Assembly: GCF_000510645.1 (NCBI RefSeq) | Contig: NZ_KI783301.1 | Span: 1,184,705 to 1,248,704, forward strand | Length of the DNA: 64,000 nt | From: Thermicanus aegyptius DSM 12793 | GTDB taxonomy: Bacteria; Bacillota; Bacilli; Thermicanales; Thermicanaceae | Direction of reading: 5' to 3' | Shown here: one piece after another, positions 1 to 64,000 of the stretch | Layout: each line of letters begins with the position of its first letter | Numbering within the stretch: the stretch's first letter is position 1 | Notes under the pieces: generated by a model | Told to the model about the DNA's origin: nothing | Database searches by the model: none | The model's input: only the letters and a program-made list of their open reading frames with translations | Position numbers and translations under genes: made by a program

Positions 1-344
1 GAGGCGTTGATGAGCAGGTTCGGTTTCTTATTCAGGCTTTTTATGATCCGGATCACCTCCTGTGTCGCTTTCAACCGGCTATGGAGGATTTTTTCTTTTT
101 TCCCCGCCGTCCATCGTCCGGTGCCGATTCCCTCTCCGGCCAGGTTGATGAAGACGTCGATATCCTTAAGATGCTCCTCCGGTCGGCTTCCCTCCGTCAA
201 CCATTCCACATACGAGAGATTGGGTTGGTACGCTTGCGTTTTCGCTTTCCGCGTCAGGATGACCACCTGATTTCCCTCTTCTAAGAAACGCTTCGCCAAC
301 GCTTTTCCCACAAAACCGGTCCCGCCTGTGACGGCGATTCTCAT
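1..344 (-). CDS. TIGR01777-family NAD(P)-binding epimerase-like protein (5' part)
   Basis: The reverse strand from 344 reads into the window edge and gives about 114 N-terminal residues. They begin MRIAVTGGTGFVGKALAKRF, an NAD(P)-binding Rossmann motif (GGTGFVG). A later stretch, INLAGEGIGTGRWT, is typical of the TIGR01777 / SDR39U1-like family of extended short-chain dehydrogenases, whose substrate is generally unknown. The ATG is preceded on the minus strand by GAAGGAGGAGAAGAAG, a strong ribosome binding site. The 3' end lies outside the window. Family assignment rests on these motifs only. Confidence 0.8.
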   Translation of the reverse strand, partial: MRIAVTGGTGFVGKALAKRFLEEGNQVVILTRKAKTQAYQPNLSYVEWLTEGSRPEEHLKDIDVFINLAGEGIGTGRWTAGKKEKILHSRLKATQEVIRIIKSLNKKPNLLINA

Positions 345-588
345 CTTCTTCTCCTCCTTCTCATAGATCGTGGACGTTTCCCCTCTTTTTTCAGAGTATA
401 TCATTTTTTTAGTCCAATTCATTTCCCCAAAAACATTTCTATCATTCAGATGCAAAATCGATCCTTAAATCTGTGCGAATGAGTGGAAAAGGAAAGAGAG
501 GCTTAAGAAATTTCTTAGCAAAATCTCAGGTTCAGCTCATGATCTTTATTTACGATGGCTTTAGAGAATCGGAAAGCAGGAGGAAGCG
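345..588. promoter_or_regulatory. Divergent intergenic region, TIGR01777 gene / M23 gene
   Basis: This spacer separates two divergent genes and must carry both promoters. A perfect 14-bp palindrome, TAAGAAATTTCTTA, lies at 504-517. A similar sequence precedes the copper ATPase gene near 10934-10946, but the TTCAG repeats found there are not clearly present here. No convincing sigma-A promoter was assigned. Confidence 0.35.
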
Positions 589-2049
589 ATGGAGAGGCAG
601 AGAGAACGGCTAAAAAGGCAAAAGCGGCATTTGATCACCGGTCTATTGGCTCTAGGGATATTTACAGGAGGAGCTTTCTATGGGATAAACGCCAACACAG
701 TAGATTTATATCAGGTAACGGCGGATGGGAAAGCGGTCGGCTATGTTTCTTCTCCGAAAGTGGTTGCCGATTGGCTACAGAGTAGGAAAGAAGAGATTCA
801 GGATAAAATAGGGGTTCTTCCGCTTACGGATCTTCGCATAACCTATCGAAAAGAACGAATTTTTTTAGGAAAGGGCGATGAGGAGAAACTTTTTCAATAT
901 CTAGAAGATAAGGTGAAATTTTATATTCCCGGAGTGGCCATCAAAATCGACGGGAACGTGATCGGTTATGTGAAGGATCGAGAGATCGCCCAGAAGGTTC
1001 TCGGCCAATATCAGGCTCACTACCTCCCGAAAACCGTTTCGAACCGGCAGAATAAAGATAAGACGGTGCAGATCGCTTCCGAACGGGATGAAGCAACAGA
1101 CCTAGAAGGAAAACAGCAAATATTTTTTAAGGAACCGGTTACATATGAAGGGAGAAAAATCGACCCGTTTCAATTAATGACAGTAGAGGAAGTTATGAAT
1201 CGTCTTATGCAAAATAAAGAGAACGAAATCATACATACGGTAAAAAAAGGGGAGACGCTCTGGTCCATCGCCAAAGAACATGGGGTTGGCGAAAAGGAGC
1301 TGGTTCGGTTAAACCCCGGGATTCAAGAGGAGAAAATTGACATCGATCGCAGGATCATTGTGGCCAAAAGCAAACCGACTCTTACGGTGATCACTCTAAA
1401 GGAAGAAACGGTCACGAAACGTATCCCTTACTCATCCCAAATCAAGAATGATGCCGATTTGCTCAAGGGAAAGAAGAAAGTGATTCAAAAGGGCGTAGTG
1501 GGAGAGGAAAAAGAGATCTACCAAGTGACCCTGGAAAATGGGGAGGAGACTGACCGGCAACTCGTCAAGACTGAACGCTTGAAGGAACCGGTGACGGAAG
1601 TGATCGCCGTGGGGACGAAGATACGAAAACGGGTTACCATCGCATCACAACCCACTCGAGCCACCGGGGATGGTGGTCGCTTTATCTGGCCTGTAAACGG
1701 GGGAGTGATCACCTCCGGATACGCCTCCCGCTGGGATGGATTTCATGCCGGAATAGATATTGCCGGTACGAAAAATCTGGATATAAAAGCGGCTGATGAT
1801 GGGGTGGTGGAATCAGCGGGTTGGGCCGGTGGGTTTGGTCAAAGCATCGTCATTGATCATAAAAACGGGTATAAGACGCGCTATTCTCATCTTAAAAGTT
1901 TTTTGGTCAAAGAGGGGGAAACCGTAAAAAAGGGGGATGTCATTGGCGTGATGGGCTCTACAGGAAGATCGACGGGAGTGCATCTCGATTTCCGAATCTA
2001 TAAAGACGGGAAGGCGCTTAATCCCCTTCAATATGTAGAGAAGCCGTAA
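589..2049 (+). CDS. Membrane-anchored LysM-G5-M23 peptidase-like protein
   Basis: 486 residues. A basic N-terminus and one membrane segment (about 15-33) anchor it outside the cell. A LysM peptidoglycan-binding motif (HTVKKGETLWSIAKEHG, about 217-262) is followed by a G5 region (about 264-345) and a C-terminal M23 (LytM-type) domain (about 371-483). The M23 domain keeps HAGID (the H-x3-D zinc ligands) and YSH, but the last motif reads GVHLDF where active enzymes have HLHF, so the third zinc ligand is Asp instead of His. It may be a weak or non-catalytic peptidoglycan-binding relative, as SpoIIQ is in sporulation; this is inference. The ATG follows GGAGGAAGCG. A strong terminator follows at 2093. 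Confidence 0.88.
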   Translation: MERQRERLKRQKRHLITGLLALGIFTGGAFYGINANTVDLYQVTADGKAVGYVSSPKVVADWLQSRKEEIQDKIGVLPLTDLRITYRKERIFLGKGDEEKLFQYLEDKVKFYIPGVAIKIDGNVIGYVKDREIAQKVLGQYQAHYLPKTVSNRQNKDKTVQIASERDEATDLEGKQQIFFKEPVTYEGRKIDPFQLMTVEEVMNRLMQNKENEIIHTVKKGETLWSIAKEHGVGEKELVRLNPGIQEEKIDIDRRIIVAKSKPTLTVITLKEETVTKRIPYSSQIKNDADLLKGKKKVIQKGVVGEEKEIYQVTLENGEETDRQLVKTERLKEPVTEVIAVGTKIRKRVTIASQPTRATGDGGRFIWPVNGGVITSGYASRWDGFHAGIDIAGTKNLDIKAADDGVVESAGWAGGFGQSIVIDHKNGYKTRYSHLKSFLVKEGETVKKGDVIGVMGSTGRSTGVHLDFRIYKDGKALNPLQYVEKP

Positions 2050-2092
2050 ATCACGGTGGAGAAGTCTCATCCTCTCCGTAATAGGAGTCAAT

Positions 2093-2127
2093 CCCTTCTT
2101 CTGTTTCTCATAGAAGAAGGGTTTTTT
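2093..2127 (+). terminator. Rho-independent terminator after the M23 gene
   Basis: CCCTTCTTCT and AGAAGAAGGG form a perfect 10-bp stem with a short loop, followed by six T residues. It ends the M23 transcript and insulates it from the copper genes. Confidence 0.9.
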
Positions 2128-2166
2128 AATCCCCTTTTTAAAGGGCAGCGTAAATGTCCAATTCGT

Positions 2167-2285
2167 TCTCTTTTTTATCTCATTTTCAGGTTTAATTCAG
2201 ATTCTCCTCACGATCTCCTGATATGTTAAGTCTAAAAAGTCCGCCTCAGAAAGGTTGATGCCAATGACCGGCTTCTGGAAACGTA
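2167..2285 (+). repeat. Copper leader repeat, copy 1
   Basis: About 100-120 bp here are nearly identical to 10678-10802. The repeat covers the regulator box, the -10 region, the ribosome binding site and the first codons of the DUF2933 gene. Beyond about 2285 the two copies diverge. Copy 1 drives an intact gene; copy 2 leads into a ruined reading frame. Confidence 0.85.
2175..2227 (+). promoter_or_regulatory. Copper promoter box A (TTATC / TTCAG / TTCAG) with -10
   Basis: TTATC (2175), TTCAG (2185-2189) and TTCAG (2196-2200) are spaced 10 and 11 bp apart, one helical turn, as expected for an OmpR-family binding site. A -10-like TATGTT starts 21 bp after the last repeat (2222-2227). No good -35 is present, which fits activator dependence. 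The same layout recurs before the other copper genes; the two-component pair at 13.9-16.0 kb is the likely regulator (inferred). Confidence 0.65.
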
Positions 2286-2449
2286 TGATGATCTTGGTGA
2301 TTGTATTGTCGGCAGTATCTCTACTCATCTTTAAGAAATGGGATTGGCTTCTATATGGACTGATCCTCCTCTGCCCGCTAATGCATCTATTCGGGCACGG
2401 TCATTCCGGTAACGGCAGCTCATCTCATGCCCACGAACATGAACGGTGA
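2264..2449 (+). CDS. DUF2933-type small membrane protein
   Basis: 61 residues: two hydrophobic segments (about 7-24 and 28-42) joined by KKWDW, then a short His-rich tail (GHGHSGNGSSSHAHEHE). This is the pattern of the DUF2933 family, often found beside copper-resistance genes; its molecular role is not established and the tail probably binds metal. Possible starts are TTG 2255, ATG 2258 and ATG 2264; AAAGG at 2250-2254 is best placed for 2264. It lies behind copper box A and probably shares a transcript with the YVTN gene downstream. Confidence 0.75.
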   Translation: MTGFWKRMMILVIVLSAVSLLIFKKWDWLLYGLILLCPLMHLFGHGHSGNGSSSHAHEHER

Positions 2450-2484
2450 TTTGATCATCTCGTTGTAGAATGGAGTGGATTGAC

Positions 2485-3939
2485 ATGAAACGGAATCTGG
2501 TCTTCATTCTTTTGGCCGTTGTGGTTATAGCAGGGATTGTCTGGTGGGGAGTAGGGAGGGGGGAAACTGACGTACATGCGGATGAGATCTTTTATGTACC
2601 CAATGCCGGAGAGGGAAGCGTCTCTGTGGTTGACCCTTCTGTCGGGAAAACGATAGACACCATATCCCTTGGAACTTCCCAGGCTTCTCACGGGATCGCT
2701 TTAAGTCCCGACGGAAAAACATTGTATGTCGGAACGGGGTTTGAAGGGAAATCTCTGATGGCGATCGATACAAAAAACAAGCAAAAGGTGAAAGAACTAA
2801 AATTTAACGAGGGAGTTCACGGCATCGACATCAGTCCGGACGGAAAACGGCTCTATGTTTCCCTGAATGCAGGATTGGGGAAAAAAGGAGGGGGTCTCGC
2901 GTTGATTGATGCGGAGACCATGCAACAAGTGGCGTTTGTTCGGACGGGAGAGGGGCCTGCTCATGTTGCGGTAACCGCCGATGGCTCTCAGGTATGGGTG
3001 ACGAATGTGAATGGCAATACGGTTGCCGTGATCGATACGAGATCGAACCGGTTGCTCAACGTGATTCCGGTAGGCCAAACCCCAAATGAAGCAGCGATAA
3101 CACCGAGTGGAGATTTGGTTTTTGTTGCAAATGTGAAATCAAATAGTGTTTCAGTCATCGATTCCATGTCCTTAAAAGTGATCAGAGAAATTCGTGCCGG
3201 CCAAGCTCCCCACGGCGTAACGGTGTCGCCGGACGGTAAAGAAGCGTGGGTGGCAAATAACAATTCCAATGACGTATCGATTATTGATATCAAATCGTTG
3301 CGGACAGTGGCAAACATCCCCACAGGGGCTTATGCCAATCACGTAGCCTTTTCGTCGGATGGAAGATGGGCCTATGTGACCAATCGGAAATCGAATGATG
3401 TCGTAAAGATCGACGTTAAGAAACGAAAAGTCGTGGCGAAGATTCCTGTGGGCTTGGAACCGCATGAAATCTCTCTGGAAGATTACGTCTTCTCTGCAAC
3501 AGGAGAGCAGAAAGAGTCCGTAATGAACAAGACGGTCCCTGTCGTTCAAAGAGATGCAATATCCCCTCAACAGGAGAGGGTAAAAATGGCGCAAGTGGGG
3601 TCTATTGAAATCAGGGCAGCTCGTCTAATCCCGGAGGATCTGGAAACAGGACCTGTGTCCAATGGGATCTCCAAGTCCGATTTTGACAAATACGAGATCT
3701 TTCTCCTTTCTTTCACGACTCACTCGGGAGATCTATCCTCTCTACCCATTAAGGAAAATGTTTTTTTGAGCAATGACCGTGAAAAGAATATGAAACCGGC
3801 GAAATGGCAGGTGACGAGTAATGATTCCCACCATCCGGAGTACCTGGCCTTATTTGAGAAAACCTCAACGTCTCAACTATCTTTGAAAATAGGCGGACTT
3901 GGAGAACCGCCCGTTCTATTGACATGGAGTGTTAGATAA
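2485..3939 (+). CDS. Secreted YVTN-type beta-propeller protein
   Basis: 484 residues. An N-terminal membrane segment (about 5-25) is followed by about seven propeller repeats carrying SPDGKTLYV / SPDGKEAWVANNNSNDVSIID signatures (about 35-340), the YncE/YVTN fold. The last 130 residues are a separate region without a recognised family. Such proteins act outside the membrane and are often next to copper or redox genes, but no substrate can be read from the sequence. The start chosen is ATG 2485, after GGAGTGG; an upstream in-frame ATG at 2470 lacks a site. It follows the DUF2933 gene by 35 bp, so both probably answer to box A. Confidence 0.8.
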   Translation: MKRNLVFILLAVVVIAGIVWWGVGRGETDVHADEIFYVPNAGEGSVSVVDPSVGKTIDTISLGTSQASHGIALSPDGKTLYVGTGFEGKSLMAIDTKNKQKVKELKFNEGVHGIDISPDGKRLYVSLNAGLGKKGGGLALIDAETMQQVAFVRTGEGPAHVAVTADGSQVWVTNVNGNTVAVIDTRSNRLLNVIPVGQTPNEAAITPSGDLVFVANVKSNSVSVIDSMSLKVIREIRAGQAPHGVTVSPDGKEAWVANNNSNDVSIIDIKSLRTVANIPTGAYANHVAFSSDGRWAYVTNRKSNDVVKIDVKKRKVVAKIPVGLEPHEISLEDYVFSATGEQKESVMNKTVPVVQRDAISPQQERVKMAQVGSIEIRAARLIPEDLETGPVSNGISKSDFDKYEIFLLSFTTHSGDLSSLPIKENVFLSNDREKNMKPAKWQVTSNDSHHPEYLALFEKTSTSQLSLKIGGLGEPPVLLTWSVR

Positions 3940-4257
3940 ACTCGTTTAATTGTTTCCTTTTGCAAAAGGAGAAAAAGCATCTCCTGGGAATAGGAAGGGA
4001 TCAAAGGATAAGACTCTTTGATGGTTGTAAGGAGCTTTTTTGCTCGGTCTATATCGGATGATACTTACGATTCTGACAGACGAATGCGGAGAGAGTGTAG
4101 CTTCGGTTCATCTTGATCATAAATCAACGAGATAAGATGAAGGGACCTGTAGAGTCGCTTCGCGAGTTCACATAAAATCTCCTTGGAGGGTATGTCCGTC
4201 CTCTTTCATTCGCGCTAAATTGTTGGGGTGGGAGATCATACCCTTCGCTATTTTATT
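3940..4257. other. Intergenic stretch with no gene recognised
   Basis: No open frame with a plausible ribosome binding site was found. A palindrome, CCTTTTGCAAAAGG, lies just after the YVTN gene near 3957, and ATCAAAG/CTTTGAT can pair near 4000-4023; neither has a clear T-run, so the end of the copper transcript is not certain. Confidence 0.4.
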
Positions 4258-4440
4258 CCTGGGTCATGCGATTTCATGTCTGCAATTATTGTGGTTTCTT
4301 GTGGATCACGCCATCATTCCTCGCTTTTGGTTCGTTTAAAATAGGGTTTTAAGAAAAATTCTTGTTTTTCTTAAAACCCTATTTACATATCAATAATTGC
4401 ACCTTTATAATCAAATTGCAAGGTTTGAATTCGGTTGAAG
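4258..4440 (+). repeat. Palindrome-promoter repeat, copy 1
   Basis: About 180 bp resemble 19420-19580. Similarity starts at GGGTCATGCGATT, is strongest through the 46-bp palindrome and promoter, and fades after TTGCAAGG. Both copies precede genes for lipoproteins that are not similar to each other. Confidence 0.85.
4339..4411 (+). promoter_or_regulatory. 20-bp perfect inverted repeat abutting a sigma-A promoter (copy 1)
   Basis: Two perfectly complementary 20-base arms (4339-4358 and 4365-4384) flank a 6-base centre. The last arm overlaps a -35 (TTTACA, 4382-4387), which is 18 bp from a perfect -10, TATAAT (4406-4411). No T-run follows the palindrome, so it is better read as an operator or upstream element than as a terminator. 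It should drive the lipoprotein gene at 4576. Confidence 0.7.
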
Positions 4441-4575
4441 AGGAGGCGATTGGTAAGTCCACATGGTAACCCTTTTCCGGGCGGATATCAATCGGATGTC
4501 TCTACATGTATTGATGAAATTGTTTCAGATTTTTTTATCTTTTGTAAGTCTAAAACAGGATGGGAGGAAGGCTAA

Positions 4576-5562
4576 ATGAAGCAATGGAAGTTACCGCTAT
4601 TATTTTTAATGATCTTGTTCATCATTGGAATGTTAACAACGGGATGTGTAAAAGAGGAAAAACAGACGGTCATACAGAACACTGATGCCAATGTCGTTCA
4701 GTACAAGGATGAGTATACGGTTCCCCTTACCGATCAAACATTGATTGAAAATATACAATCTTATGTTTCCAAATCAAGAGAGACCAATGAAGATTTGGGG
4801 TATTCATTGTTCAAAGTAATCCATGGAGATCAAACATATATCATTCACAGGAGAGGAATTGAAGCGAATTCGGTGAAATATCTGTACGAAGAGGATTTAA
4901 ACCCATTATTTAATCAAATTGAAAATCAGTTTAATCAGATTCAACAATTAACCATCAAAGATATGAATGCTTCAAAGATTCACATCCATATTAAAGATCA
5001 TGGGAAAACTCTACAAGTTACGGATGAGCTTTACAAATTCATCATGGATGAACTGGCTCGCTCCACCACCTTACAAGATCCTCCTATGATATACGGCATT
5101 CGCTATCCTTATCTCGAAATGAACCTTGGAAATGAACTGGTTTTGACTTGGATCGTTCCGGACATCGCATCCGTTAAGCTGAGAGATCACATCGCAGGAC
5201 ATATCAAACTTTCTTCGCCAAATATCTGGATTACCATCCAAAAGCAAGATCCTCATGAATTTGAAAGAACAGGAAATTTTGCTGTCCAATCCTTTAAAGT
5301 ACGATTGAACGATGTCGAGTTTAAAATGGATAATCAATATAATCGATTGGATGAACTGGTTCGAATCTTGAATCAAATTGAGAAGGAAAAACCAATCGCG
5401 CCGGTGAAGAGAGATGATCCTCCTGCGATCGTCATTCAAAATGCTTCGAGTGAAGAACCCTCTTACGGGATCTTTCCCGATGATATGATTCTTTACAATG
5501 GGAAGGCATACAAGATCGATCATTTTTATGAGAATATGGTTTCATTCTTTAGCGTTCCTTAA
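4576..5562 (+). CDS. Lipoprotein of unknown function
   Basis: 328 residues with a lipoprotein signal peptide: basic MKQWK start, hydrophobic core, and lipobox LTTGC (Cys near residue 25), so it should be lipidated by Lgt and cut by LspA. The mature part is mixed alpha/beta in composition, low in Cys, with no family I recognise. A spacer of about 165 bp separates it from the palindrome promoter at 4339-4411. Its base composition is A+T richer than the flanking operons, consistent with accessory origin. ATG follows GGGAGGAAGGCTAA. Confidence 0.75.
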   Translation: MKQWKLPLLFLMILFIIGMLTTGCVKEEKQTVIQNTDANVVQYKDEYTVPLTDQTLIENIQSYVSKSRETNEDLGYSLFKVIHGDQTYIIHRRGIEANSVKYLYEEDLNPLFNQIENQFNQIQQLTIKDMNASKIHIHIKDHGKTLQVTDELYKFIMDELARSTTLQDPPMIYGIRYPYLEMNLGNELVLTWIVPDIASVKLRDHIAGHIKLSSPNIWITIQKQDPHEFERTGNFAVQSFKVRLNDVEFKMDNQYNRLDELVRILNQIEKEKPIAPVKRDDPPAIVIQNASSEEPSYGIFPDDMILYNGKAYKIDHFYENMVSFFSVP

Positions 5563-5600
5563 GAAACATCATTTGACTAGTATACCTAAATTATCCTGGT

Positions 5601-5665
5601 AGACTATGAGAATAGATTTTTCAGCGCCGGGCGAAGGATAGGATATTGAAAGGAATATCCGAGTT
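5601..5665. repeat. Short dispersed repeat with GGATATT hairpin, copy 1
   Basis: About 60 bp match 10616-10678 imperfectly, sharing AGACTATGA, CCGGGCGAAGG and a hairpin GGATATT...AATATCC. Copy 2 abuts the second copper leader repeat. The two copies bracket the IS110/ABC/IS66 island, so they may mark a rearrangement junction. Confidence 0.6.
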
Positions 5666-5727
5666 GTTGAAGTGGTGCCGAATCGGCTTTATTTCCTTCC
5701 AGAAGAAGGAGCTCCATTTCTCCCAAA

Positions 5728-5831
5728 GCCACCTTCAACAGAGAGCCGGGTAAGCCACCTTCAACAGAGAGCCGGGTAAGCCACCTTCAACAGAGAGCCG
5801 GGTAAGCCACCTTCAACAGAGAGCCGGGTAC
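5728..5831. repeat. 26-bp tandem repeat, four copies
   Basis: Four consecutive, essentially identical 26-bp units beginning GCCACCTTCAACAGAGAGCC start at 5728, 5754, 5780 and 5806. They stand directly upstream of the IS110 remnant. No gene crosses them. The near-perfect identity suggests recent expansion. Confidence 0.95.
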
Positions 5832-5941
5832 CGGCACCCAATGGGGTCGATGAAGAATCCGGGAGATCTCCCGGCCGAACCGATCCATTGTGACCGGGTT
5901 GGAGATGCGACGGAAACGGCTTAGATTTCAGCGTCCGGCGG

Positions 5942-6448
5942 AAAGACGTGTACCTCTTCAATCCCAGTCTTGTCAAGGAATTCAAAAAGTCACACTACTT
6001 GGACGCCCCCAAGAACGATCGGGTCGATGCCTGGTTCATCGCAGCCAAGCTTCGTTCCGGACATCTCCCGCATCCGTTCACGTGGAGCGCACCGCTCATG
6101 GCGTTGCAGCGCCTGACGAGAGCTCGCTACCACCTAATGTAGGATTGGACTCGGGATAGCAACTTCCTCATGACCAACTTGTTTCTCAAGTTCAGTGATT
6201 ACAGCATCACCGGACCGTTTCGCAGAAAAAAGCTGTCAGCCGCATCGCTGGCCGTCATGGAGGAATTCGAATCGGCCGAAGAACTGGCCGAGATGTCCGT
6301 CGAACGTCTGATCGACTTCCTCGTGAAGCATTGCTACATTCCCCTTCCTTCCCATAAAAAAGGGAAGATATTTTTTTGGGTTCACGGATTCAGGACTATA
6401 TTAAGATTTATTATGCAAAAAAAAGGCCCATTATTTTGGGACCTTTAG
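5942..6448 (+). pseudogene. IS110-family transposase remnant with in-frame amber stop
   Basis: The frame encodes KDVYLFNPSLVKEFKKSHYL then DAPKNDRVDAWFIAAKLRSG, with the DRxDA signature of IS110-type DEDD transposases. RARYHLM is followed by TAG (6140-6142), then the same frame continues DWTRDSNFLMTNLFLKFSDY and LVKHCY. Intact relatives have Gln at the stop, so a CAG-to-TAG change is likely. The start of the gene is missing or rearranged (a short GLDFS frame lies just upstream) and the C-terminal catalytic half is lost in unrelated A+T-rich sequence. It cannot encode an active transposase. Confidence 0.85.
6417..6446 (-). terminator. Terminator of the minus-strand ABC operon
   Basis: On the minus strand AAAGGTCCC pairs with GGGCCTTT (one bulge) and is followed by a run of eight T residues (6424-6417). 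It lies 18 bp after the stop codon of the gene at 6464. Confidence 0.75.
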
Positions 6449-6463
6449 ATTTTTATTAGTAAC

Positions 6464-6838
6464 CTAATGTCTGACAGGTTCCACAGGGACCCCAAAGCCC
6501 TCTTGGGTAAGAATTGCAGAAATGCCATCCTGTTCGGCTTTCGTCTTGTACAAGATCCTGATGAGCGCCCTGTCCGGATGACCTTCACATGGAGTTGCCA
6601 CTTCCACTTTTACACCTGGCCCGGTGTTTTGAAGGCGGGCAACGAGGTCTGTGTGCGAGGCGAATGCCTCGGCAACCGACCGTTTATCCGGAAGCTTTTC
6701 GCATGGTGGACGGGCAAAGTCCTGTTTTCCAGGGAACGGAATCACATCAAGCAGCGTGCCTGCCCCCGCAATCAAAAACAGAGCAGCCGCGGCAGCTACG
6801 AGCAAGATTGCCACGATCCACTTCCCTTGTTTTTTCAA
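6464..6838 (-). CDS. Membrane-anchored protein of unknown function
   Basis: 124 residues. MKKQGKWIVAILLVAAAAAL is a classic membrane anchor or uncleaved signal; the rest is extracytoplasmic, with two Cys (PPCEKLPDK and ATPCEGHPDR) that could form a disulfide. No family recognised. The start is TTG, supported by GGAAGGGG six to seven bases upstream. It is the last gene of the minus-strand operon behind an ABC ATPase and a bacteriocin-exporter-like permease, so it may be an accessory or immunity-type partner; this is inference from position only. Confidence 0.65.
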   Translation of the reverse strand: MKKQGKWIVAILLVAAAAALFLIAGAGTLLDVIPFPGKQDFARPPCEKLPDKRSVAEAFASHTDLVARLQNTGPGVKVEVATPCEGHPDRALIRILYKTKAEQDGISAILTQEGFGVPVEPVRH

Positions 6839-6898
6839 ATAGATCCCCTTCCTTCTGTCTACGCAGGATTACGGCGATCGCTCTGATGCGTGTCGGCA

Positions 6899-7540
6899 TT
6901 ACGTTCGCGCGAGTGAGTAGTGGGCATCAGAGGCACGAACCACCCCATCATCGTGGGTTGCCACCACCACGACCCTTCCTTGCCGTGCGAGTGAGACGAG
7001 TAATTCGATGACCCGCCTACTATTCCCGTCGTCGAGGGAGGCCGTTGGTTCATCGGCGAAAATGACCTGAGCATCCTTGTAGAGGGCACGGGCAATCCCA
7101 AGACGGCGCTTCTCCCCTCCGCTGAGCCGGGCGGCCGGCTCTCGTTCCCTCCCGATTAAGCCGGTTGCCGCGAGCGCGGCTTTCATCCACTCCTGGTCGC
7201 CTCCTACCCGGGAACCGAAAAGACTGGATGTCATGGTCACGTTGAAGGCAACGGACTCCTCTTCAATGACCCCGTAATCCTGAAGGATGAAGGCAGCATG
7301 GTTCTTCCAGAAGAGCCGGCGTTGCCGTGCCCCCCAGCCTGTCGTGTCCTTCCCGTCTGCCAGTACGCGCCCGCCGGTCGGCCGCAAAAGCAGCCCAAGC
7401 AAATGGAGCAGCGTTGTTTTGCCGGCGCCGCTGGGACCGATGAGCGCGGTCATCGTCCCGGGTGCGCATATCAAACTGGCTCCCTCGATGATCTTCCGGT
7501 CATCGATAACCATCGTGACTTCGTCCGCTTCGATGCGCAT
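6899..7540 (-). CDS. ABC transporter ATP-binding protein (LolD/MacB-like)
   Basis: 213 residues, the usual length for a stand-alone exporter-type ATPase. Walker A is GPSGAGKTT (about 34-42), the Q-loop is ILQDYG, the signature is LSGGEKRR, Walker B is VIFADEPTASLDD, and the H-loop is ATHDD. All catalytic positions are present. It pairs with the large permease encoded just upstream in the operon (7613-9622). The ATG is preceded by AGGGGG about 11 bases away, slightly far. The set resembles lactococcin 972-type bacteriocin transport operons, but no precursor peptide gene was identified. Confidence 0.88.
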   Translation of the reverse strand: MRIEADEVTMVIDDRKIIEGASLICAPGTMTALIGPSGAGKTTLLHLLGLLLRPTGGRVLADGKDTTGWGARQRRLFWKNHAAFILQDYGVIEEESVAFNVTMTSSLFGSRVGGDQEWMKAALAATGLIGREREPAARLSGGEKRRLGIARALYKDAQVIFADEPTASLDDGNSRRVIELLVSLARQGRVVVVATHDDGVVRASDAHYSLART

Positions 7541-7612
7541 AAAGCCGCATTCCCCCTATCCACATTTACAGTCTATCCTTATTTACAACCGGCATTTACA
7601 ATCGGCCCTCAT
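7541..7612 (-). repeat. Short imperfect TTGTAAATG repeats between permease and ATPase genes
   Basis: On the minus strand, directly after the permease, the sequence CGATTGTAAATG recurs: twice exactly, once as CGGTTGTAAAT and once as GACTGTAAATG. Each carries a TAA, so the stop region of the permease is duplicated. This is probably slippage; no function is proposed. Confidence 0.6.
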
Positions 7613-9622
7613 TTACAATCGGCGAAGGCTGACTTTCGTAAACACCCAGCGGGCGGCTACGAAATGAACCAGCGGCAAGAGGAGAAGCACCATAGCCCCC
7701 GTGGCGGCGACGAAGGCAATACCTTGTGCACCTTGGAGCAGCATGACCAAGAGCGTCACTGCGGCTCCGGCAAACCATTCTTCCATCACTCGTTCTCTCA
7801 GGATCATCCACCAAGACTTACCGTCAAGACGAAGGGGAAAGTCCCGTTTGGCCTTCAGCACGGCGGTGATAAACGCCCCGATCGAAGCGGCGATGGTAAG
7901 CGCCACGATTAGAGCGACCAGCGACCCTGCCCGCAGCCAGGCGAAATAGGTGGCGACCTGCGCACGCAGAATGCCTTCTTCGGCCATGTACTTTACCAGG
8001 ATTCTTCCCTGCAAGCCACGCTCCGCTAGTAGCCTCTGGGTCGCCTCCAGTCCGGTGAAGAGAAGTTCTCTAGAAGAAGCGATAGAAGTAAGATAGCTAT
8101 CATCGAACACCTCATACACTCCAGGCACAAGGAGAATGAGAGCTTCATTGGCTTTGGGGAAGACAAGCTCCCCGCCCATTTTGACAAAAGGGAATTTTTC
8201 CGTCCCAGAATAACGATAGAACTTGATTTTGTTTAACACTTCGCTTTGATTCTTTTGGTTTCGCGACGAATGCAATAAATAAAGTTTGATAAACTGTTTG
8301 GCATCCTCCGGAATCTGATCGAGAGAAAGTGGGACGAGTCCGGGTACCGGTCGGTTCCCCTGAGTTTCTCCGTCGCGGTTACCGTCCAACATCAGGTCGA
8401 GCCACTTCCGATTGATGATGGTTAGGTAACGGTAGGGAGTAATGTCGATCTTATTCATACTTAAAAAATTAGGGGGATACGTATTCGAGAGCGCGACGGC
8501 ATTGCGCGCCTCCGCCGCTCGTACCATGTCACCCACACCGGGCATCAGTTGTTGAAAATTGCTTTCCACTTCCTCCCCGCTTGTTACTCCGGCACGAGTT
8601 GGAAATGAAAGCACGACTTGATCTGCCAAGGCATTCCACATGGCTTGCTCCTCTGCGGCCTGCTTGGACTGCGTGTACGCCGTGAATGCAGGGGCGACCG
8701 TTGCGAGGACCAGGGTGAAGGTCACAACCTTGAGGACCACCGAACTCTTGTGCAAGCTTTTGACCGCCGGCTCTCTCTTCGCAAGCATGGTGGGACTCGG
8801 CCACGAGGCTACGGAGAGGGCAAAAGCGAATCCCATCGTTGCAAGGATGACGATGGCCTCGGATGCCAATAATACCTTGCTGTAGTAAGGCACGAAGACC
8901 CAGCCATGGGCTTGACCCACATAGGTGACGGCAAAGATGTCTAAGCTCACGGCAGCGATCGCCATGGCCTCCAGGAAACCGACGAGGTCTTCGTACTGGA
9001 TGCGCCACGTCGAGACGCCTGCCAGCATGCGCAACGCCCGTCCCCTGGCTTTGACCGCAAGCCAGTACAGGACCAAAGAGACCATCAGGGCGACGGCTGC
9101 GAGAAGCGTAATCCCGAAATCGCTCTGAATGACCAAGAACTGCAGAATCATGCTAAACGTCTCCCCGCTCCACCGCTGATGGACCCGGTGTGCCGTCAAC
9201 CAGTCCTTGAACTCGTCAAGACGGGTCGTCTTGCCCGTCACGAGATAATCGCCATTTGCGAAAGAATGCGCCAGCGCCTTGCTATCCCGTATCTCGGCGT
9301 CAGGCTGATGTCCGAAGCGCCGGATCTTCTCCGGAAAGGAACCCTGGGTACCTACCTTCACGAAGACCTGGCCCGACCGGTCGCCGCCCAGATCCGGAGC
9401 AACCTTCATCAACCCAAGCCCTAGCCGGTCACTGATTGACCCAAGCTGCCGAAATGCCTCCTCGTCCGACATGCCCGCATCACTAAAGTCAAGAGAGACC
9501 TTCGACTGAACCCCCAATTGCTCCGGAAAAAAACGGTCATGTAAATCGGTAATCACCACCGCCACCACAGCGAAAAGGACGAACAACAACACCGAAACCG
9601 CGATCACAATTCTCTTATGCAC
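7613..9622 (-). CDS. Bacteriocin-associated-type ABC permease (DUF1430/TIGR01654-like)
   Basis: 669 residues from GTG 9622, which has GGGGAG nine bases upstream; an ATG at 9700 in the same frame has no good site and adds a poorly hydrophobic leader. One membrane segment near the N-terminus is followed by an extracytoplasmic region, four or five segments in the middle (including FGITLLAAVALMVSLVLYWL), a second large extracytoplasmic domain (about 330-560), and three segments at the C-terminus. This double FtsX-like layout fits the integral membrane component of lactococcin 972-type operons (TIGR01654), though MacB-like permeases are an alternative. It partners with the ATPase at 6899-7540. Confidence 0.7.
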   Translation of the reverse strand: MHKRIVIAVSVLLFVLFAVVAVVITDLHDRFFPEQLGVQSKVSLDFSDAGMSDEEAFRQLGSISDRLGLGLMKVAPDLGGDRSGQVFVKVGTQGSFPEKIRRFGHQPDAEIRDSKALAHSFANGDYLVTGKTTRLDEFKDWLTAHRVHQRWSGETFSMILQFLVIQSDFGITLLAAVALMVSLVLYWLAVKARGRALRMLAGVSTWRIQYEDLVGFLEAMAIAAVSLDIFAVTYVGQAHGWVFVPYYSKVLLASEAIVILATMGFAFALSVASWPSPTMLAKREPAVKSLHKSSVVLKVVTFTLVLATVAPAFTAYTQSKQAAEEQAMWNALADQVVLSFPTRAGVTSGEEVESNFQQLMPGVGDMVRAAEARNAVALSNTYPPNFLSMNKIDITPYRYLTIINRKWLDLMLDGNRDGETQGNRPVPGLVPLSLDQIPEDAKQFIKLYLLHSSRNQKNQSEVLNKIKFYRYSGTEKFPFVKMGGELVFPKANEALILLVPGVYEVFDDSYLTSIASSRELLFTGLEATQRLLAERGLQGRILVKYMAEEGILRAQVATYFAWLRAGSLVALIVALTIAASIGAFITAVLKAKRDFPLRLDGKSWWMILRERVMEEWFAGAAVTLLVMLLQGAQGIAFVAATGAMVLLLLPLVHFVAARWVFTKVSLRRL

Positions 9623-9871
9623 GATCTTTTTCTCCCCATGGACTGAATGAAAAAAGGCGCACCCCATCCCATGAGGAGGGGAGCGAATGATCTCAATCAA
9701 TTATCTCAATCTTAGATTAATAGAAATCAAAGATCTAAGCAACAGGCTTTGGACTGCGTATTGTACGAAACCTCCTGCCCAAAGACACTTTTGGGCAGGA
9801 CTTGGGAATCCATGGCCTGAAGCCATGCGAAAAAAGCATCGAGTACAGGGTGGCTTCGCGCTAAACGTTTT
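9623..9871. other. Upstream region of the minus-strand ABC operon
   Basis: No gene found. ATCTCAAT occurs twice 13 bp apart (9690-9697 and 9703-9710), and CTTAGAT/ATCTAAG can pair across 9711-9739; either could be a regulator site for the minus-strand operon. CCTGCCCAAA...TTTGGGCAGG near 9773-9798 forms a strong hairpin without a T-run. Confidence 0.4.
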
Positions 9872-10226
9872 TCATACCTTTCTGCGGGACGTAACCTCAG
9901 GATATGCTTGCTGCCCTCCGAGGGAGAGGCCGTCCAAAAGCCAACGCAGCTGAAGGCGGTTAATTTTTAACGGGGTGGAGTTCGGTTCTTCCGGCAACTG
10001 TAAGGTTCCCCGCTCAGGGTGCCTGTAATAGAGCCAGAACCCGTTGTGATCCAATGGAAAATCTTCAGTTTATCCCGCTTTCGATTACAAAACACAAAAA
10101 GAGAAGGGGAGAACTGATCCAATTGGAACTCTTCCTTGACGAGGACCATTAATCCGTCAATGGACTTCCGAAGGTCGGTTCTCCCGCAGACAAGATAGCG
10201 TGATCGAGATGGATGTCGTTTAGCAT
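9872..10226 (-). pseudogene. IS66-family OrfB (TnpB) remnant, frameshifted
   Basis: The minus strand encodes pieces of the IS66 Orf2/TnpB protein in three frames: MLNDIHLDHAIL, then IDGLMVLVKEEFQLDQFSPS and LFVFCNRKRDKLKIFHW, then DHNGFWLYYRHPERGTLQLP. One frameshift lies near 10150-10190 and another near 10050, where a G appears to be missing from the codon run for HW-DHNGFW. The product cannot be intact. Homology is by eye to the well-conserved FVFCN...DHNGFWLYY motif. Confidence 0.85.
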
Positions 10227-10497
10227 AAGGTTTTCAGCGTCCTTACCACGTCCACTAAGAGAGATGGGTTGTACCCAAGCCCCACTTCGATAACAAACGA
10301 ACCCACTCGGACGAGTAAGGAAGCCCTCCCTTCTTCTTTTATCGCATGATCTACATGAAGGGAAACCCACTGGGAACGGGACGAGATTTCTTCGACCTTT
10401 TTAAGCTTCTTCATCCAATACCAAAGCTGTCGTGGAGTGACTTGATGGGCAGCACACCATTCCGATGCGCTGTCCGCTAGCCCGGTAGGCTTCTACA
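10220..10497 (-). pseudogene. IS66-family OrfA (TnpA) remnant
   Basis: The minus strand carries EWCAAHQVTPRQLWYWMKKL, then RASLLVRVGSFVIEVG, GYNPSLLVDVVRTLKTLC, typical of IS66 Orf1/TnpA, ending in TAA just inside the tnpB remnant. The N-terminal helix-turn-helix part has no usable start. The large tnpC transposase gene is absent, so this is a fragment of one IS66 element lying in the native tnpA-tnpB order. Confidence 0.8.
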
Positions 10498-10615
10498 CGA
10501 GTCTTCCAAATTTAACAAAACCCCTCTTAAAAGTTCTCATCCTCCCGATCCATCAGAGATCGTGAAGGATGAGGCAGCTATTGTTGATCGGTATGGCTTA
10601 CTTTTTTCTTTTGGG

Positions 10616-10678
10616 AGACTATGACGATAGATTGACCGGTACCGGGCGAAGGGGCGGATGTTGAAAAGAATATCCGCT
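10616..10678. repeat. Short dispersed repeat with GGATGTT hairpin, copy 2
   Basis: Imperfect partner of 5601-5665, sharing AGACTATGA, ACCGGGCGAAGG and the hairpin with right arm GAATATCC. It runs straight into the second copper leader repeat at 10678. Confidence 0.6.
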
Positions 10679-10802
10679 CTCTTTTTTATCTCATTTTCAG
10701 GTTTAATTCAGATTCTCCTCACGATCTCCTGATATGCTAAGTCTAAAGGATCGCCTCAGAAGGTTGATGCCAATGACCTTTTTTCCGGAAACGTCTGGTG
10801 AT
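10678..10802 (+). repeat. Copper leader repeat, copy 2, with DUF2933 gene fragment
   Basis: Nearly the same as 2167-2285: the box (TTATC 10686, TTCAG 10696, TTCAG 10707), a -10-like TATGCT, and AGGTTGATGCCAATGACC. The following frame is broken: from ATG 10773 it stops after 14 codons, while another frame still reads like the DUF2933 N-terminus (WKRLVMP). This is a dead duplicate of the DUF2933 leader, useful as a marker of how the copper region was split. Confidence 0.8.
10686..10734 (+). promoter_or_regulatory. Copper promoter box B
   Basis: TTATC (10686-10690), TTCAG (10696-10700) and TTCAG (10707-10711) with 10- and 11-bp spacing, and a -10-like TATGCT 21 bp further on. It heads a broken gene, so it may still contribute read-through transcription toward the copper ATPase gene. 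Confidence 0.55.
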
Positions 10803-10943
10803 GCCTGTGTCTTTTAGTCGCCGGTGATATTTAAATCTAATTGAGGTGATGATAACTTGGAGATGGATAAATTGGCAGTGGATTGAAAATCATAAAATGG
10901 TAGATTGAGTGAATGTTAATAATGATTCTTTCTTAGAAATTTC

Positions 10944-10985
10944 TTATCTACATTTCAGAAGTGATTCAGTTTCACGGTTTATTCT
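10944..10985 (+). promoter_or_regulatory. Copper promoter box E before the Cu+ ATPase gene
   Basis: TTATC (10944), TTCAG (10954-10958) and TTCAG (10965-10969) repeat the 10/11-bp spacing. The best -10-like hexamer, TATTCT (10980-10985), lies 21 bp after the second repeat rather than the third, so the box sits one helical turn closer than in boxes A to C. It should control copA, the cupredoxin gene and the small metal-binding protein. Confidence 0.6.
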
Positions 10986-11020
10986 TAAAGCAACGAAGGC
11001 ATTCAAGGAGGGATTAAACC

Positions 11021-13186
11021 ATGGATACCCAAAAAATGAGTCACGCATCATCATGTCACGGGCAAGGGAGTACCCATCCTATGCATCACCACGCTGCTTC
11101 CCACGATCATGGGGAGGAGGGGAGGATGGCCGCCGCTACGATGGCGAAGAAAAAAGATGATCCCGCCGAGACATCCCCGGAAGAGGAGGAATACCATTCC
11201 CTGATGCGGAAATGGTGGTTCGCTTTCGCCATCTCCATTCCTACCATCCTCGTCTCTTATCCCAATTTTATTCCTGGGATTCGGGACATCCTCCCAGCTG
11301 GCAGTTCTCTTCTGTGGTGGTCGAGGGTGATCGTCGGCCTCCTCAATCTGGTGGTGTTGGCCTACAGTGGAAACCAGTTTTTCATTGGTTTTTGGGAAGG
11401 ATTGAAGCATCGTCAAGCCAACATGCATACCTTGATCGCCATCGGTGTGTCCGCGGCGTGGATTTATTCAGGGGTCGCTTTGTTATGGCCCGATTTATTC
11501 CCGAGTAAGGAAATGTCGGAGATTTATTACGACGTCACCTCTGTGGTAACCGCTCTGGTCGTGCTGGGATTAGCCATGGAGATCCGGGCCAGGGGACGTT
11601 CCTCCGAAGCGATAAAGAAACTGATCGGATTGCAGCCCAAAACGGCAAAAGTGATCCGTTCGGGTCAAGAGGTGGAGATCCCTATTGAGGAAATTACCGT
11701 TGGCGACGTGATTATCGTGCGTCCGGGAGAGAAGATCGCCTTGGATGGGATCGTTTTGGAAGGAAGTTCTTCCGTTGATGAATCGATGTTGACCGGTGAA
11801 TCGCTGCCCGTGCAAAAAGAGCCGGGGCAGGAAGTCTTTGGAGGTACCTTAAATAAAACCGGAAGCTTCAAGTTCAAAGTGACGAAGGAGCAGGGAGAAA
11901 CCGCTCTTGCGAATATCGTGGAGATGGTGAAACAAGCGCAGGCTTCCCGAATTCCCGTCCAAAAAGTGGTCGATCAAGTATCAAGCATCTTTACTCCTAC
12001 CGTAATCATCCTTGCCATTCTAGGCTATATCCTCTGGTATAATTTCGGACCTGAACCGAGCGCCATGTATGCCCTGATCGTGGCCGTAACCACTTTAATC
12101 ATTGCTTGCCCCTGTGCCTTGGGAATGGCGACGCCCATGTCTCTTACCACCGGCATTGGCAAAGGGGCGGAAAACGGGATTTTAATCCGTTCCGGCGAAG
12201 CATTGCAGGTGGCCAAAGAGCTCAATACGGTTGTTTTAGATAAAACGGGAACCATCACAGAGGGAAAGCCTTCATTAACGGATGTGGTCCCTACGGGCGG
12301 GTTAAGTCGAAATGAAATTCTCCGCATCGCTGCGTCCATTGAACAAGGATCGGAACATCCTTTGGCCGGAGCCATCGTTGAGGGGGCCAAAAAAGAAGGA
12401 ATTTCATTGGCGGAGGTGACGGATTTTAATGCCATTCCCGGCCATGGGGTGGAAGGAATCATCGATGGTAAGAGAGTGGTCTTCGGGAACATCCGTTTAC
12501 TCCAGGAAGAGGGAATCCCATATGAACACCTTCAAGAATTAGCCCTTCGTTTGTCGGACGAAGGAAAGACCCCCATGTTCTTGGCCGTTCAAGGAGAGAT
12601 GGTGGGAATCGTGGCGGTGGCCGATACCGTCAAAGAGGATTCCAAGGAAGCGATTCAACAGATGAAGAAAATGGGACTTGAAGTCGTGATGATCACAGGG
12701 GATAACGAACGTACCGCCCAGGCGATTGCGAAACAGGTGGGAATTGACCGGGTATTCGCTAATGTACTCCCCCAAGATAAAGCCCATCACGTACATCAGC
12801 TTCAGTCTGAAGGGAAGAAAGTGGCGATGGTGGGAGATGGAATTAACGATGCGCCTGCACTAACCCAGGCCGATGTGGGGATTGCCATCGGAACAGGCAC
12901 GGATGTGGCCATCGAAGCCAGTGACATTACCCTCATGAGAGGCAGCTTAACAGGGGTAGTACTGGCCATACAGATCAGCAGAGCGACGATGAAGAATGTA
13001 TACCAGAATCTGTTCGGCGCTTTTATATACAACACCATCGGGATTCCGATTGCACTGGGCCTCCTATACCCCCTCTTCGGTATCCTTCTATCCCCATTGA
13101 TTGCCGCCGCAGCTATGGCATTTAGCTCCGTGACGGTGATTTCAAACGCCAACCGGCTTCGGAAATTTAAACCGAAAAAAATTTGA
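11021..13186 (+). CDS. copA: Cu+-exporting P1B-1-type ATPase
   Basis: 721 residues. It pumps Cu+ out of the cytoplasm using ATP. The N-terminus is His/Met/Ser-rich ([16 protein letters not shown], about 19-34) and has no CxxC HMA domain. About eight membrane segments; the actuator motif MLTGES lies near 256-261; CPC at 363-365; phosphorylated Asp in DKTGT at 407; SEHPL; GDGIND. The last two segments fit the P1B-1 Cu+ rules: N-x6-YN-x4-P ([14 protein letters not shown]) and P-x6-M-x2-SS-x5-N ([18 protein letters not shown]). The ATG follows AAGGAGGGATTAAACC. It heads an operon with a cupredoxin and a small metal-binding protein, behind copper box E. Confidence 0.95.
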
Positions 13187-13205
13187 TGTGAAGGAGATGA
13201 GTGAA

Positions 13206-13577
13206 ATGAGTGCATGGGTTACTGGAATTGGACTGTTTCTCATTGTCGGGATTGCTTGGTTCTTCTGGGGACCGAAAGGAAGTGGGACAAAGGCGGAGAT
13301 GACGGCTTCGGGATACCAGGTACAGACCGTAAAAGTAAAGGGAGCATATTCCCCCGACACCGTCATCGTGCAGGCGGGTAAACCGGTACGACTCGAATTC
13401 ATCCGGGAGGATCGCTCCCCCTGTTCGGAGATGGTTATATTTAATGATTTCCAAAAAAGTGTAACTTTGCCCTACGGCGAGAAAACCGTGGTAGAGCTTC
13501 TTCCTCAAAAGCCGGGAACCTATCCGTTTACCTGTCAGATGGGGATGTATAAGGGAAAATTGGTCGTAAAGGAGTAA
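13206..13577 (+). CDS. Membrane-anchored cupredoxin-like copper protein
   Basis: 123 residues. One N-terminal membrane segment (about 4-21) and a single cupredoxin_1-like domain whose C-terminal loop reads GTYPFTCQMGMYKGKLVV. In typical cupredoxins this loop holds Cys, His and Met ligands; here I see Cys, two Met and an earlier Cys (SPCSEMVIF) but no His in the domain, which suggests a thiol/thioether Cu+ site rather than a type 1 blue centre. ATG 13206 is chosen because GAAGGAG lies nine bases upstream; an earlier in-frame GTG at 13188 is less likely. Only 19 bp separate it from copA. Confidence 0.8.
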   Translation: MSAWVTGIGLFLIVGIAWFFWGPKGSGTKAEMTASGYQVQTVKVKGAYSPDTVIVQAGKPVRLEFIREDRSPCSEMVIFNDFQKSVTLPYGEKTVVELLPQKPGTYPFTCQMGMYKGKLVVKE

Positions 13578-13614
13578 TCCATGATAAAAGAGGATCGAAG
13601 AGAAGGTGACCGAT

Positions 13615-13833
13615 ATGAGTTGCTGCGGAGGAGATTTCCATAATCACGGGAAGATGAATCAACACGAGGAATCGATGAATCACCGCACCAAGGATCCCCA
13701 TGCGCATGGGGAAGGGATGAGTCATGGGTGCGCCATGCATGAGATGGGAAAACATTCTCTGTTCAAATACTTGATCGGAGCGGTGATTCTCATTGCAGGC
13801 GTTTCCTTGATCGGATTGATTGTCCAAAGCTAA
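13615..13833 (+). CDS. Small His/Met/Cys-rich membrane protein
   Basis: 72 residues. The first 48 residues are crowded with potential metal ligands (MSCCGGDFHNHGKMNQHEES and later HAHGEGMSHGCAMHEMGKH), followed by one membrane helix near the C-terminus (LFKYLIGAVILIAGVSLIGLIV). The layout suggests a membrane-tethered copper-binding peptide working with the ATPase and cupredoxin encoded just upstream; this is inference from ligand content and position. Start ATG 13615 has AAGGTGA five bases upstream. A strong terminator follows. No established family recognised. Confidence 0.7.
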   Translation: MSCCGGDFHNHGKMNQHEESMNHRTKDPHAHGEGMSHGCAMHEMGKHSLFKYLIGAVILIAGVSLIGLIVQS

Positions 13834-13855
13834 GACCTTTTGTATAAAATGTTCG

Positions 13856-13891
13856 GCCTTCTTCTAACACGCTTGGAAGAAGGCTCTTTTT
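13856..13891 (+). terminator. Terminator of the copA operon
   Basis: GCCTTCTTC pairs perfectly with GAAGAAGGC around an 11-base loop, followed by TCTTTTT. It separates the copA operon from the two-component genes. Confidence 0.9.
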
Positions 13892-13937
13892 ACATCTCCA
13901 TCTTTATGGTACCCTTATGGAGGGAGGGATGAACAAG

Positions 13938-14609
13938 ATGCCCCAAAAGATTCTAATCATTGATGATGATAAAAAAATCTCTACCATGATGAAAAGAGGA
14001 TTAACGTACGAAGGGTATAAAGTTAGCGTGGCGGAAAGCGGAAAGGAAGGGCTCCTGAAGGTGCTGGAGGAGTCCCCGGATTTAGTCATCCTCGATGTGA
14101 TGATGCCTGGGATGGACGGTCTGGAAGTATGCCGACGGCTTAGGAACGACGGGAACATTCCCATCCTCATGGTGACGGCGCGGGACGCCATCTCCGATCG
14201 TGTCAAGGGTCTTGAAACAGGAGCCGACGATTATCTGATTAAGCCCTTTGCCTTTGAAGAATTGGTTGCTCGTATTAAAGCATTATTGCGCAGGACCGCC
14301 GATGAGGAGAAGGATGTGCTCCAATTCTCGGATCTGCGGTTAGATTTAAAAACCAGAATGGCGATAAGGGGAGAACGAGAAATTGAACTTTCCACCACGG
14401 AGTTTGATCTTCTTCATCTTCTCATGAGGAATCCAAAGAGGGTTCTTACCAAAGAGCTGATTATGGAGGCGGTTTGGGGAATCGATTATGGAGGGGAATC
14501 AAACGTCCTTGAAGTTTACATCGGGTATCTACGGAGGAAACTGGAACAGGAAGGAGAACCGCGCCTCATCCACACCGTTCGAGGTACCGGTTACGTGCTA
14601 AAGGAATGA
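13938..14609 (+). CDS. OmpR-family response regulator (copper-responsive, inferred)
   Basis: 223 residues. Receiver domain (about 1-118) with acidic pocket IIDDD, phospho-acceptor Asp 53 in VILDVMMPG, the MVTAR switch Thr and the conserved Lys in LIKPF. The C-terminal winged helix (about 130-222) ends in IHTVRGTGYVLKE, diagnostic of the OmpR/PhoB class. Such regulators bind tandem direct repeats about 10-11 bp apart, matching the boxes in front of the copper genes. ATG 13938 lies nine bases after GGAGGGAGGG; the earlier ATGs overlap that site. It overlaps or abuts the histidine kinase gene. Confidence 0.92.
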   Translation: MPQKILIIDDDKKISTMMKRGLTYEGYKVSVAESGKEGLLKVLEESPDLVILDVMMPGMDGLEVCRRLRNDGNIPILMVTARDAISDRVKGLETGADDYLIKPFAFEELVARIKALLRRTADEEKDVLQFSDLRLDLKTRMAIRGEREIELSTTEFDLLHLLMRNPKRVLTKELIMEAVWGIDYGGESNVLEVYIGYLRRKLEQEGEPRLIHTVRGTGYVLKE

Positions 14610-14614
14610 GTGCC

Positions 14615-15994
14615 ATGTCGATTCGATTCCGTTTAACGTTATGGTATACCACCCTATTTGCCATTTTACTCATCACCTCCACTTCCATCATCTACGTGGC
14701 GCACCGCAATTCCCATTATGAAGAGATCGATCGCCTGCTTTCGGGAGTCTCCCTCCATTTACAGGAGGAACTGGAGAGGAATTTGCGTCAGGGCGTCCCC
14801 ATCGAGGAGTTGCGCCTAACCTCGGAGGGGTTCGCCATCACCGGTGTTTATGCCGTCGTCACCGACCCCCGGGGAAATAAGGTCGTTGCCAATACAGATA
14901 TGATCCCCCCTCCTCCTTTTCCCTACTCGTCGGTACATCCGATTACAAATGATTTCATACATACCGTTACAGATCAGAATGCGGGACGCTATCGTATGCT
15001 GATTAAACCCCTTCATCTCGGTTCTCGATTGGTCGGGTATCTCCAGACGGAGATTTCCTTAAAACGAATAGACCAAGCTTTAAACCGATTTGGTTGGTTT
15101 ATTGCAGGGATTGATCTTGTAAGCCTTATTCTCATCTTCTTGGGGGGATGGTGGTTGGCCAGACAGGCTCTCTACAGGGTGGAAATCATCCGGCAGACGG
15201 CGAAAGCCATCGCCTCCTCTCAAGGTTTTGATCAAAGGGTATATCATGAAGGGCCAAAGGATGAACTGGGTGAACTGACCGATACCTTTAACGAGATGTT
15301 GGATAGCTTGGAGAAAGCGTATAAGAGTCAGTCCCGGTTTATCGCCGATGCTTCCCATGAGCTTCGCGCCCCTTTAACCACCATCCGTGGCAATCTCGAT
15401 ATATTGCAACGAAACAGAAATCTGCCTCCGGAGGAGAGAGAGGAGATCGTCCAGGATACGCGGAATGAAGTGATACGAATGACGAAGATCGTTTCCGATC
15501 TTCTTTCCCTCGCCCGGGCGGATGCAGGTCAGAAGGCAAGGATGCAGGTGGTGAATCTGTCGGAGGTGGTGAGGGAAGTGGTGGCGGAGCTGGGAACATG
15601 GGAGAAGGATGTGCTGATCCGGAGCGATCCTGGAAAAGGAGTAACCACATGGGGAGATCCCGATTTAATTAAACAACTTCTTCTCATCCTTATGGAGAAT
15701 GCCCTCCGGTATACCCCCGAAGGAGGGGAGGTAAGGCTTATGGCCTCCACAGAAGGGGATCACGCGCTGCTTCGTGTGGCCGATACGGGAATTGGCATGA
15801 ATGAGGAAGAACAAGCTCTGCTCTTCGAACGTTTCTATCGTGGAGAGAAGGCGAGAAGCATGTCCCCTGAAGGGACCGGTCTGGGTCTATCCATTGCCAA
15901 ATGGATTGTGGAGCAGCATAACGGGGAGATTCTCGTTTCCAGCCGGCCTGGTCAGGGAAGTGAGTTTACCATACACTTACCGAAAGTACAGTAG
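14615..15994 (+). CDS. Sensor histidine kinase partner of the OmpR-type regulator
   Basis: 459 residues. Membrane segments at about 8-29 and 161-183 enclose an extracytoplasmic sensor region of about 130 residues; a HAMP domain follows. The dimerisation motif ADASHELRAPLTTIRG contains the phospho-accepting His (about 248). The ATPase domain has the N box (LLILMENALRYTP), G1 (VADTGIGM), F box (ERFYRG) and G2 (GTGLGLSIAKW). Gene order suggests CusS/CopS-like copper sensing, although the sensor region has no striking His/Met cluster. ATG 14615 has AAAGGA nine bases upstream; ATG 14606 (ATGA overlap with the regulator) is possible. Confidence 0.9.
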   Translation: MSIRFRLTLWYTTLFAILLITSTSIIYVAHRNSHYEEIDRLLSGVSLHLQEELERNLRQGVPIEELRLTSEGFAITGVYAVVTDPRGNKVVANTDMIPPPPFPYSSVHPITNDFIHTVTDQNAGRYRMLIKPLHLGSRLVGYLQTEISLKRIDQALNRFGWFIAGIDLVSLILIFLGGWWLARQALYRVEIIRQTAKAIASSQGFDQRVYHEGPKDELGELTDTFNEMLDSLEKAYKSQSRFIADASHELRAPLTTIRGNLDILQRNRNLPPEEREEIVQDTRNEVIRMTKIVSDLLSLARADAGQKARMQVVNLSEVVREVVAELGTWEKDVLIRSDPGKGVTTWGDPDLIKQLLLILMENALRYTPEGGEVRLMASTEGDHALLRVADTGIGMNEEEQALLFERFYRGEKARSMSPEGTGLGLSIAKWIVEQHNGEILVSSRPGQGSEFTIHLPKVQ

Positions 15995-16007
15995 AATCGT
16001 GATTTTC

Positions 16008-16061
16008 TTATCTAATTTTAAGTTTCATTTCAGATTCTTCTCATCTCCTGGCAATATGATA
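16008..16061 (+). promoter_or_regulatory. Copper promoter box C before the multicopper oxidase gene
   Basis: TTATC (16008), TTAAG (16018-16022) and TTCAG (16029-16033), 10 and 11 bp apart, with TATGAT (-10-like) starting 21 bp after the last repeat, as in boxes A and B. It stands in the 100-bp gap between the histidine kinase and the oxidase genes, so the oxidase probably has its own copper-controlled promoter. Confidence 0.6.
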
Positions 16062-16098
16062 ATCCTCGGACACAAAATCGGAAAGGAGAGGAAGAAAT

Positions 16099-17214
16099 TT
16101 GAAGAAATTATGGATGTTTGTCGTGATTGCAATTATCGTGGTGGCGGCAGGTTCCGCCCTTTTTATATGGGGGGGGAGTGGAGGAGATTCAACCAAAGCG
16201 AAGGCGGATGACTCTCTTCTTACCACGACGAAATTACGGGATCTGCCTCCATTGGTGGAAACGGATGAAATTAAGCCGACAGGAAAAACAAAATCTTTCA
16301 CTTTGGAAATCAGTCCAGGCAAATGGGAGCTGGTAAAAGGAACGACGGTGGATGCCATTACCATCAACGGAACCGTCCCAGGTCCTGAGATCCGGGTTAC
16401 AGAAGGAGATCTGGTTCGTGTTACCGTGAAGAACAATCTGAAAGAGGAAACTTCGATCCATTGGCATGGGCTGCACGTCCCCAACTCGATGGACGGGGTG
16501 CCGCCTTTTACACAGCAAGGGATTAAGCCTGGGGAATCCTTTACGTATGAATTCACCGCCAATCATGCGGGAACCTTCATGTACCACTCTCATTTAAACA
16601 GCGTGGAGCAGATCGATAAAGGCTTATACGGTGCGTTCATCATCGACCCACAAAATCCGGAAAAACAACCCACGTTCGATCAGGACATTACCTGGGTATT
16701 GAGCGGATGGATTGTCAATAACATGGGAGATATGAATGGATCCGACGGAAACATGGCTCAGGGAATGAACATGAACTACAATTATTGGACCATTAACGGT
16801 AAAGCATTCCCTGATACAAAGCCGATTACCGTAAAAACCGGGGAAAAAGTAAGAATGCGCCTGATTAACATCAGTAATCTGGCGCACCCGATGCATCTTC
16901 ACGGCCATGATTTCCGGGTGATCGCCGAAGATGGGCATCCCTTATCCTCTCCCCGCGTGTTGAATACCCTGGATGTGGCACCTGGTAAGACCTACGAGAT
17001 TGAATTTATTGCCGATAATCCGGGTACATGGGTCTTCCATTGCCATGAACTGCATCATACCATGAATGGAGAGGTGGAACCGGGCGGCCTGATCGGCGTG
17101 ATTCAGTACGAAGGAGCGCCAAAGAATGAACTCCCTTCCACCGAAGGGAACGGATCAGGATCGGATCAAAAGGGAACCCAAGATATGGGGAATATGCCTG
17201 GAATGGGTAATTAA
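16099..17214 (+). CDS. Multicopper oxidase, two-domain type
   Basis: 371 residues, short for a three-domain oxidase. An N-terminal membrane segment (about 5-24) is followed by two cupredoxin domains. The four copper-binding motifs are all present: HWHG, HSH, HPMHLHGH and HCHELHHTM. The last holds the Cys-His pair between type 1 and trinuclear copper and a Met axial-ligand candidate. The C-terminus is Met/Gly-rich (QDMGNMPGMGN). It probably oxidises Cu+ or phenolic substrates outside the membrane. Start is TTG with AAAGGAGAGG upstream. It belongs to the copper regulon by its box C promoter. Nitrite reductase-like two-domain oxidases are an alternative subfamily. Confidence 0.9.
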   Translation: MKKLWMFVVIAIIVVAAGSALFIWGGSGGDSTKAKADDSLLTTTKLRDLPPLVETDEIKPTGKTKSFTLEISPGKWELVKGTTVDAITINGTVPGPEIRVTEGDLVRVTVKNNLKEETSIHWHGLHVPNSMDGVPPFTQQGIKPGESFTYEFTANHAGTFMYHSHLNSVEQIDKGLYGAFIIDPQNPEKQPTFDQDITWVLSGWIVNNMGDMNGSDGNMAQGMNMNYNYWTINGKAFPDTKPITVKTGEKVRMRLINISNLAHPMHLHGHDFRVIAEDGHPLSSPRVLNTLDVAPGKTYEIEFIADNPGTWVFHCHELHHTMNGEVEPGGLIGVIQYEGAPKNELPSTEGNGSGSDQKGTQDMGNMPGMGN

Positions 17215-17218
17215 TCCC

Positions 17219-17258
17219 AAAAGCCCTGGAAGAGGAATTCTCTTCCGGGCTTTTTTTT
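17219..17258 (+). terminator. Terminator of the multicopper oxidase gene
   Basis: AAAAGCCC then GGAAGAG pair with CTCTTCC and GGGCTTTT around GAATT, with one unpaired T and a run of eight T residues. Confidence 0.93.
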
Positions 17259-17312
17259 GGCATCTTTTCAGCGCAACAGATGGGTTACGAAACCTTGAAA
17301 ATAAAATAATTC

Positions 17313-17354
17313 TTAAGGTATTTTTAGGTTTTTCTCATCTTCCTTCTGTAATAT
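17313..17354 (+). promoter_or_regulatory. Copper promoter box D (weak) before the lgt paralogue
   Basis: TTAAG (17313-17317) and TTTAG (17323-17327) keep the 10-bp spacing; the third position is degenerate (CTCAT, 17334). A -10-like TAATAT (17349-17354) lies 21 bp after the second repeat, the same offset as in box E. Because the match is partial, control of this gene by the copper regulator is less sure. Confidence 0.4.
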
Positions 17355-17467
17355 GAAGCTTGGAAGTTTGAAAGACATAGACATGATCATTTCCACACAT
17401 CGATCTTGAGTTTGGCTTATGTCTCGGCGAGCAATGAAAGGTGATCCCTAGGAAAGGAGCAGAGTAC

Positions 17468-18286
17468 ATGTGGCTTCCCGGCCCTGTATTATTTAAAATT
17501 GGTCCCATTCCCATTAACACTCTCGGGTTAGCTGTAGGCTTGGCTGCATTTATCGGCTTTTGGTTGGTGTCCAGAGAAGCCAAAAAAGAAGGAATTTCCC
17601 CGGATCTCATACTGGATCTCACGCTTTATGCCATGATCGGCGGGGTTCTGGGGGCTCGGTTTTGGTATGTCCTCTTTATGTGGAAGGAATATGTAAATAA
17701 TCCCCTTGAAATTTTGATGGTTTGGCATGGGGGACTTGCCATTCAAGGAGGGATCCTTGGAGGAATCTTGGCAGGAGTTTGGTTTGCAAAGCGAAAAGGG
17801 CTTCCCGTTTGGGAGTTATCCGATATGGTCGCTCCCGCCCTCCTATTGGGAATGGCCATCGGACGTTTTGCAGATTTCCTTAACGGTGATGCTTACGGGA
17901 TCCCGAGCAATTCCTTTTTAGCCATCCGTTTTCCTCCCGGGACGTATGCGTATAACGTATATGGAAGCACCCCGATCTTGCCGATGCAGCTTATTGAAGG
18001 AATTGGGGATCTGATGATCCTCGGGATTTTAATCATCTTAAAGCGGAAAAAGAGCTTCCCTGGTTTGACCTTTTTATTGATGCTGATCTCCTATTCCATC
18101 CTGCGCTTCATCGTAGAGTTCTGGCGAGGAGACAGCCTCCTTCTTTATCATTTAAAAGTGGCTCAACTTACCGCTCTGATTACGATTTTCGTGGGGTCGG
18201 TTTTGATCATCTGGAGATGGACGAAGATAAGACGAAGGGCTGTGGCCAACGGAGGATCTCTAACCGCCATAAACGAAGAGAGATGA
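17468..18286 (+). CDS. lgt: Prolipoprotein diacylglyceryl transferase (Lgt paralogue)
   Basis: 272 residues, about seven membrane segments. Lgt moves a diacylglyceryl group from phosphatidylglycerol to the lipobox Cys of prolipoproteins. Visible Lgt motifs are HGGLAIQGGILGG (catalytic-loop His), GRFADFLNGDAYG in place of the usual GRxGNFxNxExxG signature, PMQLIEG and LRFIVEFWRGD. Asn of the signature's first half is Asp here, a variation worth noting. ATG 17468 is chosen because GGAAAGGAG lies nine bases upstream. It ends the copper region rather than lying in the usual hprK-ppaX context, so it looks like a second, copper-linked copy. Confidence 0.88.
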   Translation: MWLPGPVLFKIGPIPINTLGLAVGLAAFIGFWLVSREAKKEGISPDLILDLTLYAMIGGVLGARFWYVLFMWKEYVNNPLEILMVWHGGLAIQGGILGGILAGVWFAKRKGLPVWELSDMVAPALLLGMAIGRFADFLNGDAYGIPSNSFLAIRFPPGTYAYNVYGSTPILPMQLIEGIGDLMILGILIILKRKKSFPGLTFLLMLISYSILRFIVEFWRGDSLLLYHLKVAQLTALITIFVGSVLIIWRWTKIRRRAVANGGSLTAINEER

Positions 18287-18336
18287 ACGATCTTCATCGC
18301 ATCTAAACGATCATTCGATCATCAGATCTCTAAAAG

Positions 18337-18377
18337 GGGACCGGTTGGTAGTTTACCATACCGGTCCCTTCAATTTT
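18337..18377 (+). terminator. Terminator after the lgt paralogue
   Basis: GGGACCGGT pairs with ACCGGTCCC, the inner part TTGGTA/TACCAT extends the stem imperfectly, and TTCAATTTTTT follows. Confidence 0.8.
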
Positions 18378-18509
18378 TTCACTTCCCTGTTTCCATCATC
18401 GAAAGAGATGTGACTCTGGGAGAACCTCTTCGGTTGCCGGATATGGGTGAAAAAGGATATGATACATAGAAAGAAGATCATAAAGACGGGAGAAATGAGG
18501 GAATGGACA

Positions 18510-19112
18510 ATGGATCGAGAAACCGAATTAACCCGAAAACGGTATGATCGGACCTCCAGGTTTTACGACTTCATGGACCGGATGCTTCCATCGGAGTTGC
18601 GCATGAAGGTAATCCGTCAGGCTTCAGGTAAAGTGTTGGAGATCGGGGTGGGTACCGGCAACAACCTTCCCTATTATTCCCCGGGCTGTGAAGTGATCGG
18701 GATCGATCTTAGTCCCGGAATGTTGGAAAAGGCAAGAGAGAAGGTAAAGGAGGCAAAGGTCCCCGTACAGCTTCTGGAAATGGATGCTCAAAATCTCCAA
18801 TTTCCGGATCACCACTTTGACACGGTGGTGGCCACCTGTGTTTTTTGCTCCGTGCCGGATCCCATCAAGGGTTTGCAGGAAATTAGAAGAGTTTGCAAGC
18901 CGAACGGGAAGGTGATTCTTTTAGAGCATGTCCGCAGCGAACATCCGCTCTTGGGTAAAATCATGGACATTCTGGATCCTCTCACCGTAAGGATGATGGG
19001 CCCGCACATTAATCGGAGGACCGTGGAGAATGTTCGTGCGGCAGGGCTTACGGTGAAGAGCGTGGAAGATCAATACGTGAAGATCTTGAAGCTTATTGTT
19101 GCGGAACCGTAG
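18510..19112 (+). CDS. Class I SAM-dependent methyltransferase (UbiE/PmtA-like)
   Basis: 200 residues. SAM-binding motif I is VLEIGVGTGNNLPYY, motif II region VIGIDLSPGMLEKA, and post-I VVATCVFCSVPDP. The N-terminal RYDRTSRFYDFMDRM resembles UbiE-like and phosphatidylethanolamine N-methyltransferase-like enzymes; the substrate cannot be told. The start is uncertain: ATG 18510 has GAGGGA seven bases upstream, while in-frame GTG 18447, ATG 18459 and ATG 18495 have poorer spacing. It stands alone between terminators at 18337 and 19259. Confidence 0.8.
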   Translation: MDRETELTRKRYDRTSRFYDFMDRMLPSELRMKVIRQASGKVLEIGVGTGNNLPYYSPGCEVIGIDLSPGMLEKAREKVKEAKVPVQLLEMDAQNLQFPDHHFDTVVATCVFCSVPDPIKGLQEIRRVCKPNGKVILLEHVRSEHPLLGKIMDILDPLTVRMMGPHINRRTVENVRAAGLTVKSVEDQYVKILKLIVAEP

Positions 19113-19258
19113 GGAAACTGAAAGAGAGGCATACTCCACCTCCGGCACGGATACTCGATCAATTGCATGGATGAATATAAAGTAGAGCATTTGCTATGGT
19201 TTCTCCGGTTCTTTGGTGAGGATGTTCTTCATCCTTTTGTACTTCGGTTCAACGCTAT

Positions 19259-19293
19259 AAGCCCCGTTTCCCTTCTTCAGGGGAACGGGGCTT
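19259..19293 (+). terminator. Terminator after the methyltransferase gene
   Basis: AAGCCCCGTTTCCC pairs with GGGGAACGGGGCTT (one mismatch), followed by GAGTTTT. It lies 146 bp after the stop codon, the nearest candidate for that transcript. Confidence 0.7.
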
Positions 19294-19419
19294 GAGTTTT
19301 GGGGTTTTGATGGAAAGAAAGCCATGTGAGATTCTAAGGTGGAATTAAAAAAGACTCTCGATATGACTCCATAAAGAAACGACAGCAATCCCTTTTGGTT
19401 CCGGTGGGAATGGTCGGTC
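19294..19419. other. Intergenic stretch, nothing recognised
   Basis: Between the terminator and the second palindrome repeat no open frame with a ribosome binding site or other signal was identified. Confidence 0.4.
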
Positions 19420-19580
19420 ATTGGGTCATGCGATTGGATTTCCGCAATTTTTGTAGTTTCTTGTCAATCATGCAACAGATCCTCTCTTTTGGTTCGTTTA
19501 AAATAGGGTTTTAAGAAAAATTCTTTTTTTTCTTAAAACCCTATTTACATATCAATAATTGCACATTTATAATTAAATTG
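19420..19580 (+). repeat. Palindrome-promoter repeat, copy 2
   Basis: Partner of 4258-4440. The palindrome arms, the promoter and TTGCAAGG are almost unchanged; the 5' part (GGGTCATGCGATT onward) is more diverged. Confidence 0.85.
19501..19573 (+). promoter_or_regulatory. 20-bp perfect inverted repeat abutting a sigma-A promoter (copy 2)
   Basis: Arms at 19501-19520 and 19527-19546 are the same 20-base arms as copy 1, around TTCTTT. TTTACA (19544-19549) overlaps the right arm and is 18 bp from TATAAT (19568-19573). The loop differs from copy 1 while the arms are unchanged, which points to selection on the pairing. Confidence 0.7.
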
Positions 19581-19692
19581 CAAGGGTTTTAATTCTATTG
19601 AGGGTGGTAAAAGAGATCAACTGCTTATTTTTTTGTAGAGAGTTGATTCTGATTACACATTGGATAGTCATAGATTCATGGAGGTAAAATGA

Positions 19693-20070
19693 ATGCAATA
19701 CAAATTTTATGGAACGATCTTAATCTTTATCGTTTTTTTGGCGGGATGCATAACTGCTCAACAACAAAACAATAAGTCAGAATATAATTTCACAATTGCT
19801 TGGGCGGATAAAGTTTATGGTGTTACCCAGGAAATCGTATCCCCTTTTAAGATTGATTCACAAGTTGGGATTACCAAAAGACTGATCTCTCCTTTTCCCC
19901 AAAAAAACGGAGATATTGGAAGAAGAACTCCGGAAGGAAAAATTGTAATCCCGGTGGGATCAAAACTTTATAAGATAAAAGGAGAAGAGAAAAATCTGGC
20001 GGTGGGTGTTCCTAATGACCATTCTTCCATTTATTACAAATGCATCTATATAGGTGATTTAATTCGTTAA
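19693..20070 (+). CDS. Small lipoprotein of unknown function
   Basis: 125 residues. Lipoprotein signal with lipobox LAGC (Cys about 19). The mature part contains two similar short segments, EIVSPFKIDSQVG and RLISPFPQKNGDIG, and no known domain. ATG 19693 has GGAGG nine bases upstream. It lies behind the duplicated palindrome promoter and about 170 bp before a split ABC exporter operon, so it could be the lipoprotein partner of that transporter; that link is only positional. Confidence 0.7.
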   Translation: MQYKFYGTILIFIVFLAGCITAQQQNNKSEYNFTIAWADKVYGVTQEIVSPFKIDSQVGITKRLISPFPQKNGDIGRRTPEGKIVIPVGSKLYKIKGEEKNLAVGVPNDHSSIYYKCIYIGDLIR

Positions 20071-20239
20071 TACGAGTTAACTGCTTGTAATTCTTGTTCT
20101 TTTAAAGACCCTCTTACAATCTAGAGAGATGCATTTTAAATCTTCCTCGGTTTACAATTGGCCACTAGATAATTAGGGTGAACCCCATTCTCAAGCATGT
20201 TTATAGCGATTTTTAAAATGTAGTGGGGAGCGATTGTAT

Positions 20240-21265
20240 ATGAAAAAAAACAGATTATTGTTGATGTTTTTTAGCCTGCTCATTTCTTTGGCTTTGTATA
20301 TTCTCTTGTCACTGGTCGCCTCCAGCTATCAGGTGTCCAATTTTCATACCTATGAGGGAACAAAAGATGAAACGATTGTGAGTATCAGAAAACGAATGGC
20401 ACCGGATGTTGAAGAAATTGAAGCGATACGTAAAGAGTTTCTAGAATTGGTCAAAAGCTCCCCTCAGCTTACGATCGTCATGGATCCCGATTGGGATCTT
20501 ACCTTATATGTCCATGATCCTTTCGGCTCCTTTCGGGATGATTCGTTGGTAAAAGGAGAATATTTTAAAGCGGATGATTTTTTCTCCGATGAGAATCCTG
20601 TCATGGTAGAACAAGATAGTGCGGCCTTCCTGTTGGTGCGTGATGACGTTGCATACATCAACGGCTATCCAAGGCCTCTAAGAGCCATCTATTCGGAAGG
20701 CTATCCGCTTTTTGCTAATAAATATCAACAATATGATCATATCTCAACATTAGGATCGGCAACGGATTGGCAAGGAACATACTACTTCCGACATGCCGAC
20801 CAAAAGACGCTGACACGGTTTATCTCCATTTTTCAAAAGTACGGGTATCAAATGGATCCAATGAAGATGACTTCGAACATAAAGGATTGGTTTATGTTTT
20901 TTTTCCGCGATCCTAAACGTCTGGTGATAGGATTAGGCATTTTGTTTATTTACCTCTCCTATTTCGTCACCTATGATCTGCTCTTTTCCCGTCGGGAGAG
21001 AGAGTTTATGATTCATCGGCACTATGGCGCCACCAAAAATCAACTCATGATGAGAATCATGGGTTCGATCATCCCTTTCATCGGGTTTGGTGCCTTTTTG
21101 GGTTCGATGGTCGGGATCGGTTTAATGCTCGTGATTGGGGAGAGACCTGAAGCCTTCGTTTTTGCAGGGTCATTCATCTTACATATCCTGATGAGCGGTC
21201 TCTTTATCGCGATGGCGTATTACCGGCGTACGTTATGGAATCAACAAAGGGGCGTGACCTTATGA
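20240..21265 (+). CDS. FtsX-like ABC permease, first half-transporter
   Basis: 341 residues. One membrane segment at the N-terminus (about 8-26), an extracytoplasmic domain of about 180 residues, then three membrane segments at the C-terminus with FSRREREFMIHRHYGATKNQ before the second, a typical FtsX/MacB coupling-helix region. ATG 20240 has GGGGAG nine bases upstream. Its stop overlaps the ATG of the next permease (ATGA). It and the following gene together would make the heterodimeric membrane part of one exporter, comparable in layout to the single 669-residue permease at 7613-9622. Confidence 0.82.
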   Translation: MKKNRLLLMFFSLLISLALYILLSLVASSYQVSNFHTYEGTKDETIVSIRKRMAPDVEEIEAIRKEFLELVKSSPQLTIVMDPDWDLTLYVHDPFGSFRDDSLVKGEYFKADDFFSDENPVMVEQDSAAFLLVRDDVAYINGYPRPLRAIYSEGYPLFANKYQQYDHISTLGSATDWQGTYYFRHADQKTLTRFISIFQKYGYQMDPMKMTSNIKDWFMFFFRDPKRLVIGLGILFIYLSYFVTYDLLFSRREREFMIHRHYGATKNQLMMRIMGSIIPFIGFGAFLGSMVGIGLMLVIGERPEAFVFAGSFILHILMSGLFIAMAYYRRTLWNQQRGVTL

Positions 21266-22371
21266 TCCTGCAGTTCCGTTATGCGTTCAGAGATTTCAGG
21301 AAAAAGCCGGTCACAGCGGTTCTTTTTATGATTCAACTCTATATTGCCGGCTTTGTTCTATTATCGTTATCACATGAATTACTGTTTAGTCTGAATGGCA
21401 TTAAAACGATGAAGAATTTAGAGAAATATAATCTCATTTATTTCCACGTGCCTTTAAATGACCGAGGACTTACTTACTCGGGGGAAATCGATGAGATGCT
21501 TACGGAATTATTGGATCGCAAACATGCCGCCTACTCCATCGTTGATTCCATTGAATTAGATAACGAGTCGAAACAGAAGGTCGTTGTGGGCATGGGGGCT
21601 GCCTTTGCCGAGGTATTCGGACTTGCTCCCTATATCAAGAACTTAGAGATCTCGCATCCCATCGCCCTCCTCGGTGCCGATGTAAAGCATATCAACGTGG
21701 GGGAGAGCATCCCATTTGGAACCGTGAAACAAGTAAATGTGAAGGTGGCCGGGAGGCTCCCTCCTCATGCAAACTATATGAATCGAACCACGGTAGAAAG
21801 TTTGGATCAATCCGTGCTGATCCTGACCGGTAAAAAACAGATGATTGAATTATATGGCTATTATCATCTCAAAGAATGGATTCGCAATGTTGTTCTCCTC
21901 AATCCCAGTCAAACTACATTAATCGATTATGTATCGGCGTTTGGGAGGTCCAATTTCGGACTGACTCCTATTCAGTTTAACACGGCTGCCTTCAAACATT
22001 ACAACAATATTTATACGTTTACGGTGCGCGCATTTCTTTTTTTCTTCATCGCCATTCTCTTCGTGCTGATCAATCTCGTCGTGAATGTGTTGCAACTCGT
22101 TCGGCGGAATATGCGGGAATATGCGATTCATCTCTTATATGGCGCCCGTTACAGCCAGATTTATATAAGAACCATTCTATACATCTTCATGATGATCACG
22201 TTGCCGCTATTTTTAGCTTTCTATCAGATATGGAGCATGGGGATGGGTGAGAGGATTCCTGTCTTCTGGGTATTCACTGCGATTTTGGGAGTTGCTCTAA
22301 TCATTGCGGCTTTACCGATGATGCAAATCAAAGAGAATCAAATGCCGGCGGTTATAGGGAGGAGAGAATGA
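21262..22371 (+). CDS. FtsX-like ABC permease, second half-transporter
   Basis: 369 residues with the same plan as its neighbour: N-terminal segment, extracytoplasmic domain, and three C-terminal segments with RRNMREYAIHLLYGARYSQI as the coupling region. ATG 21262 has AAAGGGG nine bases upstream and overlaps the previous stop by four bases, so translation is coupled. No substrate can be inferred; MacB-like machinery exports peptides, lipoproteins or drugs, or transmits mechanical force. Confidence 0.82.
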   Translation: MILQFRYAFRDFRKKPVTAVLFMIQLYIAGFVLLSLSHELLFSLNGIKTMKNLEKYNLIYFHVPLNDRGLTYSGEIDEMLTELLDRKHAAYSIVDSIELDNESKQKVVVGMGAAFAEVFGLAPYIKNLEISHPIALLGADVKHINVGESIPFGTVKQVNVKVAGRLPPHANYMNRTTVESLDQSVLILTGKKQMIELYGYYHLKEWIRNVVLLNPSQTTLIDYVSAFGRSNFGLTPIQFNTAAFKHYNNIYTFTVRAFLFFFIAILFVLINLVVNVLQLVRRNMREYAIHLLYGARYSQIYIRTILYIFMMITLPLFLAFYQIWSMGMGERIPVFWVFTAILGVALIIAALPMMQIKENQMPAVIGRRE

Positions 22372-23081
22372 ATATGGAACCGATCATAAAAACCGTATCC
22401 CTTCAGAAAGTATATGACTCGGGCGGAAACCAAACGATTGCCGTCCAAGATGTAACCTTGGAGGTTGCCGAGGGGACGAGTGTGGCCATCACGGGCCCTT
22501 CCGGTTGTGGGAAAACCACCTTAGTAAACCTCATCGGATTCGTCACTCCCCCTACTTCCGGAGAATTATGGATCGAAAATGAGGCCGCCTCCTTGATTAC
22601 GGAAAAGAGGCGGGCGCAGTACAGGAATCGTTTCTTTGGTTACGTGGTGCAAGACTTCGCGCTCGTGGACGATTATTCGGTTTATGAAAATGTAGAGATC
22701 CCTTTACTCTATGCGCATCCCAGGTTAAATAAAAAAGAACGAAGGCGAAGAGTTGAAGAAATGCTGGATAAAGTGGGTCTCTTGGAAAAAAGGAAGGAAG
22801 AGATCGCCAATTTGTCGGGAGGACAAAAGCAACGCGTCGCGATTGCCCGTGCCTTGGTGAATCAACCGCGCGTTATTTTGGCCGACGAGCCGACCGGCTC
22901 CCTAGACTCCCGGACGAGTGAAGAGATCTTTTCACTCTTAATGGGTTTGGTGAAGGAAGGAAAAACATTGCTGATGGTTACGCATAATCCGGAACTGGCT
23001 CGGCGCTGTGATAGGGAGGTGAAAATGCTGGACGGGCGAATCCTCTCATCTGGTGCTTCGAACCAAGGGGAAAGAGGATGA
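22368..23081 (+). CDS. ABC transporter ATP-binding protein (MacB/LolD-like)
   Basis: 237 residues. Walker A GPSGCGKTT, Q-loop VVQDFA, signature LSGGQKQRVAIARAL, Walker B VILADEPTGSLDSRTS, H-loop THNPE: a complete FtsE/LolD/MacB-class ATPase. It overlaps the upstream permease stop by ATGA and GGGAGGAGAG lies just upstream, so the three genes form one coupled operon that ends at the terminator at 23139. Confidence 0.92.
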   Translation: MNMEPIIKTVSLQKVYDSGGNQTIAVQDVTLEVAEGTSVAITGPSGCGKTTLVNLIGFVTPPTSGELWIENEAASLITEKRRAQYRNRFFGYVVQDFALVDDYSVYENVEIPLLYAHPRLNKKERRRRVEEMLDKVGLLEKRKEEIANLSGGQKQRVAIARALVNQPRVILADEPTGSLDSRTSEEIFSLLMGLVKEGKTLLMVTHNPELARRCDREVKMLDGRILSSGASNQGERG

Positions 23082-23138
23082 AATTGAAGAAAAAAGGAGC
23101 CGCTATGGTGGAAGATATGGCGGCCAATTACAGTCATC

Positions 23139-23164
23139 GAACCGCGCTGCGGTTCATTTTTTGT
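23139..23164 (+). terminator. Terminator of the split-permease ABC operon
   Basis: GAACCGC pairs with GCGGTTC around GCT, followed by ATTTTTTG. A 32-codon frame from ATG 23078 runs through this hairpin; the hairpin reading is preferred. Confidence 0.85.
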
Positions 23165-23277
23165 TTATTTACTTAAAAAAAAGGATAGTGATTCACCTTT
23201 TTTTCATTTTCGGGGGATATAATGAACACAACGATAGAGGAAAAGGCCCGATACAGATACAAAGGAGGTTATTTCCG

Positions 23278-23994
23278 GTGAAGTGGTTTACTTGGAAAAA
23301 AGGAACGCTCTTTTTGTCATTGACAGCATTGTTGTTCGCCTTCACATTAACCCAACTGCCCCTAGCGAAGGCGGATGATCACGAAGGAGATGAACATGAG
23401 GGTTATGAACGAGACGGTTATGAGCATGATGAATGGTATGGAAAGGACGGGAATGAAGGCTACGATTACGGCGGGGTATGGAACTCGAACGATAACACCG
23501 GTGCCGGTAGCGGGATGCAGCTCCCCCCAACCAACTCGACGACTACTACCCTAAGTTGGAAGAGCTGGAACCGGGATGTAACCGACCTAACACCGGCTAA
23601 GTATGAGGCGCTTCCGATCCTTGAGCCGAAGAAAATTACGGTTCAGGTCGATGGGAGAGAGCAAAAGGGGATCTGGGCGCATCCGTCGAATGGGGAATTG
23701 CTTCTGCCGTTCAATCAAATTCTACCCGATTTACCCATACAAGTGGAGTGGTATGGTAAGGAGAAGTTCTTGGTCCTCCGCGGTGCGGAAGAGATTCTCC
23801 TTCTTAAGGTAGATCGCAAGGTGGCTTATGAAAATGGGGTGAAGGTGGCTTTACCTCAAGCACCGCAGATGATTCAACAGGATCTCTACTTACCTGTAAG
23901 CCTTCTGGCGACCGCCTTCCAGATGAATGTAACCTGGGATGAGGCAAATCAAAAGCTGGTCTTTACGACAAATGGAAATGGGGGAGCAAAATGA
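23278..23994 (+). CDS. Secreted copper-amine-oxidase-N-like (stalk) domain protein
   Basis: 238 residues from GTG 23278, which lies nine bases after AAAGGAGG. A signal peptide (LFLSLTALLFAFTLTQLPLA, cut near AKA) is followed by an acidic His/Tyr/Gly-rich stretch (DDHEGDEHEGYERDGYEHDE and more) that could bind cations. The C-terminal 110 residues resemble the copper amine oxidase N-terminal-like domain (PF07833; LYLPVSLLATAFQMNVTWDE), a common extracellular domain in Firmicutes not itself an oxidase. The next gene overlaps its stop by four bases. Confidence 0.75.
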   Translation: MKWFTWKKGTLFLSLTALLFAFTLTQLPLAKADDHEGDEHEGYERDGYEHDEWYGKDGNEGYDYGGVWNSNDNTGAGSGMQLPPTNSTTTTLSWKSWNRDVTDLTPAKYEALPILEPKKITVQVDGREQKGIWAHPSNGELLLPFNQILPDLPIQVEWYGKEKFLVLRGAEEILLLKVDRKVAYENGVKVALPQAPQMIQQDLYLPVSLLATAFQMNVTWDEANQKLVFTTNGNGGAK

Positions 23995-24470
23995 AAAAAG
24001 CGGCCAAATGGATCGTGGGGATTACAAGCGTGGCGACGTTAAGCGGAACCCTGGGACTGATTCAAATGGGGGCAAATACGGCACCGACCGATGAGAAGGC
24101 GACAACTCCCACAACAGGGACGGAACCCAATGCGGTAAAAACGGATGAGACCGCCAATTCGTCAGCCCTTCCTTTTGATTATGCGGTAGGGGTAAGGAAG
24201 GATTTTCCCACCATTCCCTATTATATCTCCGATGAGACGATGATTCAGGGGATGACGGAGGAGGAAGTGAAAGATTTCTTTCAATCGAGGGAAGCCTTCC
24301 TTGCCTCCCTGGATTGGGAGGAGTCGACAACGAGCCTCCCGCCTGAAAACCAAAATCCTACCGTCACCAATCCTTCGCCTGATCTTCAGTCGGGACCTAC
24401 GTATCAAGCGCCTTCGATTCAAGCGCCTTCGATCAAAAGCGACCGCAGGACGAGGAGTTCGCGCCGATGA
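23991..24470 (+). CDS. Secreted protein of unknown function in the ApbE operon
   Basis: 159 residues with a signal or anchor (VGITSVATLSGTLGLIQMGA), a Thr/Pro-rich linker, a short folded middle region (about 60-105) and a Pro/Ser/Arg-rich tail with QAPSIQAPSIKSDRRTRSSR. No family recognised. I see no FMN-binding-domain motif that ApbE normally flavinylates, although it is the obvious candidate partner by position. ATG overlaps the previous stop, and its own stop overlaps the apbE start. Confidence 0.65.
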   Translation: MKKAAKWIVGITSVATLSGTLGLIQMGANTAPTDEKATTPTTGTEPNAVKTDETANSSALPFDYAVGVRKDFPTIPYYISDETMIQGMTEEEVKDFFQSREAFLASLDWEESTTSLPPENQNPTVTNPSPDLQSGPTYQAPSIQAPSIKSDRRTRSSRR

Positions 24471-25465
24471 AGCGGAATGAGGCTATTCCCTTTGAACGGG
24501 TCACCTTTACGGCGATGAATTCGGAATTTCTCCTCTTGGGAGAGAAACGGCCTGAGGTGGGGAGCGCCCTTCCTTGGCAGAGAGAGATCCGGTTATGGTT
24601 CGCCTATGTGGAGAAACACTGTTCTCGTTTTTTGCCGGATAGCGAAGTCTCTCGCCTGAATGCTGCCCCGAAGGGGACCCCCGTCCTCCTCACCGAGACC
24701 TGTTACCGGCTCTTAACGGAGGCCTGGAATTATGCGATTAAGACCAATTTTCTGTTTCATCCTTTGGTCGGCAGACGGCTGGAGGAGATCGGATATGATC
24801 GTTCCTTTGATGAGATGAGGGAATTCAATGCATCGGACTCCGTCGTAGGATCCACTGAAGACCCTTCCTCGATCCGCCCCTCCTTTTCCATTGGCCCGTC
24901 CAGCCTTACCTTTATCCCCCACATGAAGGCGGTGATCCGTCGGACCGATGAGAAGGTAGACTTGGGAGGAATCGGGAAGGGATGGAGCGTCGATCGGGCG
25001 GCCGAATGGATGATGGAAAGAGGGATTACGGCGGGTCTGGTCGATGGGGGCGGAGATATCCGCCTCTGGCATAAACCGGGTTATCGCTGGAGAATTGGGG
25101 TAGAAGATCCCCTTGATCCGGATAGGGAGAGGATGCTCCTTTTTATGGAAAAGGGGGCCGTTGCCACCTCGAGCAAAGGATATCGGTGTTGGAAGCATGA
25201 AGGGAAGACGGTGCATCACCTCCTCAATGGGAGGACGGGATGTCCGGCCAACACAGGAGTATTGCAAGCCACCGTCATCGGCGAAACGGCGGCCGAAGCG
25301 GAGGTTTTGGCGAAGGTTCTCTGCCTTTTTGATCCCGATGAAGCAAAAAGGTGGGCGGAAAAGAATTTCCCCCATCTCGCTTACATCCTCTTCGACCAAG
25401 AAAACCGGATGATCATCAGTAACAATCTTGAAAAATATGCGAAGAAAGCGGTGATATGGAAATGA
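24467..25465 (+). CDS. apbE: ApbE-like FAD:protein FMN transferase
   Basis: 332 residues. ApbE transfers FMN from FAD to Thr/Ser of exported proteins. Visible features are FTAMNSEF at the N-terminus, VDLGGIGKGWSVDRA (flavin-binding GG-GKG motif), GLVDGGGDIRLWH, VATSSKGYRCW and HHLLNGRTGCPAN, which replaces the usual HIIDPRTG motif. The C-terminal TAAEAEVLAKVLCLF is also typical. No signal peptide is evident, so it may act in the cytoplasm or be a divergent member. It is coupled to the secreted gene before it and the membrane protein after it. Confidence 0.88.
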   Translation: MKRNEAIPFERVTFTAMNSEFLLLGEKRPEVGSALPWQREIRLWFAYVEKHCSRFLPDSEVSRLNAAPKGTPVLLTETCYRLLTEAWNYAIKTNFLFHPLVGRRLEEIGYDRSFDEMREFNASDSVVGSTEDPSSIRPSFSIGPSSLTFIPHMKAVIRRTDEKVDLGGIGKGWSVDRAAEWMMERGITAGLVDGGGDIRLWHKPGYRWRIGVEDPLDPDRERMLLFMEKGAVATSSKGYRCWKHEGKTVHHLLNGRTGCPANTGVLQATVIGETAAEAEVLAKVLCLFDPDEAKRWAEKNFPHLAYILFDQENRMIISNNLEKYAKKAVIWK

Positions 25466-26142
25466 CCGAGTTGCTTTTTCAATTTTTCACCTTATTTTCA
25501 ACCTGGAATCTTATAAGAACGTTAGGGATCACGGCTTACGTTCTCTTCTTTTTGGCTCTCCTCGCCGGTACGATCTATCGTATGGAGTTAAAATTGGGAA
25601 AATGGGCGGGACTTTTTCTTTTCGTCCATCAGAATGCCGGGTGGGTTGGCTTTCTTTTCGCGTTCGCCCATGCCTTTCTTCTCCTGTTCGATACCTATCA
25701 GCCGTTTACCCTAATGGAGATCCTCATCCCCTTTTCCGCTTCCTATGAGCCGATCTGGACGGGTTTCGGCACCCTGGCCTTTTTTCTGTTGGCCATCGTC
25801 CTTTATACTTCCGATTGGATGGGTAAGATAAAGAAAAGGGTTTGGAAATGGATTCACTTCCTCGTCTTTCCCGCCTATCTTCTCTTAACCCTTCACGGGT
25901 GGATGGTGGGAACAGACACCGAGACGTTTTGGGGGATGTTTTTATACGGCGGAACGTTCGTCACCCTCTTCGCTTTTCTCCTGGTTAGGATGTTGGTCGC
26001 CCTACAGAAAAAAGGAACTTCCGTACCTGAGAAGAAACCGGGCAGAGAGAAAGGCATCCCTCCTGTCGGGAGAAGGGAACTTGAGATGAGGGCGGGTATA
26101 AAAGAAACAAAAGGAACTTCGAAAGATGGAGCAATTTCATAA
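25456..26142 (+). CDS. Ferric-reductase-like heme membrane protein
   Basis: 228 residues with about six membrane segments. Four His sit in helices, two in FVHQNAGWVGFLFAFAHAF and two in WIHFLVFPAYLLLTLHGW; the spacing fits the bis-heme pattern of the ferric reductase/YedZ-like domain. The C-terminal 35 residues are a basic, charged cytoplasmic tail. Together with ApbE and two secreted proteins it suggests a trans-membrane electron path to a flavinylated or metal-binding extracellular partner (inference). It overlaps apbE by 10 bases. Confidence 0.8.
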   Translation: MEMTELLFQFFTLFSTWNLIRTLGITAYVLFFLALLAGTIYRMELKLGKWAGLFLFVHQNAGWVGFLFAFAHAFLLLFDTYQPFTLMEILIPFSASYEPIWTGFGTLAFFLLAIVLYTSDWMGKIKKRVWKWIHFLVFPAYLLLTLHGWMVGTDTETFWGMFLYGGTFVTLFAFLLVRMLVALQKKGTSVPEKKPGREKGIPPVGRRELEMRAGIKETKGTSKDGAIS

Positions 26143-26225
26143 TATTTTCTGGGAAAAGAAACATGAAGAAAATAATGCGGGTTGGTTAGAATAAAGGAAA
26201 AGAGAGAGCGAAAGGAGCCCCGCCC

Positions 26226-26897
26226 GTGAACCGAGAACGCATGGAATACTTTCGAAAACTGCTCTTGTTGGAAAAAAGAGAACTTTTAAACCAAATGAAG
26301 CGAAACAATCGCTTCGGATTAAATAATCCTGAACAAGATCATGAATTATCCAGTCTAGATAATCATCCTGCCGATACGGCGACAGAGCTCTTTGAAAGAG
26401 AAAAGGACCTCGCATTGTTTTACCAGGCAGAAAGTTACTTGGACGAGATTGATCTCGCCATCTCCCGCATTGAACAGGGGATCTATGGCCTTTGTGAAGA
26501 ATGCGGAAGACCCATATCGGAGGAGAGGCTGGAAGTGATTCCCACAGCCCGTTTCTGCCTTGAGCACCAACGGGAGGTACGGGATGAAGTTCCAAAAGGT
26601 CGCCCCATTGAGGAGGAAGCTCTGGATCCACCTTACGGTACGAAGGAAAAGGTACGAAGAGAGCAGGCAGGCACGGATGACGAGGATATCTGGCAGATGG
26701 TGGAACATTTCGGAACCTCCGATACTCCACTCACCTATGGACGTGGGATCGAAGAATATCAGGATATGGTTGTGGAGAACGATGAACCGGTTGGATATGT
26801 GGATGAAACGGAGGGCTTTCTAGTAACCGACCTTTATGGCCGTGAGAGGGGATTTGTACGCAATCGGGCTTATGAGGAATACATGGATCAACCGTAA
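26226..26897 (+). CDS. YteA-type DksA/TraR zinc-finger protein
   Basis: 223 residues. A helical N-terminal region (about 10-75) is followed by a zinc-finger segment LCEECGRPI...FCLEH: C-x2-C-x17-C-x2-H, so the fourth ligand is His where DksA has Cys. The long C-terminal part, with EEYQDMVVENDEP and DLYGRERGF, matches the Bacillus-type YteA family (TIGR02890), linked to sporulation but not biochemically defined. GTG start with AAAGGAG upstream. It is monocistronic by appearance. Confidence 0.8.
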   Translation: MNRERMEYFRKLLLLEKRELLNQMKRNNRFGLNNPEQDHELSSLDNHPADTATELFEREKDLALFYQAESYLDEIDLAISRIEQGIYGLCEECGRPISEERLEVIPTARFCLEHQREVRDEVPKGRPIEEEALDPPYGTKEKVRREQAGTDDEDIWQMVEHFGTSDTPLTYGRGIEEYQDMVVENDEPVGYVDETEGFLVTDLYGRERGFVRNRAYEEYMDQP

Positions 26898-27292
26898 TTT
26901 TTTATCCGAAAATTCGTCAAAAGTTGAAGCGGAATGAAGGAATGCACAGGTCAGGTGGAGAATATGAATAATTAGATTCCCCTTTGTATCGGATTGTTCC
27001 ATCCCCCTCCTCTCCCTATCTACTCCTTTGCCGCCTTTGCAACATAGATGTACTATGTCCCCTATCTTGAATGGGTTTCTCGTTCGTTGATGGGTTTTTT
27101 GTCGAATAAAATCGGAATAGTTGACGTATACGCCGAAATGTCATGGGATGGGTTGAAGTTGTTCATTTTTCGCCGATTTTCGATCAGGAACAAGGTCATT
27201 ATGGGAGAAGAAAAGGATTAAGGCTACGAAGGGTTTGGGTTCCGGTACAGATCGGGATGAAAAAAGATAGAGACATAGGGGATGATGAAGAG
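26898..27292. other. Intergenic region before the nucleotidyltransferase gene
   Basis: About 395 bp without a supported gene. A short palindrome ACATAG/CTATGT is present near 27043-27059. The frame of the next gene is open from 27143, but there is no ribosome binding site at that end and its translation is not protein-like. No promoter is proposed. Confidence 0.4.
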
Positions 27293-29728
27293 ATGAAAGC
27301 GATGATCCTTGCGGGTGGAAAGGGAACTCGTCTCCGTCCCTTGACGATCCACTCCCCTAAACCGATGCTTCCTCTTCTAGGGAAACCCTGCATGGAGTAC
27401 GGTATCGATTTGTTAAAAAATCATGGGATCAAAGAAATTGGAGTAACCCTTCAATTTCTTCCCGAAGCCGTCCGCAACACGTTTTTAGACGGGGAGAAGC
27501 AACAGGTGAATCTTTATTACTTCGAAGAGAGAGAACCCCTTGGCACGGCAGGAAGCATCAAGAATGGAGAAACTTTTCTCGACGACACGTTTATCGTATT
27601 AAGTGGAGATGCATTAACCGATTTTAATCTTCAGGATGCGGTCAGGTACCATAAAGAAAAGGGAGGATCCGTTACGATACTCCTTTTCCAGGTAGATCAA
27701 CCCCTGGAGTATGGCGTGGTCATGACCGACGAGGAGGGAAAGGTGATTCGTTTCCTGGAAAAGCCCACTTGGAGTGAAGTTTTTAGCGATTGGGTCAATA
27801 CCGGAATTTATATCCTTGAACCGGAAGTTTTGCAGTGGATCGAACCGGGGGTCGAATTTGATTTTAGCAAGGACCTCTTTCCTCTATTGATGGAAAATGG
27901 AATTCCGATTTATGGATATAAGGCGAGGGGGTATTGGTCCGACATTGGAAACATCGATGCTTTTAGGCAAGCGACGTTTGATCTTTTAGAGGGGAAAGTA
28001 TCCCTTGCCCTGCCTGGAAGAGAGGTGGAACCCGGAATTTGGATGGAGGAGGGGGTTCGCCTGGATCCTGAGGTAAAGCTTATTCCTCCCGTGTTCCTCG
28101 GCAAAGATGCGGTGGTGGAAAAAGGCGCTCAATTGGGTCCTTATACCGTCTTGGGGAGAGGTACGGTGGTAGGCTCCCATTCCCAGTTGGAACGCTCTAT
28201 TTTGTTAGAAGGGGCTTATGTACAGAGGGGGGTGGAGCTTCACGGAACCGTCATCGGTAAAGGGGTGATGGTTGGTGATCATGTGTATGCGGGAGAAGGG
28301 AGCATCGTAGGGGATGGTTGCCGGATCGGCAAGAAATCCCTCATCAAATCCGGGGTGAAGATCTGGCCGGGGAAAGAAATCTCGGAGAGCGTCACACTTC
28401 ATACCTCCTTGGTTTGGGGAAAGAAGAGTACCCGACGGTTATTTGGGAAAGAAGGGATTAAAGGAATCGGCAATGTGGAGATTACCCCCGATTACGCAAG
28501 CCGCGTGGCTGCGGCCTATGCAACCCTTTTTCAAACCGGATCTACGATTCTCTTTTCATCAGGACCGGATCCTTTTTCTTCGCTGATCAAGGAATCTTTT
28601 ATTCTTGGGATACGCGCCGCGGGGATCGATGCGGTGGACCTGGGGGAGTCCATCCCTGCCGTGCTTCGCTATACCATACAGGAGTTAAAAGCAAGCGGGG
28701 GAATCCATGTCCGTTCTTGGGATGGTCAAAAAGGAGGGGACGCCCTCCATGTCCTTATTGAATTTTTTGACGCGTCGGGGCTTCCCATAGACCGAAACAG
28801 GGAAAGAAAGATTGAAAATGCCTTTTTCCAGGAGGATTACCAGCGGGCGGATGCCCGGCGCATCGGGAAAAGAAACGCTGTGATGAAGATGGGCGAAAGT
28901 TATTTAGAGGGAATGTTGGATGGGGTTCCGGTAGAGGTGATACGGGAGGATTCTTTTAAACTGGTGGCTTCCTACGATTCACCCATCACGAATCGTCTGA
29001 TGGGGGAATTGTTGGAGCGGCTCCACGTTTCCTCCCTCACCCTTTCTTCTCCAAAGGATGAAGGGTTACAACCCTTGCGGGAGGCGGTGAGGAACCATCA
29101 CGCCGATTTCGGATTCTTCCTGGGCCAAGACGGGGAAAGTCTTACGCTGATCACCGGGGAAGGAAAAGTGGTGGACCGGAATCTTCTCTATGGTTTGCAA
29201 ATGGTTTCGATCAGTCAGAACAGGGAAAATGTCCTCTTCGGTGTCCCGGTAAGCGCCCCTTCGATCTTGGAAAATTTAGCAGACGCCTTAAATGTTCGTC
29301 TGATACGAACAAAAGAAGAAAGAAGGGCTGTGATGGAAGCGTACAAAGGGAATCGTTTTTATCCCCTCTTTGACGGGATCTACACCCTTCTTCACCTGTT
29401 GGAGTATCTATCTTTGCGAAAGGCTACCCTGTCGGAATTGATTGATCTCATCCCCCATTTTCACATGGCCAGGGAGGAGGCTTTTTGTCCCTGGGAAGAG
29501 AAGGGCAGAGTGATGCGCCGATTTATGGAAGAAATCAAAGGGAAAAAGGTTGAATTGTTAGATGGGATCAAGGTGTATGACGAAGGTGGATGGGTCCTGG
29601 TTCTCCCCGATCTGGAGGAACCTATTTTCCGGGTGGTCAGTCAAGCACGCTCGGAGGAAGATGCCATCCGTATGGTAAAAAAGATCAGGGGGCAAATCGA
29701 ATTCTTCCTTTCTCGGGATGTTTCATGA
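27293..29728 (+). CDS. Sugar-1-phosphate nucleotidyltransferase with degenerate phosphohexomutase domain
   Basis: 811 residues. The N-terminal domain (about 1-235) is a GMPP/RmlA-type nucleotidyltransferase with MILAGGKGTRLRPLT, KPMLPLLGKP and LSGDALTDF. Left-handed beta-helix hexapeptide repeats follow (about 250-370). The C-terminal part (about 385-811) resembles phosphomannomutase, but where active enzymes have the TASHNP phosphoserine loop it reads GGIHVRSWDGQ, so mutase activity is doubtful. This fusion is known in Firmicutes and actinobacteria as a mannose-1-phosphate guanylyltransferase-like protein. ATG 27293 is chosen because the conserved domain starts there. It may supply activated sugar for the cell surface; a link to the exopolysaccharide operon is possible only. 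Confidence 0.85.
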   Translation: MKAMILAGGKGTRLRPLTIHSPKPMLPLLGKPCMEYGIDLLKNHGIKEIGVTLQFLPEAVRNTFLDGEKQQVNLYYFEEREPLGTAGSIKNGETFLDDTFIVLSGDALTDFNLQDAVRYHKEKGGSVTILLFQVDQPLEYGVVMTDEEGKVIRFLEKPTWSEVFSDWVNTGIYILEPEVLQWIEPGVEFDFSKDLFPLLMENGIPIYGYKARGYWSDIGNIDAFRQATFDLLEGKVSLALPGREVEPGIWMEEGVRLDPEVKLIPPVFLGKDAVVEKGAQLGPYTVLGRGTVVGSHSQLERSILLEGAYVQRGVELHGTVIGKGVMVGDHVYAGEGSIVGDGCRIGKKSLIKSGVKIWPGKEISESVTLHTSLVWGKKSTRRLFGKEGIKGIGNVEITPDYASRVAAAYATLFQTGSTILFSSGPDPFSSLIKESFILGIRAAGIDAVDLGESIPAVLRYTIQELKASGGIHVRSWDGQKGGDALHVLIEFFDASGLPIDRNRERKIENAFFQEDYQRADARRIGKRNAVMKMGESYLEGMLDGVPVEVIREDSFKLVASYDSPITNRLMGELLERLHVSSLTLSSPKDEGLQPLREAVRNHHADFGFFLGQDGESLTLITGEGKVVDRNLLYGLQMVSISQNRENVLFGVPVSAPSILENLADALNVRLIRTKEERRAVMEAYKGNRFYPLFDGIYTLLHLLEYLSLRKATLSELIDLIPHFHMAREEAFCPWEEKGRVMRRFMEEIKGKKVELLDGIKVYDEGGWVLVLPDLEEPIFRVVSQARSEEDAIRMVKKIRGQIEFFLSRDVS

Positions 29729-29745
29729 AAAAATGGTGATTAAGG

Positions 29746-29773
29746 AGAGGGAGCATGGGCCCCCTCTTTTTTT
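29746..29773 (+). terminator. Terminator after the nucleotidyltransferase gene
   Basis: AGAGGG pairs with CCCTCT around AGCATGGGCCC, followed by seven T residues. Confidence 0.85.
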
Positions 29774-29984
29774 ATGATGAACTGCCCCATTTGTGCGGCG
29801 GATGTAGGGAATTGAATCCTTTGATCATTTGGATTACACTTGTCTTAGCGGTGAAAAATCTTTCTTTTTTTTTATTTTTGATGAATATTTGTTGAGGTAT
29901 GCAGGAATTTTGGTGAAAATCGTAGAAATGATAATGTAAGAAAGAAAGGATCTCGCAAATATTTCGGATTAAGGACGGAACTCT
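29774..29984. other. Upstream region of the PAS-GGDEF-EAL gene
   Basis: A+T-rich, with no gene and no match to a c-di-GMP riboswitch core. A TGATAATG motif at about 29928-29935 may be a -10 element, but no -35 is convincing. Confidence 0.35.
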
Positions 29985-31994
29985 ATGGACCTTCAAACCT
30001 TTCGCGAAACCATACAAAATGTGCAGCATTTAATCTTTCGGGCCGATCGGCAAGGGGATTCCTATTATCTCACTTTTTTCGAAGGCTTGTTGGCAAGGGA
30101 TCTCGGGCTTAGTACGGAAAAAGTAGCTGGAGTTTCTTATCACACCGTATTCCCCCAATATGAAAAGCAATTTAATGAAGTGCGGGCCCGTGTGGAGAAG
30201 GGCTTGGCTACCCAGATTGAATTAGAGCATAACGGTCGTACCTATCGGGTTTTTTTTAATCCCTTGATCGAAGGAGATCAGGTAAAAGCGATCGTTGGCA
30301 TCGCGGAGGAGGTGACCCACCTTCGCCATCTGGAACAGGAAGTGAAGGAGAAAGAGTATCTCTTTGCAAAACTCTATCAAGAGGGGATTCTCATTCAGCA
30401 AAATGGACAGATTGTGAATGCGAATCAGCAGGCTGAGCATCTCTTTGGTTATTCCTTAGAGGAATTAAAGAAGATCAACCCTCTTCGACTGATGTCGAAA
30501 GAATCGAGGCCCCTTTTTTTCGAGAAGATAAAGAAGGGGGAAGAGGAGACTTTTGAGGTCACCATCCTTCGGAAGGATGGCACCTCTTTACCTGTGGAAG
30601 TTTCCATGAAGAATGGAACGTATAGGAATTCGAAAGCCATCATTTCGATTTTTAGGGATTTAACCGAGCGAAAGCAGAAAGAGGAGATGATCCGCCAGCT
30701 CGCCTATTATGATCCTTTGACCCAGTTTCCTAATCGCTTTCTCTTTCTCGAAAGACTTAATCAAGAAATTTCATTTACGAAGGAAAAAAAGGGTCGCATT
30801 GCGCTCATTCTGTTTGATATCGACCGCTTTAAATACATTAACGATACGCTGGGGCACACCATTGGAGATCAGGTGTTGCAAGAGGCGGGTAAGCGAATCA
30901 ATGAAGCGGTGAATGGGGATCATCTCGTCGCCAGATTGGGTGGGGATGAGTTTGCCCTCTTCATTACAGGTATTGAGGAATCGGTGAAGCTAACCCAACT
31001 CATCGAGCGGATTCGGGAACACTTTTCCCAACCTTTCCTGCTTCGCGGGCAAGAATATTATTTTACGGTAAGCATGGGAGTTAGCCTTTATCCCGAAGAC
31101 GGAACCGATGCCGAAACAATGTTGAAGAATGCGGATACGGCGCTCTTCCGGGCCAAAGAACAGGGGAGAAACACCTATCAGTTTTATACCTCTTCCATGT
31201 ATACGGAAGCTTTTCAGCGTCTCGTCCTTGAGAATCATCTGCGCAGGGCGTTGGAGAATGGTGAGTTTACCCTTTTTTACCAACCTCTCGTCGATGTCTC
31301 TACCGGAAAAATTACTGGCGTAGAGGCATTAATCCGCTGGCAGCATCCTGAGTTGGGGATCATCTCACCGGGGGAATTTATCCCCGTAGCCGAAGAGACC
31401 GGACTGATCATTCCCATCGGAGATTGGGTTTTAACGACCGCCTGTAAAAAGGCAAATGAGTGGATCCATGCAGGCTTTCCTCCGCTGCGCCTCAATGTGA
31501 ATCTATCTGCCCGCCAGTTTCAGCAGCCGGATTTCATCGACCGGATCCGGGGGATTTTGAAGGAGACAGGTTTTCCTCCACAATATCTGGTCATCGAGCT
31601 GACGGAGAGCATTATTATGCAGAATGCGGAAGTAAATGCATTACGTCTCCAAAAATTGAAGGAAATGGGCGTTATGATCGCCATCGATGATTTCGGAACA
31701 GGGTACTCTTCTTTAAGTTATCTCAGGCAGCTTCCCATCGATACGTTAAAAATCGACAGCTCTTTCGTTTGGGAAATCTCCAACAGCTCGGATGATCGAG
31801 TGATCGCCTCGGCGGTCATCTCACTCGCCAAGAGCCTTCAGTTGAAGGTCGTGGCGGAAGGGGTGGAAACAGCGGAGCAAGCGGAGTTCCTTCAGAAGAA
31901 CGGCTGCTATGAGATGCAGGGATATCTATTTAGCAGACCGCTTCCGGATCAAAAGATGGAGGAGATGTTTAAAGCAAAAGGGGAATACTTTTAA
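29985..31994 (+). CDS. PAS-PAS-GGDEF-EAL c-di-GMP signalling protein
   Basis: 669 residues, no membrane segment. Two PAS-like regions (about 8-110 and 122-228) precede a GGDEF domain (about 235-400) with intact RLGGDEF (319-323) and an EAL domain (about 410-665) with EALIRW (447-449), ELTES, DDFGTGYSSL, and LKIDSSFV. Both catalytic motifs look intact, so it may synthesise and/or degrade c-di-GMP. The four residues five positions before GGDEF are NGDH, not RxxD, so the product-inhibition I-site is missing. AAGGA lies eight bases before the ATG. It is the only gene in the window with an intact c-di-GMP turnover motif, which matters for the Pel-like operon downstream. Confidence 0.92.
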   Translation: MDLQTFRETIQNVQHLIFRADRQGDSYYLTFFEGLLARDLGLSTEKVAGVSYHTVFPQYEKQFNEVRARVEKGLATQIELEHNGRTYRVFFNPLIEGDQVKAIVGIAEEVTHLRHLEQEVKEKEYLFAKLYQEGILIQQNGQIVNANQQAEHLFGYSLEELKKINPLRLMSKESRPLFFEKIKKGEEETFEVTILRKDGTSLPVEVSMKNGTYRNSKAIISIFRDLTERKQKEEMIRQLAYYDPLTQFPNRFLFLERLNQEISFTKEKKGRIALILFDIDRFKYINDTLGHTIGDQVLQEAGKRINEAVNGDHLVARLGGDEFALFITGIEESVKLTQLIERIREHFSQPFLLRGQEYYFTVSMGVSLYPEDGTDAETMLKNADTALFRAKEQGRNTYQFYTSSMYTEAFQRLVLENHLRRALENGEFTLFYQPLVDVSTGKITGVEALIRWQHPELGIISPGEFIPVAEETGLIIPIGDWVLTTACKKANEWIHAGFPPLRLNVNLSARQFQQPDFIDRIRGILKETGFPPQYLVIELTESIIMQNAEVNALRLQKLKEMGVMIAIDDFGTGYSSLSYLRQLPIDTLKIDSSFVWEISNSSDDRVIASAVISLAKSLQLKVVAEGVETAEQAEFLQKNGCYEMQGYLFSRPLPDQKMEEMFKAKGEYF

Positions 31995-32018
31995 ATGATG
32001 ATGAACCGGAGGGTTTTT

Positions 32019-32498
32019 ATGTTCTATTACATCCTGTTAGCTCTCCTTGTTTTTCTCCTGGATCAGGGATCAAAATGGATGGTGGTACATTTCATGAATT
32101 ATGGGGATACCATCCCCCTTTGGCCCGGAGTCTTTCACATTACCTCCCACCGGAATGCAGGGGCTGCCTTCGGCATTTTACAGAATCAGCGGGGACTATT
32201 TCTCCTCATCACCGTGGTGGTGGTCGTAGGAATCGTGGCGGTTCTTTGGCGGTTAAAGGGGAAAAATCCCCTCTTGTCCGTCGCCTTGTCCCTCGTCTTG
32301 GGGGGAGCGCTGGGAAATTTTCTCGATCGGCTTGTTGCAGGGGAAGTGGTTGATTTCCTCGATTTTCGACTCATTCACTATCCCATTTTTAACTTGGCCG
32401 ACTCCAGCATTGTGATCGGAGTGGGGTTGATCCTTTTTGATTCTCTTTTTTCCGGCGGGCGGAGGAAAAATGAGAAAGAAGAGGAGCCGGTAAACTAG
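32019..32498 (+). CDS. lspA: Lipoprotein signal peptidase (signal peptidase II)
   Basis: 159 residues with four membrane segments. LspA cleaves lipidated prolipoproteins before the modified Cys. The two catalytic Asp are in NFLDRLVAGEVVDF and FNLADSSI, and HRNAGAAFGIL is the conserved motif near the first loop. ATG 32019 is preferred because CGGAGGG lies five bases upstream; an earlier ATG sits immediately after the stop of the preceding gene. It should serve the two lipoproteins seen in this window. It is followed by a RluD-type gene, the usual Bacillus order lspA-ylyB, which precedes the pyr operon in Bacillus; here 18 kb are inserted. Confidence 0.93.
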   Translation: MFYYILLALLVFLLDQGSKWMVVHFMNYGDTIPLWPGVFHITSHRNAGAAFGILQNQRGLFLLITVVVVVGIVAVLWRLKGKNPLLSVALSLVLGGALGNFLDRLVAGEVVDFLDFRLIHYPIFNLADSSIVIGVGLILFDSLFSGGRRKNEKEEEPVN

Positions 32499-32555
32499 CT
32501 CGCCGGGATGTGAACTTCAGCAGTTTTTGAAGGGGATTACTCTTTATGCGATAGG

Positions 32556-33494
32556 ATGGATGGTTTTTCGATGACCCATGAACAAATGGAACCGTATTTC
32601 TTTTTGGTGGAGGAAGGGGAGGAAGGGGAGCGGATTGACCGGTATCTGGCCGAGCAGGAGGAGGGTTGGAGCCGCAGCCAGATCCAAACGTGGTTGAAAG
32701 AGGAAAGGGTGACGGTGAACGGCGCAAAGGTAAAGGCAAATTACCGCCTATCCGGGGGAGACCAGATTTCCCTTCAGATTCCTCCACCGACGGAATTACA
32801 GGTGGAACCTGAGGCGATTCCATTGGAGATCATCTATGAAGATAGGGATTTGGTGGTGGTAAACAAGCCCAGGGGGATGGTAGTCCATCCTGCCCCCGGA
32901 AATTTTTCCGGAACTCTGGTCAATGCGCTTCTTTATCATTGTAAGGATCTCTCCGGCATTAACGGGATTCTTCGCCCCGGCATCGTCCATCGCATCGACA
33001 AGGAGACGTCAGGCCTTTTGGTGGTGGCGAAAAGCGACCGGGCTCATCTAGGATTAATGGCTCAACTAAAAGAACATGCCATGGAGCGAAGCTATTTGGC
33101 GGTGGTGAACGGCCATTTTCCCCATCGGTTAGGAACGGTGGATGCGCCGATCGGACGCGACCCGAAAGATCGGAAGAAGATGGCGGTGGTGTTATCGGGG
33201 AAACGGGCGGTGACCCATTTTTCCGTATTGGAAGAAATGCCGAAGCACACTTTGTTGAGATGCAGGCTGGAAACAGGACGTACCCATCAGATCCGCGTCC
33301 ACATGTCCTACATCGGCCACCCCATTGTGGGTGACCCTAAATATGGAAAAGGGGAAAACTACGGTATGGAAGGGCAGGCCCTTCATGCGGCTACCCTTGG
33401 GTTTAACCATCCGGTTACCGGGAAATCTCTTCATTTTGAGGTCCCGTTGCCGGAAGATATGGAGAAGCTGTTGGAAAGGTTGAGGAGCATGTAG
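32556..33494 (+). CDS. RluD-type 23S rRNA pseudouridine synthase
   Basis: 312 residues. An S4 RNA-binding domain (about 22-80) with ERIDRYLAEQ and TVNGAKVKANYRLSGGD precedes the pseudouridine synthase domain. The catalytic Asp is in RPGIVHRIDKETSGLLVVAK, and LETGRTHQIRVHM is the conserved motif III. This matches B. subtilis YlyB in sequence and neighbour (lspA). The start is uncertain: ATG 32556 or ATG 32571, neither with an ideal site. It ends at the terminator at 33530. Confidence 0.92.
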   Translation: MDGFSMTHEQMEPYFFLVEEGEEGERIDRYLAEQEEGWSRSQIQTWLKEERVTVNGAKVKANYRLSGGDQISLQIPPPTELQVEPEAIPLEIIYEDRDLVVVNKPRGMVVHPAPGNFSGTLVNALLYHCKDLSGINGILRPGIVHRIDKETSGLLVVAKSDRAHLGLMAQLKEHAMERSYLAVVNGHFPHRLGTVDAPIGRDPKDRKKMAVVLSGKRAVTHFSVLEEMPKHTLLRCRLETGRTHQIRVHMSYIGHPIVGDPKYGKGENYGMEGQALHAATLGFNHPVTGKSLHFEVPLPEDMEKLLERLRSM

Positions 33495-33529
33495 GATAAA
33501 AGAAAACATGAGGGCCTCGGGTATTGAAT

Positions 33530-33555
33530 GCCAAGAGAACACGCTTGGCGTTTTT
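33530..33555 (+). terminator. Terminator after the RluD-type gene
   Basis: GCCAAG pairs with CTTGGC around AGAACACG, followed by GTTTTT. Confidence 0.8.
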
Positions 33556-33570
33556 CATGCTATAAGTAAA

Positions 33571-33610
33571 GCTGCCCCAACAGGGTAGGAATCATCCCTT
33601 TTGAGGCAGC
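33571..33610 (-). terminator. Possible terminator of the YtrA-regulated ABC operon
   Basis: GCTGCC and GGCAGC pair, with an inner GGGAT/ATCCC-type stem; the T-run on the minus strand is short (TTTACTTAT). Weak by sequence, but well placed 35 bp after the permease stop. Confidence 0.5.
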
Positions 33611-33644
33611 CATCATTTTCAACCGCCATGATCTTTGATATTCT

Positions 33645-34685
33645 TTATTCTTCTCTTCTTCTCCTCCTATTCATCAATCTTTTGCTAAACCAATAGGCTC
33701 CATAACCGAATGCGGCAGCACTGATATAATAGAATAGCAACGTACTTCCCGAACCTCTTCCCATAAACCCTGTACCGATTAAACCTCCAAGAAGAGCAAA
33801 ACAGATCGTGATCCCTACTAAGAAAAACCCTTGTAGTGCCGGAAAAATAAGCATTTGGCCGTTATATTCCACCCTGTTTTTCTGATAAAAATAGATGCCC
33901 AAGGGGAGAAAGAGAAGGATATAGACCAAAGCATAGAGCCAAGTGGTATTTTCCGGATTTCCCAGATTGATCGAGAGGATGCTTAAAAATAGGGTGATGT
34001 TCCTGAGCAACTGGTCCTGGAACGGGCTACTCGTCACTTGAAAACCGTGTACCTCTAAGAAATATGAGAAGAGCAAGGCGAAGCCATAAGGAAAGAAGGA
34101 AAAGATCAGCGAAAAACCATATTGATAATAATAACTGCCGCTGATGGTTCCCAAAAATAAGGCGAGCGTAAATAAAGCGAGGCCGGTTAGGATCAGCTTA
34201 AGTCCGTAGAAGAACCAGAGGGCGGCATCGGTTACAGGAAGCCTTGTCCCTCCAGATAATACATATAGATAGTCGCTGAAAGGCGAAAAGAAAAGAATCA
34301 GATAAGCGATCAGAAGGTTTAAACCGATGGAAAGGAGAACCGTGGTTGCACCGATGGCCCACTTGGTTAGATAGATCGTCGTACGCGGATAGGGTAGGGA
34401 TAAAGTAAAATCATCCTGCCCTTGGCTTCGTTCCAAACCGATCAATACGGCGGCGATGGAGATGGTAAGGATGGCCATGACGAGTGGGAATGGATTTTCT
34501 AAGTTAAAATAGATTGAATGAAGCTCCGGTGTCGCAAATGGCCCTTTACGATTAACCATTTCTTGTACTTCCGAGAGGCGTTTCATCACTTGAAAGGGCA
34601 GAAAGAAGAAGGAAAGGATGAAGGTTACCCACAAAATGCTTTGCGTCTGTGCGTATTCTTTAAACCATAGCGCTTTATTTGACAT
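33645..34685 (-). CDS. ABC-2-type permease of the YtrA operon
   Basis: 346 residues with about ten membrane segments and no large soluble domain (for example SILWVTFILSFFFLPFQVM and a GGLIGTGFMG turn). Its N-terminal ALWFKEYAQTQSILW resembles permeases of YtrBC-like antibiotic-responsive or DUF-type ABC-2 exporters. The ATG at 34685 follows GGGGTGA and overlaps the ATPase stop codon by 11 bases, so the two are translationally coupled. Substrate unknown. Confidence 0.78.
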   Translation of the reverse strand: MSNKALWFKEYAQTQSILWVTFILSFFFLPFQVMKRLSEVQEMVNRKGPFATPELHSIYFNLENPFPLVMAILTISIAAVLIGLERSQGQDDFTLSLPYPRTTIYLTKWAIGATTVLLSIGLNLLIAYLILFFSPFSDYLYVLSGGTRLPVTDAALWFFYGLKLILTGLALFTLALFLGTISGSYYYQYGFSLIFSFFPYGFALLFSYFLEVHGFQVTSSPFQDQLLRNITLFLSILSINLGNPENTTWLYALVYILLFLPLGIYFYQKNRVEYNGQMLIFPALQGFFLVGITICFALLGGLIGTGFMGRGSGSTLLFYYISAAAFGYGAYWFSKRLMNRRRRREE

Positions 34686-35574
34686 CTTTTTCACCCCGAT
34701 CTTCCCCTCCAACCGTGGCTACGAACAACTCCTCCAGGCTGACCGGCAATTCATCGATGAGTAAAGGCTGGGAAGCCTTAATTTGCGTCATCGCTTCTTC
34801 TTTACGATTCTCTTCTACCATTAAGGTTACGATGCGCCCGGCTTGGGCCAGCACGCGTGTGCCGGGTAAATAAAGCATTTCGGTTGGGATCGCTTTGTCG
34901 TAGACAATTTGCAGTTTGTAATAGTTCGTTTTCAGCGTGTTAAGATCTGAATTGGTTTCAATCCTGCCGTTTTTTAGGATCATGACCGAATCACAGACGC
35001 TTTCCAGTTCATCCAAACGGTGGGATGAGATGAGAACGGTATGTTGCTGTTCCGCCACTTCATCAACCAACAATTCATACCATTGTCGTTTAACGACGGC
35101 ATCCAGTCCGTCCGTAGGCTCGTCGAGCAGTATGACATCGGCGCGAGTGGCAAAGGCTAAAATGAGAGAAAAGAGGGCTTTCATCCCTTTGGAAAATTGG
35201 CGGATTCTTCTGTTAACGGGGAGATTAAACTGTGCGATTTTACGCCATAAATAGGATTCGTCAAAGTGAGGATAAAACATTTTGTATAAACGGACGATCT
35301 GATTGACACTATAATTTTGCAGCGTCAGTTTATTCTCAGGAAGGAAGACCAGATGATTTTTCTTCTCAGGATGAGCATAAATGCTCTCTCCTTCATACCG
35401 CACATCTCCCTGATCCGGTAGAAGGATACCCATCATGAGACGTAGCAAGGTCGTTTTCCCGGTGCCGTTGCGGCCGATGAGTCCGGTGATTGTGCCTCTT
35501 TCCAGCGAAAAGGAGACCTCTTCTAAAACGGGAAGTTGGTTCATTTCTTTTTTCAGGCGAATCACTTCAATCAA
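34675..35574 (-). CDS. ABC transporter ATP-binding protein (YtrB-like)
   Basis: 299 residues. Walker A is GRNGTGKTT, the signature region reads FSKGMKALFSLILAFA (a degenerate LSGGQ, as is usual in YtrB-like proteins), Walker B is VILLDEPTDGLD and the H-loop is ISSHR. A C-terminal extension of about 80 residues follows the core. Start is TTG with AGGAGGG seven bases upstream. It sits between the GntR repressor and the permease in a three-gene operon. Confidence 0.88.
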   Translation of the reverse strand: MIEVIRLKKEMNQLPVLEEVSFSLERGTITGLIGRNGTGKTTLLRLMMGILLPDQGDVRYEGESIYAHPEKKNHLVFLPENKLTLQNYSVNQIVRLYKMFYPHFDESYLWRKIAQFNLPVNRRIRQFSKGMKALFSLILAFATRADVILLDEPTDGLDAVVKRQWYELLVDEVAEQQHTVLISSHRLDELESVCDSVMILKNGRIETNSDLNTLKTNYYKLQIVYDKAIPTEMLYLPGTRVLAQAGRIVTLMVEENRKEEAMTQIKASQPLLIDELPVSLEELFVATVGGEDRGEKDVK

Positions 35575-35588
35575 GCCCTATCCCTCCT

Positions 35589-35957
35589 CTAGGTTCCTAA
35601 CTGTTCATCCACAAACTGGTGGATGTCTTCTTTACTTAAACCGACATAGAACGCATCGATGATCGCTTTCTGTAGATTTCGCAAAACGATTTCCTTCTGT
35701 TTGCCGTCCGGGACAACATTTTGACGCGATGAAATAAAGGTTCCTTTCCCTTGACGGGTTTCTATGATGCCTTGTCGCTCAAGCTCTTGGTATGCCTTGC
35801 TGACGGTGTTGGGGTTGACGATGAGCATAGCAGATAATTGTCGTACGGAAGGCAATTTATCATCCGGCTTAAGTACGCCTTTGAGACAAAGAATCTTGAT
35901 CTGCCACACAATCTGTTCAAAAATGGGGAGGTTGCTTTTGGCATCGATGTTTAACAC
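35589..35957 (-). CDS. YtrA-type GntR transcriptional repressor
   Basis: 122 residues from GTG 35957, eight bases after AAAGGTGGTGA; an upstream ATG lies beyond the operator and has no site. The winged helix (about 5-75) has KLPSVRQLSAMLIVNPNTVS, KAYQELERQGIIETRQGKGT, the GntR signature. The short C-terminal part (about 80-122) is the YtrA-type helical dimerisation segment. It probably represses its own operon through the palindrome at 35981-36003, and ligand or antibiotic-induced release would switch on the ABC exporter, as described for the B. subtilis ytr system. Confidence 0.9.
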   Translation of the reverse strand: MLNIDAKSNLPIFEQIVWQIKILCLKGVLKPDDKLPSVRQLSAMLIVNPNTVSKAYQELERQGIIETRQGKGTFISSRQNVVPDGKQKEIVLRNLQKAIIDAFYVGLSKEDIHQFVDEQLGT

Positions 35958-35980
35958 AATGAAATCACCACCTTTATTAA

Positions 35981-36045
35981 GTGTACTATGATATATAATA
36001 CACACAATACAATTATAATATAATGCTGTTTTTTTATTGCGTCAA
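35981..36045 (-). promoter_or_regulatory. Promoter and operator of the YtrA-type operon
   Basis: On the minus strand, -35 TTGACG (36045-36040) and -10 TATATT (36022-36017) are 17 bp apart. The 23-bp palindrome GTGTACTAT-N5-ATAATACAC (35981-36003), with one mismatch, covers the start-site region. This is where a YtrA-family dimer would bind to block transcription. Confidence 0.75.
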
Positions 36046-36056
36046 GTCATTTTAAC

Positions 36057-36514
36057 AAGGATGTGGAGGTAGACCTCATTCTTCTCACCCACGGGCATGG
36101 GGATCATACCACCGATGTCGTTTCCATCTCGAAGCGGACAGGGGCGACGGTCGTCGCCGTCTTTGAGTTGGCCACTCTCCTCAATTGGCGAGGAGCAAAG
36201 ACCCACGGCGTCGGCCTTGGCGGCACTTACCGTTTTGGGGGCGTGAAGGTGAAGTATACCCTTGCCTTTCATAGCTCCTCTTTCGAAGATGAGGAGAATC
36301 GGAACTTTCATTATGCCGGAATGCCTGCCTGAATCCTGATCATGGCGGAAGGGAAGACGATTTATCATGCGAGGGATACCGCCTCTTTTCCGATATGAAA
36401 GTGATCGGTGAAGGACACGCCCCCGCTCTCGCCCTCCTGCCCATTGGCGATAATTTCACCACGGGACCGGAGGATGCCCTGGTGGCGGCGGAATGGATTT
36501 TTCATTTCTTTTAA
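36057..36514 (+). pseudogene. UPF0173-type metallo-beta-lactamase-fold hydrolase remnant
   Basis: The frame keeps THGHGDHTTD, the metal-binding HxHxDH motif, and [12 protein letters not shown]-like sequence, then meets an in-frame TGA (36330-36332) after YAGMPA. The same frame continues [16 protein letters not shown]; a missing T near 36395 shifts the remainder, [20 protein letters not shown]. The first 40-50 residues are absent: the fragment abuts the YtrA promoter, and the C-terminal tail is missing too. HAGDT is changed to HARDT. The gene is clearly dead. Intact UPF0173 proteins are about 225-230 residues. Confidence 0.88.
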
Positions 36515-36672
36515 TTAAGAAAATTTTAGATAGATTAAATGAAATTAGGTTGCCGTGATGCATAGGATGAAGTACTGTGAATAATGTTGAGTTGGGTAAG
36601 TGAAGAGAGAAAGGTTAAGCGTTTTTAGGATGATCAAATGCCATGACGTAGAGAGAGGGGGTGATTCGATCC
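36515..36672 (+). promoter_or_regulatory. Leader of the Pel-like exopolysaccharide operon
   Basis: About 160 bp between the dead hydrolase gene and pelF must hold the operon promoter. I found no convincing sigma-A pair and no match to the conserved core of either c-di-GMP riboswitch class. Just before pelF, AGAGAGGGGGTG is the ribosome binding site. Confidence 0.4.
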
Positions 36673-38415
36673 GTGACAAAGAAACTTTCCGTCTTATTTG
36701 CCACAGAGGGGACCTATCCGTTTCATCAGGGCGGGGTTAGTATTTGGAGCGATATTTTGACGAAACGATTGGATCGGGCCGAATTCGTGCTGTATAGCGT
36801 GATCATGAATCCCTTTGTGACCCAAAAATTCAGCATCGCAGCTGAAGCTTCTTTGATCAGCGTTCCTCTGTGGGGAACGGAAGAACCGGGAGAACATCTC
36901 CCCGTCCCTTTCTCAAAGATCTATATGGCCAAAAAAAATACGGAAGAAGGAGTGATCAAAGAGCGGTTTCTCCCTCTCTTTCGCCCGTTGATGGAAGAGA
37001 TTCTCACTGTCGAGAAACGTCCGGAGCATTTTGCCTCTCTTTTGAAGCAACTGTACGAGTACTTCAATGTGTATGAGTATAAAGTAAGTTTTAAATCCGA
37101 ACAGGTTTATGAAACTTATAAAGAAATGATTTACGCTTTTTGCCGGCGTGAGCATACCGATGTCGCCTTGCCCGAAGTGTACGACCTGCTTCAAAGTCTT
37201 GGCTGGATCTATCGCTTCTTAAATATACTAAATACTCCGATTCCCAAAACAGACGTCGCACATTCCTCCGCGGCCGCATTCTGCGGAATTCCTTGCGTAT
37301 TGTCGAAGATGATCTACGGGACGCCTTATCTTTTGACGGAACATGGAATCTACTTGCGGGAGCAATACCTCTCATTATCTCGCAACACCTATTCACCCTT
37401 TCTACGCACCTTCCTCGTCCGATTCATCCATTCCATCATTACGCTCAATTATGCCTATGCGGATCAAATCTCTCCGGTTTGTCACTACAACGCCCGTTGG
37501 GAATTACAGCTCGGAGTAAATCCCGCGAAAATCAAAGTGATCTACAATGGGGTTGATCCGGACGTATTTCAGGATTCCACGTCGATCCATCGGACTCAGC
37601 CTACCATCGTGACGGTGGCCCGAATTGATCCCGTCAAGGACATACTCACCCTAATGAGGGCGGCCAAACGGGTGCATCAGGAGATTCCGGAGGTTCGGTT
37701 TATGGTCTATGGTGAGATATCCGTACCGGAATATTATGAAGATTGTCTTCGATTGAGGGATGAATTGGGGTTAAGAGAGGTCGTTCACTTCGCCGGACAT
37801 ATGGGGAATATCGCTTCGGTATATCATGAAGGGGATGTGGTTCTTCTCTCCAGCATCTCCGAGGGATTCCCCTATTCCGTCATCGAAGCGATGATGTCGG
37901 GGAAGCCCGTGGTAGCCACCGATGTAGGCGGGGTCCGGGAAGCGCTGGGCGAGGCGGGGATCCTGGTTCCTCCCCGGGATGACGAGAAGATGGCGGACGA
38001 GATCCTTCATTTGCTTCGGAATCCGATGATGCGTGCCGATCTGGGAAAAGAGGCGCGGGAGAGGGCGTTAAACCTTTTTACGCTGGAGAAAATGCTTGCC
38101 CGATATATGGAGAGCTATGAAGAGCTGAGCGAAGGGTTACAGGGCGAGAAAACGGCGGAGCTTATCAGAGAGAGAGCAAAGCTCTATTTGGAACGAGGTT
38201 TTTCCTTCAAGGAATTTGGAATGTATGAAGAAGCGATCCACCAGATGAAGCTGGCGATTTTTGAAGACCCATTATCCCCTGTTGTTCCCTGGGCATTATC
38301 GGAAATCGCCGTGGCCTATCAACACATGGGTAGAACCGATCAAGCCCTGCACGAGATGGAGAAACTTCATGCATATCTTGGCATGCTTCAATTGATGAAG
38401 GAAGAAAGTGCATGA
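36673..38415 (+). CDS. pelF: PelF-type glycosyltransferase with TPR-like tail
   Basis: 580 residues from GTG 36673, nine bases after GAGGGGGTG. PelF is a cytoplasmic GT4-type UDP-sugar transferase that builds the Pel polymer. The N-terminal ATEGTYPFHQGGVSIWSD and the core VIYNGVDPDVF, TVARIDPVKD, SEGFPYSVIEAMMSGKPVVA are typical of PelF, including the E-x7-E catalytic motif. The normal protein is about 500 residues; here about 95 residues are added at the C-terminus (about 485-580) with helical TPR-like sequence (AHHQMK... pattern; YEEAIHQMKLAIFEDPLSPV). The addition may dock the following coiled-coil protein. It is the first gene of the operon. Confidence 0.9.
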   Translation: MTKKLSVLFATEGTYPFHQGGVSIWSDILTKRLDRAEFVLYSVIMNPFVTQKFSIAAEASLISVPLWGTEEPGEHLPVPFSKIYMAKKNTEEGVIKERFLPLFRPLMEEILTVEKRPEHFASLLKQLYEYFNVYEYKVSFKSEQVYETYKEMIYAFCRREHTDVALPEVYDLLQSLGWIYRFLNILNTPIPKTDVAHSSAAAFCGIPCVLSKMIYGTPYLLTEHGIYLREQYLSLSRNTYSPFLRTFLVRFIHSIITLNYAYADQISPVCHYNARWELQLGVNPAKIKVIYNGVDPDVFQDSTSIHRTQPTIVTVARIDPVKDILTLMRAAKRVHQEIPEVRFMVYGEISVPEYYEDCLRLRDELGLREVVHFAGHMGNIASVYHEGDVVLLSSISEGFPYSVIEAMMSGKPVVATDVGGVREALGEAGILVPPRDDEKMADEILHLLRNPMMRADLGKEARERALNLFTLEKMLARYMESYEELSEGLQGEKTAELIRERAKLYLERGFSFKEFGMYEEAIHQMKLAIFEDPLSPVVPWALSEIAVAYQHMGRTDQALHEMEKLHAYLGMLQLMKEESA

Positions 38416-38432
38416 TGAAAGGTGGCCAGATC

Positions 38433-39350
38433 ATGATCAAAAAAAGAAGTTTATGGGGTTATGCGCCGCTGTCGGTTGAAAAGGCAATGCAGGAGTTGAA
38501 TGCCCGGTTTGTTGAAGAGGAGGCTCGTCTCAGTCGGGAGAAGGAGCGGTGTATCCAGGAAATGAAAGAACTTCAATTGGAGTTGGGGGAGTCAATCGAA
38601 GATGTAGGTATCCCTTCCCATTCCCCGGAAGATCTTCCGATCAAGACCCCTTCCAGGAGCCTGGCCCATGACTGGTTTAAACAACTTCGCCATAGGCTGT
38701 TCGGCCTGGACGCCTCCCAGGTTCGCGCCATGATTCAAAGATCGATCTATGAGAAGCAGGCCATGCTTGCGGCGCTGGAAAACGAGATCGATCGATACAA
38801 ACAAGAGAGGGTGCGGTTATTCTCCGACTATGAAAAGAGAATCGTTCCCTCCCCTAGGGAAGAGGAAGCGGTTCGGTCGGCTCCTCCTGTTAAATCCGGA
38901 TATTGGGAAGAAATCGATCGTACGCTGAAGGAGATGAGAACTCCTCCACAATCCGATGAAGAGATGGCAGATCAGGTAGAGGTTTATGCCGGAGATGCCG
39001 CTCGAACGGCGGGTGGGCGGGAACAAGAGGGGAGGGAGGATCATCCGGCGGCAGTGGAGCAGACTGCGGCAACCGTCGATATGGCATTAGAGGAGAAAGA
39101 GGCGTCAAGTCCGCCGAGAGAAAAGAGGGAGATTCGACAGATCGACGTTCAACGGGAGGCGGAACTTTTAAAGATTCGATATATGCTTGGGAAATTGGCG
39201 GGCAGGGATCTCTATGATCGTGAAGGTCGTCCGATTATACGAAAGGGAGAACCGATTACCGAAGAAAAGATTCATAAGGCGGATGTTGCAGGCAAATTGG
39301 CCGACCTGATCATTCATATGAAAATGCCAGGAATGGAGGAAGATTTTTGA
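38433..39350 (+). CDS. Coiled-coil protein of the Pel-like operon
   Basis: 305 residues. The N-terminus SLWGYAPLSVEKAMQELN resembles the DivIVA-like start (GYxPxxVDxx), followed by coiled coil to about residue 45 and another at about 100-140. An acidic, low-complexity linker follows. The last 60 residues, LAGRDLYDREGRPIIRKGEP and AGKLADLIIHMKMPGME, look like a small globular domain I cannot name with confidence. ATG 38433 has AAAGGTGG seven bases upstream; the gene is stopped by TTGA overlapping the pelG start. A scaffold or polar-localising role is possible but only inferred. Confidence 0.65.
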   Translation: MIKKRSLWGYAPLSVEKAMQELNARFVEEEARLSREKERCIQEMKELQLELGESIEDVGIPSHSPEDLPIKTPSRSLAHDWFKQLRHRLFGLDASQVRAMIQRSIYEKQAMLAALENEIDRYKQERVRLFSDYEKRIVPSPREEEAVRSAPPVKSGYWEEIDRTLKEMRTPPQSDEEMADQVEVYAGDAARTAGGREQEGREDHPAAVEQTAATVDMALEEKEASSPPREKREIRQIDVQREAELLKIRYMLGKLAGRDLYDREGRPIIRKGEPITEEKIHKADVAGKLADLIIHMKMPGMEEDF

Positions 39351-40975
39351 GCTCGATTCATTACTTCAATCAGTCCGCAAAGCGGTTCAATCCGGGACTG
39401 TTTCACGAATTGGTGCAAGGGATCAAAGTAAAGCATGTAAACCCGGTCGATTCGTTCCATGTGACGGCGCTGTTGGAATCAATGGGTTGGACCGATGAGC
39501 TGGTGCAGGAACGGTTTAGAGTATCCGATCTATTTCAACTGGGCGAAGAGATCAAGTTTGAAATCGACGAATCGGCGGCAAAGTCACTCCCTTCCGAGGA
39601 GAAAAAAGATGGAATCCGTTCCGGTGTACGGATCGTAAAAAGCTTTCTCAGGGGACTCATCTTCTCCCTCCCGATGGCGATTTCCGTCCTTTCTATGCTC
39701 TATCTCAAATTCTCCCTATGGTCCTATGAATTCTTATCGATCGATCTGGCTACTGCAATTGCCATTGGCACCATTCTTAGCTTTATCGTCGTTGGAGGAT
39801 TTACGCAGGCGATCGCCCGTTACGGTTTCTTCTATATCTATCACGGTTATTACAGGATGGCACGGAGATCAACCTTTTTCTTCATCCGCGCAGGCTATCT
39901 GATCTCATTTTTGGTGACGCTCCTTCTCTTTCTCATCAATATGGTTTTTAACGTTTACCCCTTCGATCTATTTATCGTGATCGTATTCTATTTCTTCTTC
40001 TTAAATTTGATCTGGCTTTCGGTGACGGTGATGTACATTTTACAAAGGGAGCTTCTATTTACAGGATTAATTATTTTCGGGATCATGATGGTTTACTTAT
40101 TCTTTGTTCAATTCCGTATGGATATTATCGTATCTCAATTGATCGCCATCGGCATCGTATCCCTGATCGGATTGTTGATCGTCATCGTTCTATTTTACCG
40201 GGAGGAGAGAAAGAAAGAGAAAGGAATTGCCCCAAAGATGCCCCGCTTATCCTTTAGAGTCTACTCGGTGATGCCTTATTTCCTGTACGGTTTCTATTAT
40301 TTCTCCTTCTTATTTGTAGACCGGGTGATGGCGTGGTCGGCGGTTGACGTCTATCATCCGGAAAGTTCTTTTATGCCTTATTTCATCTGGTTTCGCGGTG
40401 ATTATGAATTAGGGCTTGACTTTGCCCTGTTGGCCTTGATGCTTCCCTTAGGAATGAATGAAGCGGTGGTTCAACGATTGATGCATTTCATTGAGCGGGC
40501 TCAAAAAAGTTTTCTCTTGCAACAGGTTGACGAGATGAGGGATTGGTTGTGGAAAAAGTATAAGCGGATGATCTTCGCTACCGTAGGCGTCTCGATCTTA
40601 AGCGCGTTGACCGTCTTCTTCATTCTGCTATTCTCCAATCAGCTGATGATGAGAATATTTGGCCGGCATCTGATCACAGACGGGGTTACCTATTTTGTCT
40701 TTATCGTGGCGGTCCTCTCTTACGTCATCTTGTCCGTCGCCCTCCTTAATGCGGTCCTCCTATTTGCCGTCTCTCAAGCGAAGATGGTGAATCAGGCATT
40801 GGTTCCGGCTCTTTTCATCAATATGATTCTCGGATTTCTTTTAAGCCGCTGGGTCAGTTATGAATATGCGGTCTTTGGCCTATTGGCGGGCAGCCTTCTC
40901 TTTCTGATTCTCTCTTTTCGGTCGGTGAAAAACCTGTTCCGTAAGGTCGATTTTTATCTCTATGCCATATTGTGA
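39347..40975 (+). CDS. pelG: PelG-type exopolysaccharide membrane transporter
   Basis: 542 residues. About 12 membrane segments, as in the MATE-like PelG inner-membrane protein that works with PelF. A 90-residue cytoplasmic N-terminal region (to about 95) precedes the first segment. The segment with RYGFFYIYHGYYRMARRSTF and the loop VDVYHPESSFMPYFIWFRGD are conserved-looking. The TTG start overlaps the previous stop (TTGA), with GGAGGAAG upstream. Association with PelF in the same operon strongly supports the call. Confidence 0.88.
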   Translation: MSSIHYFNQSAKRFNPGLFHELVQGIKVKHVNPVDSFHVTALLESMGWTDELVQERFRVSDLFQLGEEIKFEIDESAAKSLPSEEKKDGIRSGVRIVKSFLRGLIFSLPMAISVLSMLYLKFSLWSYEFLSIDLATAIAIGTILSFIVVGGFTQAIARYGFFYIYHGYYRMARRSTFFFIRAGYLISFLVTLLLFLINMVFNVYPFDLFIVIVFYFFFLNLIWLSVTVMYILQRELLFTGLIIFGIMMVYLFFVQFRMDIIVSQLIAIGIVSLIGLLIVIVLFYREERKKEKGIAPKMPRLSFRVYSVMPYFLYGFYYFSFLFVDRVMAWSAVDVYHPESSFMPYFIWFRGDYELGLDFALLALMLPLGMNEAVVQRLMHFIERAQKSFLLQQVDEMRDWLWKKYKRMIFATVGVSILSALTVFFILLFSNQLMMRIFGRHLITDGVTYFVFIVAVLSYVILSVALLNAVLLFAVSQAKMVNQALVPALFINMILGFLLSRWVSYEYAVFGLLAGSLLFLILSFRSVKNLFRKVDFYLYAIL

Positions 40976-41013
40976 TATTCCAAGGCGCTTCCCTATCAAA
41001 GGAGGTGGGAGCT

Positions 41014-43032
41014 TTGCCGTACGCATCCTTTTTCAATCAATTTTATCATTTAAGCCATTTTGCCTTTGCCTTTTGGCTTCTTTTCCTCTTTCTGCCGCGA
41101 TTTCTGTTTCGGCCGTCCGGCCCGGACGGCGGAGAGCGGTTTTTCCACCGGCTGGCGGGCATTGTTCTCCTCTATATCGGCGTCGGGTATACACTCGCAT
41201 TTATCAAATTGTATGAGGTATTGGCGCTTTTGGCCGTTCTGATCTTGATCATCTACCGCCGGAGCCTGTTTCGGAAGGGAGGAAGTCGGATCGGGCACAC
41301 CGCTTCTTTTCCGTGGGTTGTTTTCTACGATGCCCTCGATCTTGGCTTTCGGTTGAAGCTTTTTTGGCAGCGGTGGTTTTCTCATGAAGGGCGGCTTATG
41401 AGCCGGGGCCGGGAGAAGTTTTCACACTTCAGGCAGGAGCTGTCTTCAAAGATTCTCCTCTTGGCCGTCTTAGCCGCCGCAGCCTATCTTCGCTTTTATG
41501 ATGCTCTGATCTACGCGGCGCCTCCCTTGTCCGATTCCTATGTGACCTTAGCTTGGATGAAGTATATCGAGGAACGGGTTTTGTTCCACGACGGCATCTA
41601 TCCGCAGGGATTTCACATCACCCTCGCCACTTTGCATAAATTTTCTGGGATTGATACGTTATATGTTCTGAAATATATGGGGCCCCTCGTAGGGCTTTTG
41701 ATCACCGTTGGTTTATACTTCGTCACTTCCCGCTGGACCAAAAATCCTTTTGCCGGCATCGTGGCGGCTTCCTTTTACGGGATTTTTGGATTTATATGGC
41801 TCGGCACCGATTGGGAGAGGCAGGCGGCCACCAACTCGCAGGAGTTTGCCCTTCTCTTCCTCCTTCCCTCCCTCTATTTCTATAGCCGTTATTTGCAGGG
41901 CGGAAGGAGGGGAGATCTTTGGGCCGCTTGGTTTGGATATGCCGTGATCGGGTTGGTGCATAGCTTTGTTTTTCTCTATGCCGGGGTAGGGTTAGGCGCT
42001 TTTCTCTTTGCCGCTCTTCTATTCCACTTCCGCACCCTGGGGAAAAGGGTGCTTGTCGCCGCTTTGTCCGGCATCGGCGCCGTCCTCCTTTCGCTCCTCC
42101 CTCTTGGGTTAGGGAAACTGCTGGGGAGGGAGATTAATCACGGGGCGTCGGAATTCTTAAACTCTTATGGGGATGTTGCCTTTCCCGTCCTTCATCTGTG
42201 GGATTACGCGGGGCTTACCGCTCTTCTCCTCATGCTCTTGATCGGTCTGATCCTCCGCTTTACGTCCCATCAGGAGAGACCGGAGCTATTTGCGGGAATG
42301 ATGGCACTCTTTTTCTTCCTGCTGTATGAGCTGGGCGGCCATTATACCGGCAGTGTGGTCTTAGCGACCCGCAGCGGCAGCATCTGGGCTCTGACGGTAC
42401 CTCTCCTCTTAGGTTTTGCTTGGAGTTACCTTGCAGGCGGTTTGAGGAGGCTGAAGTTCTCCTCTAAACCGGCCCGGATCGAGGCGATCTTGCTATTTAT
42501 CCTTCTTGCGGGACTTGCCTACCATGAAGAGATAAAACCGATCCTCCCCTATAAGATGGAGTGGAATGCGGGGGTGGAACAATATTTACGGATCGCCGCC
42601 ACCCATCGCCCCCTCACTTGGATGATCGTCTCTCAAAATGAGGGGTATGATCTTGCCCTTGGAAATGGGTATCACATGTATTTGGGGGATTTTCTGGCAC
42701 GCTATGACCCGAATCGTCCTCCCCTGACGAGAGCGGATACCGAAGAGCCGGATCGCGATATTCCCACGGAGATCTATATCTATCATGAAAAAAAAGTTTT
42801 CCGGGTGAGCCGGTCGATGCAGATCTATCAGATCCTGGCTCCCACCTATGAGCGGCGGGAGGAAGAGAATCGGCGGTTTAAGGAATGGCTGACGGCTTAT
42901 CGGCAGGCAAACGGGGAACCGGAGATCTACTATGAGGATGAGGTGCTGGCCATCTATCATATTTCGCTCCCCAATCCGGAGAAGGAGAATCGAAGCCGTT
43001 TTTGGCAAGGCATGGCGCTAAGCGGTCGATAA
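41014..43032 (+). CDS. GT-C-like polytopic membrane protein
   Basis: 672 residues from TTG 41014, which has a near-perfect AAAGGAGGTG eight bases upstream; a GTG overlapping the pelG stop at 40972 lacks a site. About 13 membrane segments and a soluble C-terminal part of about 120 residues. The first extracytoplasmic loop reads LSDSYVTLAWMKYIEERVLF, and the next part GIYPQGFHITLATL; this D-containing first loop is like GT-C glycosyltransferases (ArnT/PMT fold), which use lipid-linked sugars. Which sugar is not clear. No equivalent in the proteobacterial pel locus. Confidence 0.6.
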   Translation: MPYASFFNQFYHLSHFAFAFWLLFLFLPRFLFRPSGPDGGERFFHRLAGIVLLYIGVGYTLAFIKLYEVLALLAVLILIIYRRSLFRKGGSRIGHTASFPWVVFYDALDLGFRLKLFWQRWFSHEGRLMSRGREKFSHFRQELSSKILLLAVLAAAAYLRFYDALIYAAPPLSDSYVTLAWMKYIEERVLFHDGIYPQGFHITLATLHKFSGIDTLYVLKYMGPLVGLLITVGLYFVTSRWTKNPFAGIVAASFYGIFGFIWLGTDWERQAATNSQEFALLFLLPSLYFYSRYLQGGRRGDLWAAWFGYAVIGLVHSFVFLYAGVGLGAFLFAALLFHFRTLGKRVLVAALSGIGAVLLSLLPLGLGKLLGREINHGASEFLNSYGDVAFPVLHLWDYAGLTALLLMLLIGLILRFTSHQERPELFAGMMALFFFLLYELGGHYTGSVVLATRSGSIWALTVPLLLGFAWSYLAGGLRRLKFSSKPARIEAILLFILLAGLAYHEEIKPILPYKMEWNAGVEQYLRIAATHRPLTWMIVSQNEGYDLALGNGYHMYLGDFLARYDPNRPPLTRADTEEPDRDIPTEIYIYHEKKVFRVSRSMQIYQILAPTYERREEENRRFKEWLTAYRQANGEPEIYYEDEVLAIYHISLPNPEKENRSRFWQGMALSGR

Positions 43033-43042
43033 GGAGGAGAAG

Positions 43043-44212
43043 ATGGGTTCTGTTCTAATTACCGATTCTTTATTGCGAAAATCATTGGCTTCGGTACGCT
43101 CCCTCGGAAGAAGGGGGGTGAAGGTCTATTGCTCTGATATCTCCCGACTTACCCCCTCCTCCTTCTCGCGATATTGCACGAAGGCGATGAAAAGCCCCGA
43201 TCCTGTTGAGGAGCCTGACTCGTATATGGATTGGTTGTTTGATGTACTCCGTAAGTTTCATATCACCGTCTACATGCCGATGGATGATGCGACGATGAAG
43301 CTTGCCGTCATGCACCAAAAGGAGCTTCTGTCGCACACCGCCTTCCTCCTTCCGCCGCTTCAGAGCTTTGCCATTGCGATGGATAAGCATAAAGCGGTAG
43401 GCTTTGCCCAATCTGCGGGATTAGATGTCCCAAGGACCTATATGCCCGATTCGCCCGACACGATCGAATCCTTTGCCCATGCTCTCCCCTATCCGGCGGT
43501 GATTAAGCCACGCCTCAGTTCGGGTTCTCGAGGGATCCGAATCGTACATAACCCGAAAGAGATGGTGGCTCAATATGGGCAGATTCATGCGCGCTACCCC
43601 TTTCCAATGGTGCAAGAGTACATTCTTCCGGGGGAGCGGATTGACGTATGCTTCTTATTTAACGCCGTAGGAGAGCCGAAACTTCATTTCGTTCAGCGGG
43701 AGATACGCCATTTTCCCGTCGATATTGGCCCAAGCACCGTCCAAGAGAGCGTTTGGATGCCGGAATTGGTGGAACGCATCCTGCAGGCGGTGAAGCATCT
43801 CCCTTGGTCGGGGGTGATTGAGTTTGAATGGATGCGAGATGGGAGGGACGGGAAGTTGAAATTGATGGAGATCAATCCGCGTTTTTGGAACTCACTCCAT
43901 CTTGCCATACGGTCAGGTGTCGATTTCCCCTGGGCCTATTATCTTTTGGCACAGGGGAAGGAGATGAAGCAAGGGGAAACTTATTCGATCGGTAAGATGG
44001 CGAAAAATATGCTGCCGGGAGACCTGCTCCACTTTATCACGAATCCGAAACGATTCCAGATGGATCCCCCGCTTTTTGGAAGGAAGGGATTCTATGATAT
44101 TGAGGATGACATCTTGTCGTGGCATGATCCGTTGCCTGCATTTGGTTTTTTTGCTGCATCATTCGCCTATCTCCTGAAGAAAAAGAAGCGGGAGATGCTG
44201 CTTAAACGATAG
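43043..44212 (+). CDS. ATP-grasp carboxylate-amine ligase
   Basis: 389 residues. The C-terminal two-thirds are an ATP-grasp fold: PYPAVIKPRLSSGSRGIRIV (nucleotide-binding loop), PMVQEYILPGERIDVCFLFN, and LMEINPRFWNSLHLA (metal-binding E-N). The N-terminal VLITDSLLRKSLASVRSLGR is the pre-ATP-grasp Rossmann-like domain. Such ligases add an amino acid or amine to a carboxylate and occur in surface polysaccharide clusters, where they decorate uronic acids or lipids. AAGGAGGAGAAG precedes the ATG; 10 bp follow the previous gene. Confidence 0.8.
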   Translation: MGSVLITDSLLRKSLASVRSLGRRGVKVYCSDISRLTPSSFSRYCTKAMKSPDPVEEPDSYMDWLFDVLRKFHITVYMPMDDATMKLAVMHQKELLSHTAFLLPPLQSFAIAMDKHKAVGFAQSAGLDVPRTYMPDSPDTIESFAHALPYPAVIKPRLSSGSRGIRIVHNPKEMVAQYGQIHARYPFPMVQEYILPGERIDVCFLFNAVGEPKLHFVQREIRHFPVDIGPSTVQESVWMPELVERILQAVKHLPWSGVIEFEWMRDGRDGKLKLMEINPRFWNSLHLAIRSGVDFPWAYYLLAQGKEMKQGETYSIGKMAKNMLPGDLLHFITNPKRFQMDPPLFGRKGFYDIEDDILSWHDPLPAFGFFAASFAYLLKKKKREMLLKR

Positions 44213-44223
44213 GAGGTGGTAAC

Positions 44224-45075
44224 TTGAATGTGAATGCCTTTACGGTGGATGTGGAGGATTGGTATCAGACGAATGATTTTAACTTTCCTGTATCGCGATG
44301 GGAACAGTTTGAGGATCGGGTGGAAGAAAGCACGCTCACCTTGTTGGGACTCCTATCCCGTTACCGGGTACGCGCCACTTTCTTTATTCTTGGGGCAGTG
44401 GCTCAAAAGCATCCCTCTCTCATTCGAAGGATCGCCGCAGAAGGGCATGAGATCGCCTGTCATGGGGGGTATCACCGCCTTTTAACGGAGATGAATGCCG
44501 GCCAATTTCGAGAAGAGATCCGGGAGGCGAAGGGAAGGATCGAAGATGCGGCCGGAGTGGAGGTTCGTTTTTTTCGCGCCCCTTCTTGGACGATCGGACC
44601 CGCAAATTATGATATGCTGCAAATTTTAGAGGAGGAGGGTTTTGCCGTCGATTCAAGCATACAGCCTTTCCGAACCCCTTTATCCGGCGTGGCGGGGGCC
44701 CCGGTTAAACCCTTTTACCCCATCATCGCGGGTAAGACTTTAAGGATCTTAGAGTTTCCTTCCACCGTGTTGAGGATAGGCGGTATGCCTCTTCCCTTTT
44801 CCGGAGGACTCTACTTGCGTGCGATGCCTTACTTCGTCATCCGCTGGGCGCTCCGCCAGGTGGGCCGCACGCGCGCCGGGATGGTTTATGTCCACCCATG
44901 GGAAGTAGATCAGGGTCAGCCAAGGCTTCGCGCCTCTCCCCTCATTCGTTTTGCCCATTATTACCATCTTGATCGGACGATCGGGAAATTGGACCGCCTT
45001 CTGCAGGATTTTCGTTTTGCTCCATTGGGTGAAGTGATTAGAGACCAATCCTATGAGGCTGTGGAACTGATATGA
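44224..45075 (+). CDS. Polysaccharide deacetylase with DUF3473 region
   Basis: 283 residues. NodB fold: FTVDVEDWYQ holds the Asp-Asp pair, IACHGGYHRLL the two metal-binding His, and FFRAPSWTIG the RxP motif. The second half, GGLYLRAMPYFVIRWALR and MVYVHPWEVDQGQPR, is DUF3473, found in the XrtA/PEP-CTERM-type deacetylase subfamily. There is no signal peptide, so it would be cytoplasmic. In Pel the deacetylase is part of PelA; here this separate protein may fill that role. TTG start with AGGAGGTGGTAAC. Confidence 0.88.
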   Translation: MNVNAFTVDVEDWYQTNDFNFPVSRWEQFEDRVEESTLTLLGLLSRYRVRATFFILGAVAQKHPSLIRRIAAEGHEIACHGGYHRLLTEMNAGQFREEIREAKGRIEDAAGVEVRFFRAPSWTIGPANYDMLQILEEEGFAVDSSIQPFRTPLSGVAGAPVKPFYPIIAGKTLRILEFPSTVLRIGGMPLPFSGGLYLRAMPYFVIRWALRQVGRTRAGMVYVHPWEVDQGQPRLRASPLIRFAHYYHLDRTIGKLDRLLQDFRFAPLGEVIRDQSYEAVELI

Positions 45076-46466
45076 AGACCTCCTCTTTCCTCTCAAAGAG
45101 CATCGGGGTTTCCCTAATTTTCATTCTGCTGGCCTGCATCTCTTTCTTTAAAGATGTATTGTTTGCGATCTATTTCGGTACGACTGCGGAGGCGGATCTC
45201 TTCACCCTCTCTTTCTTCCTTCCCGACATGGTGGGGAATAATCTCTTTGCGACCGCATTAGGAGCGGTAGCCGTTCCCTTCTTATCCATCTACCATGCAC
45301 GGGATGAACGGGAAAGATTGAGAGAGACGTTTGGCCGTTTGCTTCTCCACATAGGGCTCATTACCTTGGGCATTACGCTTCTCTTATATCTTATGCATCC
45401 ATTCATTCTTGCATTTCTCTTCGGATCCTTCGCTTCTGATCTGAAGCGGTTGGGAGAAGGAATCTACCTATTCTTGTTGCCCTCCGTTCTCTTCTTTTCG
45501 CTATCCGGGTTAGGGGCCGCTCTGCTTCAGTCGACAGGGAGGCTCTATCGGCAGGCCTTTGCCCCCATTCTGTTTAACGGCATTTTCTTAGTTTCCCTCC
45601 TGTTGGCCATCACCTTTCGGGTTTCAACCGATCTGGGAATCTATTGGGCAGGAGGTGGGATATTAACGGGTGCGTTAGGGATGCTTCTCTTTACCTTCGG
45701 GTCGTCGTGGAGATTCCTGCTTCCCTTGCGAGAGATGAAGCTTAGGCCTTGGGACGGGAATGTTGAAACCGATGGGGAGGTCAGGGAATTTTATCGGCTG
45801 CTTTTTTCTTATCTTCTTGTGCTGCTCTCCATGCAATCGGTGCTACTTATGGAACGATTTTTTGCCGGCGCGTTGGAGCCCGGGACGGTGGCGGGACTTC
45901 ACTATGCATACCGCCTGTCCCAGTTTCCCATATGGGTATTTATTGCCGCAATCAATACGGTTTTTCTTCCACTTTTGTCTGTCAAGCATGGAGAGGGGAA
46001 GAGAGATGAGGGGTTTGAGCTCTTGAAGAGGGCCGCTTTCCTTTCCCTCGCCATTGCACTCCCTTTCTCCCTTCTCTTTTTCTTCGCGCGGGATGCCTTG
46101 ATCCGCATCTTGTTTTTCTACGGTTCCTTTAATGAGAGCTCTCTTCGCATTACAAGCGGGATCTTGGCAGGTTACGCCCTATCCGTTCCTTTCCAAGCAG
46201 TATCGGCCGTCGGTTTACGTTACTTTTTATCACGACGGAGGATGGTTCGGGTTCTGTTGATCTATCTTCTTACGTCCCTCGTCAATATCCTTCTAGATGG
46301 ATGGTTGGTCCATCTTTGGGGTTCACCGGGTATCGGATGGGGGATGGCGATCTCCTCTCTCTTGAATGCCGTTCTAATCTATTGGGTCGCGGTGCGTGAT
46401 GATCAAATCCATCAGAAACAGGGAGGTTCCTATGAAAGAAGTGCTCGTCATTATTCCGTCCTATAA
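45072..46466 (+). CDS. MurJ/MviN-type lipid-linked oligosaccharide flippase
   Basis: 464 residues and about 13-14 membrane segments. The N-terminal FFKDVLFAIYFGTTAEADLF is the MurJ-family start and LPDMVGNNLFATALGAV continues the family pattern. It is shorter than MurJ (about 510 residues) and lies in a polysaccharide operon, so it is more likely an exopolysaccharide precursor flippase than the cell-wall lipid II one. The ATG overlaps the deacetylase stop (ATGA); its end overlaps the next gene by 35 bases. Having both this flippase and PelG suggests two transport steps. Confidence 0.82.
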   Translation: MKTSSFLSKSIGVSLIFILLACISFFKDVLFAIYFGTTAEADLFTLSFFLPDMVGNNLFATALGAVAVPFLSIYHARDERERLRETFGRLLLHIGLITLGITLLLYLMHPFILAFLFGSFASDLKRLGEGIYLFLLPSVLFFSLSGLGAALLQSTGRLYRQAFAPILFNGIFLVSLLLAITFRVSTDLGIYWAGGGILTGALGMLLFTFGSSWRFLLPLREMKLRPWDGNVETDGEVREFYRLLFSYLLVLLSMQSVLLMERFFAGALEPGTVAGLHYAYRLSQFPIWVFIAAINTVFLPLLSVKHGEGKRDEGFELLKRAAFLSLAIALPFSLLFFFARDALIRILFFYGSFNESSLRITSGILAGYALSVPFQAVSAVGLRYFLSRRRMVRVLLIYLLTSLVNILLDGWLVHLWGSPGIGWGMAISSLLNAVLIYWVAVRDDQIHQKQGGSYERSARHYSVL

Positions 46467-47172
46467 TGAAGAATTAAATATCGCGGGGGTTCTCGACGGT
46501 CTTCTTCAGTATAAAGAGGAAGTCGATATTTTGGTCGTCGATGACGGTTCCTCCGATCATACCGCGAGCATCGTAAGAGATTATCCTGTTTTCCTCGTCT
46601 CCCATCCCTGCAATCTCGGCTATGGCGCTTCATTACAAACAGGATATCGTTTTGCGCAGCAATATGGGTATCGTTATGTGATTCAGTTTGATGCGGACGG
46701 GCAACATGACCCTTTCTATATCAGGGAAATGATGGATCGGCTTTTCGCCGAGGATGCCGATATCGTGATGGGTTCGCGCTATATGGATTCATCCGTCTAT
46801 TCGGCAGGGAAATTAAAGGGGTGTGCGGTCCATTTCTTTCGTTCTCTGATCTACTTACTCACGAAGGTGTGGGTTACGGATCCGACCAGCGGTTTTCGCG
46901 GGATAAAGAGGCCCGTTTTTCAATATTACGCCGGTTCAGGACGCTTTCCCGCCGATTACCCTGATGCGGACATGCTGCTCCATATGATCTTCCGCAATTA
47001 CAAGATTAGGGAGTTTTCGGTCTCGATGCATGAACGAAGAGCGGGGGCCAGCATGCATGGAGGGATTAAGCCGCTTTTTTATATGGCGAAGATGATGCTT
47101 AGCATCTTTGTCGTTTTGGTTCGCTCATGGATTTCAGGGGAGAAAGAGTTTGAACGGGGGGTCGAATCATGA
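46432..47172 (+). CDS. Family 2 glycosyltransferase (DPM1/DolP-Man synthase-like)
   Basis: 246 residues. VLVIIPSYNEELNIAGVLDG, LVVDDGSSDHTASI (DDGS), FDADGQHDP (DxD-like) and TDPTSGFRGIKR place it in the GT2 group near polyprenyl-phosphate sugar transferases. ATG 46432 has GGGAGG five bases upstream and lies inside the previous gene by 35 bases, so they are translationally coupled. It may load a sugar on polyprenyl phosphate for use by the GT-C-like protein at 41014. Confidence 0.9.
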   Translation: MKEVLVIIPSYNEELNIAGVLDGLLQYKEEVDILVVDDGSSDHTASIVRDYPVFLVSHPCNLGYGASLQTGYRFAQQYGYRYVIQFDADGQHDPFYIREMMDRLFAEDADIVMGSRYMDSSVYSAGKLKGCAVHFFRSLIYLLTKVWVTDPTSGFRGIKRPVFQYYAGSGRFPADYPDADMLLHMIFRNYKIREFSVSMHERRAGASMHGGIKPLFYMAKMMLSIFVVLVRSWISGEKEFERGVES

Positions 47173-47549
47173 ATGGAATGTTAAGAATTTTCCTCTTTGT
47201 CACCGGCCTTCTCTTCTCCGCTTCCGTTTTTACGCTGCTTTTCAAGAAAAAGATTAATGAACGGCATTCCCTCATCTGGCTGGGAGGGGTGATCGCCATT
47301 TTAATCTTATTTTCCAATCCGGAGTGGTTTGACGTCATCGCGGCCCGGTTCGGGGTTCACTATCCGCCCTCTCTCTTTTTTCTGCTCTCCATCCTCATAT
47401 TGGCATTCATCCTCCTGTATCAATCGATTCAAATCTCCATCTTATATGAAAAAGTGAAGGAATTGGCCCAATTTGTAGCGCTTAAGTCGACGGAAAAAGG
47501 AGAGAGGCCGGATGGATCAGAGGCACTTTTCCATGAGGAGGGAAGGTAA
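47169..47549 (+). CDS. DUF2304 small membrane protein
   Basis: 126 residues, three membrane segments (about 5-24, 33-52 and 66-88). Sequence INERHSLIWLGGVIAILILF fits the DUF2304 family, which almost always follows a family 2 glycosyltransferase like the preceding gene and may anchor it to the membrane. ATGA overlap with that gene supports co-translation. Confidence 0.85.
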   Translation: MNGMLRIFLFVTGLLFSASVFTLLFKKKINERHSLIWLGGVIAILILFSNPEWFDVIAARFGVHYPPSLFFLLSILILAFILLYQSIQISILYEKVKELAQFVALKSTEKGERPDGSEALFHEEGR

Positions 47550-50216
47550 ATGGATCTACATCTGCTTTTACGTACCGAGTTATGGCTGTGTGCTGCCTTG
47601 TTGATCATTTTTCTTCTTCTATGGATCCTATGGGTTTTTTTTAAGAGGGAGAAGAAGGAGAAAAGGCGTTTGCACGAACTGGAGCGGTTATATGGGGAAC
47701 TTAGGCCGACCGATGATCTGATGAAAAATCTGAACAGGGTCCTTACCCTTCTATCCCGCCATATTGAAGGGGATTTTTATGCTTTATACCGATTAAACCC
47801 TCGAAGCGGGCAGCTCATCCTGGAGACGGCGCTGTATAGGGCAGAGGAACCGGGTGCGATCATGCCTTCCTATAGCGGGCTGATCCCCGGCACGAAAGAG
47901 AAGTATACTCCTCCCTCCATTCTTTCACAGGGGGATCGGGGTAAGGGTATCGCTTTGGCGAAACATGGGGAGGTTCCTGTTTTACAGTTTTCTCTGCCGG
48001 ATCAGACGGCCCTCATCGCCATCGGCCCCAGGCGGAGGGCATCGAAAAAAGAACATAAGGCCATCTCTAGTTTCTCCAAGCATCTTTTTCCCCTCCTCTC
48101 CTATCTGTTTGAAATCGAAAAAAGAAAAAAGCAGGCGGTGTTACATGCACTTTCCGCTTCTTCTTTGCAGGAGGCGGCCTTGCTCCTCTATGACCCCTCT
48201 TTTCTGTACCATAAGGTATTTGCCGCCTATATGAAAAGTTATGGTTTTCTGCAAGGGCTGATCGCGGTAAGGGAGAAAGATCAGGAAGGGAGATTCCCCT
48301 ATCTCTTGTGCAGCCATCATTTATCCCAAGAGGGGTTACCGGATAAGAACCTTCGTGAATGGTTTGAACGGTTGGAGAGCTTGACGCAGGGTAGGGGAAG
48401 TCGATTCTTGTCCGCAGAGGAGGCCGGGATTGCAGGAGTTCCCTTCGGTGCCGTTGGAAGTCCCGCTTATCTCATAAGGGTGGAACGGGAGAGGGAGACG
48501 GTTCTATTAATCCTCTGGGGAGAGGGGGCGTTTCCTCATCTCTTCGAATCGGACAAGCCGGGTCCCTTCGCGTCGCTTCTGGTGAATGATCTATTCGATT
48601 TACGCCGAGCGCAGGAGAAGAATGCTTTGCTCTCCACCTTTGTCCGCGCGGTGGAGAATGCGAATCCCTATCTGGTCGGCTATTCTGAGCAGGTGATGCG
48701 CTATACCGTGGCCATTGCCAAAGAGATCGGTTTTCCCAGGAGGGATTTGCCCTCCCTTGCGGCCGCCGCTTATTTAAGCAATATCGGGATGTATGTGTTG
48801 AGCGAAGAGTTAATGCTCAAAACCGGGGAGTATCAATTCTTCGAATATGAACAGATGAAGATGCATGCGGAAATCGGGGCATTAATCGTGGAAATCTTTC
48901 TGGGCAATCGAACGGCGGCGGAATATATCCGCTATCATCACGAACGAATGGACGGCAATGGGTATCCGGCGGGACTGCGAGGCGAGAATATCCCCCTGGG
49001 CGCACGGATCATCGCCGTCGTCCAAACCTTCCTGGCCAAGGTAAATGGAAGATCATATCGGGCGCCGCTTCCCTTCACTACGGCGCTCCAACAGGTGGAG
49101 ATGGCCGTCGGGTCCCAGCTGGACGGGGCGATCGTCTCTGCCCTAGAAAGCTGGCTGGAGAAGAGAAGGGCGATCTCGGATGAGAGGCATCATCCCCTCG
49201 GACGTTGCCGGGAGGTGCTCAACATCCCCATAGAGATATGCAAATTATGCCCTGTATATGTGGAGCAGACCCTTTATTGTTGGGAGGCCCCCGAGAACCG
49301 GTGTTTCTTTCACGGAAAAGATTGTGATACTTGCCTGGTAAAAACGGAATTTCATTCCCGAAAGAGGGGCAATGAAGAGAGGTTTCTTTCCCTCATCGAT
49401 TCTCGCCCGATGAAAGAAAACCGCGTACGGCGCGAGCGGTTGAAGGGGATTGATCGATTTACCGTCTTTTACGGAAGGGGAGAGGTGGAGAGGCTTAAAG
49501 AATTTCCGCTGGTGATCGTGGAACCTCGAGGTCAATCGGGGGAGTCGGTGACTCTCCTCCACCAAGCCGGTACCTTGGTGATCGCCTATGTGAGCGTCAT
49601 GGAGATTGCCCGCGGCTCTTTCGATGAAGCCGGAGAGATAAGGGATGAGGATTATCTTTATCTGGACGGGAAGAGGCTCGCCAATCGGGAATATGGAAAT
49701 GAACTGATCGATCTCCGCTCCTTGCGCTGGAGAAGAAGCCTAATCCGTTCTTTATCCGTTTTAAAAGAAGAAGGATATGACGGCTTCTTCCTCGACACCA
49801 TTGCCAATGTGGAATATGATGAGATGATTCCCGTCGGACGAAGGGAGCAAGTAAAGGCGGCGGTCGATCTGGTGAGAGAGATCCGCCTGCAATTCCCAGA
49901 GATGATCCTGATTCAAAATAACGGGCTTCAAGAGTTGGCCGATCTGACCGCAACATTTATTGACGGGGTCTGTTGGGAAAATCCGCCTTATCGAAAGGAG
50001 AGAGAGCACCGCTGGTTTCGTTCTACGATTCATAAACTTCATCGGATGAGCGCCGGCGGCCGGCTGAAGGTATTCGTGCTGGTCAATTCTGAAGATAAAG
50101 GCGCTTCCCCCGAATTAACCGCCTTTCGAAGATTATGTACGGAACAGGGCTTCCTCATAGCCCTGGAGAAGGAGGGATATGGGGCAAAAAAAATGGGTCC
50201 CGTCCCTATGTCCTAA
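47550..50216 (+). CDS. Degenerate HD-GYP / GH114 (PelA-like) fusion protein
   Basis: 888 residues. A membrane segment (about 11-31) is followed by KREKKEKRR, so the rest should be cytoplasmic. Two GAF-like regions (about 55-190 and 200-350) precede a HD-GYP domain (about 360-545). It retains HHERMDGNGYP (463-473), MHAEIG and RIIAV, but the HD motif is YLSNIGM: Ser410-Asn411 replace His-Asp, and Gln492 and Leu495 replace Asp of the AVADxxDA segment. Metal-dependent phosphodiesterase activity is therefore unlikely. Seven Cys (553, 564, 567, 577, 585, 592, 595) follow. The C-terminal domain (about 637-870) resembles GH114/TM1410 endo-alpha-1,4-polygalactosaminidases, related to the PelA hydrolase domain: TVFYGRGEVE, VIAYVSVMEI and YDGFFLDTI with Asp749. 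It may sense c-di-GMP and act on the polymer (inference). Confidence 0.82.
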   Translation: MDLHLLLRTELWLCAALLIIFLLLWILWVFFKREKKEKRRLHELERLYGELRPTDDLMKNLNRVLTLLSRHIEGDFYALYRLNPRSGQLILETALYRAEEPGAIMPSYSGLIPGTKEKYTPPSILSQGDRGKGIALAKHGEVPVLQFSLPDQTALIAIGPRRRASKKEHKAISSFSKHLFPLLSYLFEIEKRKKQAVLHALSASSLQEAALLLYDPSFLYHKVFAAYMKSYGFLQGLIAVREKDQEGRFPYLLCSHHLSQEGLPDKNLREWFERLESLTQGRGSRFLSAEEAGIAGVPFGAVGSPAYLIRVERERETVLLILWGEGAFPHLFESDKPGPFASLLVNDLFDLRRAQEKNALLSTFVRAVENANPYLVGYSEQVMRYTVAIAKEIGFPRRDLPSLAAAAYLSNIGMYVLSEELMLKTGEYQFFEYEQMKMHAEIGALIVEIFLGNRTAAEYIRYHHERMDGNGYPAGLRGENIPLGARIIAVVQTFLAKVNGRSYRAPLPFTTALQQVEMAVGSQLDGAIVSALESWLEKRRAISDERHHPLGRCREVLNIPIEICKLCPVYVEQTLYCWEAPENRCFFHGKDCDTCLVKTEFHSRKRGNEERFLSLIDSRPMKENRVRRERLKGIDRFTVFYGRGEVERLKEFPLVIVEPRGQSGESVTLLHQAGTLVIAYVSVMEIARGSFDEAGEIRDEDYLYLDGKRLANREYGNELIDLRSLRWRRSLIRSLSVLKEEGYDGFFLDTIANVEYDEMIPVGRREQVKAAVDLVREIRLQFPEMILIQNNGLQELADLTATFIDGVCWENPPYRKEREHRWFRSTIHKLHRMSAGGRLKVFVLVNSEDKGASPELTAFRRLCTEQGFLIALEKEGYGAKKMGPVPMS

Positions 50217-50269
50217 CTCTTCTTTTACTGAATAGAAATAAGATAGTACCGAATAAGGGGAGTTCGCCA

Positions 50270-50530
50270 ATGAGGTCGATCCGTTCTCTTTTTTACCTTG
50301 CCATCTCTTTTACATTATTGCTCTATGCCGTCCCCGGGCAGGCGAGCAAGGGAGAATCAACAAGGGAAAAGGGAGAAAAGCGAGGAGACTTTACGGATTA
50401 CGGATCAAAACATAAAGCCAAGATCATCTCACCTTCAGTGATACAAGAAAGGATTAGAAAATGCACGATATACTACAATGAATATAGTGCAAAAAGGGTT
50501 GCCCACATTCACTTGACTAACACCCATTGA
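50270..50530 (+). CDS. Small secreted protein of unknown function
   Basis: 86 residues. MRSIRSLFYLAISFTLLLYA is a signal peptide with a likely cut after PGQA. The rest is basic, without known domain, and contains one Cys. AAGGGGAG lies eight bases before the ATG. It follows the polysaccharide operon by 53 bp on the same strand and may be its last gene or independent. Its real expression is not certain. Confidence 0.5.
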   Translation: MRSIRSLFYLAISFTLLLYAVPGQASKGESTREKGEKRGDFTDYGSKHKAKIISPSVIQERIRKCTIYYNEYSAKRVAHIHLTNTH

Positions 50531-50593
50531 TCGCGCCCCCTTGACAGGGGATAAAAAGAATGAAATAATACATAAGAAATCAAAAGCACCTTT

Positions 50594-50736
50594 TAAGGAC
50601 AGTCCAGTGAGGCTGAGAAGGGGATCGAAGTAAAACCAGGGATCATCGAAGGAAAAGCTGTTCTCGATGGTTCCCCCTGCATATCCGCAGGAAATGTTCA
50701 GGCGAAAAACTCCTTCTCCCCACGAGAAGGAGTTTT
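50594..50736 (+). promoter_or_regulatory. PyrR attenuator 1 (upstream of pyrR)
   Basis: ACAGTCCAGTGAGGCTGAGA (50599-50618) is the PyrR binding-loop consensus. Further on, AAAAACTCCTTCTC pairs with GAGAAGGAGTTTTT (50704-50736) to form a terminator. PyrR with UMP would stabilise the anti-antiterminator and stop transcription before the pyr genes. Confidence 0.92.
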
Positions 50737-50785
50737 TGTATGAACTCCTACATCATCAGGAAAGAGAACTTCGCACAGGAAGTAA

Positions 50786-51397
<612 letters not shown>

Positions 51398-51540
51398 AGG
51401 GAAGAAAAAGGGGGAGAGATCAAAGGAAACGATCAGGGATGAATGGAAAACGTACTTTTTAAAAGTAAAAATCGAAGCGGCAAAAATTGAATGATTGATC
51501 ATCCAATTGCAGAAATAACGCACTCCAAGGAGGAATTGAG

Positions 51541-52929
51541 ATGTCCAAACCCATCATGGAAGTTCATGAAGTACCGCCTCTTGCCCGCCTTATCCCGCTA
51601 AGTCTGCAGCACCTGTTCGCCATGTTCGGCGCCACGGTCCTGGTTCCCCTCATTACCGGATTAGATGTTCAGGTTGCTCTTCTCTCCAGCGGGCTCGGCA
51701 CACTTCTCTTTCTTTTTCTCACGAAGGGCAAGATCCCCAATTATCTCGGTTCCTCCTTTGCCTTCATCGGGCCGATCATCACGGTAGCCCAGTCGCATGG
51801 TTTTGGAGCGGCGATGCTCGGCGCCTTCTTGTCGGGACTTATCTATGTCATTATTGCGGTGATCGTGTATAAAGCGGGGATTGAATGGCTAAACCGCCTT
51901 CTCCCCCCGGTGGTGATCGGTTCCATCATCGTGGTGATCGGATTAAGTTTATCAGGGGTTGCGGTGGGCTGGGCCTTAAATGATCCCTTGACCAACCAAT
52001 ACTCCCTCGGTGCGGTTGAAGTGGCCTTCGTCACGCTGATTGTAGTTACCGTTGCCAGCATTTTCTTCAGGGGGTTCCTCTCGGTCATTCCGGTTTTGAC
52101 GGGGATGATCGTGGGCTATCTTTACTCCTGGATTCGCTATCCGGAATGGTTTACGACGCCCAACCAGCAAGGCTTTTCCGCCGCAGATATGATAGCGAAA
52201 GCCAATTGGTTTATCAATCCGGTCAACTTCTTCAAAGAGCATATGCTTACCCTCCAATTCCTCGGTTCATTTGGTTCGGTAAGCAACTGGATCGCCGCTT
52301 TGGTCATCGCTCCGGTCGCTTTCGTCACCCTGGCGGAACATATCGGACATCTTCTCGTCACCGGGAAGGTGATGGAGAAGGATCTGATGAGGGATCCGGG
52401 GCTTCATCGCTCCCTGTTGGGGGACGGATTAGCTACCTCCCTGGCAGCTCTCCTCGGGGGACCGCCGAACACGACCTATGGAGAGAACATTGGGGTTCTC
52501 GCCATCACCCGGGTCTTCAGCCGTTATGTGATCATGCTGGCCGCCATCTTCGCCATTCTCTTCGCCTTCGTCGAGAAGATCGGCGCGATCCTCATGGCCA
52601 TCCCGAAGCCTGTGCTGGGGGGAGTTACCATCATCCTCTTCGGGATCATCGCCGCTCAAGGTTTACGTATGTATGTGGAGAGCAAGATCGATTTCTCCCA
52701 CAAGCGGAATATGATCCTAACGGCCATCATCCTGGTGACCGGCATCGGAGGGTTTAAACTGGAGTTCCATGATGTTTCCTTCTATAATCTCATCATCAAC
52801 CTGACGGTAGATAATATCGCGATGGCTACGATTCTTGGCGTGGTGATCCACGCCCTCCTCCCAGGGAAAGAGGTTGCCTATGGAGAGCAGAAAGAGGGAA
52901 GTGTAGCCGGGGAACCACATAGCGGATGA
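51541..52929 (+). CDS. pyrP: Uracil permease
   Basis: 462 residues, about 12-14 membrane segments, NCS2/UraA family. LIPLSLQHLFAMFGATVLVP and GGPPNTTYGENIGVLAITRV (substrate-site NTTYGEN) are diagnostic. It imports uracil with protons for salvage. AAGGAGGAATTGAG precedes the ATG. I did not find a PyrR box between pyrR and pyrP; the next attenuator comes after pyrP. Confidence 0.96.
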   Translation: MSKPIMEVHEVPPLARLIPLSLQHLFAMFGATVLVPLITGLDVQVALLSSGLGTLLFLFLTKGKIPNYLGSSFAFIGPIITVAQSHGFGAAMLGAFLSGLIYVIIAVIVYKAGIEWLNRLLPPVVIGSIIVVIGLSLSGVAVGWALNDPLTNQYSLGAVEVAFVTLIVVTVASIFFRGFLSVIPVLTGMIVGYLYSWIRYPEWFTTPNQQGFSAADMIAKANWFINPVNFFKEHMLTLQFLGSFGSVSNWIAALVIAPVAFVTLAEHIGHLLVTGKVMEKDLMRDPGLHRSLLGDGLATSLAALLGGPPNTTYGENIGVLAITRVFSRYVIMLAAIFAILFAFVEKIGAILMAIPKPVLGGVTIILFGIIAAQGLRMYVESKIDFSHKRNMILTAIILVTGIGGFKLEFHDVSFYNLIINLTVDNIAMATILGVVIHALLPGKEVAYGEQKEGSVAGEPHSG

Positions 52930-52979
52930 TGGATGAACAATGTTAGCAACTTAAGCCACCTGTACGATCCTTGAAATTC

Positions 52980-53065
52980 GTCCCGTGAGGCGAGTAAGGA
53001 GCAAGGGGCTTTCCGGCACCATGGAAAGATCGATGAGCTTCTTACTCTGTAAGAAGCTCTTTTTT
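52980..53065 (+). promoter_or_regulatory. PyrR attenuator 2 (between pyrP and pyrB)
   Basis: GTCCCGTGAGGCGAGTAAGG (52980-52999) matches the PyrR binding-loop consensus. GAGCTTCTTAC pairs perfectly with GTAAGAAGCTC around TCT, followed by TTTTTT (53035-53065). The gap from there to pyrB (to 53252) has no supported gene; an overlapping short frame at 53101 lacks a domain. Confidence 0.92.
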
Positions 53066-53252
53066 CTACCCATAAGGAACGAAACGAGTAGCCTCTCTCC
53101 ATGGTTAATCGCGCTTGGAAAGAACCCACAAAGAAAGGGAGAAAGCCCATGGATCACTATGGGAAAGGTAGGGCGAGGAAAGAACCGAAAAAGGAAGGAA
53201 CAGGGCAGCCGGTAAGATGTCTAGTGAAAAAGAGTGAAAGGGGAGAGGAAAG

Positions 53253-54179
53253 ATGCGTCATCTCATCGCCATTCGGGATCTAGAGAGGGAAGAGATCGAA
53301 GAAATCTTGGAAAAGGCGGCGTACTACAAGCAGAGAGGAGCGGAGATGGATTCCCTGTTGCGAGGTCGGTTTGTGGCAGAGCTTTTCCTGGAACCGAGCA
53401 CCCGCACCCGTTTCTCCTTTGAAGTGGCTGCGAAAAGGCTCGGGGCCGAAGTGCTCCACTTCGACGGACAGGTCTCAAGCCTTACAAAGGGGGAGAGTTA
53501 CGAAGATACCTTAAGGACACTGGAGGCTCTCGGGGTGGAGATCGCCATCATCCGCACGGCGGAGAACGATTTCTTCCGGAATGTGGAGGGCAAGACCAAC
53601 CTCGCTTTGGTGAATGCAGGAGCCGGCACCTGGGAACATCCGACCCAAGCCCTCCTCGACCTTTTCACCCTGCGGGAGCATTTCGGCTCACTCCGCGGAC
53701 TTACCGTGGGGATGATCGGCGACCTGGCCTTTAGCCGGGTGGTGGGCTCCCATATGCATCTTCTCCCCAAGTTTGGGATCCACCTTCTGCTCGCCGGCGC
53801 TCCCGGAATGACGGAGAGAAAGGAAGATCCTTATCCCCCCACCGTGAAGTTATGCGGAATCGAAGAGGTGATCCGGGAAGCCGATGTGGTGATTCTTCTC
53901 CGCATCCAGCGGGAACGTCATCGAGAAGAAGCCTCCTTTTCCAAGGAGGAATATCTGCAAAAATATGGTCTCACCGTACATCGGGCCCAGGGGATGAAAC
54001 CCCATGCCATGATCATGCATCCCGCGCCGGTCAATCGGGACGTGGAGTTGGAGAGCTCTCTGGTGGATAGCCCCCGCTCCCTCATCTTCCGGCAGGTGGA
54101 AAACGGGGTTTATACACGGATGGCCGTCTTGCAAACGGTATGGGAGGGGAAGAAAAATGTCCAGCTTGCTCATTCGTAA
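53253..54179 (+). CDS. pyrB: Aspartate carbamoyltransferase
   Basis: 308 residues, a class-typical length for the catalytic chain. It condenses carbamoyl phosphate and aspartate. The carbamoyl-phosphate site is EPSTRTRFSFE (about 50-60); other conserved points are GTWEHPTQALLDLF and PAPVNRDVE. No regulatory pyrI gene is present, as in Bacillus. GGGGAGAGGAAAG precedes the ATG. Its last 23 bases overlap pyrC. Confidence 0.97.
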   Translation: MRHLIAIRDLEREEIEEILEKAAYYKQRGAEMDSLLRGRFVAELFLEPSTRTRFSFEVAAKRLGAEVLHFDGQVSSLTKGESYEDTLRTLEALGVEIAIIRTAENDFFRNVEGKTNLALVNAGAGTWEHPTQALLDLFTLREHFGSLRGLTVGMIGDLAFSRVVGSHMHLLPKFGIHLLLAGAPGMTERKEDPYPPTVKLCGIEEVIREADVVILLRIQRERHREEASFSKEEYLQKYGLTVHRAQGMKPHAMIMHPAPVNRDVELESSLVDSPRSLIFRQVENGVYTRMAVLQTVWEGKKNVQLAHS

Positions 54180-55452
54180 CGGCTCCGTTCTCCATGTGGA
54201 AGAACGTGAGATGAGGAGAGAGGACCTCCTCCTCCGGGACGGGAAGATTGCCTCCATTTCTCCCGCTCCATCCCACCTTTCCGGGGATGAGGTGATTGAG
54301 GCGGAGGGGCTTCTGGTAAGCCCCGGTTTCATCGATCTCCATGTCCATCTCCGAGAACCGGGATTTGAACAGAAAGAGGAGATCGCCACAGGCACGTTGG
54401 CGGCGGCCAGGGGCGGGTTTACCACGGTGGCCGCCATGCCCAACACCCGCCCCATCCTCGATTCGGTGGAGGAGTTGGAATGGCTGCAAAAGAAGATCGC
54501 CCGGGAAGGGGTGGTCCGGGTTCTTCCCATCGCCGCCATCACCAAAGGGGAACTGGGAAGGGAATTGACGGAGATGGAAAGGCTCAAGGAGGCCGGCGCC
54601 TTCGCCTTTTCCGATGATGGGGTGGGGGTGCAGGATGCCCGCTTAATGCGGGAGGCTTTCCTACGGGCCGCTTCCCTTCGTATGCCCATCCTGGCCCATT
54701 GTGAGGAGAATGCGTTGGCCAAAGGAGGGGTGGTTCACGAAGGAGAGGTGAGCCGGCGTCTTGGACTCCCAGGCATTCCGGGGGAAGCGGAGGCGGTGCA
54801 GGTGGCAAGAGACCTCGTTCTGGCCGAGGCGACCGGTGTTCATTACCATGTTTGCCACGTTAGCAGCCGCTACTCCGTATTGCAGATCCGGGCGGCGAAG
54901 GAAAGGGGGGTTTCGGTTACCGCTGAGGTAACCCCTCACCACCTCCTTTTGGATGAGACTTCCATCTCCGATGCCGATGCCCGCTTTAAGATGAATCCTC
55001 CCCTCCGATCGGTGGAGGATCGCAGGGCGCTCATCGAGGCCTTGCGGGATGGAACCATTGATTTTATCGCTACGGATCACGCTCCTCATACGGAGGAGGA
55101 GAAGGGGAGGGGGATGATTCTTTCTCCCTTCGGCATCGTAGGCCTTGAGACCGCCTTTCCCCTCCTCTACACCCACCTGGTGGAGAAAGGCATCTTCACC
55201 CTCTATGAACTGGTGGAGCGGATGACCCTGAAACCCGCAAGATTTTTCCACCTTCCCTATGGAGAGATCCGCGAAGGGGCGACGGCCGATCTCACCCTGA
55301 TTGATCTTGCGAAAGAAAGGGAGATCGATCCGAAACGATTCGCATCCAAAGGGAAGAACACTCCTTTTGCCGGATGGAGGGTGAAGGGCTGGCCGGTGAT
55401 CACCCTGGTGGAAGGCCGGATTGTTTGGAAAGAGACCGAATCGGAAAGATAA
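54157..55452 (+). CDS. pyrC: Dihydroorotase
   Basis: 431 residues, class I dihydroorotase. Metal-binding DLHVHLREPGFE, ILAHCEEN, YHVCHVSS and the catalytic ATDHAPH are present. It closes the ring of carbamoyl aspartate. The ATG has GGAGGGG upstream and lies inside pyrB by 23 bases, so the genes are translationally coupled. Confidence 0.97.
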   Translation: MSSLLIRNGSVLHVEEREMRREDLLLRDGKIASISPAPSHLSGDEVIEAEGLLVSPGFIDLHVHLREPGFEQKEEIATGTLAAARGGFTTVAAMPNTRPILDSVEELEWLQKKIAREGVVRVLPIAAITKGELGRELTEMERLKEAGAFAFSDDGVGVQDARLMREAFLRAASLRMPILAHCEENALAKGGVVHEGEVSRRLGLPGIPGEAEAVQVARDLVLAEATGVHYHVCHVSSRYSVLQIRAAKERGVSVTAEVTPHHLLLDETSISDADARFKMNPPLRSVEDRRALIEALRDGTIDFIATDHAPHTEEEKGRGMILSPFGIVGLETAFPLLYTHLVEKGIFTLYELVERMTLKPARFFHLPYGEIREGATADLTLIDLAKEREIDPKRFASKGKNTPFAGWRVKGWPVITLVEGRIVWKETESER

Positions 55453-55698
55453 AGGGATGGAATGAAAGAACGGTGAACAACCTTTTTGGACATAAAAGGT
55501 CTGTATGGACGAAAAGGATAAGAGCAGCAAAGGTCTAAAGGGATAAGAGAATTCCGGACGAATGAATTTGGCTTACAGAATAAAAATGGGGCCAACGAGT
55601 GGAAAGGTCATGGGGATTTTGATGGGAAGAGGTTTGCGATCAGGAAGGCCAATGAAGTTTTTAAGGGAACACAGAGAAAAGGAAGAAGGGGTGGGAAG
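55453..55698. other. pyrC-carA gap
   Basis: A 246-bp gap, unusually long for this operon. I see no terminator, PyrR loop or open frame with a ribosome binding site. AAAGGAAGAAGGGGTGGGAAG just before carA is its ribosome binding region. Confidence 0.4.
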
Positions 55699-56880
55699 AT
55701 GAGAGTAAAGTTGGTCTTGGAAGATGGAACCACCTATCACGGGGGAAGTTTTGGGTATCCCGCCGGCGAAACGGTGGGAGAAGTGGTCTTTAATACGGGC
55801 ATGACAGGCTATCAGGAGGTACTGTCCGATCCTTCCTATTGCGGGCAGATCGTCACCATGACCTACCCCTTGATCGGCAATTATGGTCTCAACCGGGAAG
55901 ATTTTGAATCTCTGCGGCCCCAGGTGAAGGGATTTATCGTCCGGGAGTTTGCCGCCTCCCCCAGCAACTGGAGAAGCGAGATCCCATTGGATGAGGTTTT
56001 AAAAACATATCGAATTCCAGGAATTTATGGCGTCGATACCCGGAAACTGACTCGGAAGATCCGCTATGAGGGAACGATGAAGGGGGCGATCGTACCGGAG
56101 GAGATGGAGTTAGAAGAGGTTTTCTCTCTCCTCGCCCCTCCTCTCCCAAGGGATCAAGTGAGACAGGTCTCCACCCGTACTCCCTACAGGATCCCCGGAG
56201 AGAAAGAACGGATTCTCCTCATCGATTACGGGGCGAAAGGGGGCATTCTCCGGGAATTGTCTTTACGGGGGTGTGAGGTGATCGTTGCCCCGTATAACGT
56301 GAGCCCCGATGAGATCCGGCAGTTTTCACCCGACGGGATCCTTCTATCCAACGGGCCTGGGGATCCCGCCGATCTGCCGGAAGCGATCGGTACGGTCCGG
56401 GCGATCCTGGGGGAATACCCTCTCTTCGGGATCTGCCTGGGGCATCAGATCTTCTCCCTCGCCTGTGGGGCGAAAAGCGAAAAGATGAAGTTCGGCCACC
56501 GAGGGAGCAACCAACCGGTGAAAGACCTGATCACCGGAAGGGTCTACATCACCTCCCAGAATCACGGCTATACCATCCTCCCCTCCTCCCTGGAAGGGAC
56601 GGAGCTCATCCTCACCCACCGCTCCATGAACGATGACAGCGTGGAGGGGGTAAGGCACTCCCGCCTTCCCGCTTTTTCCGTGCAGTATCATCCGGAAGCT
56701 TCCCCCGGTCCTCAGGATTCCACCTACCTCTTTGACCAATTTCTAGAGATGGTGCGGGAAGAGAAGGGGAAGAGAGAAGGGGAATTGAGCATACCAAAGC
56801 GAAACCGGGAACGGAGTCAACCTTTAGATATCCAAAAAACTCCGCAATGGAAAAAGAAAGGAGGTGGACTCTATGTCTAA
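55699..56880 (+). CDS. carA: Carbamoyl-phosphate synthase small subunit
   Basis: 393 residues (also called pyrAA). The glutaminase subunit: an N-terminal domain with [14 protein letters not shown], and a class I glutamine amidotransferase with the catalytic Cys in [10 protein letters not shown] and His/Glu in [11 protein letters not shown]. The last 35 residues ([19 protein letters not shown]) are a basic tail beyond the usual end. It supplies ammonia to CarB; the gene overlaps carB by eight bases. Confidence 0.96.
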
Positions 56881-59800
56881 GAGGACGGACCTGCATAAAA
56901 TCCTGGTGATCGGCTCAGGCCCCATCGTCATCGGACAAGCGGCCGAGTTCGACTACTCCGGAACCCAGGCGTGCCGATCCCTCAAAGAAGAGGGATATGA
57001 GGTGATTCTCGTCAACAGCAATCCGGCCACCATCATGACCGATCCCCACATCGCCGACCGGGTCTACATGGAGCCCCTCACTCTGCCGTTTTTGAAAAAA
57101 ATCATCCGGGTGGAGCGCCCCGACGGGCTCTTGGCCACCCTGGGCGGCCAGACCGGATTAAATCTGGCGGTTCAGCTTGCGGAAAGCGGTTTTCTCACCG
57201 AGGAAGGGGTGGAACTTCTGGGTACCCGCCTTCCTTCCATTGAGCAGGCGGAGGATCGGGAGAAATTCCGCGCGCTGATGAAGGAGATCGGAGAGCCCAT
57301 TCCCGAAAGCCTCATCGTCCATTCGGTGGAGGAGGCTGTCCGATTCGCCGAACAAGAGGGATACCCACTCATTATCCGCCCCGCCTATACCCTGGGGGGA
57401 ACCGGAGGAGGAATCGCCCATGATGAAGAGGAACTAAAGGAGATTACCCACAACGGGCTTACTTTAAGCCCCATACGTCAATGCCTGATCGAAAAAAGCC
57501 TTTTGGGAATGAAGGAGATTGAATATGAGGTGATGCGGGATCGGATCGATAACGCCATCATCGTCTGCAACATGGAGAATGTGGATCCGGTGGGAATCCA
57601 TACCGGCGATAGCATCGTCGTCGCTCCCAGCCAAACCTTGACCGATCGACAGCATCAAATGCTCCGGTCCGCGTCGCTCAGGATCATCCGCGCCCTCCGG
57701 ATCGAGGGGGGATGCAACGTTCAGTTTGCTTTGGACAAGAGGAGCGATGCCTACTATGTGATTGAGGTCAACCCCAGAGTGAGCCGCTCCAGCGCCTTGG
57801 CCTCGAAAGCGACAGGGTACCCTATCGCCGCCATCTCCGCCAAAATCGCCGTGGGGTATACCTTGGATGAGATCCTGAACCCCATCACCCGGAAAACCTT
57901 TGCTTGTTTTGAACCGGCCCTCGATTATGTGGTGACCAAACTTCCCCGCTTCCCCTTCGACAAATTTATAACCGCCAAAAGGGAACTGGGGACACAAATG
58001 AAGGCGACCGGGGAGACCATGGCCATCGGCCGCACCCTGGAGGAGTCCATGCTCAAGGCGGTCCGTTCCCTGGAGATCGGCCGGGATCATCTCATTCTGA
58101 AAAAAGCGGAAAGGATGAGCAAGGAAGAGCTCCTTGCTGAGATCGCCAAGGGGGATGATGAACGCCTCTTTCTCATCGCCGAGGCGTATCGGAAAGGGGT
58201 GAGCGAGGAAGAGCTTTCCCTCTACTCCGGTTATGATCCCTTCTTCCTCCGGTCGATCGAAAGAATCGTCCGGATGGAACAAGAACTTGCCCGAGGGCTC
58301 AATGGGGAGGTCGTTAGGGAAGCAAAGCGGATGGGCTTCACCGATCGGGCGATCGCTTACTTTAGCGGGCATGCCGAGGAGACGGTTCGTCATTTACGGG
58401 AAGAGATGGGTATATTCCCTGTCTATAAGATGGTGGATACCTGTGCCGGCGAGTTTGAAGCGGAAACCCCCTATTTCTACTCCACCTATGAAGAGGAGAA
58501 TGAGTGGCGAAAGGGAAAGCGTCCTGCCGTGGTCGTTATCGGCTCCGGTCCCATCCGCATCGGGCAGGGGATCGAATTTGATTATTCCACCGTCCATGCG
58601 GTTTGGGCGATTCGGGAAGCGGGGTATGAAGCGGTCATCATCAACAACAATCCGGAGACGGTCTCCACCGATTTCTCCATTTCCGACCGCCTCTACTTCG
58701 ACCCTCTTTACCATGAAGATGTGCTCCACATCTTAAGACAGGAAAACCCGGTGGGAGTTATCCTCCAGTTTGGAGGGCAGACCGCCATCAACCTGGCCCA
58801 GACCATAGAACGGGCCGGTTATAGGATTCTCGGCACCTCCAGGGAGGCGATCGATGAAGCGGAAGACCGGGAACGCTTTGAGGCGCTTCTTCAGCGGTTG
58901 GAGATGAAACGGCCCCTCGGGAAGACCATCACCTCTCCCCATGAAGCCGTGCAGGTGGCGAGGGAGCTGGGCTTTCCCTGCCTGGTTCGCCCCTCCTATG
59001 TCCTGGGAGGAAGGGCGATGGAGATTATTTACCAGGAGGAGGAACTGAACGAATATCTACAGGCGGCGGTTACCGTCACCCCCGATCATCCGGTGCTCAT
59101 CGACCGTTATCTCCAAGGCAAGGAAGTGGAGGTGGATGCCATCTCCGACGGCCGGGAGGTTCTGATCCCGGGGATTATGGAGCATATTGAGCGGGCCGGG
59201 GTCCATTCCGGGGATTCCATCGCCGTCTATCCGGCCCCCTCCCTCACTTGGGAAGAGAAACGTGAGATCACCGCCATGACGGAACGAATCGCGTTAAGCC
59301 TGGGGATCAGAGGGTTGATCAATATCCAATTTGTCCTTTATGAAGGGGAGATCTATGTACTGGAAGTAAATCCCAGGGCTTCCCGGACCATCCCCTTTAT
59401 CAGCAAGGTGACGGGTATCCCCATGGCCAATCTGGCCACCAAGATCATCCTGGGTGCCACACTGAAAGAGTTGGGCTATGAAGGGGGACTCCATCCGGAG
59501 GGAAAGGACTTCTCCGTCAAGGTACCGGTCTTCTCCTTTGCCAAGCTGCGCCGGGTCGATGTGATGCTGGGGCCGGAGATGAAATCGACGGGGGAAGTGA
59601 TCGGCCGGGCCGAGACCTTACCAAAGGCCCTCTATAAAGGTATGATCGCCGCCGGGATGAAGATACCGGAAAGCGGCGTGCTCCTCGTGACGGTGGCCGA
59701 TAAGGATAAGGGAGAAGCCCTTCCCCTCATCCGCTGCTTCGTCCAGCTCGGTTTCCAGGTGCTGGCCACCGACGGGACGGCCCGTTTTTTGAGTGAAAAC

Positions 59801-60193
59801 GGCTTAAAGGTGAAAGTGGTGAATAAGATCAACGGTCCTTCCCCAACGGTGATCGATGTGATCCGTGAGCGGAAGGTAGATCTGGTGATCAACACCATTA
59901 CCCGGGGAAAGACCCCGGCCCGGGACGGCTTCCGCATCCGCCGAGAAGCGGTGGAAAACGGCATCCCCTGCCTTACCTCCTTGGATACGGCCCAGGCCAT
60001 CCTCACGGTATTGGAAACCATCACCTTCCGGGTTGAGGATATCACGAAGAATAATTACAAAGGGAAGAAATTCCATGAGGACGAAGGCAAAGCGCAGGGA
60101 TTCATGAAGGATCACTGTAAAGGGGAGGGATCCTCACGGGAAAAGGCGGGGAGGAGAGATCCACGCCAAATGACGGCAGGGAGGAGGTGCTGA
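56873..60193 (+). CDS. carB: Carbamoyl-phosphate synthase large subunit
   Basis: 1106 residues from ATG 56873, eight bases after AAAGGAGG. Two ATP-grasp halves are visible: [20 protein letters not shown] (N-half) and [19 protein letters not shown] (C-half), and a C-terminal MGS-like regulatory domain (about 930-1060). About 35 basic residues follow the point where homologues of about 1,070 residues normally end. Makes carbamoyl phosphate for pyrimidine synthesis. Confidence 0.97.
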
Positions 60194-62025
<1,832 letters not shown>

Positions 62026-62114
62026 TGGGAAGGCAAGGAGTGCCCTGAGTCGATTTTAGGTGATGGGTTTAAGCATTCTATGGGAAGATAAGATGGAGGG
62101 AGAGGATCGGATCG

Positions 62115-62861
62115 ATGCCGGATAAAAAAGAAAAGATCCGTTGGCGGGAGCGGCTCATCATCGCACTCGATTTTCCCGCGACGGAGGAGGCCCGCAGCTT
62201 CATCGAAAGGATGGAAGGGGAAGCGGTTTTCTATAAGGTAGGGATGGAGCTCTTTTATCAGGCGGGACCATCCTTCATCGCCGAGCTTAAAGAAAAAGGT
62301 TTGAAGGTATTTTTAGACCTAAAACTTCACGATATTCCCAATACGGTAAAAGGGGCGGCCCGTTCCCTGGCCCGCCTTGGCGTTGATCTCATTACGGTTC
62401 ACGCCCTGGGAGGGGGGGAGATGATGGAGGCGGCTAAAGAAGGGGTGGAATCGGTTCATCACCCTCGGGGCGCGGTTCCCCTCCTCTTCGCCGTCACTCT
62501 CCTGACGAGCCATGATGAGAAGAGTCTTCGGCAGGAATTAAAGATTTTTTCATCCATTTCCGAGATGGCCCTTCATCTTTCCTCTTTGGCCAAAACCTCC
62601 GGCATGGACGGCATCGTTTCCTCCGCCTGGGAGGTGGAGAAGGTGAAAAAGAACTTGGGGAAAGATTTCCTTACCCTTACCCCAGGCATCCGCAAGGTGG
62701 GGGATCCCTCCCATGATCAAAAGCGGCCCGCATCCCCTGAGGAGGCGGGCCGTCTAGGAGCCGATTATCTGGTTTTAGGCCGGACCGTGACGAAAGCGGC
62801 AGATCCCGCAGCTTCCTTTCGGGAGATCCTGAAATCCTTAGAAACCATCAAACGTCAGTAA
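62115..62861 (+). CDS. pyrF: Orotidine 5'-phosphate decarboxylase
   Basis: 248 residues. LIIALDF opens the barrel, and the catalytic DLKLHDIPNTV carries the Asp-Lys-Asp triad. LTPGIRKVGDPSHDQKR and GADYLVLGRTVTKA form the phosphate site. Converts OMP to UMP. GGAGGGAGAGG lies upstream; it starts 89 bp after pyrD. Confidence 0.97.
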   Translation: MPDKKEKIRWRERLIIALDFPATEEARSFIERMEGEAVFYKVGMELFYQAGPSFIAELKEKGLKVFLDLKLHDIPNTVKGAARSLARLGVDLITVHALGGGEMMEAAKEGVESVHHPRGAVPLLFAVTLLTSHDEKSLRQELKIFSSISEMALHLSSLAKTSGMDGIVSSAWEVEKVKKNLGKDFLTLTPGIRKVGDPSHDQKRPASPEEAGRLGADYLVLGRTVTKAADPAASFREILKSLETIKRQ

Positions 62862-62874
62862 AGGAGGAAAACCG

Positions 62875-63492
62875 ATGAGTCAAAAGGAAGAAATCGCCGC
62901 CACCCTGCTTCAAATCGACGCCGTCATGCTTCGCCCCCATGAACCCTTCACCTGGGCATCGGGGATCAAATCCCCCATTTATACCGATAATCGCCTGACC
63001 ATCTCCTATCCGAAGATTCGCCGCCTCATCGCGGAAGGGCTTGTTTCCCTCATCAAGGAGCACTTTCCGGAAGCGAGCCTTATCGCCGGGGCGGCGACGG
63101 GGGGCATCCCCCATGCCGCCTGGGTTGCCGATCTCCTCCAACTCCCCATGGTTTACGTGCGTTCCAAGGAGAAGGATCATGGGAGAGGAAGCCGGATCGA
63201 AGGGAGGATCGAAGGGGGAGAAAAAGCGGTGGTGATTGAGGATCTCATCTCCACCGGAGAAAGTTCCCTGCAAGTGGTGAGGGCCCTGTGGGAAGAAAAG
63301 GTAGAGGTGCTGGGGGTTACCGCCATCTTCACCTACCAATTCCCCCTGGCGGAGCGGAATTTTAAGAAGGAAGATGTCCCCTTTTTTACCCTTACCGATT
63401 TCCACACCCTCATCGCCGAGGCGAAGAAGAGGGGAACCCTTTCGGAAGAGGAACTTCATCTCGTCCAAGAATGGCACCGGCAGTTTGTTTAA
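62875..63492 (+). CDS. pyrE: Orotate phosphoribosyltransferase
   Basis: 205 residues. The PRPP-binding loop is KAVVIEDLISTGESSLQVV; the flexible-loop region is VRSKEKDHGRGSRIEG. Makes OMP from orotate and PRPP. AAAGGAGGAAAACCG before the ATG; 13 bp after pyrF. Last gene of the operon; no clear terminator seen downstream. Confidence 0.97.
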   Translation: MSQKEEIAATLLQIDAVMLRPHEPFTWASGIKSPIYTDNRLTISYPKIRRLIAEGLVSLIKEHFPEASLIAGAATGGIPHAAWVADLLQLPMVYVRSKEKDHGRGSRIEGRIEGGEKAVVIEDLISTGESSLQVVRALWEEKVEVLGVTAIFTYQFPLAERNFKKEDVPFFTLTDFHTLIAEAKKRGTLSEEELHLVQEWHRQFV

Positions 63493-63991
63493 AAATTTCC
63501 ATTCGAACTCCCCCTCCTCTAAAATCGAAATATAGACTAGGGTTACTTTTTTGACAAAAGGTAGGGGATTGAGCAGATTAAGAAAACGTTTTGGTTAGTC
63601 CTCTACCTTTGGATCATCTTGTTATAACTCAATTTTCGCACCTTGAAAATCTGTACTAAACCTTGATAGGAGAAGAATTTTCCCTCGAAAAATTTCGTTC
63701 TTGAAAGAAAAACCCCTTTCTCGTTTGGTAAAATGGAAGTTTCAAAGGCTACCATCCCAAACAGAAAAATGAGTAATTCCATGGTACACCATAACTCTCT
63801 ATCTGAAAAGGGCCAAGAAAAAAAAGCGATCAAACGTAAAATTCATCACTCGCCCATTCTTAAGGGATAGATGATCAAGGGAGAAAAAATTTAATAAACT
63901 TTTTACATAGAGTGACTACAAAGATTTGGTAGAATAGGAGAGGATCGATGGAAAGATCGATCCACCAATCTTACATAGGGAGGTTGTACGC
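63493..63991. promoter_or_regulatory. Region between pyrE and the next gene
   Basis: About 500 bp with no supported gene. A 76-codon minus-strand frame at 63603-63833 has no ribosome binding site or family. GGATCGAT-N6-ATCGATCC (63942-63963) is an 8-bp perfect inverted repeat 28 bp before the next ATG and may be a regulatory hairpin or operator. Confidence 0.45.
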
Positions 63992-64000
63992 ATGGGGTTT
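63992..64000 (+). CDS. Start of a gene cut by the window edge
   Basis: ATGGGGTTT follows GGGAGG at a distance of eight bases (TTGTACGC). Only three codons are visible, so no product can be named. Confidence 0.6.

Follow-up and report, generated by a model that had tools for sequence, protein, structure and literature searches.

A small anchored protein beside apbE in Thermicanus aegyptius as a member of a predicted class of ApbE substrates with a C-terminal flavinylation-like tail

Introduction

Which protein is modified by an ApbE flavin transferase whose operon encodes no FMN-binding domain? The question is raised by a locus of Thermicanus aegyptius DSM 12793, located in a stretch of 64,000 nucleotides of contig NZ_KI783301.1 (positions 1,184,705 to 1,248,704), hereafter the window, in which all features described below lie on the forward strand. 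The published ApbE target motif is D-x-x-[S/T]-G-A-[S/T], the last residue of which is modified, and these seven residues suffice. According to the accessible text of Meheust et al. 2021 (PMC8238504), about 4% of the surveyed genome set carries apbE but no known substrate, and these substrates remain unidentified. The survey required a signal peptide or a lipidation site, both of which are lacking in the ApbEs of the operon type described here.

Sequence comparison suggests that the 159-residue protein encoded next to this apbE (P159) probably belongs to a class of ApbE substrates, widespread and so far undescribed, that carry a C-terminal flavin tag, and its flavinylation is predicted. No description of such tail-only acceptors was found among the open-access main texts searched.

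The operon and its membrane cytochrome

Four genes form one operon, which is found repeatedly across the class Bacilli, so the gene arrangement is not due to chance. In order, they encode a secreted stalk-domain protein (Cu_amine_oxidN1; 23278..23994), P159 (23991..24470), the ApbE FMN transferase (24467..25465), and FerR, a ferric-reductase/MsrQ-like membrane protein (25456..26142). The overlapping frames reported in the initial annotation were confirmed, amounting to 4, 4 and 10 bases, respectively. Upstream, a terminator-like hairpin (23139..23155) at the end of a set of ABC-transporter genes sits between both gene sets and divides the operon from the transporter; the hairpin scan returned seven such structures against 4.8 expected in shuffled sequences, which is weak evidence alone.

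The first gene starts with GTG, nine bases downstream of an AGGAGG ribosome-binding site (23263..23268). Its product has a signal peptide, an acidic and His-rich linker, and a match to PF07833 (Pfam, E=1e-15). It is an optional member of the operon, with relatives in 10 of the 81 loci examined, and no [S/T]GA[S/T] was seen when the window copy was read by eye. On both grounds, the stalk-domain protein was rejected as the FMN acceptor; it may serve as a docking or metal-binding partner.

FerR matches PF01794 (E=3.3e-7) and carries four invariant histidines (58, 72, 134 and 147) for two hemes, in agreement with its earlier description as a bis-heme ferric-reductase-like protein. The operon thereby resembles the MsrQ-like flavinylation systems, in which, as far as the accessible text of PMC8238504 describes them, the same PF01794 bis-heme protein is combined with apbE and an outward-facing partner; such clusters are widely conserved among Actinobacteria and uncommon in other groups. 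A PF01794 gene is likewise part of the apbE cluster in the window. However, the MsrQ-like systems include a gene for an FMN-binding domain, whereas the window operon has in its place a gene for a disordered protein that is membrane-anchored and bears its motif at the C-terminus. PF04205 (FMN_bind) occurs nowhere in the operon, as had been noted for its two presumed secreted proteins.

The ApbE enzyme

The window ApbE matches PF02424 with E=1.8e-50 and 172.4 bits, against a curated cut-off of 25.6. Its residues Ser235, His251 and Glu279 align with the published catalytic triad of Vibrio cholerae ApbE, Ser241-His257-Asp285. The serine and histidine are conserved at the right spacing, while the Asp position is taken by Glu279 and that of the following Thr by Lys283 (codon 25313..25315). 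This lysine is invariant in 26 ApbEs from operons of this type, in contrast to the threonine of canonical ApbEs. The positions of Glu279 and Lys283 presumably coordinate Mg.

The initial annotation pointed to an altered motif, NGRTGC for DPRTG. The sequence is as stated, but the motif is hardly an oddity, as D and P are only 87% and 77% conserved at these columns of the ApbE family, and the related stalk-bearing clade repeatedly has NG or DG there. Judged by the alignments, the NGRTG motif is typical of its clade and not a defect, and the real departure of the window enzyme from canonical ApbEs lies in Glu279 and Lys283. Both lie in the acidic motif, where canonical enzymes have Asp and Thr, and the replacements would be compatible with a role as FAD pyrophosphatase or scaffold instead of transferase. 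Such a role is very unlikely, since Ser235, His251 and further residues of the core do not vary among 26 relatives, and a hydrolase would leave the tail motif of the neighbouring protein unexplained.

None of the 64 operon ApbEs examined has a hydrophobic N-terminal segment, and the window enzyme has no visible signal peptide; this conflicts with a simple extracytosolic reaction. Repeated evolution of Lys283 together with FerR was also considered. A Fisher test on the ApbE-drawn set associates the two (p=2e-8), but the tree shows only seven changes and the sign test was not informative, so that the idea was not supported; the association is largely one clade-level trait. A contig scan with the window ApbE alone gave no match, and a scan with an alignment worked.

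P159 and its tail

Neither Pfam (up to E=1) nor NCBIfam gave a match for P159. Its AlphaFold2 model shows two helices, the anchor and a short one, the remainder being of low confidence, with no folded domain; neither a Pfam match to FMN_bind nor such a fold in the model was found. The membrane anchor, also evident from hydropathy, comprises residues 4-27 (24000..24071) and is followed by an unstructured linker, in which an LDWEE motif (residues 107-111; 24309..24323) follows a predicted helix (residues 90-106). P159 is better described as single-pass anchored than as free secreted.

The C-terminal tail, D151-R-R-T154-R-S-S157-R-R (24441..24467), fits D-x-x-[S/T]-x-x-[S/T], and from its position in the motif, Ser157 (codon 24459..24461) is the predicted FMN attachment site. 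The full published motif is absent: in D-R-R-T-R-S-S, the D, T and S positions fit and the G and A positions do not. With RS replacing GA and two arginines after the predicted acceptor, the tail is among the less canonical ones. The earlier statement that the operon has no visible flavinylation target therefore holds for folded domains only and not for the tail of P159, which has this motif-like heptapeptide.

In the window and several other loci, the ribosome-binding site of apbE lies inside the tail codons, and the conservation of the tail could be a by-product of this overlap. This explanation was rejected and has next to no probability: in 30 of 64 loci the site begins only after the coding part has ended, and 27 of these retain the motif; moreover, the last serine is encoded by TCN, which is not purine-rich, in 51 of 55 cases.

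Two known arrangements resemble the tail. In FMN_red substrates, as presented in the accessible text of Huang et al. 2024 (PMC11334425), the flavinylation motif lies on an unstructured C-terminal extension; this extension adjoins a folded flavin-binding domain, whereas P159 shares the unstructured C-terminal motif and has no folded domain in its model. The engineered flavin-tag (Tong et al. 2021, as reported in the accessible text of the review PMC12052999) is a seven-residue motif that works best at a terminus. It is artificial and placed on a cargo protein, and the P159-type tail would be its natural counterpart by sequence.

Tail proteins across genomes

A search with P159 as single query returned no match in 100 relatives beyond the window's own genome, and none in plasmids. 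The linker is of low complexity, and so the family is detectable only via its neighbour genes. In Bacilli and in related loci of Chloroflexota and Actinomycetota, the neighbour of this type of apbE codes for a protein that is anchored in the membrane, is largely unstructured and bears the motif at its extreme C-terminus, either as D-x-x-[S/T]-G-A-[S/T] or, usually, relaxed to [S/T]-x-x-[S/T].

The loci sampled (80, L039-L118) were selected to span families and are non-random, with a few genomes contributing more than one. A rule that picked anchored ORFs whose end lies immediately upstream of apbE or, if no apbE was near, of FerR yielded 68 proteins from 81 loci. [S/T]xx[S/T] forms the exact C-terminal end of 55 of these 68 proteins (mean 4.0, maximum 12 in 2000 shuffles of the sequence after the anchor) and lies at most two residues from the end in 62 (shuffle mean 11.1, maximum 22); a control with other ORFs of at least 150 amino acids gave 26 of 950. 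As a check on inflation by shared ancestry, one protein per genus, with genus labels assigned by hand, gave 30 of 37 against a shuffle mean of 2.1.

Some tails match the motif exactly, ending in DFRSGAS or SRTGAS: exact D-x-x-S-G-A-S ends occur at loci L109 and L086, and the full D-x-x-[S/T]-G-A-[S/T] motif is found in L100 and L109. In Chloroflexota and Actinomycetota, tails such as ALRSGGS, PLRTGGS and STGAS-RAVR adjoin a Lys-type ApbE and FerR.

Alternatively, the tail may be a docking signal and P159 an assembly factor or small subunit uniting ApbE and FerR, with FMN going elsewhere. [DEN]W follows the anchor in 27 of the 68 picked relatives. A conserved LDW[E/T] motif within the linker and extra Arg, Lys or His in the tails beyond the published motif would suit such a role. 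It is nevertheless unlikely, because conservation in the tail falls on the positions of the published motif (56 of 68 proteins end in Ser or Thr, and eight end in exact [S/T]GA[S/T]), and the majority of these genomes lack an FMN_bind, DUF2271 or NqrB-type protein that could be the target instead.

The motif is missing at the end of six of the 68 picked proteins. At L114, a matching ORF lies one gene upstream of the mismatching pick; at L108, ORFs with near-terminal TKAS or TSAS lie downstream; and at L106, TSAS is found four residues from the end. The rule gave no pick in 13 of the 81 loci, of which inspection by hand showed six with a tail, one cut by the contig end, and six without a tail.

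Shortage of other targets

The counts of genomes with FerR take in 80 of 105 genomes. PF04205 is absent from 62 of these 80, and 60 of the 62 have an ApbE. The window genome has a single FMN_bind protein (G000:C1:2857612), which could be the target of the operon ApbE. This is highly improbable, given the 62 genomes without any such protein; in addition, the protein is encoded 1.6 Mb away next to its own second ApbE, which is of the canonical type (ADAFST), and this pairing recurs in other genomes.

Among the 63 genomes formed by these 62 and the window's own, PF03116 is present in four and DUF2271 in one. The sole DUF2271 protein sits in the slot of the tail protein (L072); it contains no internal [S/T]GA[S/T] and ends in SSQGS. 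DUF2271 (PF10029) is a known ApbE substrate class, and P159 itself has no DUF2271 domain. An FMN_bind protein as a swap in the tail-protein slot was looked for in the examined loci and none was found, the swap being DUF2271 instead. Loss is also shared: two FerR genomes without ApbE (G211 and G284) have no tail protein beside FerR, and G309 retains only a remnant of apbE and has lost the tail gene.

The suggestion of the initial annotation that the 159-residue protein might be a new acceptor is strengthened by its conserved slot beside apbE, the conserved C-terminal motif with its exact matches in certain relatives, the ApbE genomes without FMN_bind, the co-loss with ApbE, and the single DUF2271 protein in the slot.

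Proposed mechanism and significance

As an ApbE substrate, a member of this class would be an intrinsically disordered protein held by a single membrane pass, with a natural flavin tag at its very C-terminus. The neighbouring ApbE would transfer FMN from FAD to the last Ser or Thr of the tail, Ser157 in the window, giving a flavin on a flexible tether and not in a folded FMN-binding domain. Since the tail is expected to face outward but the ApbEs have no signal peptide, flavinylation of the tail may occur in the cytosol, before or during export. FerR could then take electrons from a cytosolic reductase or the quinone pool and pass them through its two hemes to the FMN on the tether, and this flavin would deliver them to an outside acceptor, at a guess ferric iron or an acceptor in the wall or on the surface.

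A broader reading, to which we give about even chances, is that this is a further bound-flavin architecture: signal-less ApbEs with the invariant lysine would attach FMN in the cytosol to the end of a disordered, anchored tether, which would be exported and would swing between the bis-heme membrane cytochrome and outside acceptors. It would be present in at least three phyla and would explain some of the genomes with an orphan apbE.

For such genomes, the tail proteins provide a concrete candidate substrate class with a named residue. If the prediction is true, the class would explain many ApbEs without a known target, electron-transfer flavins would need no binding fold, and the tails would be natural templates for flavin tagging. 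It would also raise the question of how a flavin comes to lie on the outside if the enzyme that attaches it has no signal peptide. In some relatives, the tether proteins are peptidoglycan-binding.

Operon organisation and relatives

The genome of Thermicanus aegyptius DSM 12793 is a single contig of 3.66 Mb, with the window at 1.18–1.25 Mb. The initial annotation described an overlapping-gene operon joining ApbE and a bis-heme protein to two further proteins, and this is borne out. Positions 23278–26142 hold four overlapping genes, encoding a secreted stalk-domain protein, the 159-residue protein P159, ApbE and the ferric-reductase-like membrane protein FerR. A terminator-like hairpin (23139–23155) lies between the operon and ABC-transporter genes; this transporter, just upstream at 20234–23081, comprises an ATPase and two large permease-like proteins without a Pfam match at 1e-5. 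FerR has four histidines that are invariant in 25 relatives, as a bis-heme protein should. P159 matches nothing in Pfam up to E=1, nor any NCBIfam family. Its structural model (mean pLDDT 59.6, 8 sequences) shows a helix at residues 4–27, another at 90–106 directly ahead of LDWEE, and is otherwise without a fold.

Within the class, 105 of 398 genomes encode a FerR relative. The usual gene order is [stalk]–small protein–ApbE–FerR, with a response regulator and a histidine kinase following in some cases. A search with its own sequence does not recognise relatives of the small protein beside ApbE. What stays constant is its position and build: the N-terminus is short and rich in Lys, a single membrane helix follows, and a low-complexity linker leads to a conserved end. 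The suggested search for the 159-residue family beside other apbE genes recovered proteins of this build by their position. An ApbE alignment search of named genomes located the tail gene in Anoxybacillus, Cohnella, Viridibacillus, Lysinibacillus, Brevibacillus and Exiguobacterium. Genomes of Chloroflexota and Actinomycetota carry an ApbE of the Lys type (see below) with FerR and anchored proteins nearby. Their ends, read by eye and kept outside the rule-based counts, are ALRSGGS, PLRTGGS or FSSGGS, or have STGAS/TTGAS a few residues before the end.

The C-terminal tail motif

Tail proteins were picked by rule, because choice by eye was to be avoided: the longest anchored ORF with its stop just upstream of apbE, or of the FerR gene where apbE is not near. 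This yielded 68 picks among 81 loci. Ser or Thr is the last residue in 56 of the 68, and [S/T]xx[S/T] forms the very end in 55, or in 62 if up to two further residues are allowed; 25 also have Asp at the first position of the motif, and eight end exactly in [S/T]GA[S/T]. In 2000 shuffles of the post-anchor sequence, the strict form averaged 4.0 of 68 (maximum 12) and the relaxed form 11.1 (maximum 22). Of the other ORFs in these loci that reach 150 aa or more, 950 in all, 26 have the strict form. When each genus contributes a single protein, the count is 30 of 37, against a shuffle mean of 2.1 (maximum 10). Reading the 13 loci without a pick by hand gave a matching tail in L054, L065, L086 (...SPDVQSGAS), L097, L104 and L105 (both ...VTGAS), and none in L050, L060, L061, L099, L110 and L112; L079 is truncated where its contig stops.

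The review PMC12052999 gives the ApbE motif as D-x-x-[S/T]-G-A-[S/T], in which the final residue carries the FMN and G and A can be changed with partial loss, and reports that seven residues are enough and that tags work best at a terminus. The small-protein tails fit this motif; that of P159 reads D151-R-R-T154-R-S-S157-R-R. Conservation could instead reflect the apbE ribosome-binding site, which does overlap the P159 tail in the window. Yet 30 of 64 loci have this site entirely beyond the final codon of the small gene, and 27 of these keep the motif; TCN codons encode the last Ser in 51 of 55 cases. The ribosome-binding-site explanation was rejected on these grounds.

Seven loci (L104, L105, L108, L111, L147, L162 and L177) have one or two short anchored proteins near FerR/ApbE that end in or near TGAS, TSAS or TKAS and are possibly two-flavin versions. 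Those of the first four look coiled-coil-like.

Target shortage and co-loss

No PF04205 protein is present in 62 of the 80 tested FerR genomes (80 of the 105), and 60 of these 62 have ApbE. By our count, 53 of the 80 have exactly one ApbE match. Among the 62 together with the window's genome, PF03116 occurs in four and DUF2271 in one. This sole DUF2271 protein is encoded in the tail-protein slot at L072 (4743–5465, E=6.8e-12), lacks an internal [S/T]GA[S/T] and ends TTSSQGS; its site may have shifted out of the domain and onto the C-terminus.

In genomes with both kinds, FMN_bind adjoins the second ApbE: an FMN_bind-like neighbour was seen at 16 of 20 fetched second-ApbE loci, and a PF04205 search added L133 as the seventeenth; none was shown at L134, L135 and L138. 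In the window's genome, the second ApbE adjoins the sole FMN_bind protein and an RnfD-like protein. This second flavinylation cluster (G000:C1:2857000-2861000; 7043–10852 of locus L004) comprises an anchored FMN_bind protein whose linker repeats a near-identical unit five times, a canonical ApbE with no visible signal peptide, and the RnfD-like protein.

Only two of the 80 tested FerR genomes (G211 and G284) lack ApbE, and no tail protein lies beside their FerR. G309 has only a remnant of apbE and has lost the tail gene. G081 has one ApbE (L113). Other FerR loci of this genome hold an additional two tail genes, and all its tails end R-[S/T]-RAS.

The ApbE active site

The published Ser241 and His257 correspond in the alignment to S235 and H251 of the operon ApbEs. 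Glu279 occupies the Asp285 position and, four residues on, Lys283 replaces Thr and is invariant among 26 aligned relatives. Mg is bound by this Asp and Thr in canonical ApbEs. The canonical D...T persists in FMN_bind-paired ApbEs wherever the region was displayed with an FMN_bind neighbour. The Lys occurs in 104 of 109 ApbEs with FerR nearby versus 12 of 62 without (171 ApbEs), and in 33 of 38 versus 10 of 41 in a set drawn by ApbE alone. The association is largely one lineage's trait, because the tree of the latter set needs only seven changes. In the NqrC substrate, a Lys activates the acceptor Thr; speculatively, Lys283 might supply this activation where the substrate has no fold.

Topology and proposed mechanism

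The more positive flank precedes the anchor in 64 of 68 tail proteins, which predicts an outward-facing tail. In L080 (1540–2199), a peptidoglycan-binding domain (PF01471, E=1.3e-19) is embedded in the linker, and its presence argues for the same orientation. L081 and L089 have a similar domain between anchor and tail; Pfam confirmation is for L080 only. In proteins with this domain, the flavin would sit in the cell wall. No hydrophobic segment was found within 45 codons upstream of the first conserved motif in any of 64 operon ApbEs. Since the tails are predicted outside, attachment of FMN probably takes place inside, with export of the modified chain to follow, or else ApbE itself leaves by some other route. 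The 2021 survey (PMC8238504) kept only genes with a signal peptide or lipidation site, and this filter may be why the class was missed.

The operon, its conservation, the tail motif, the target shortage and the co-loss are all observed. P159 is most likely flavinylated, on Ser157, and would act beside FerR as a tethered carrier of one or two electrons; the modification, its residue, the electron flow, the side of the cell and the final acceptor are all inferred. The MsrQ-like flavinylation systems, as outlined in PMC8238504, work alike, but the window system lacks an FMN-binding domain protein. For the tail, the nearest precedent comes from FMN_red substrates (PMC11334425), whose unstructured C-terminal extension adjoins a folded flavin site. 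No description of a tail-only FMN acceptor was found in the open-access papers searched.

Elsewhere in the window, 36661–47172 encodes a DUF3492 glycosyltransferase, three large proteins (no Pfam match at 1e-5), an ATP-grasp protein, a polysaccharide deacetylase, a MurJ-like flippase and a family 2 glycosyltransferase. It looks like an exopolysaccharide cluster of PelF type, and the stretch has a strongly negative AT skew.
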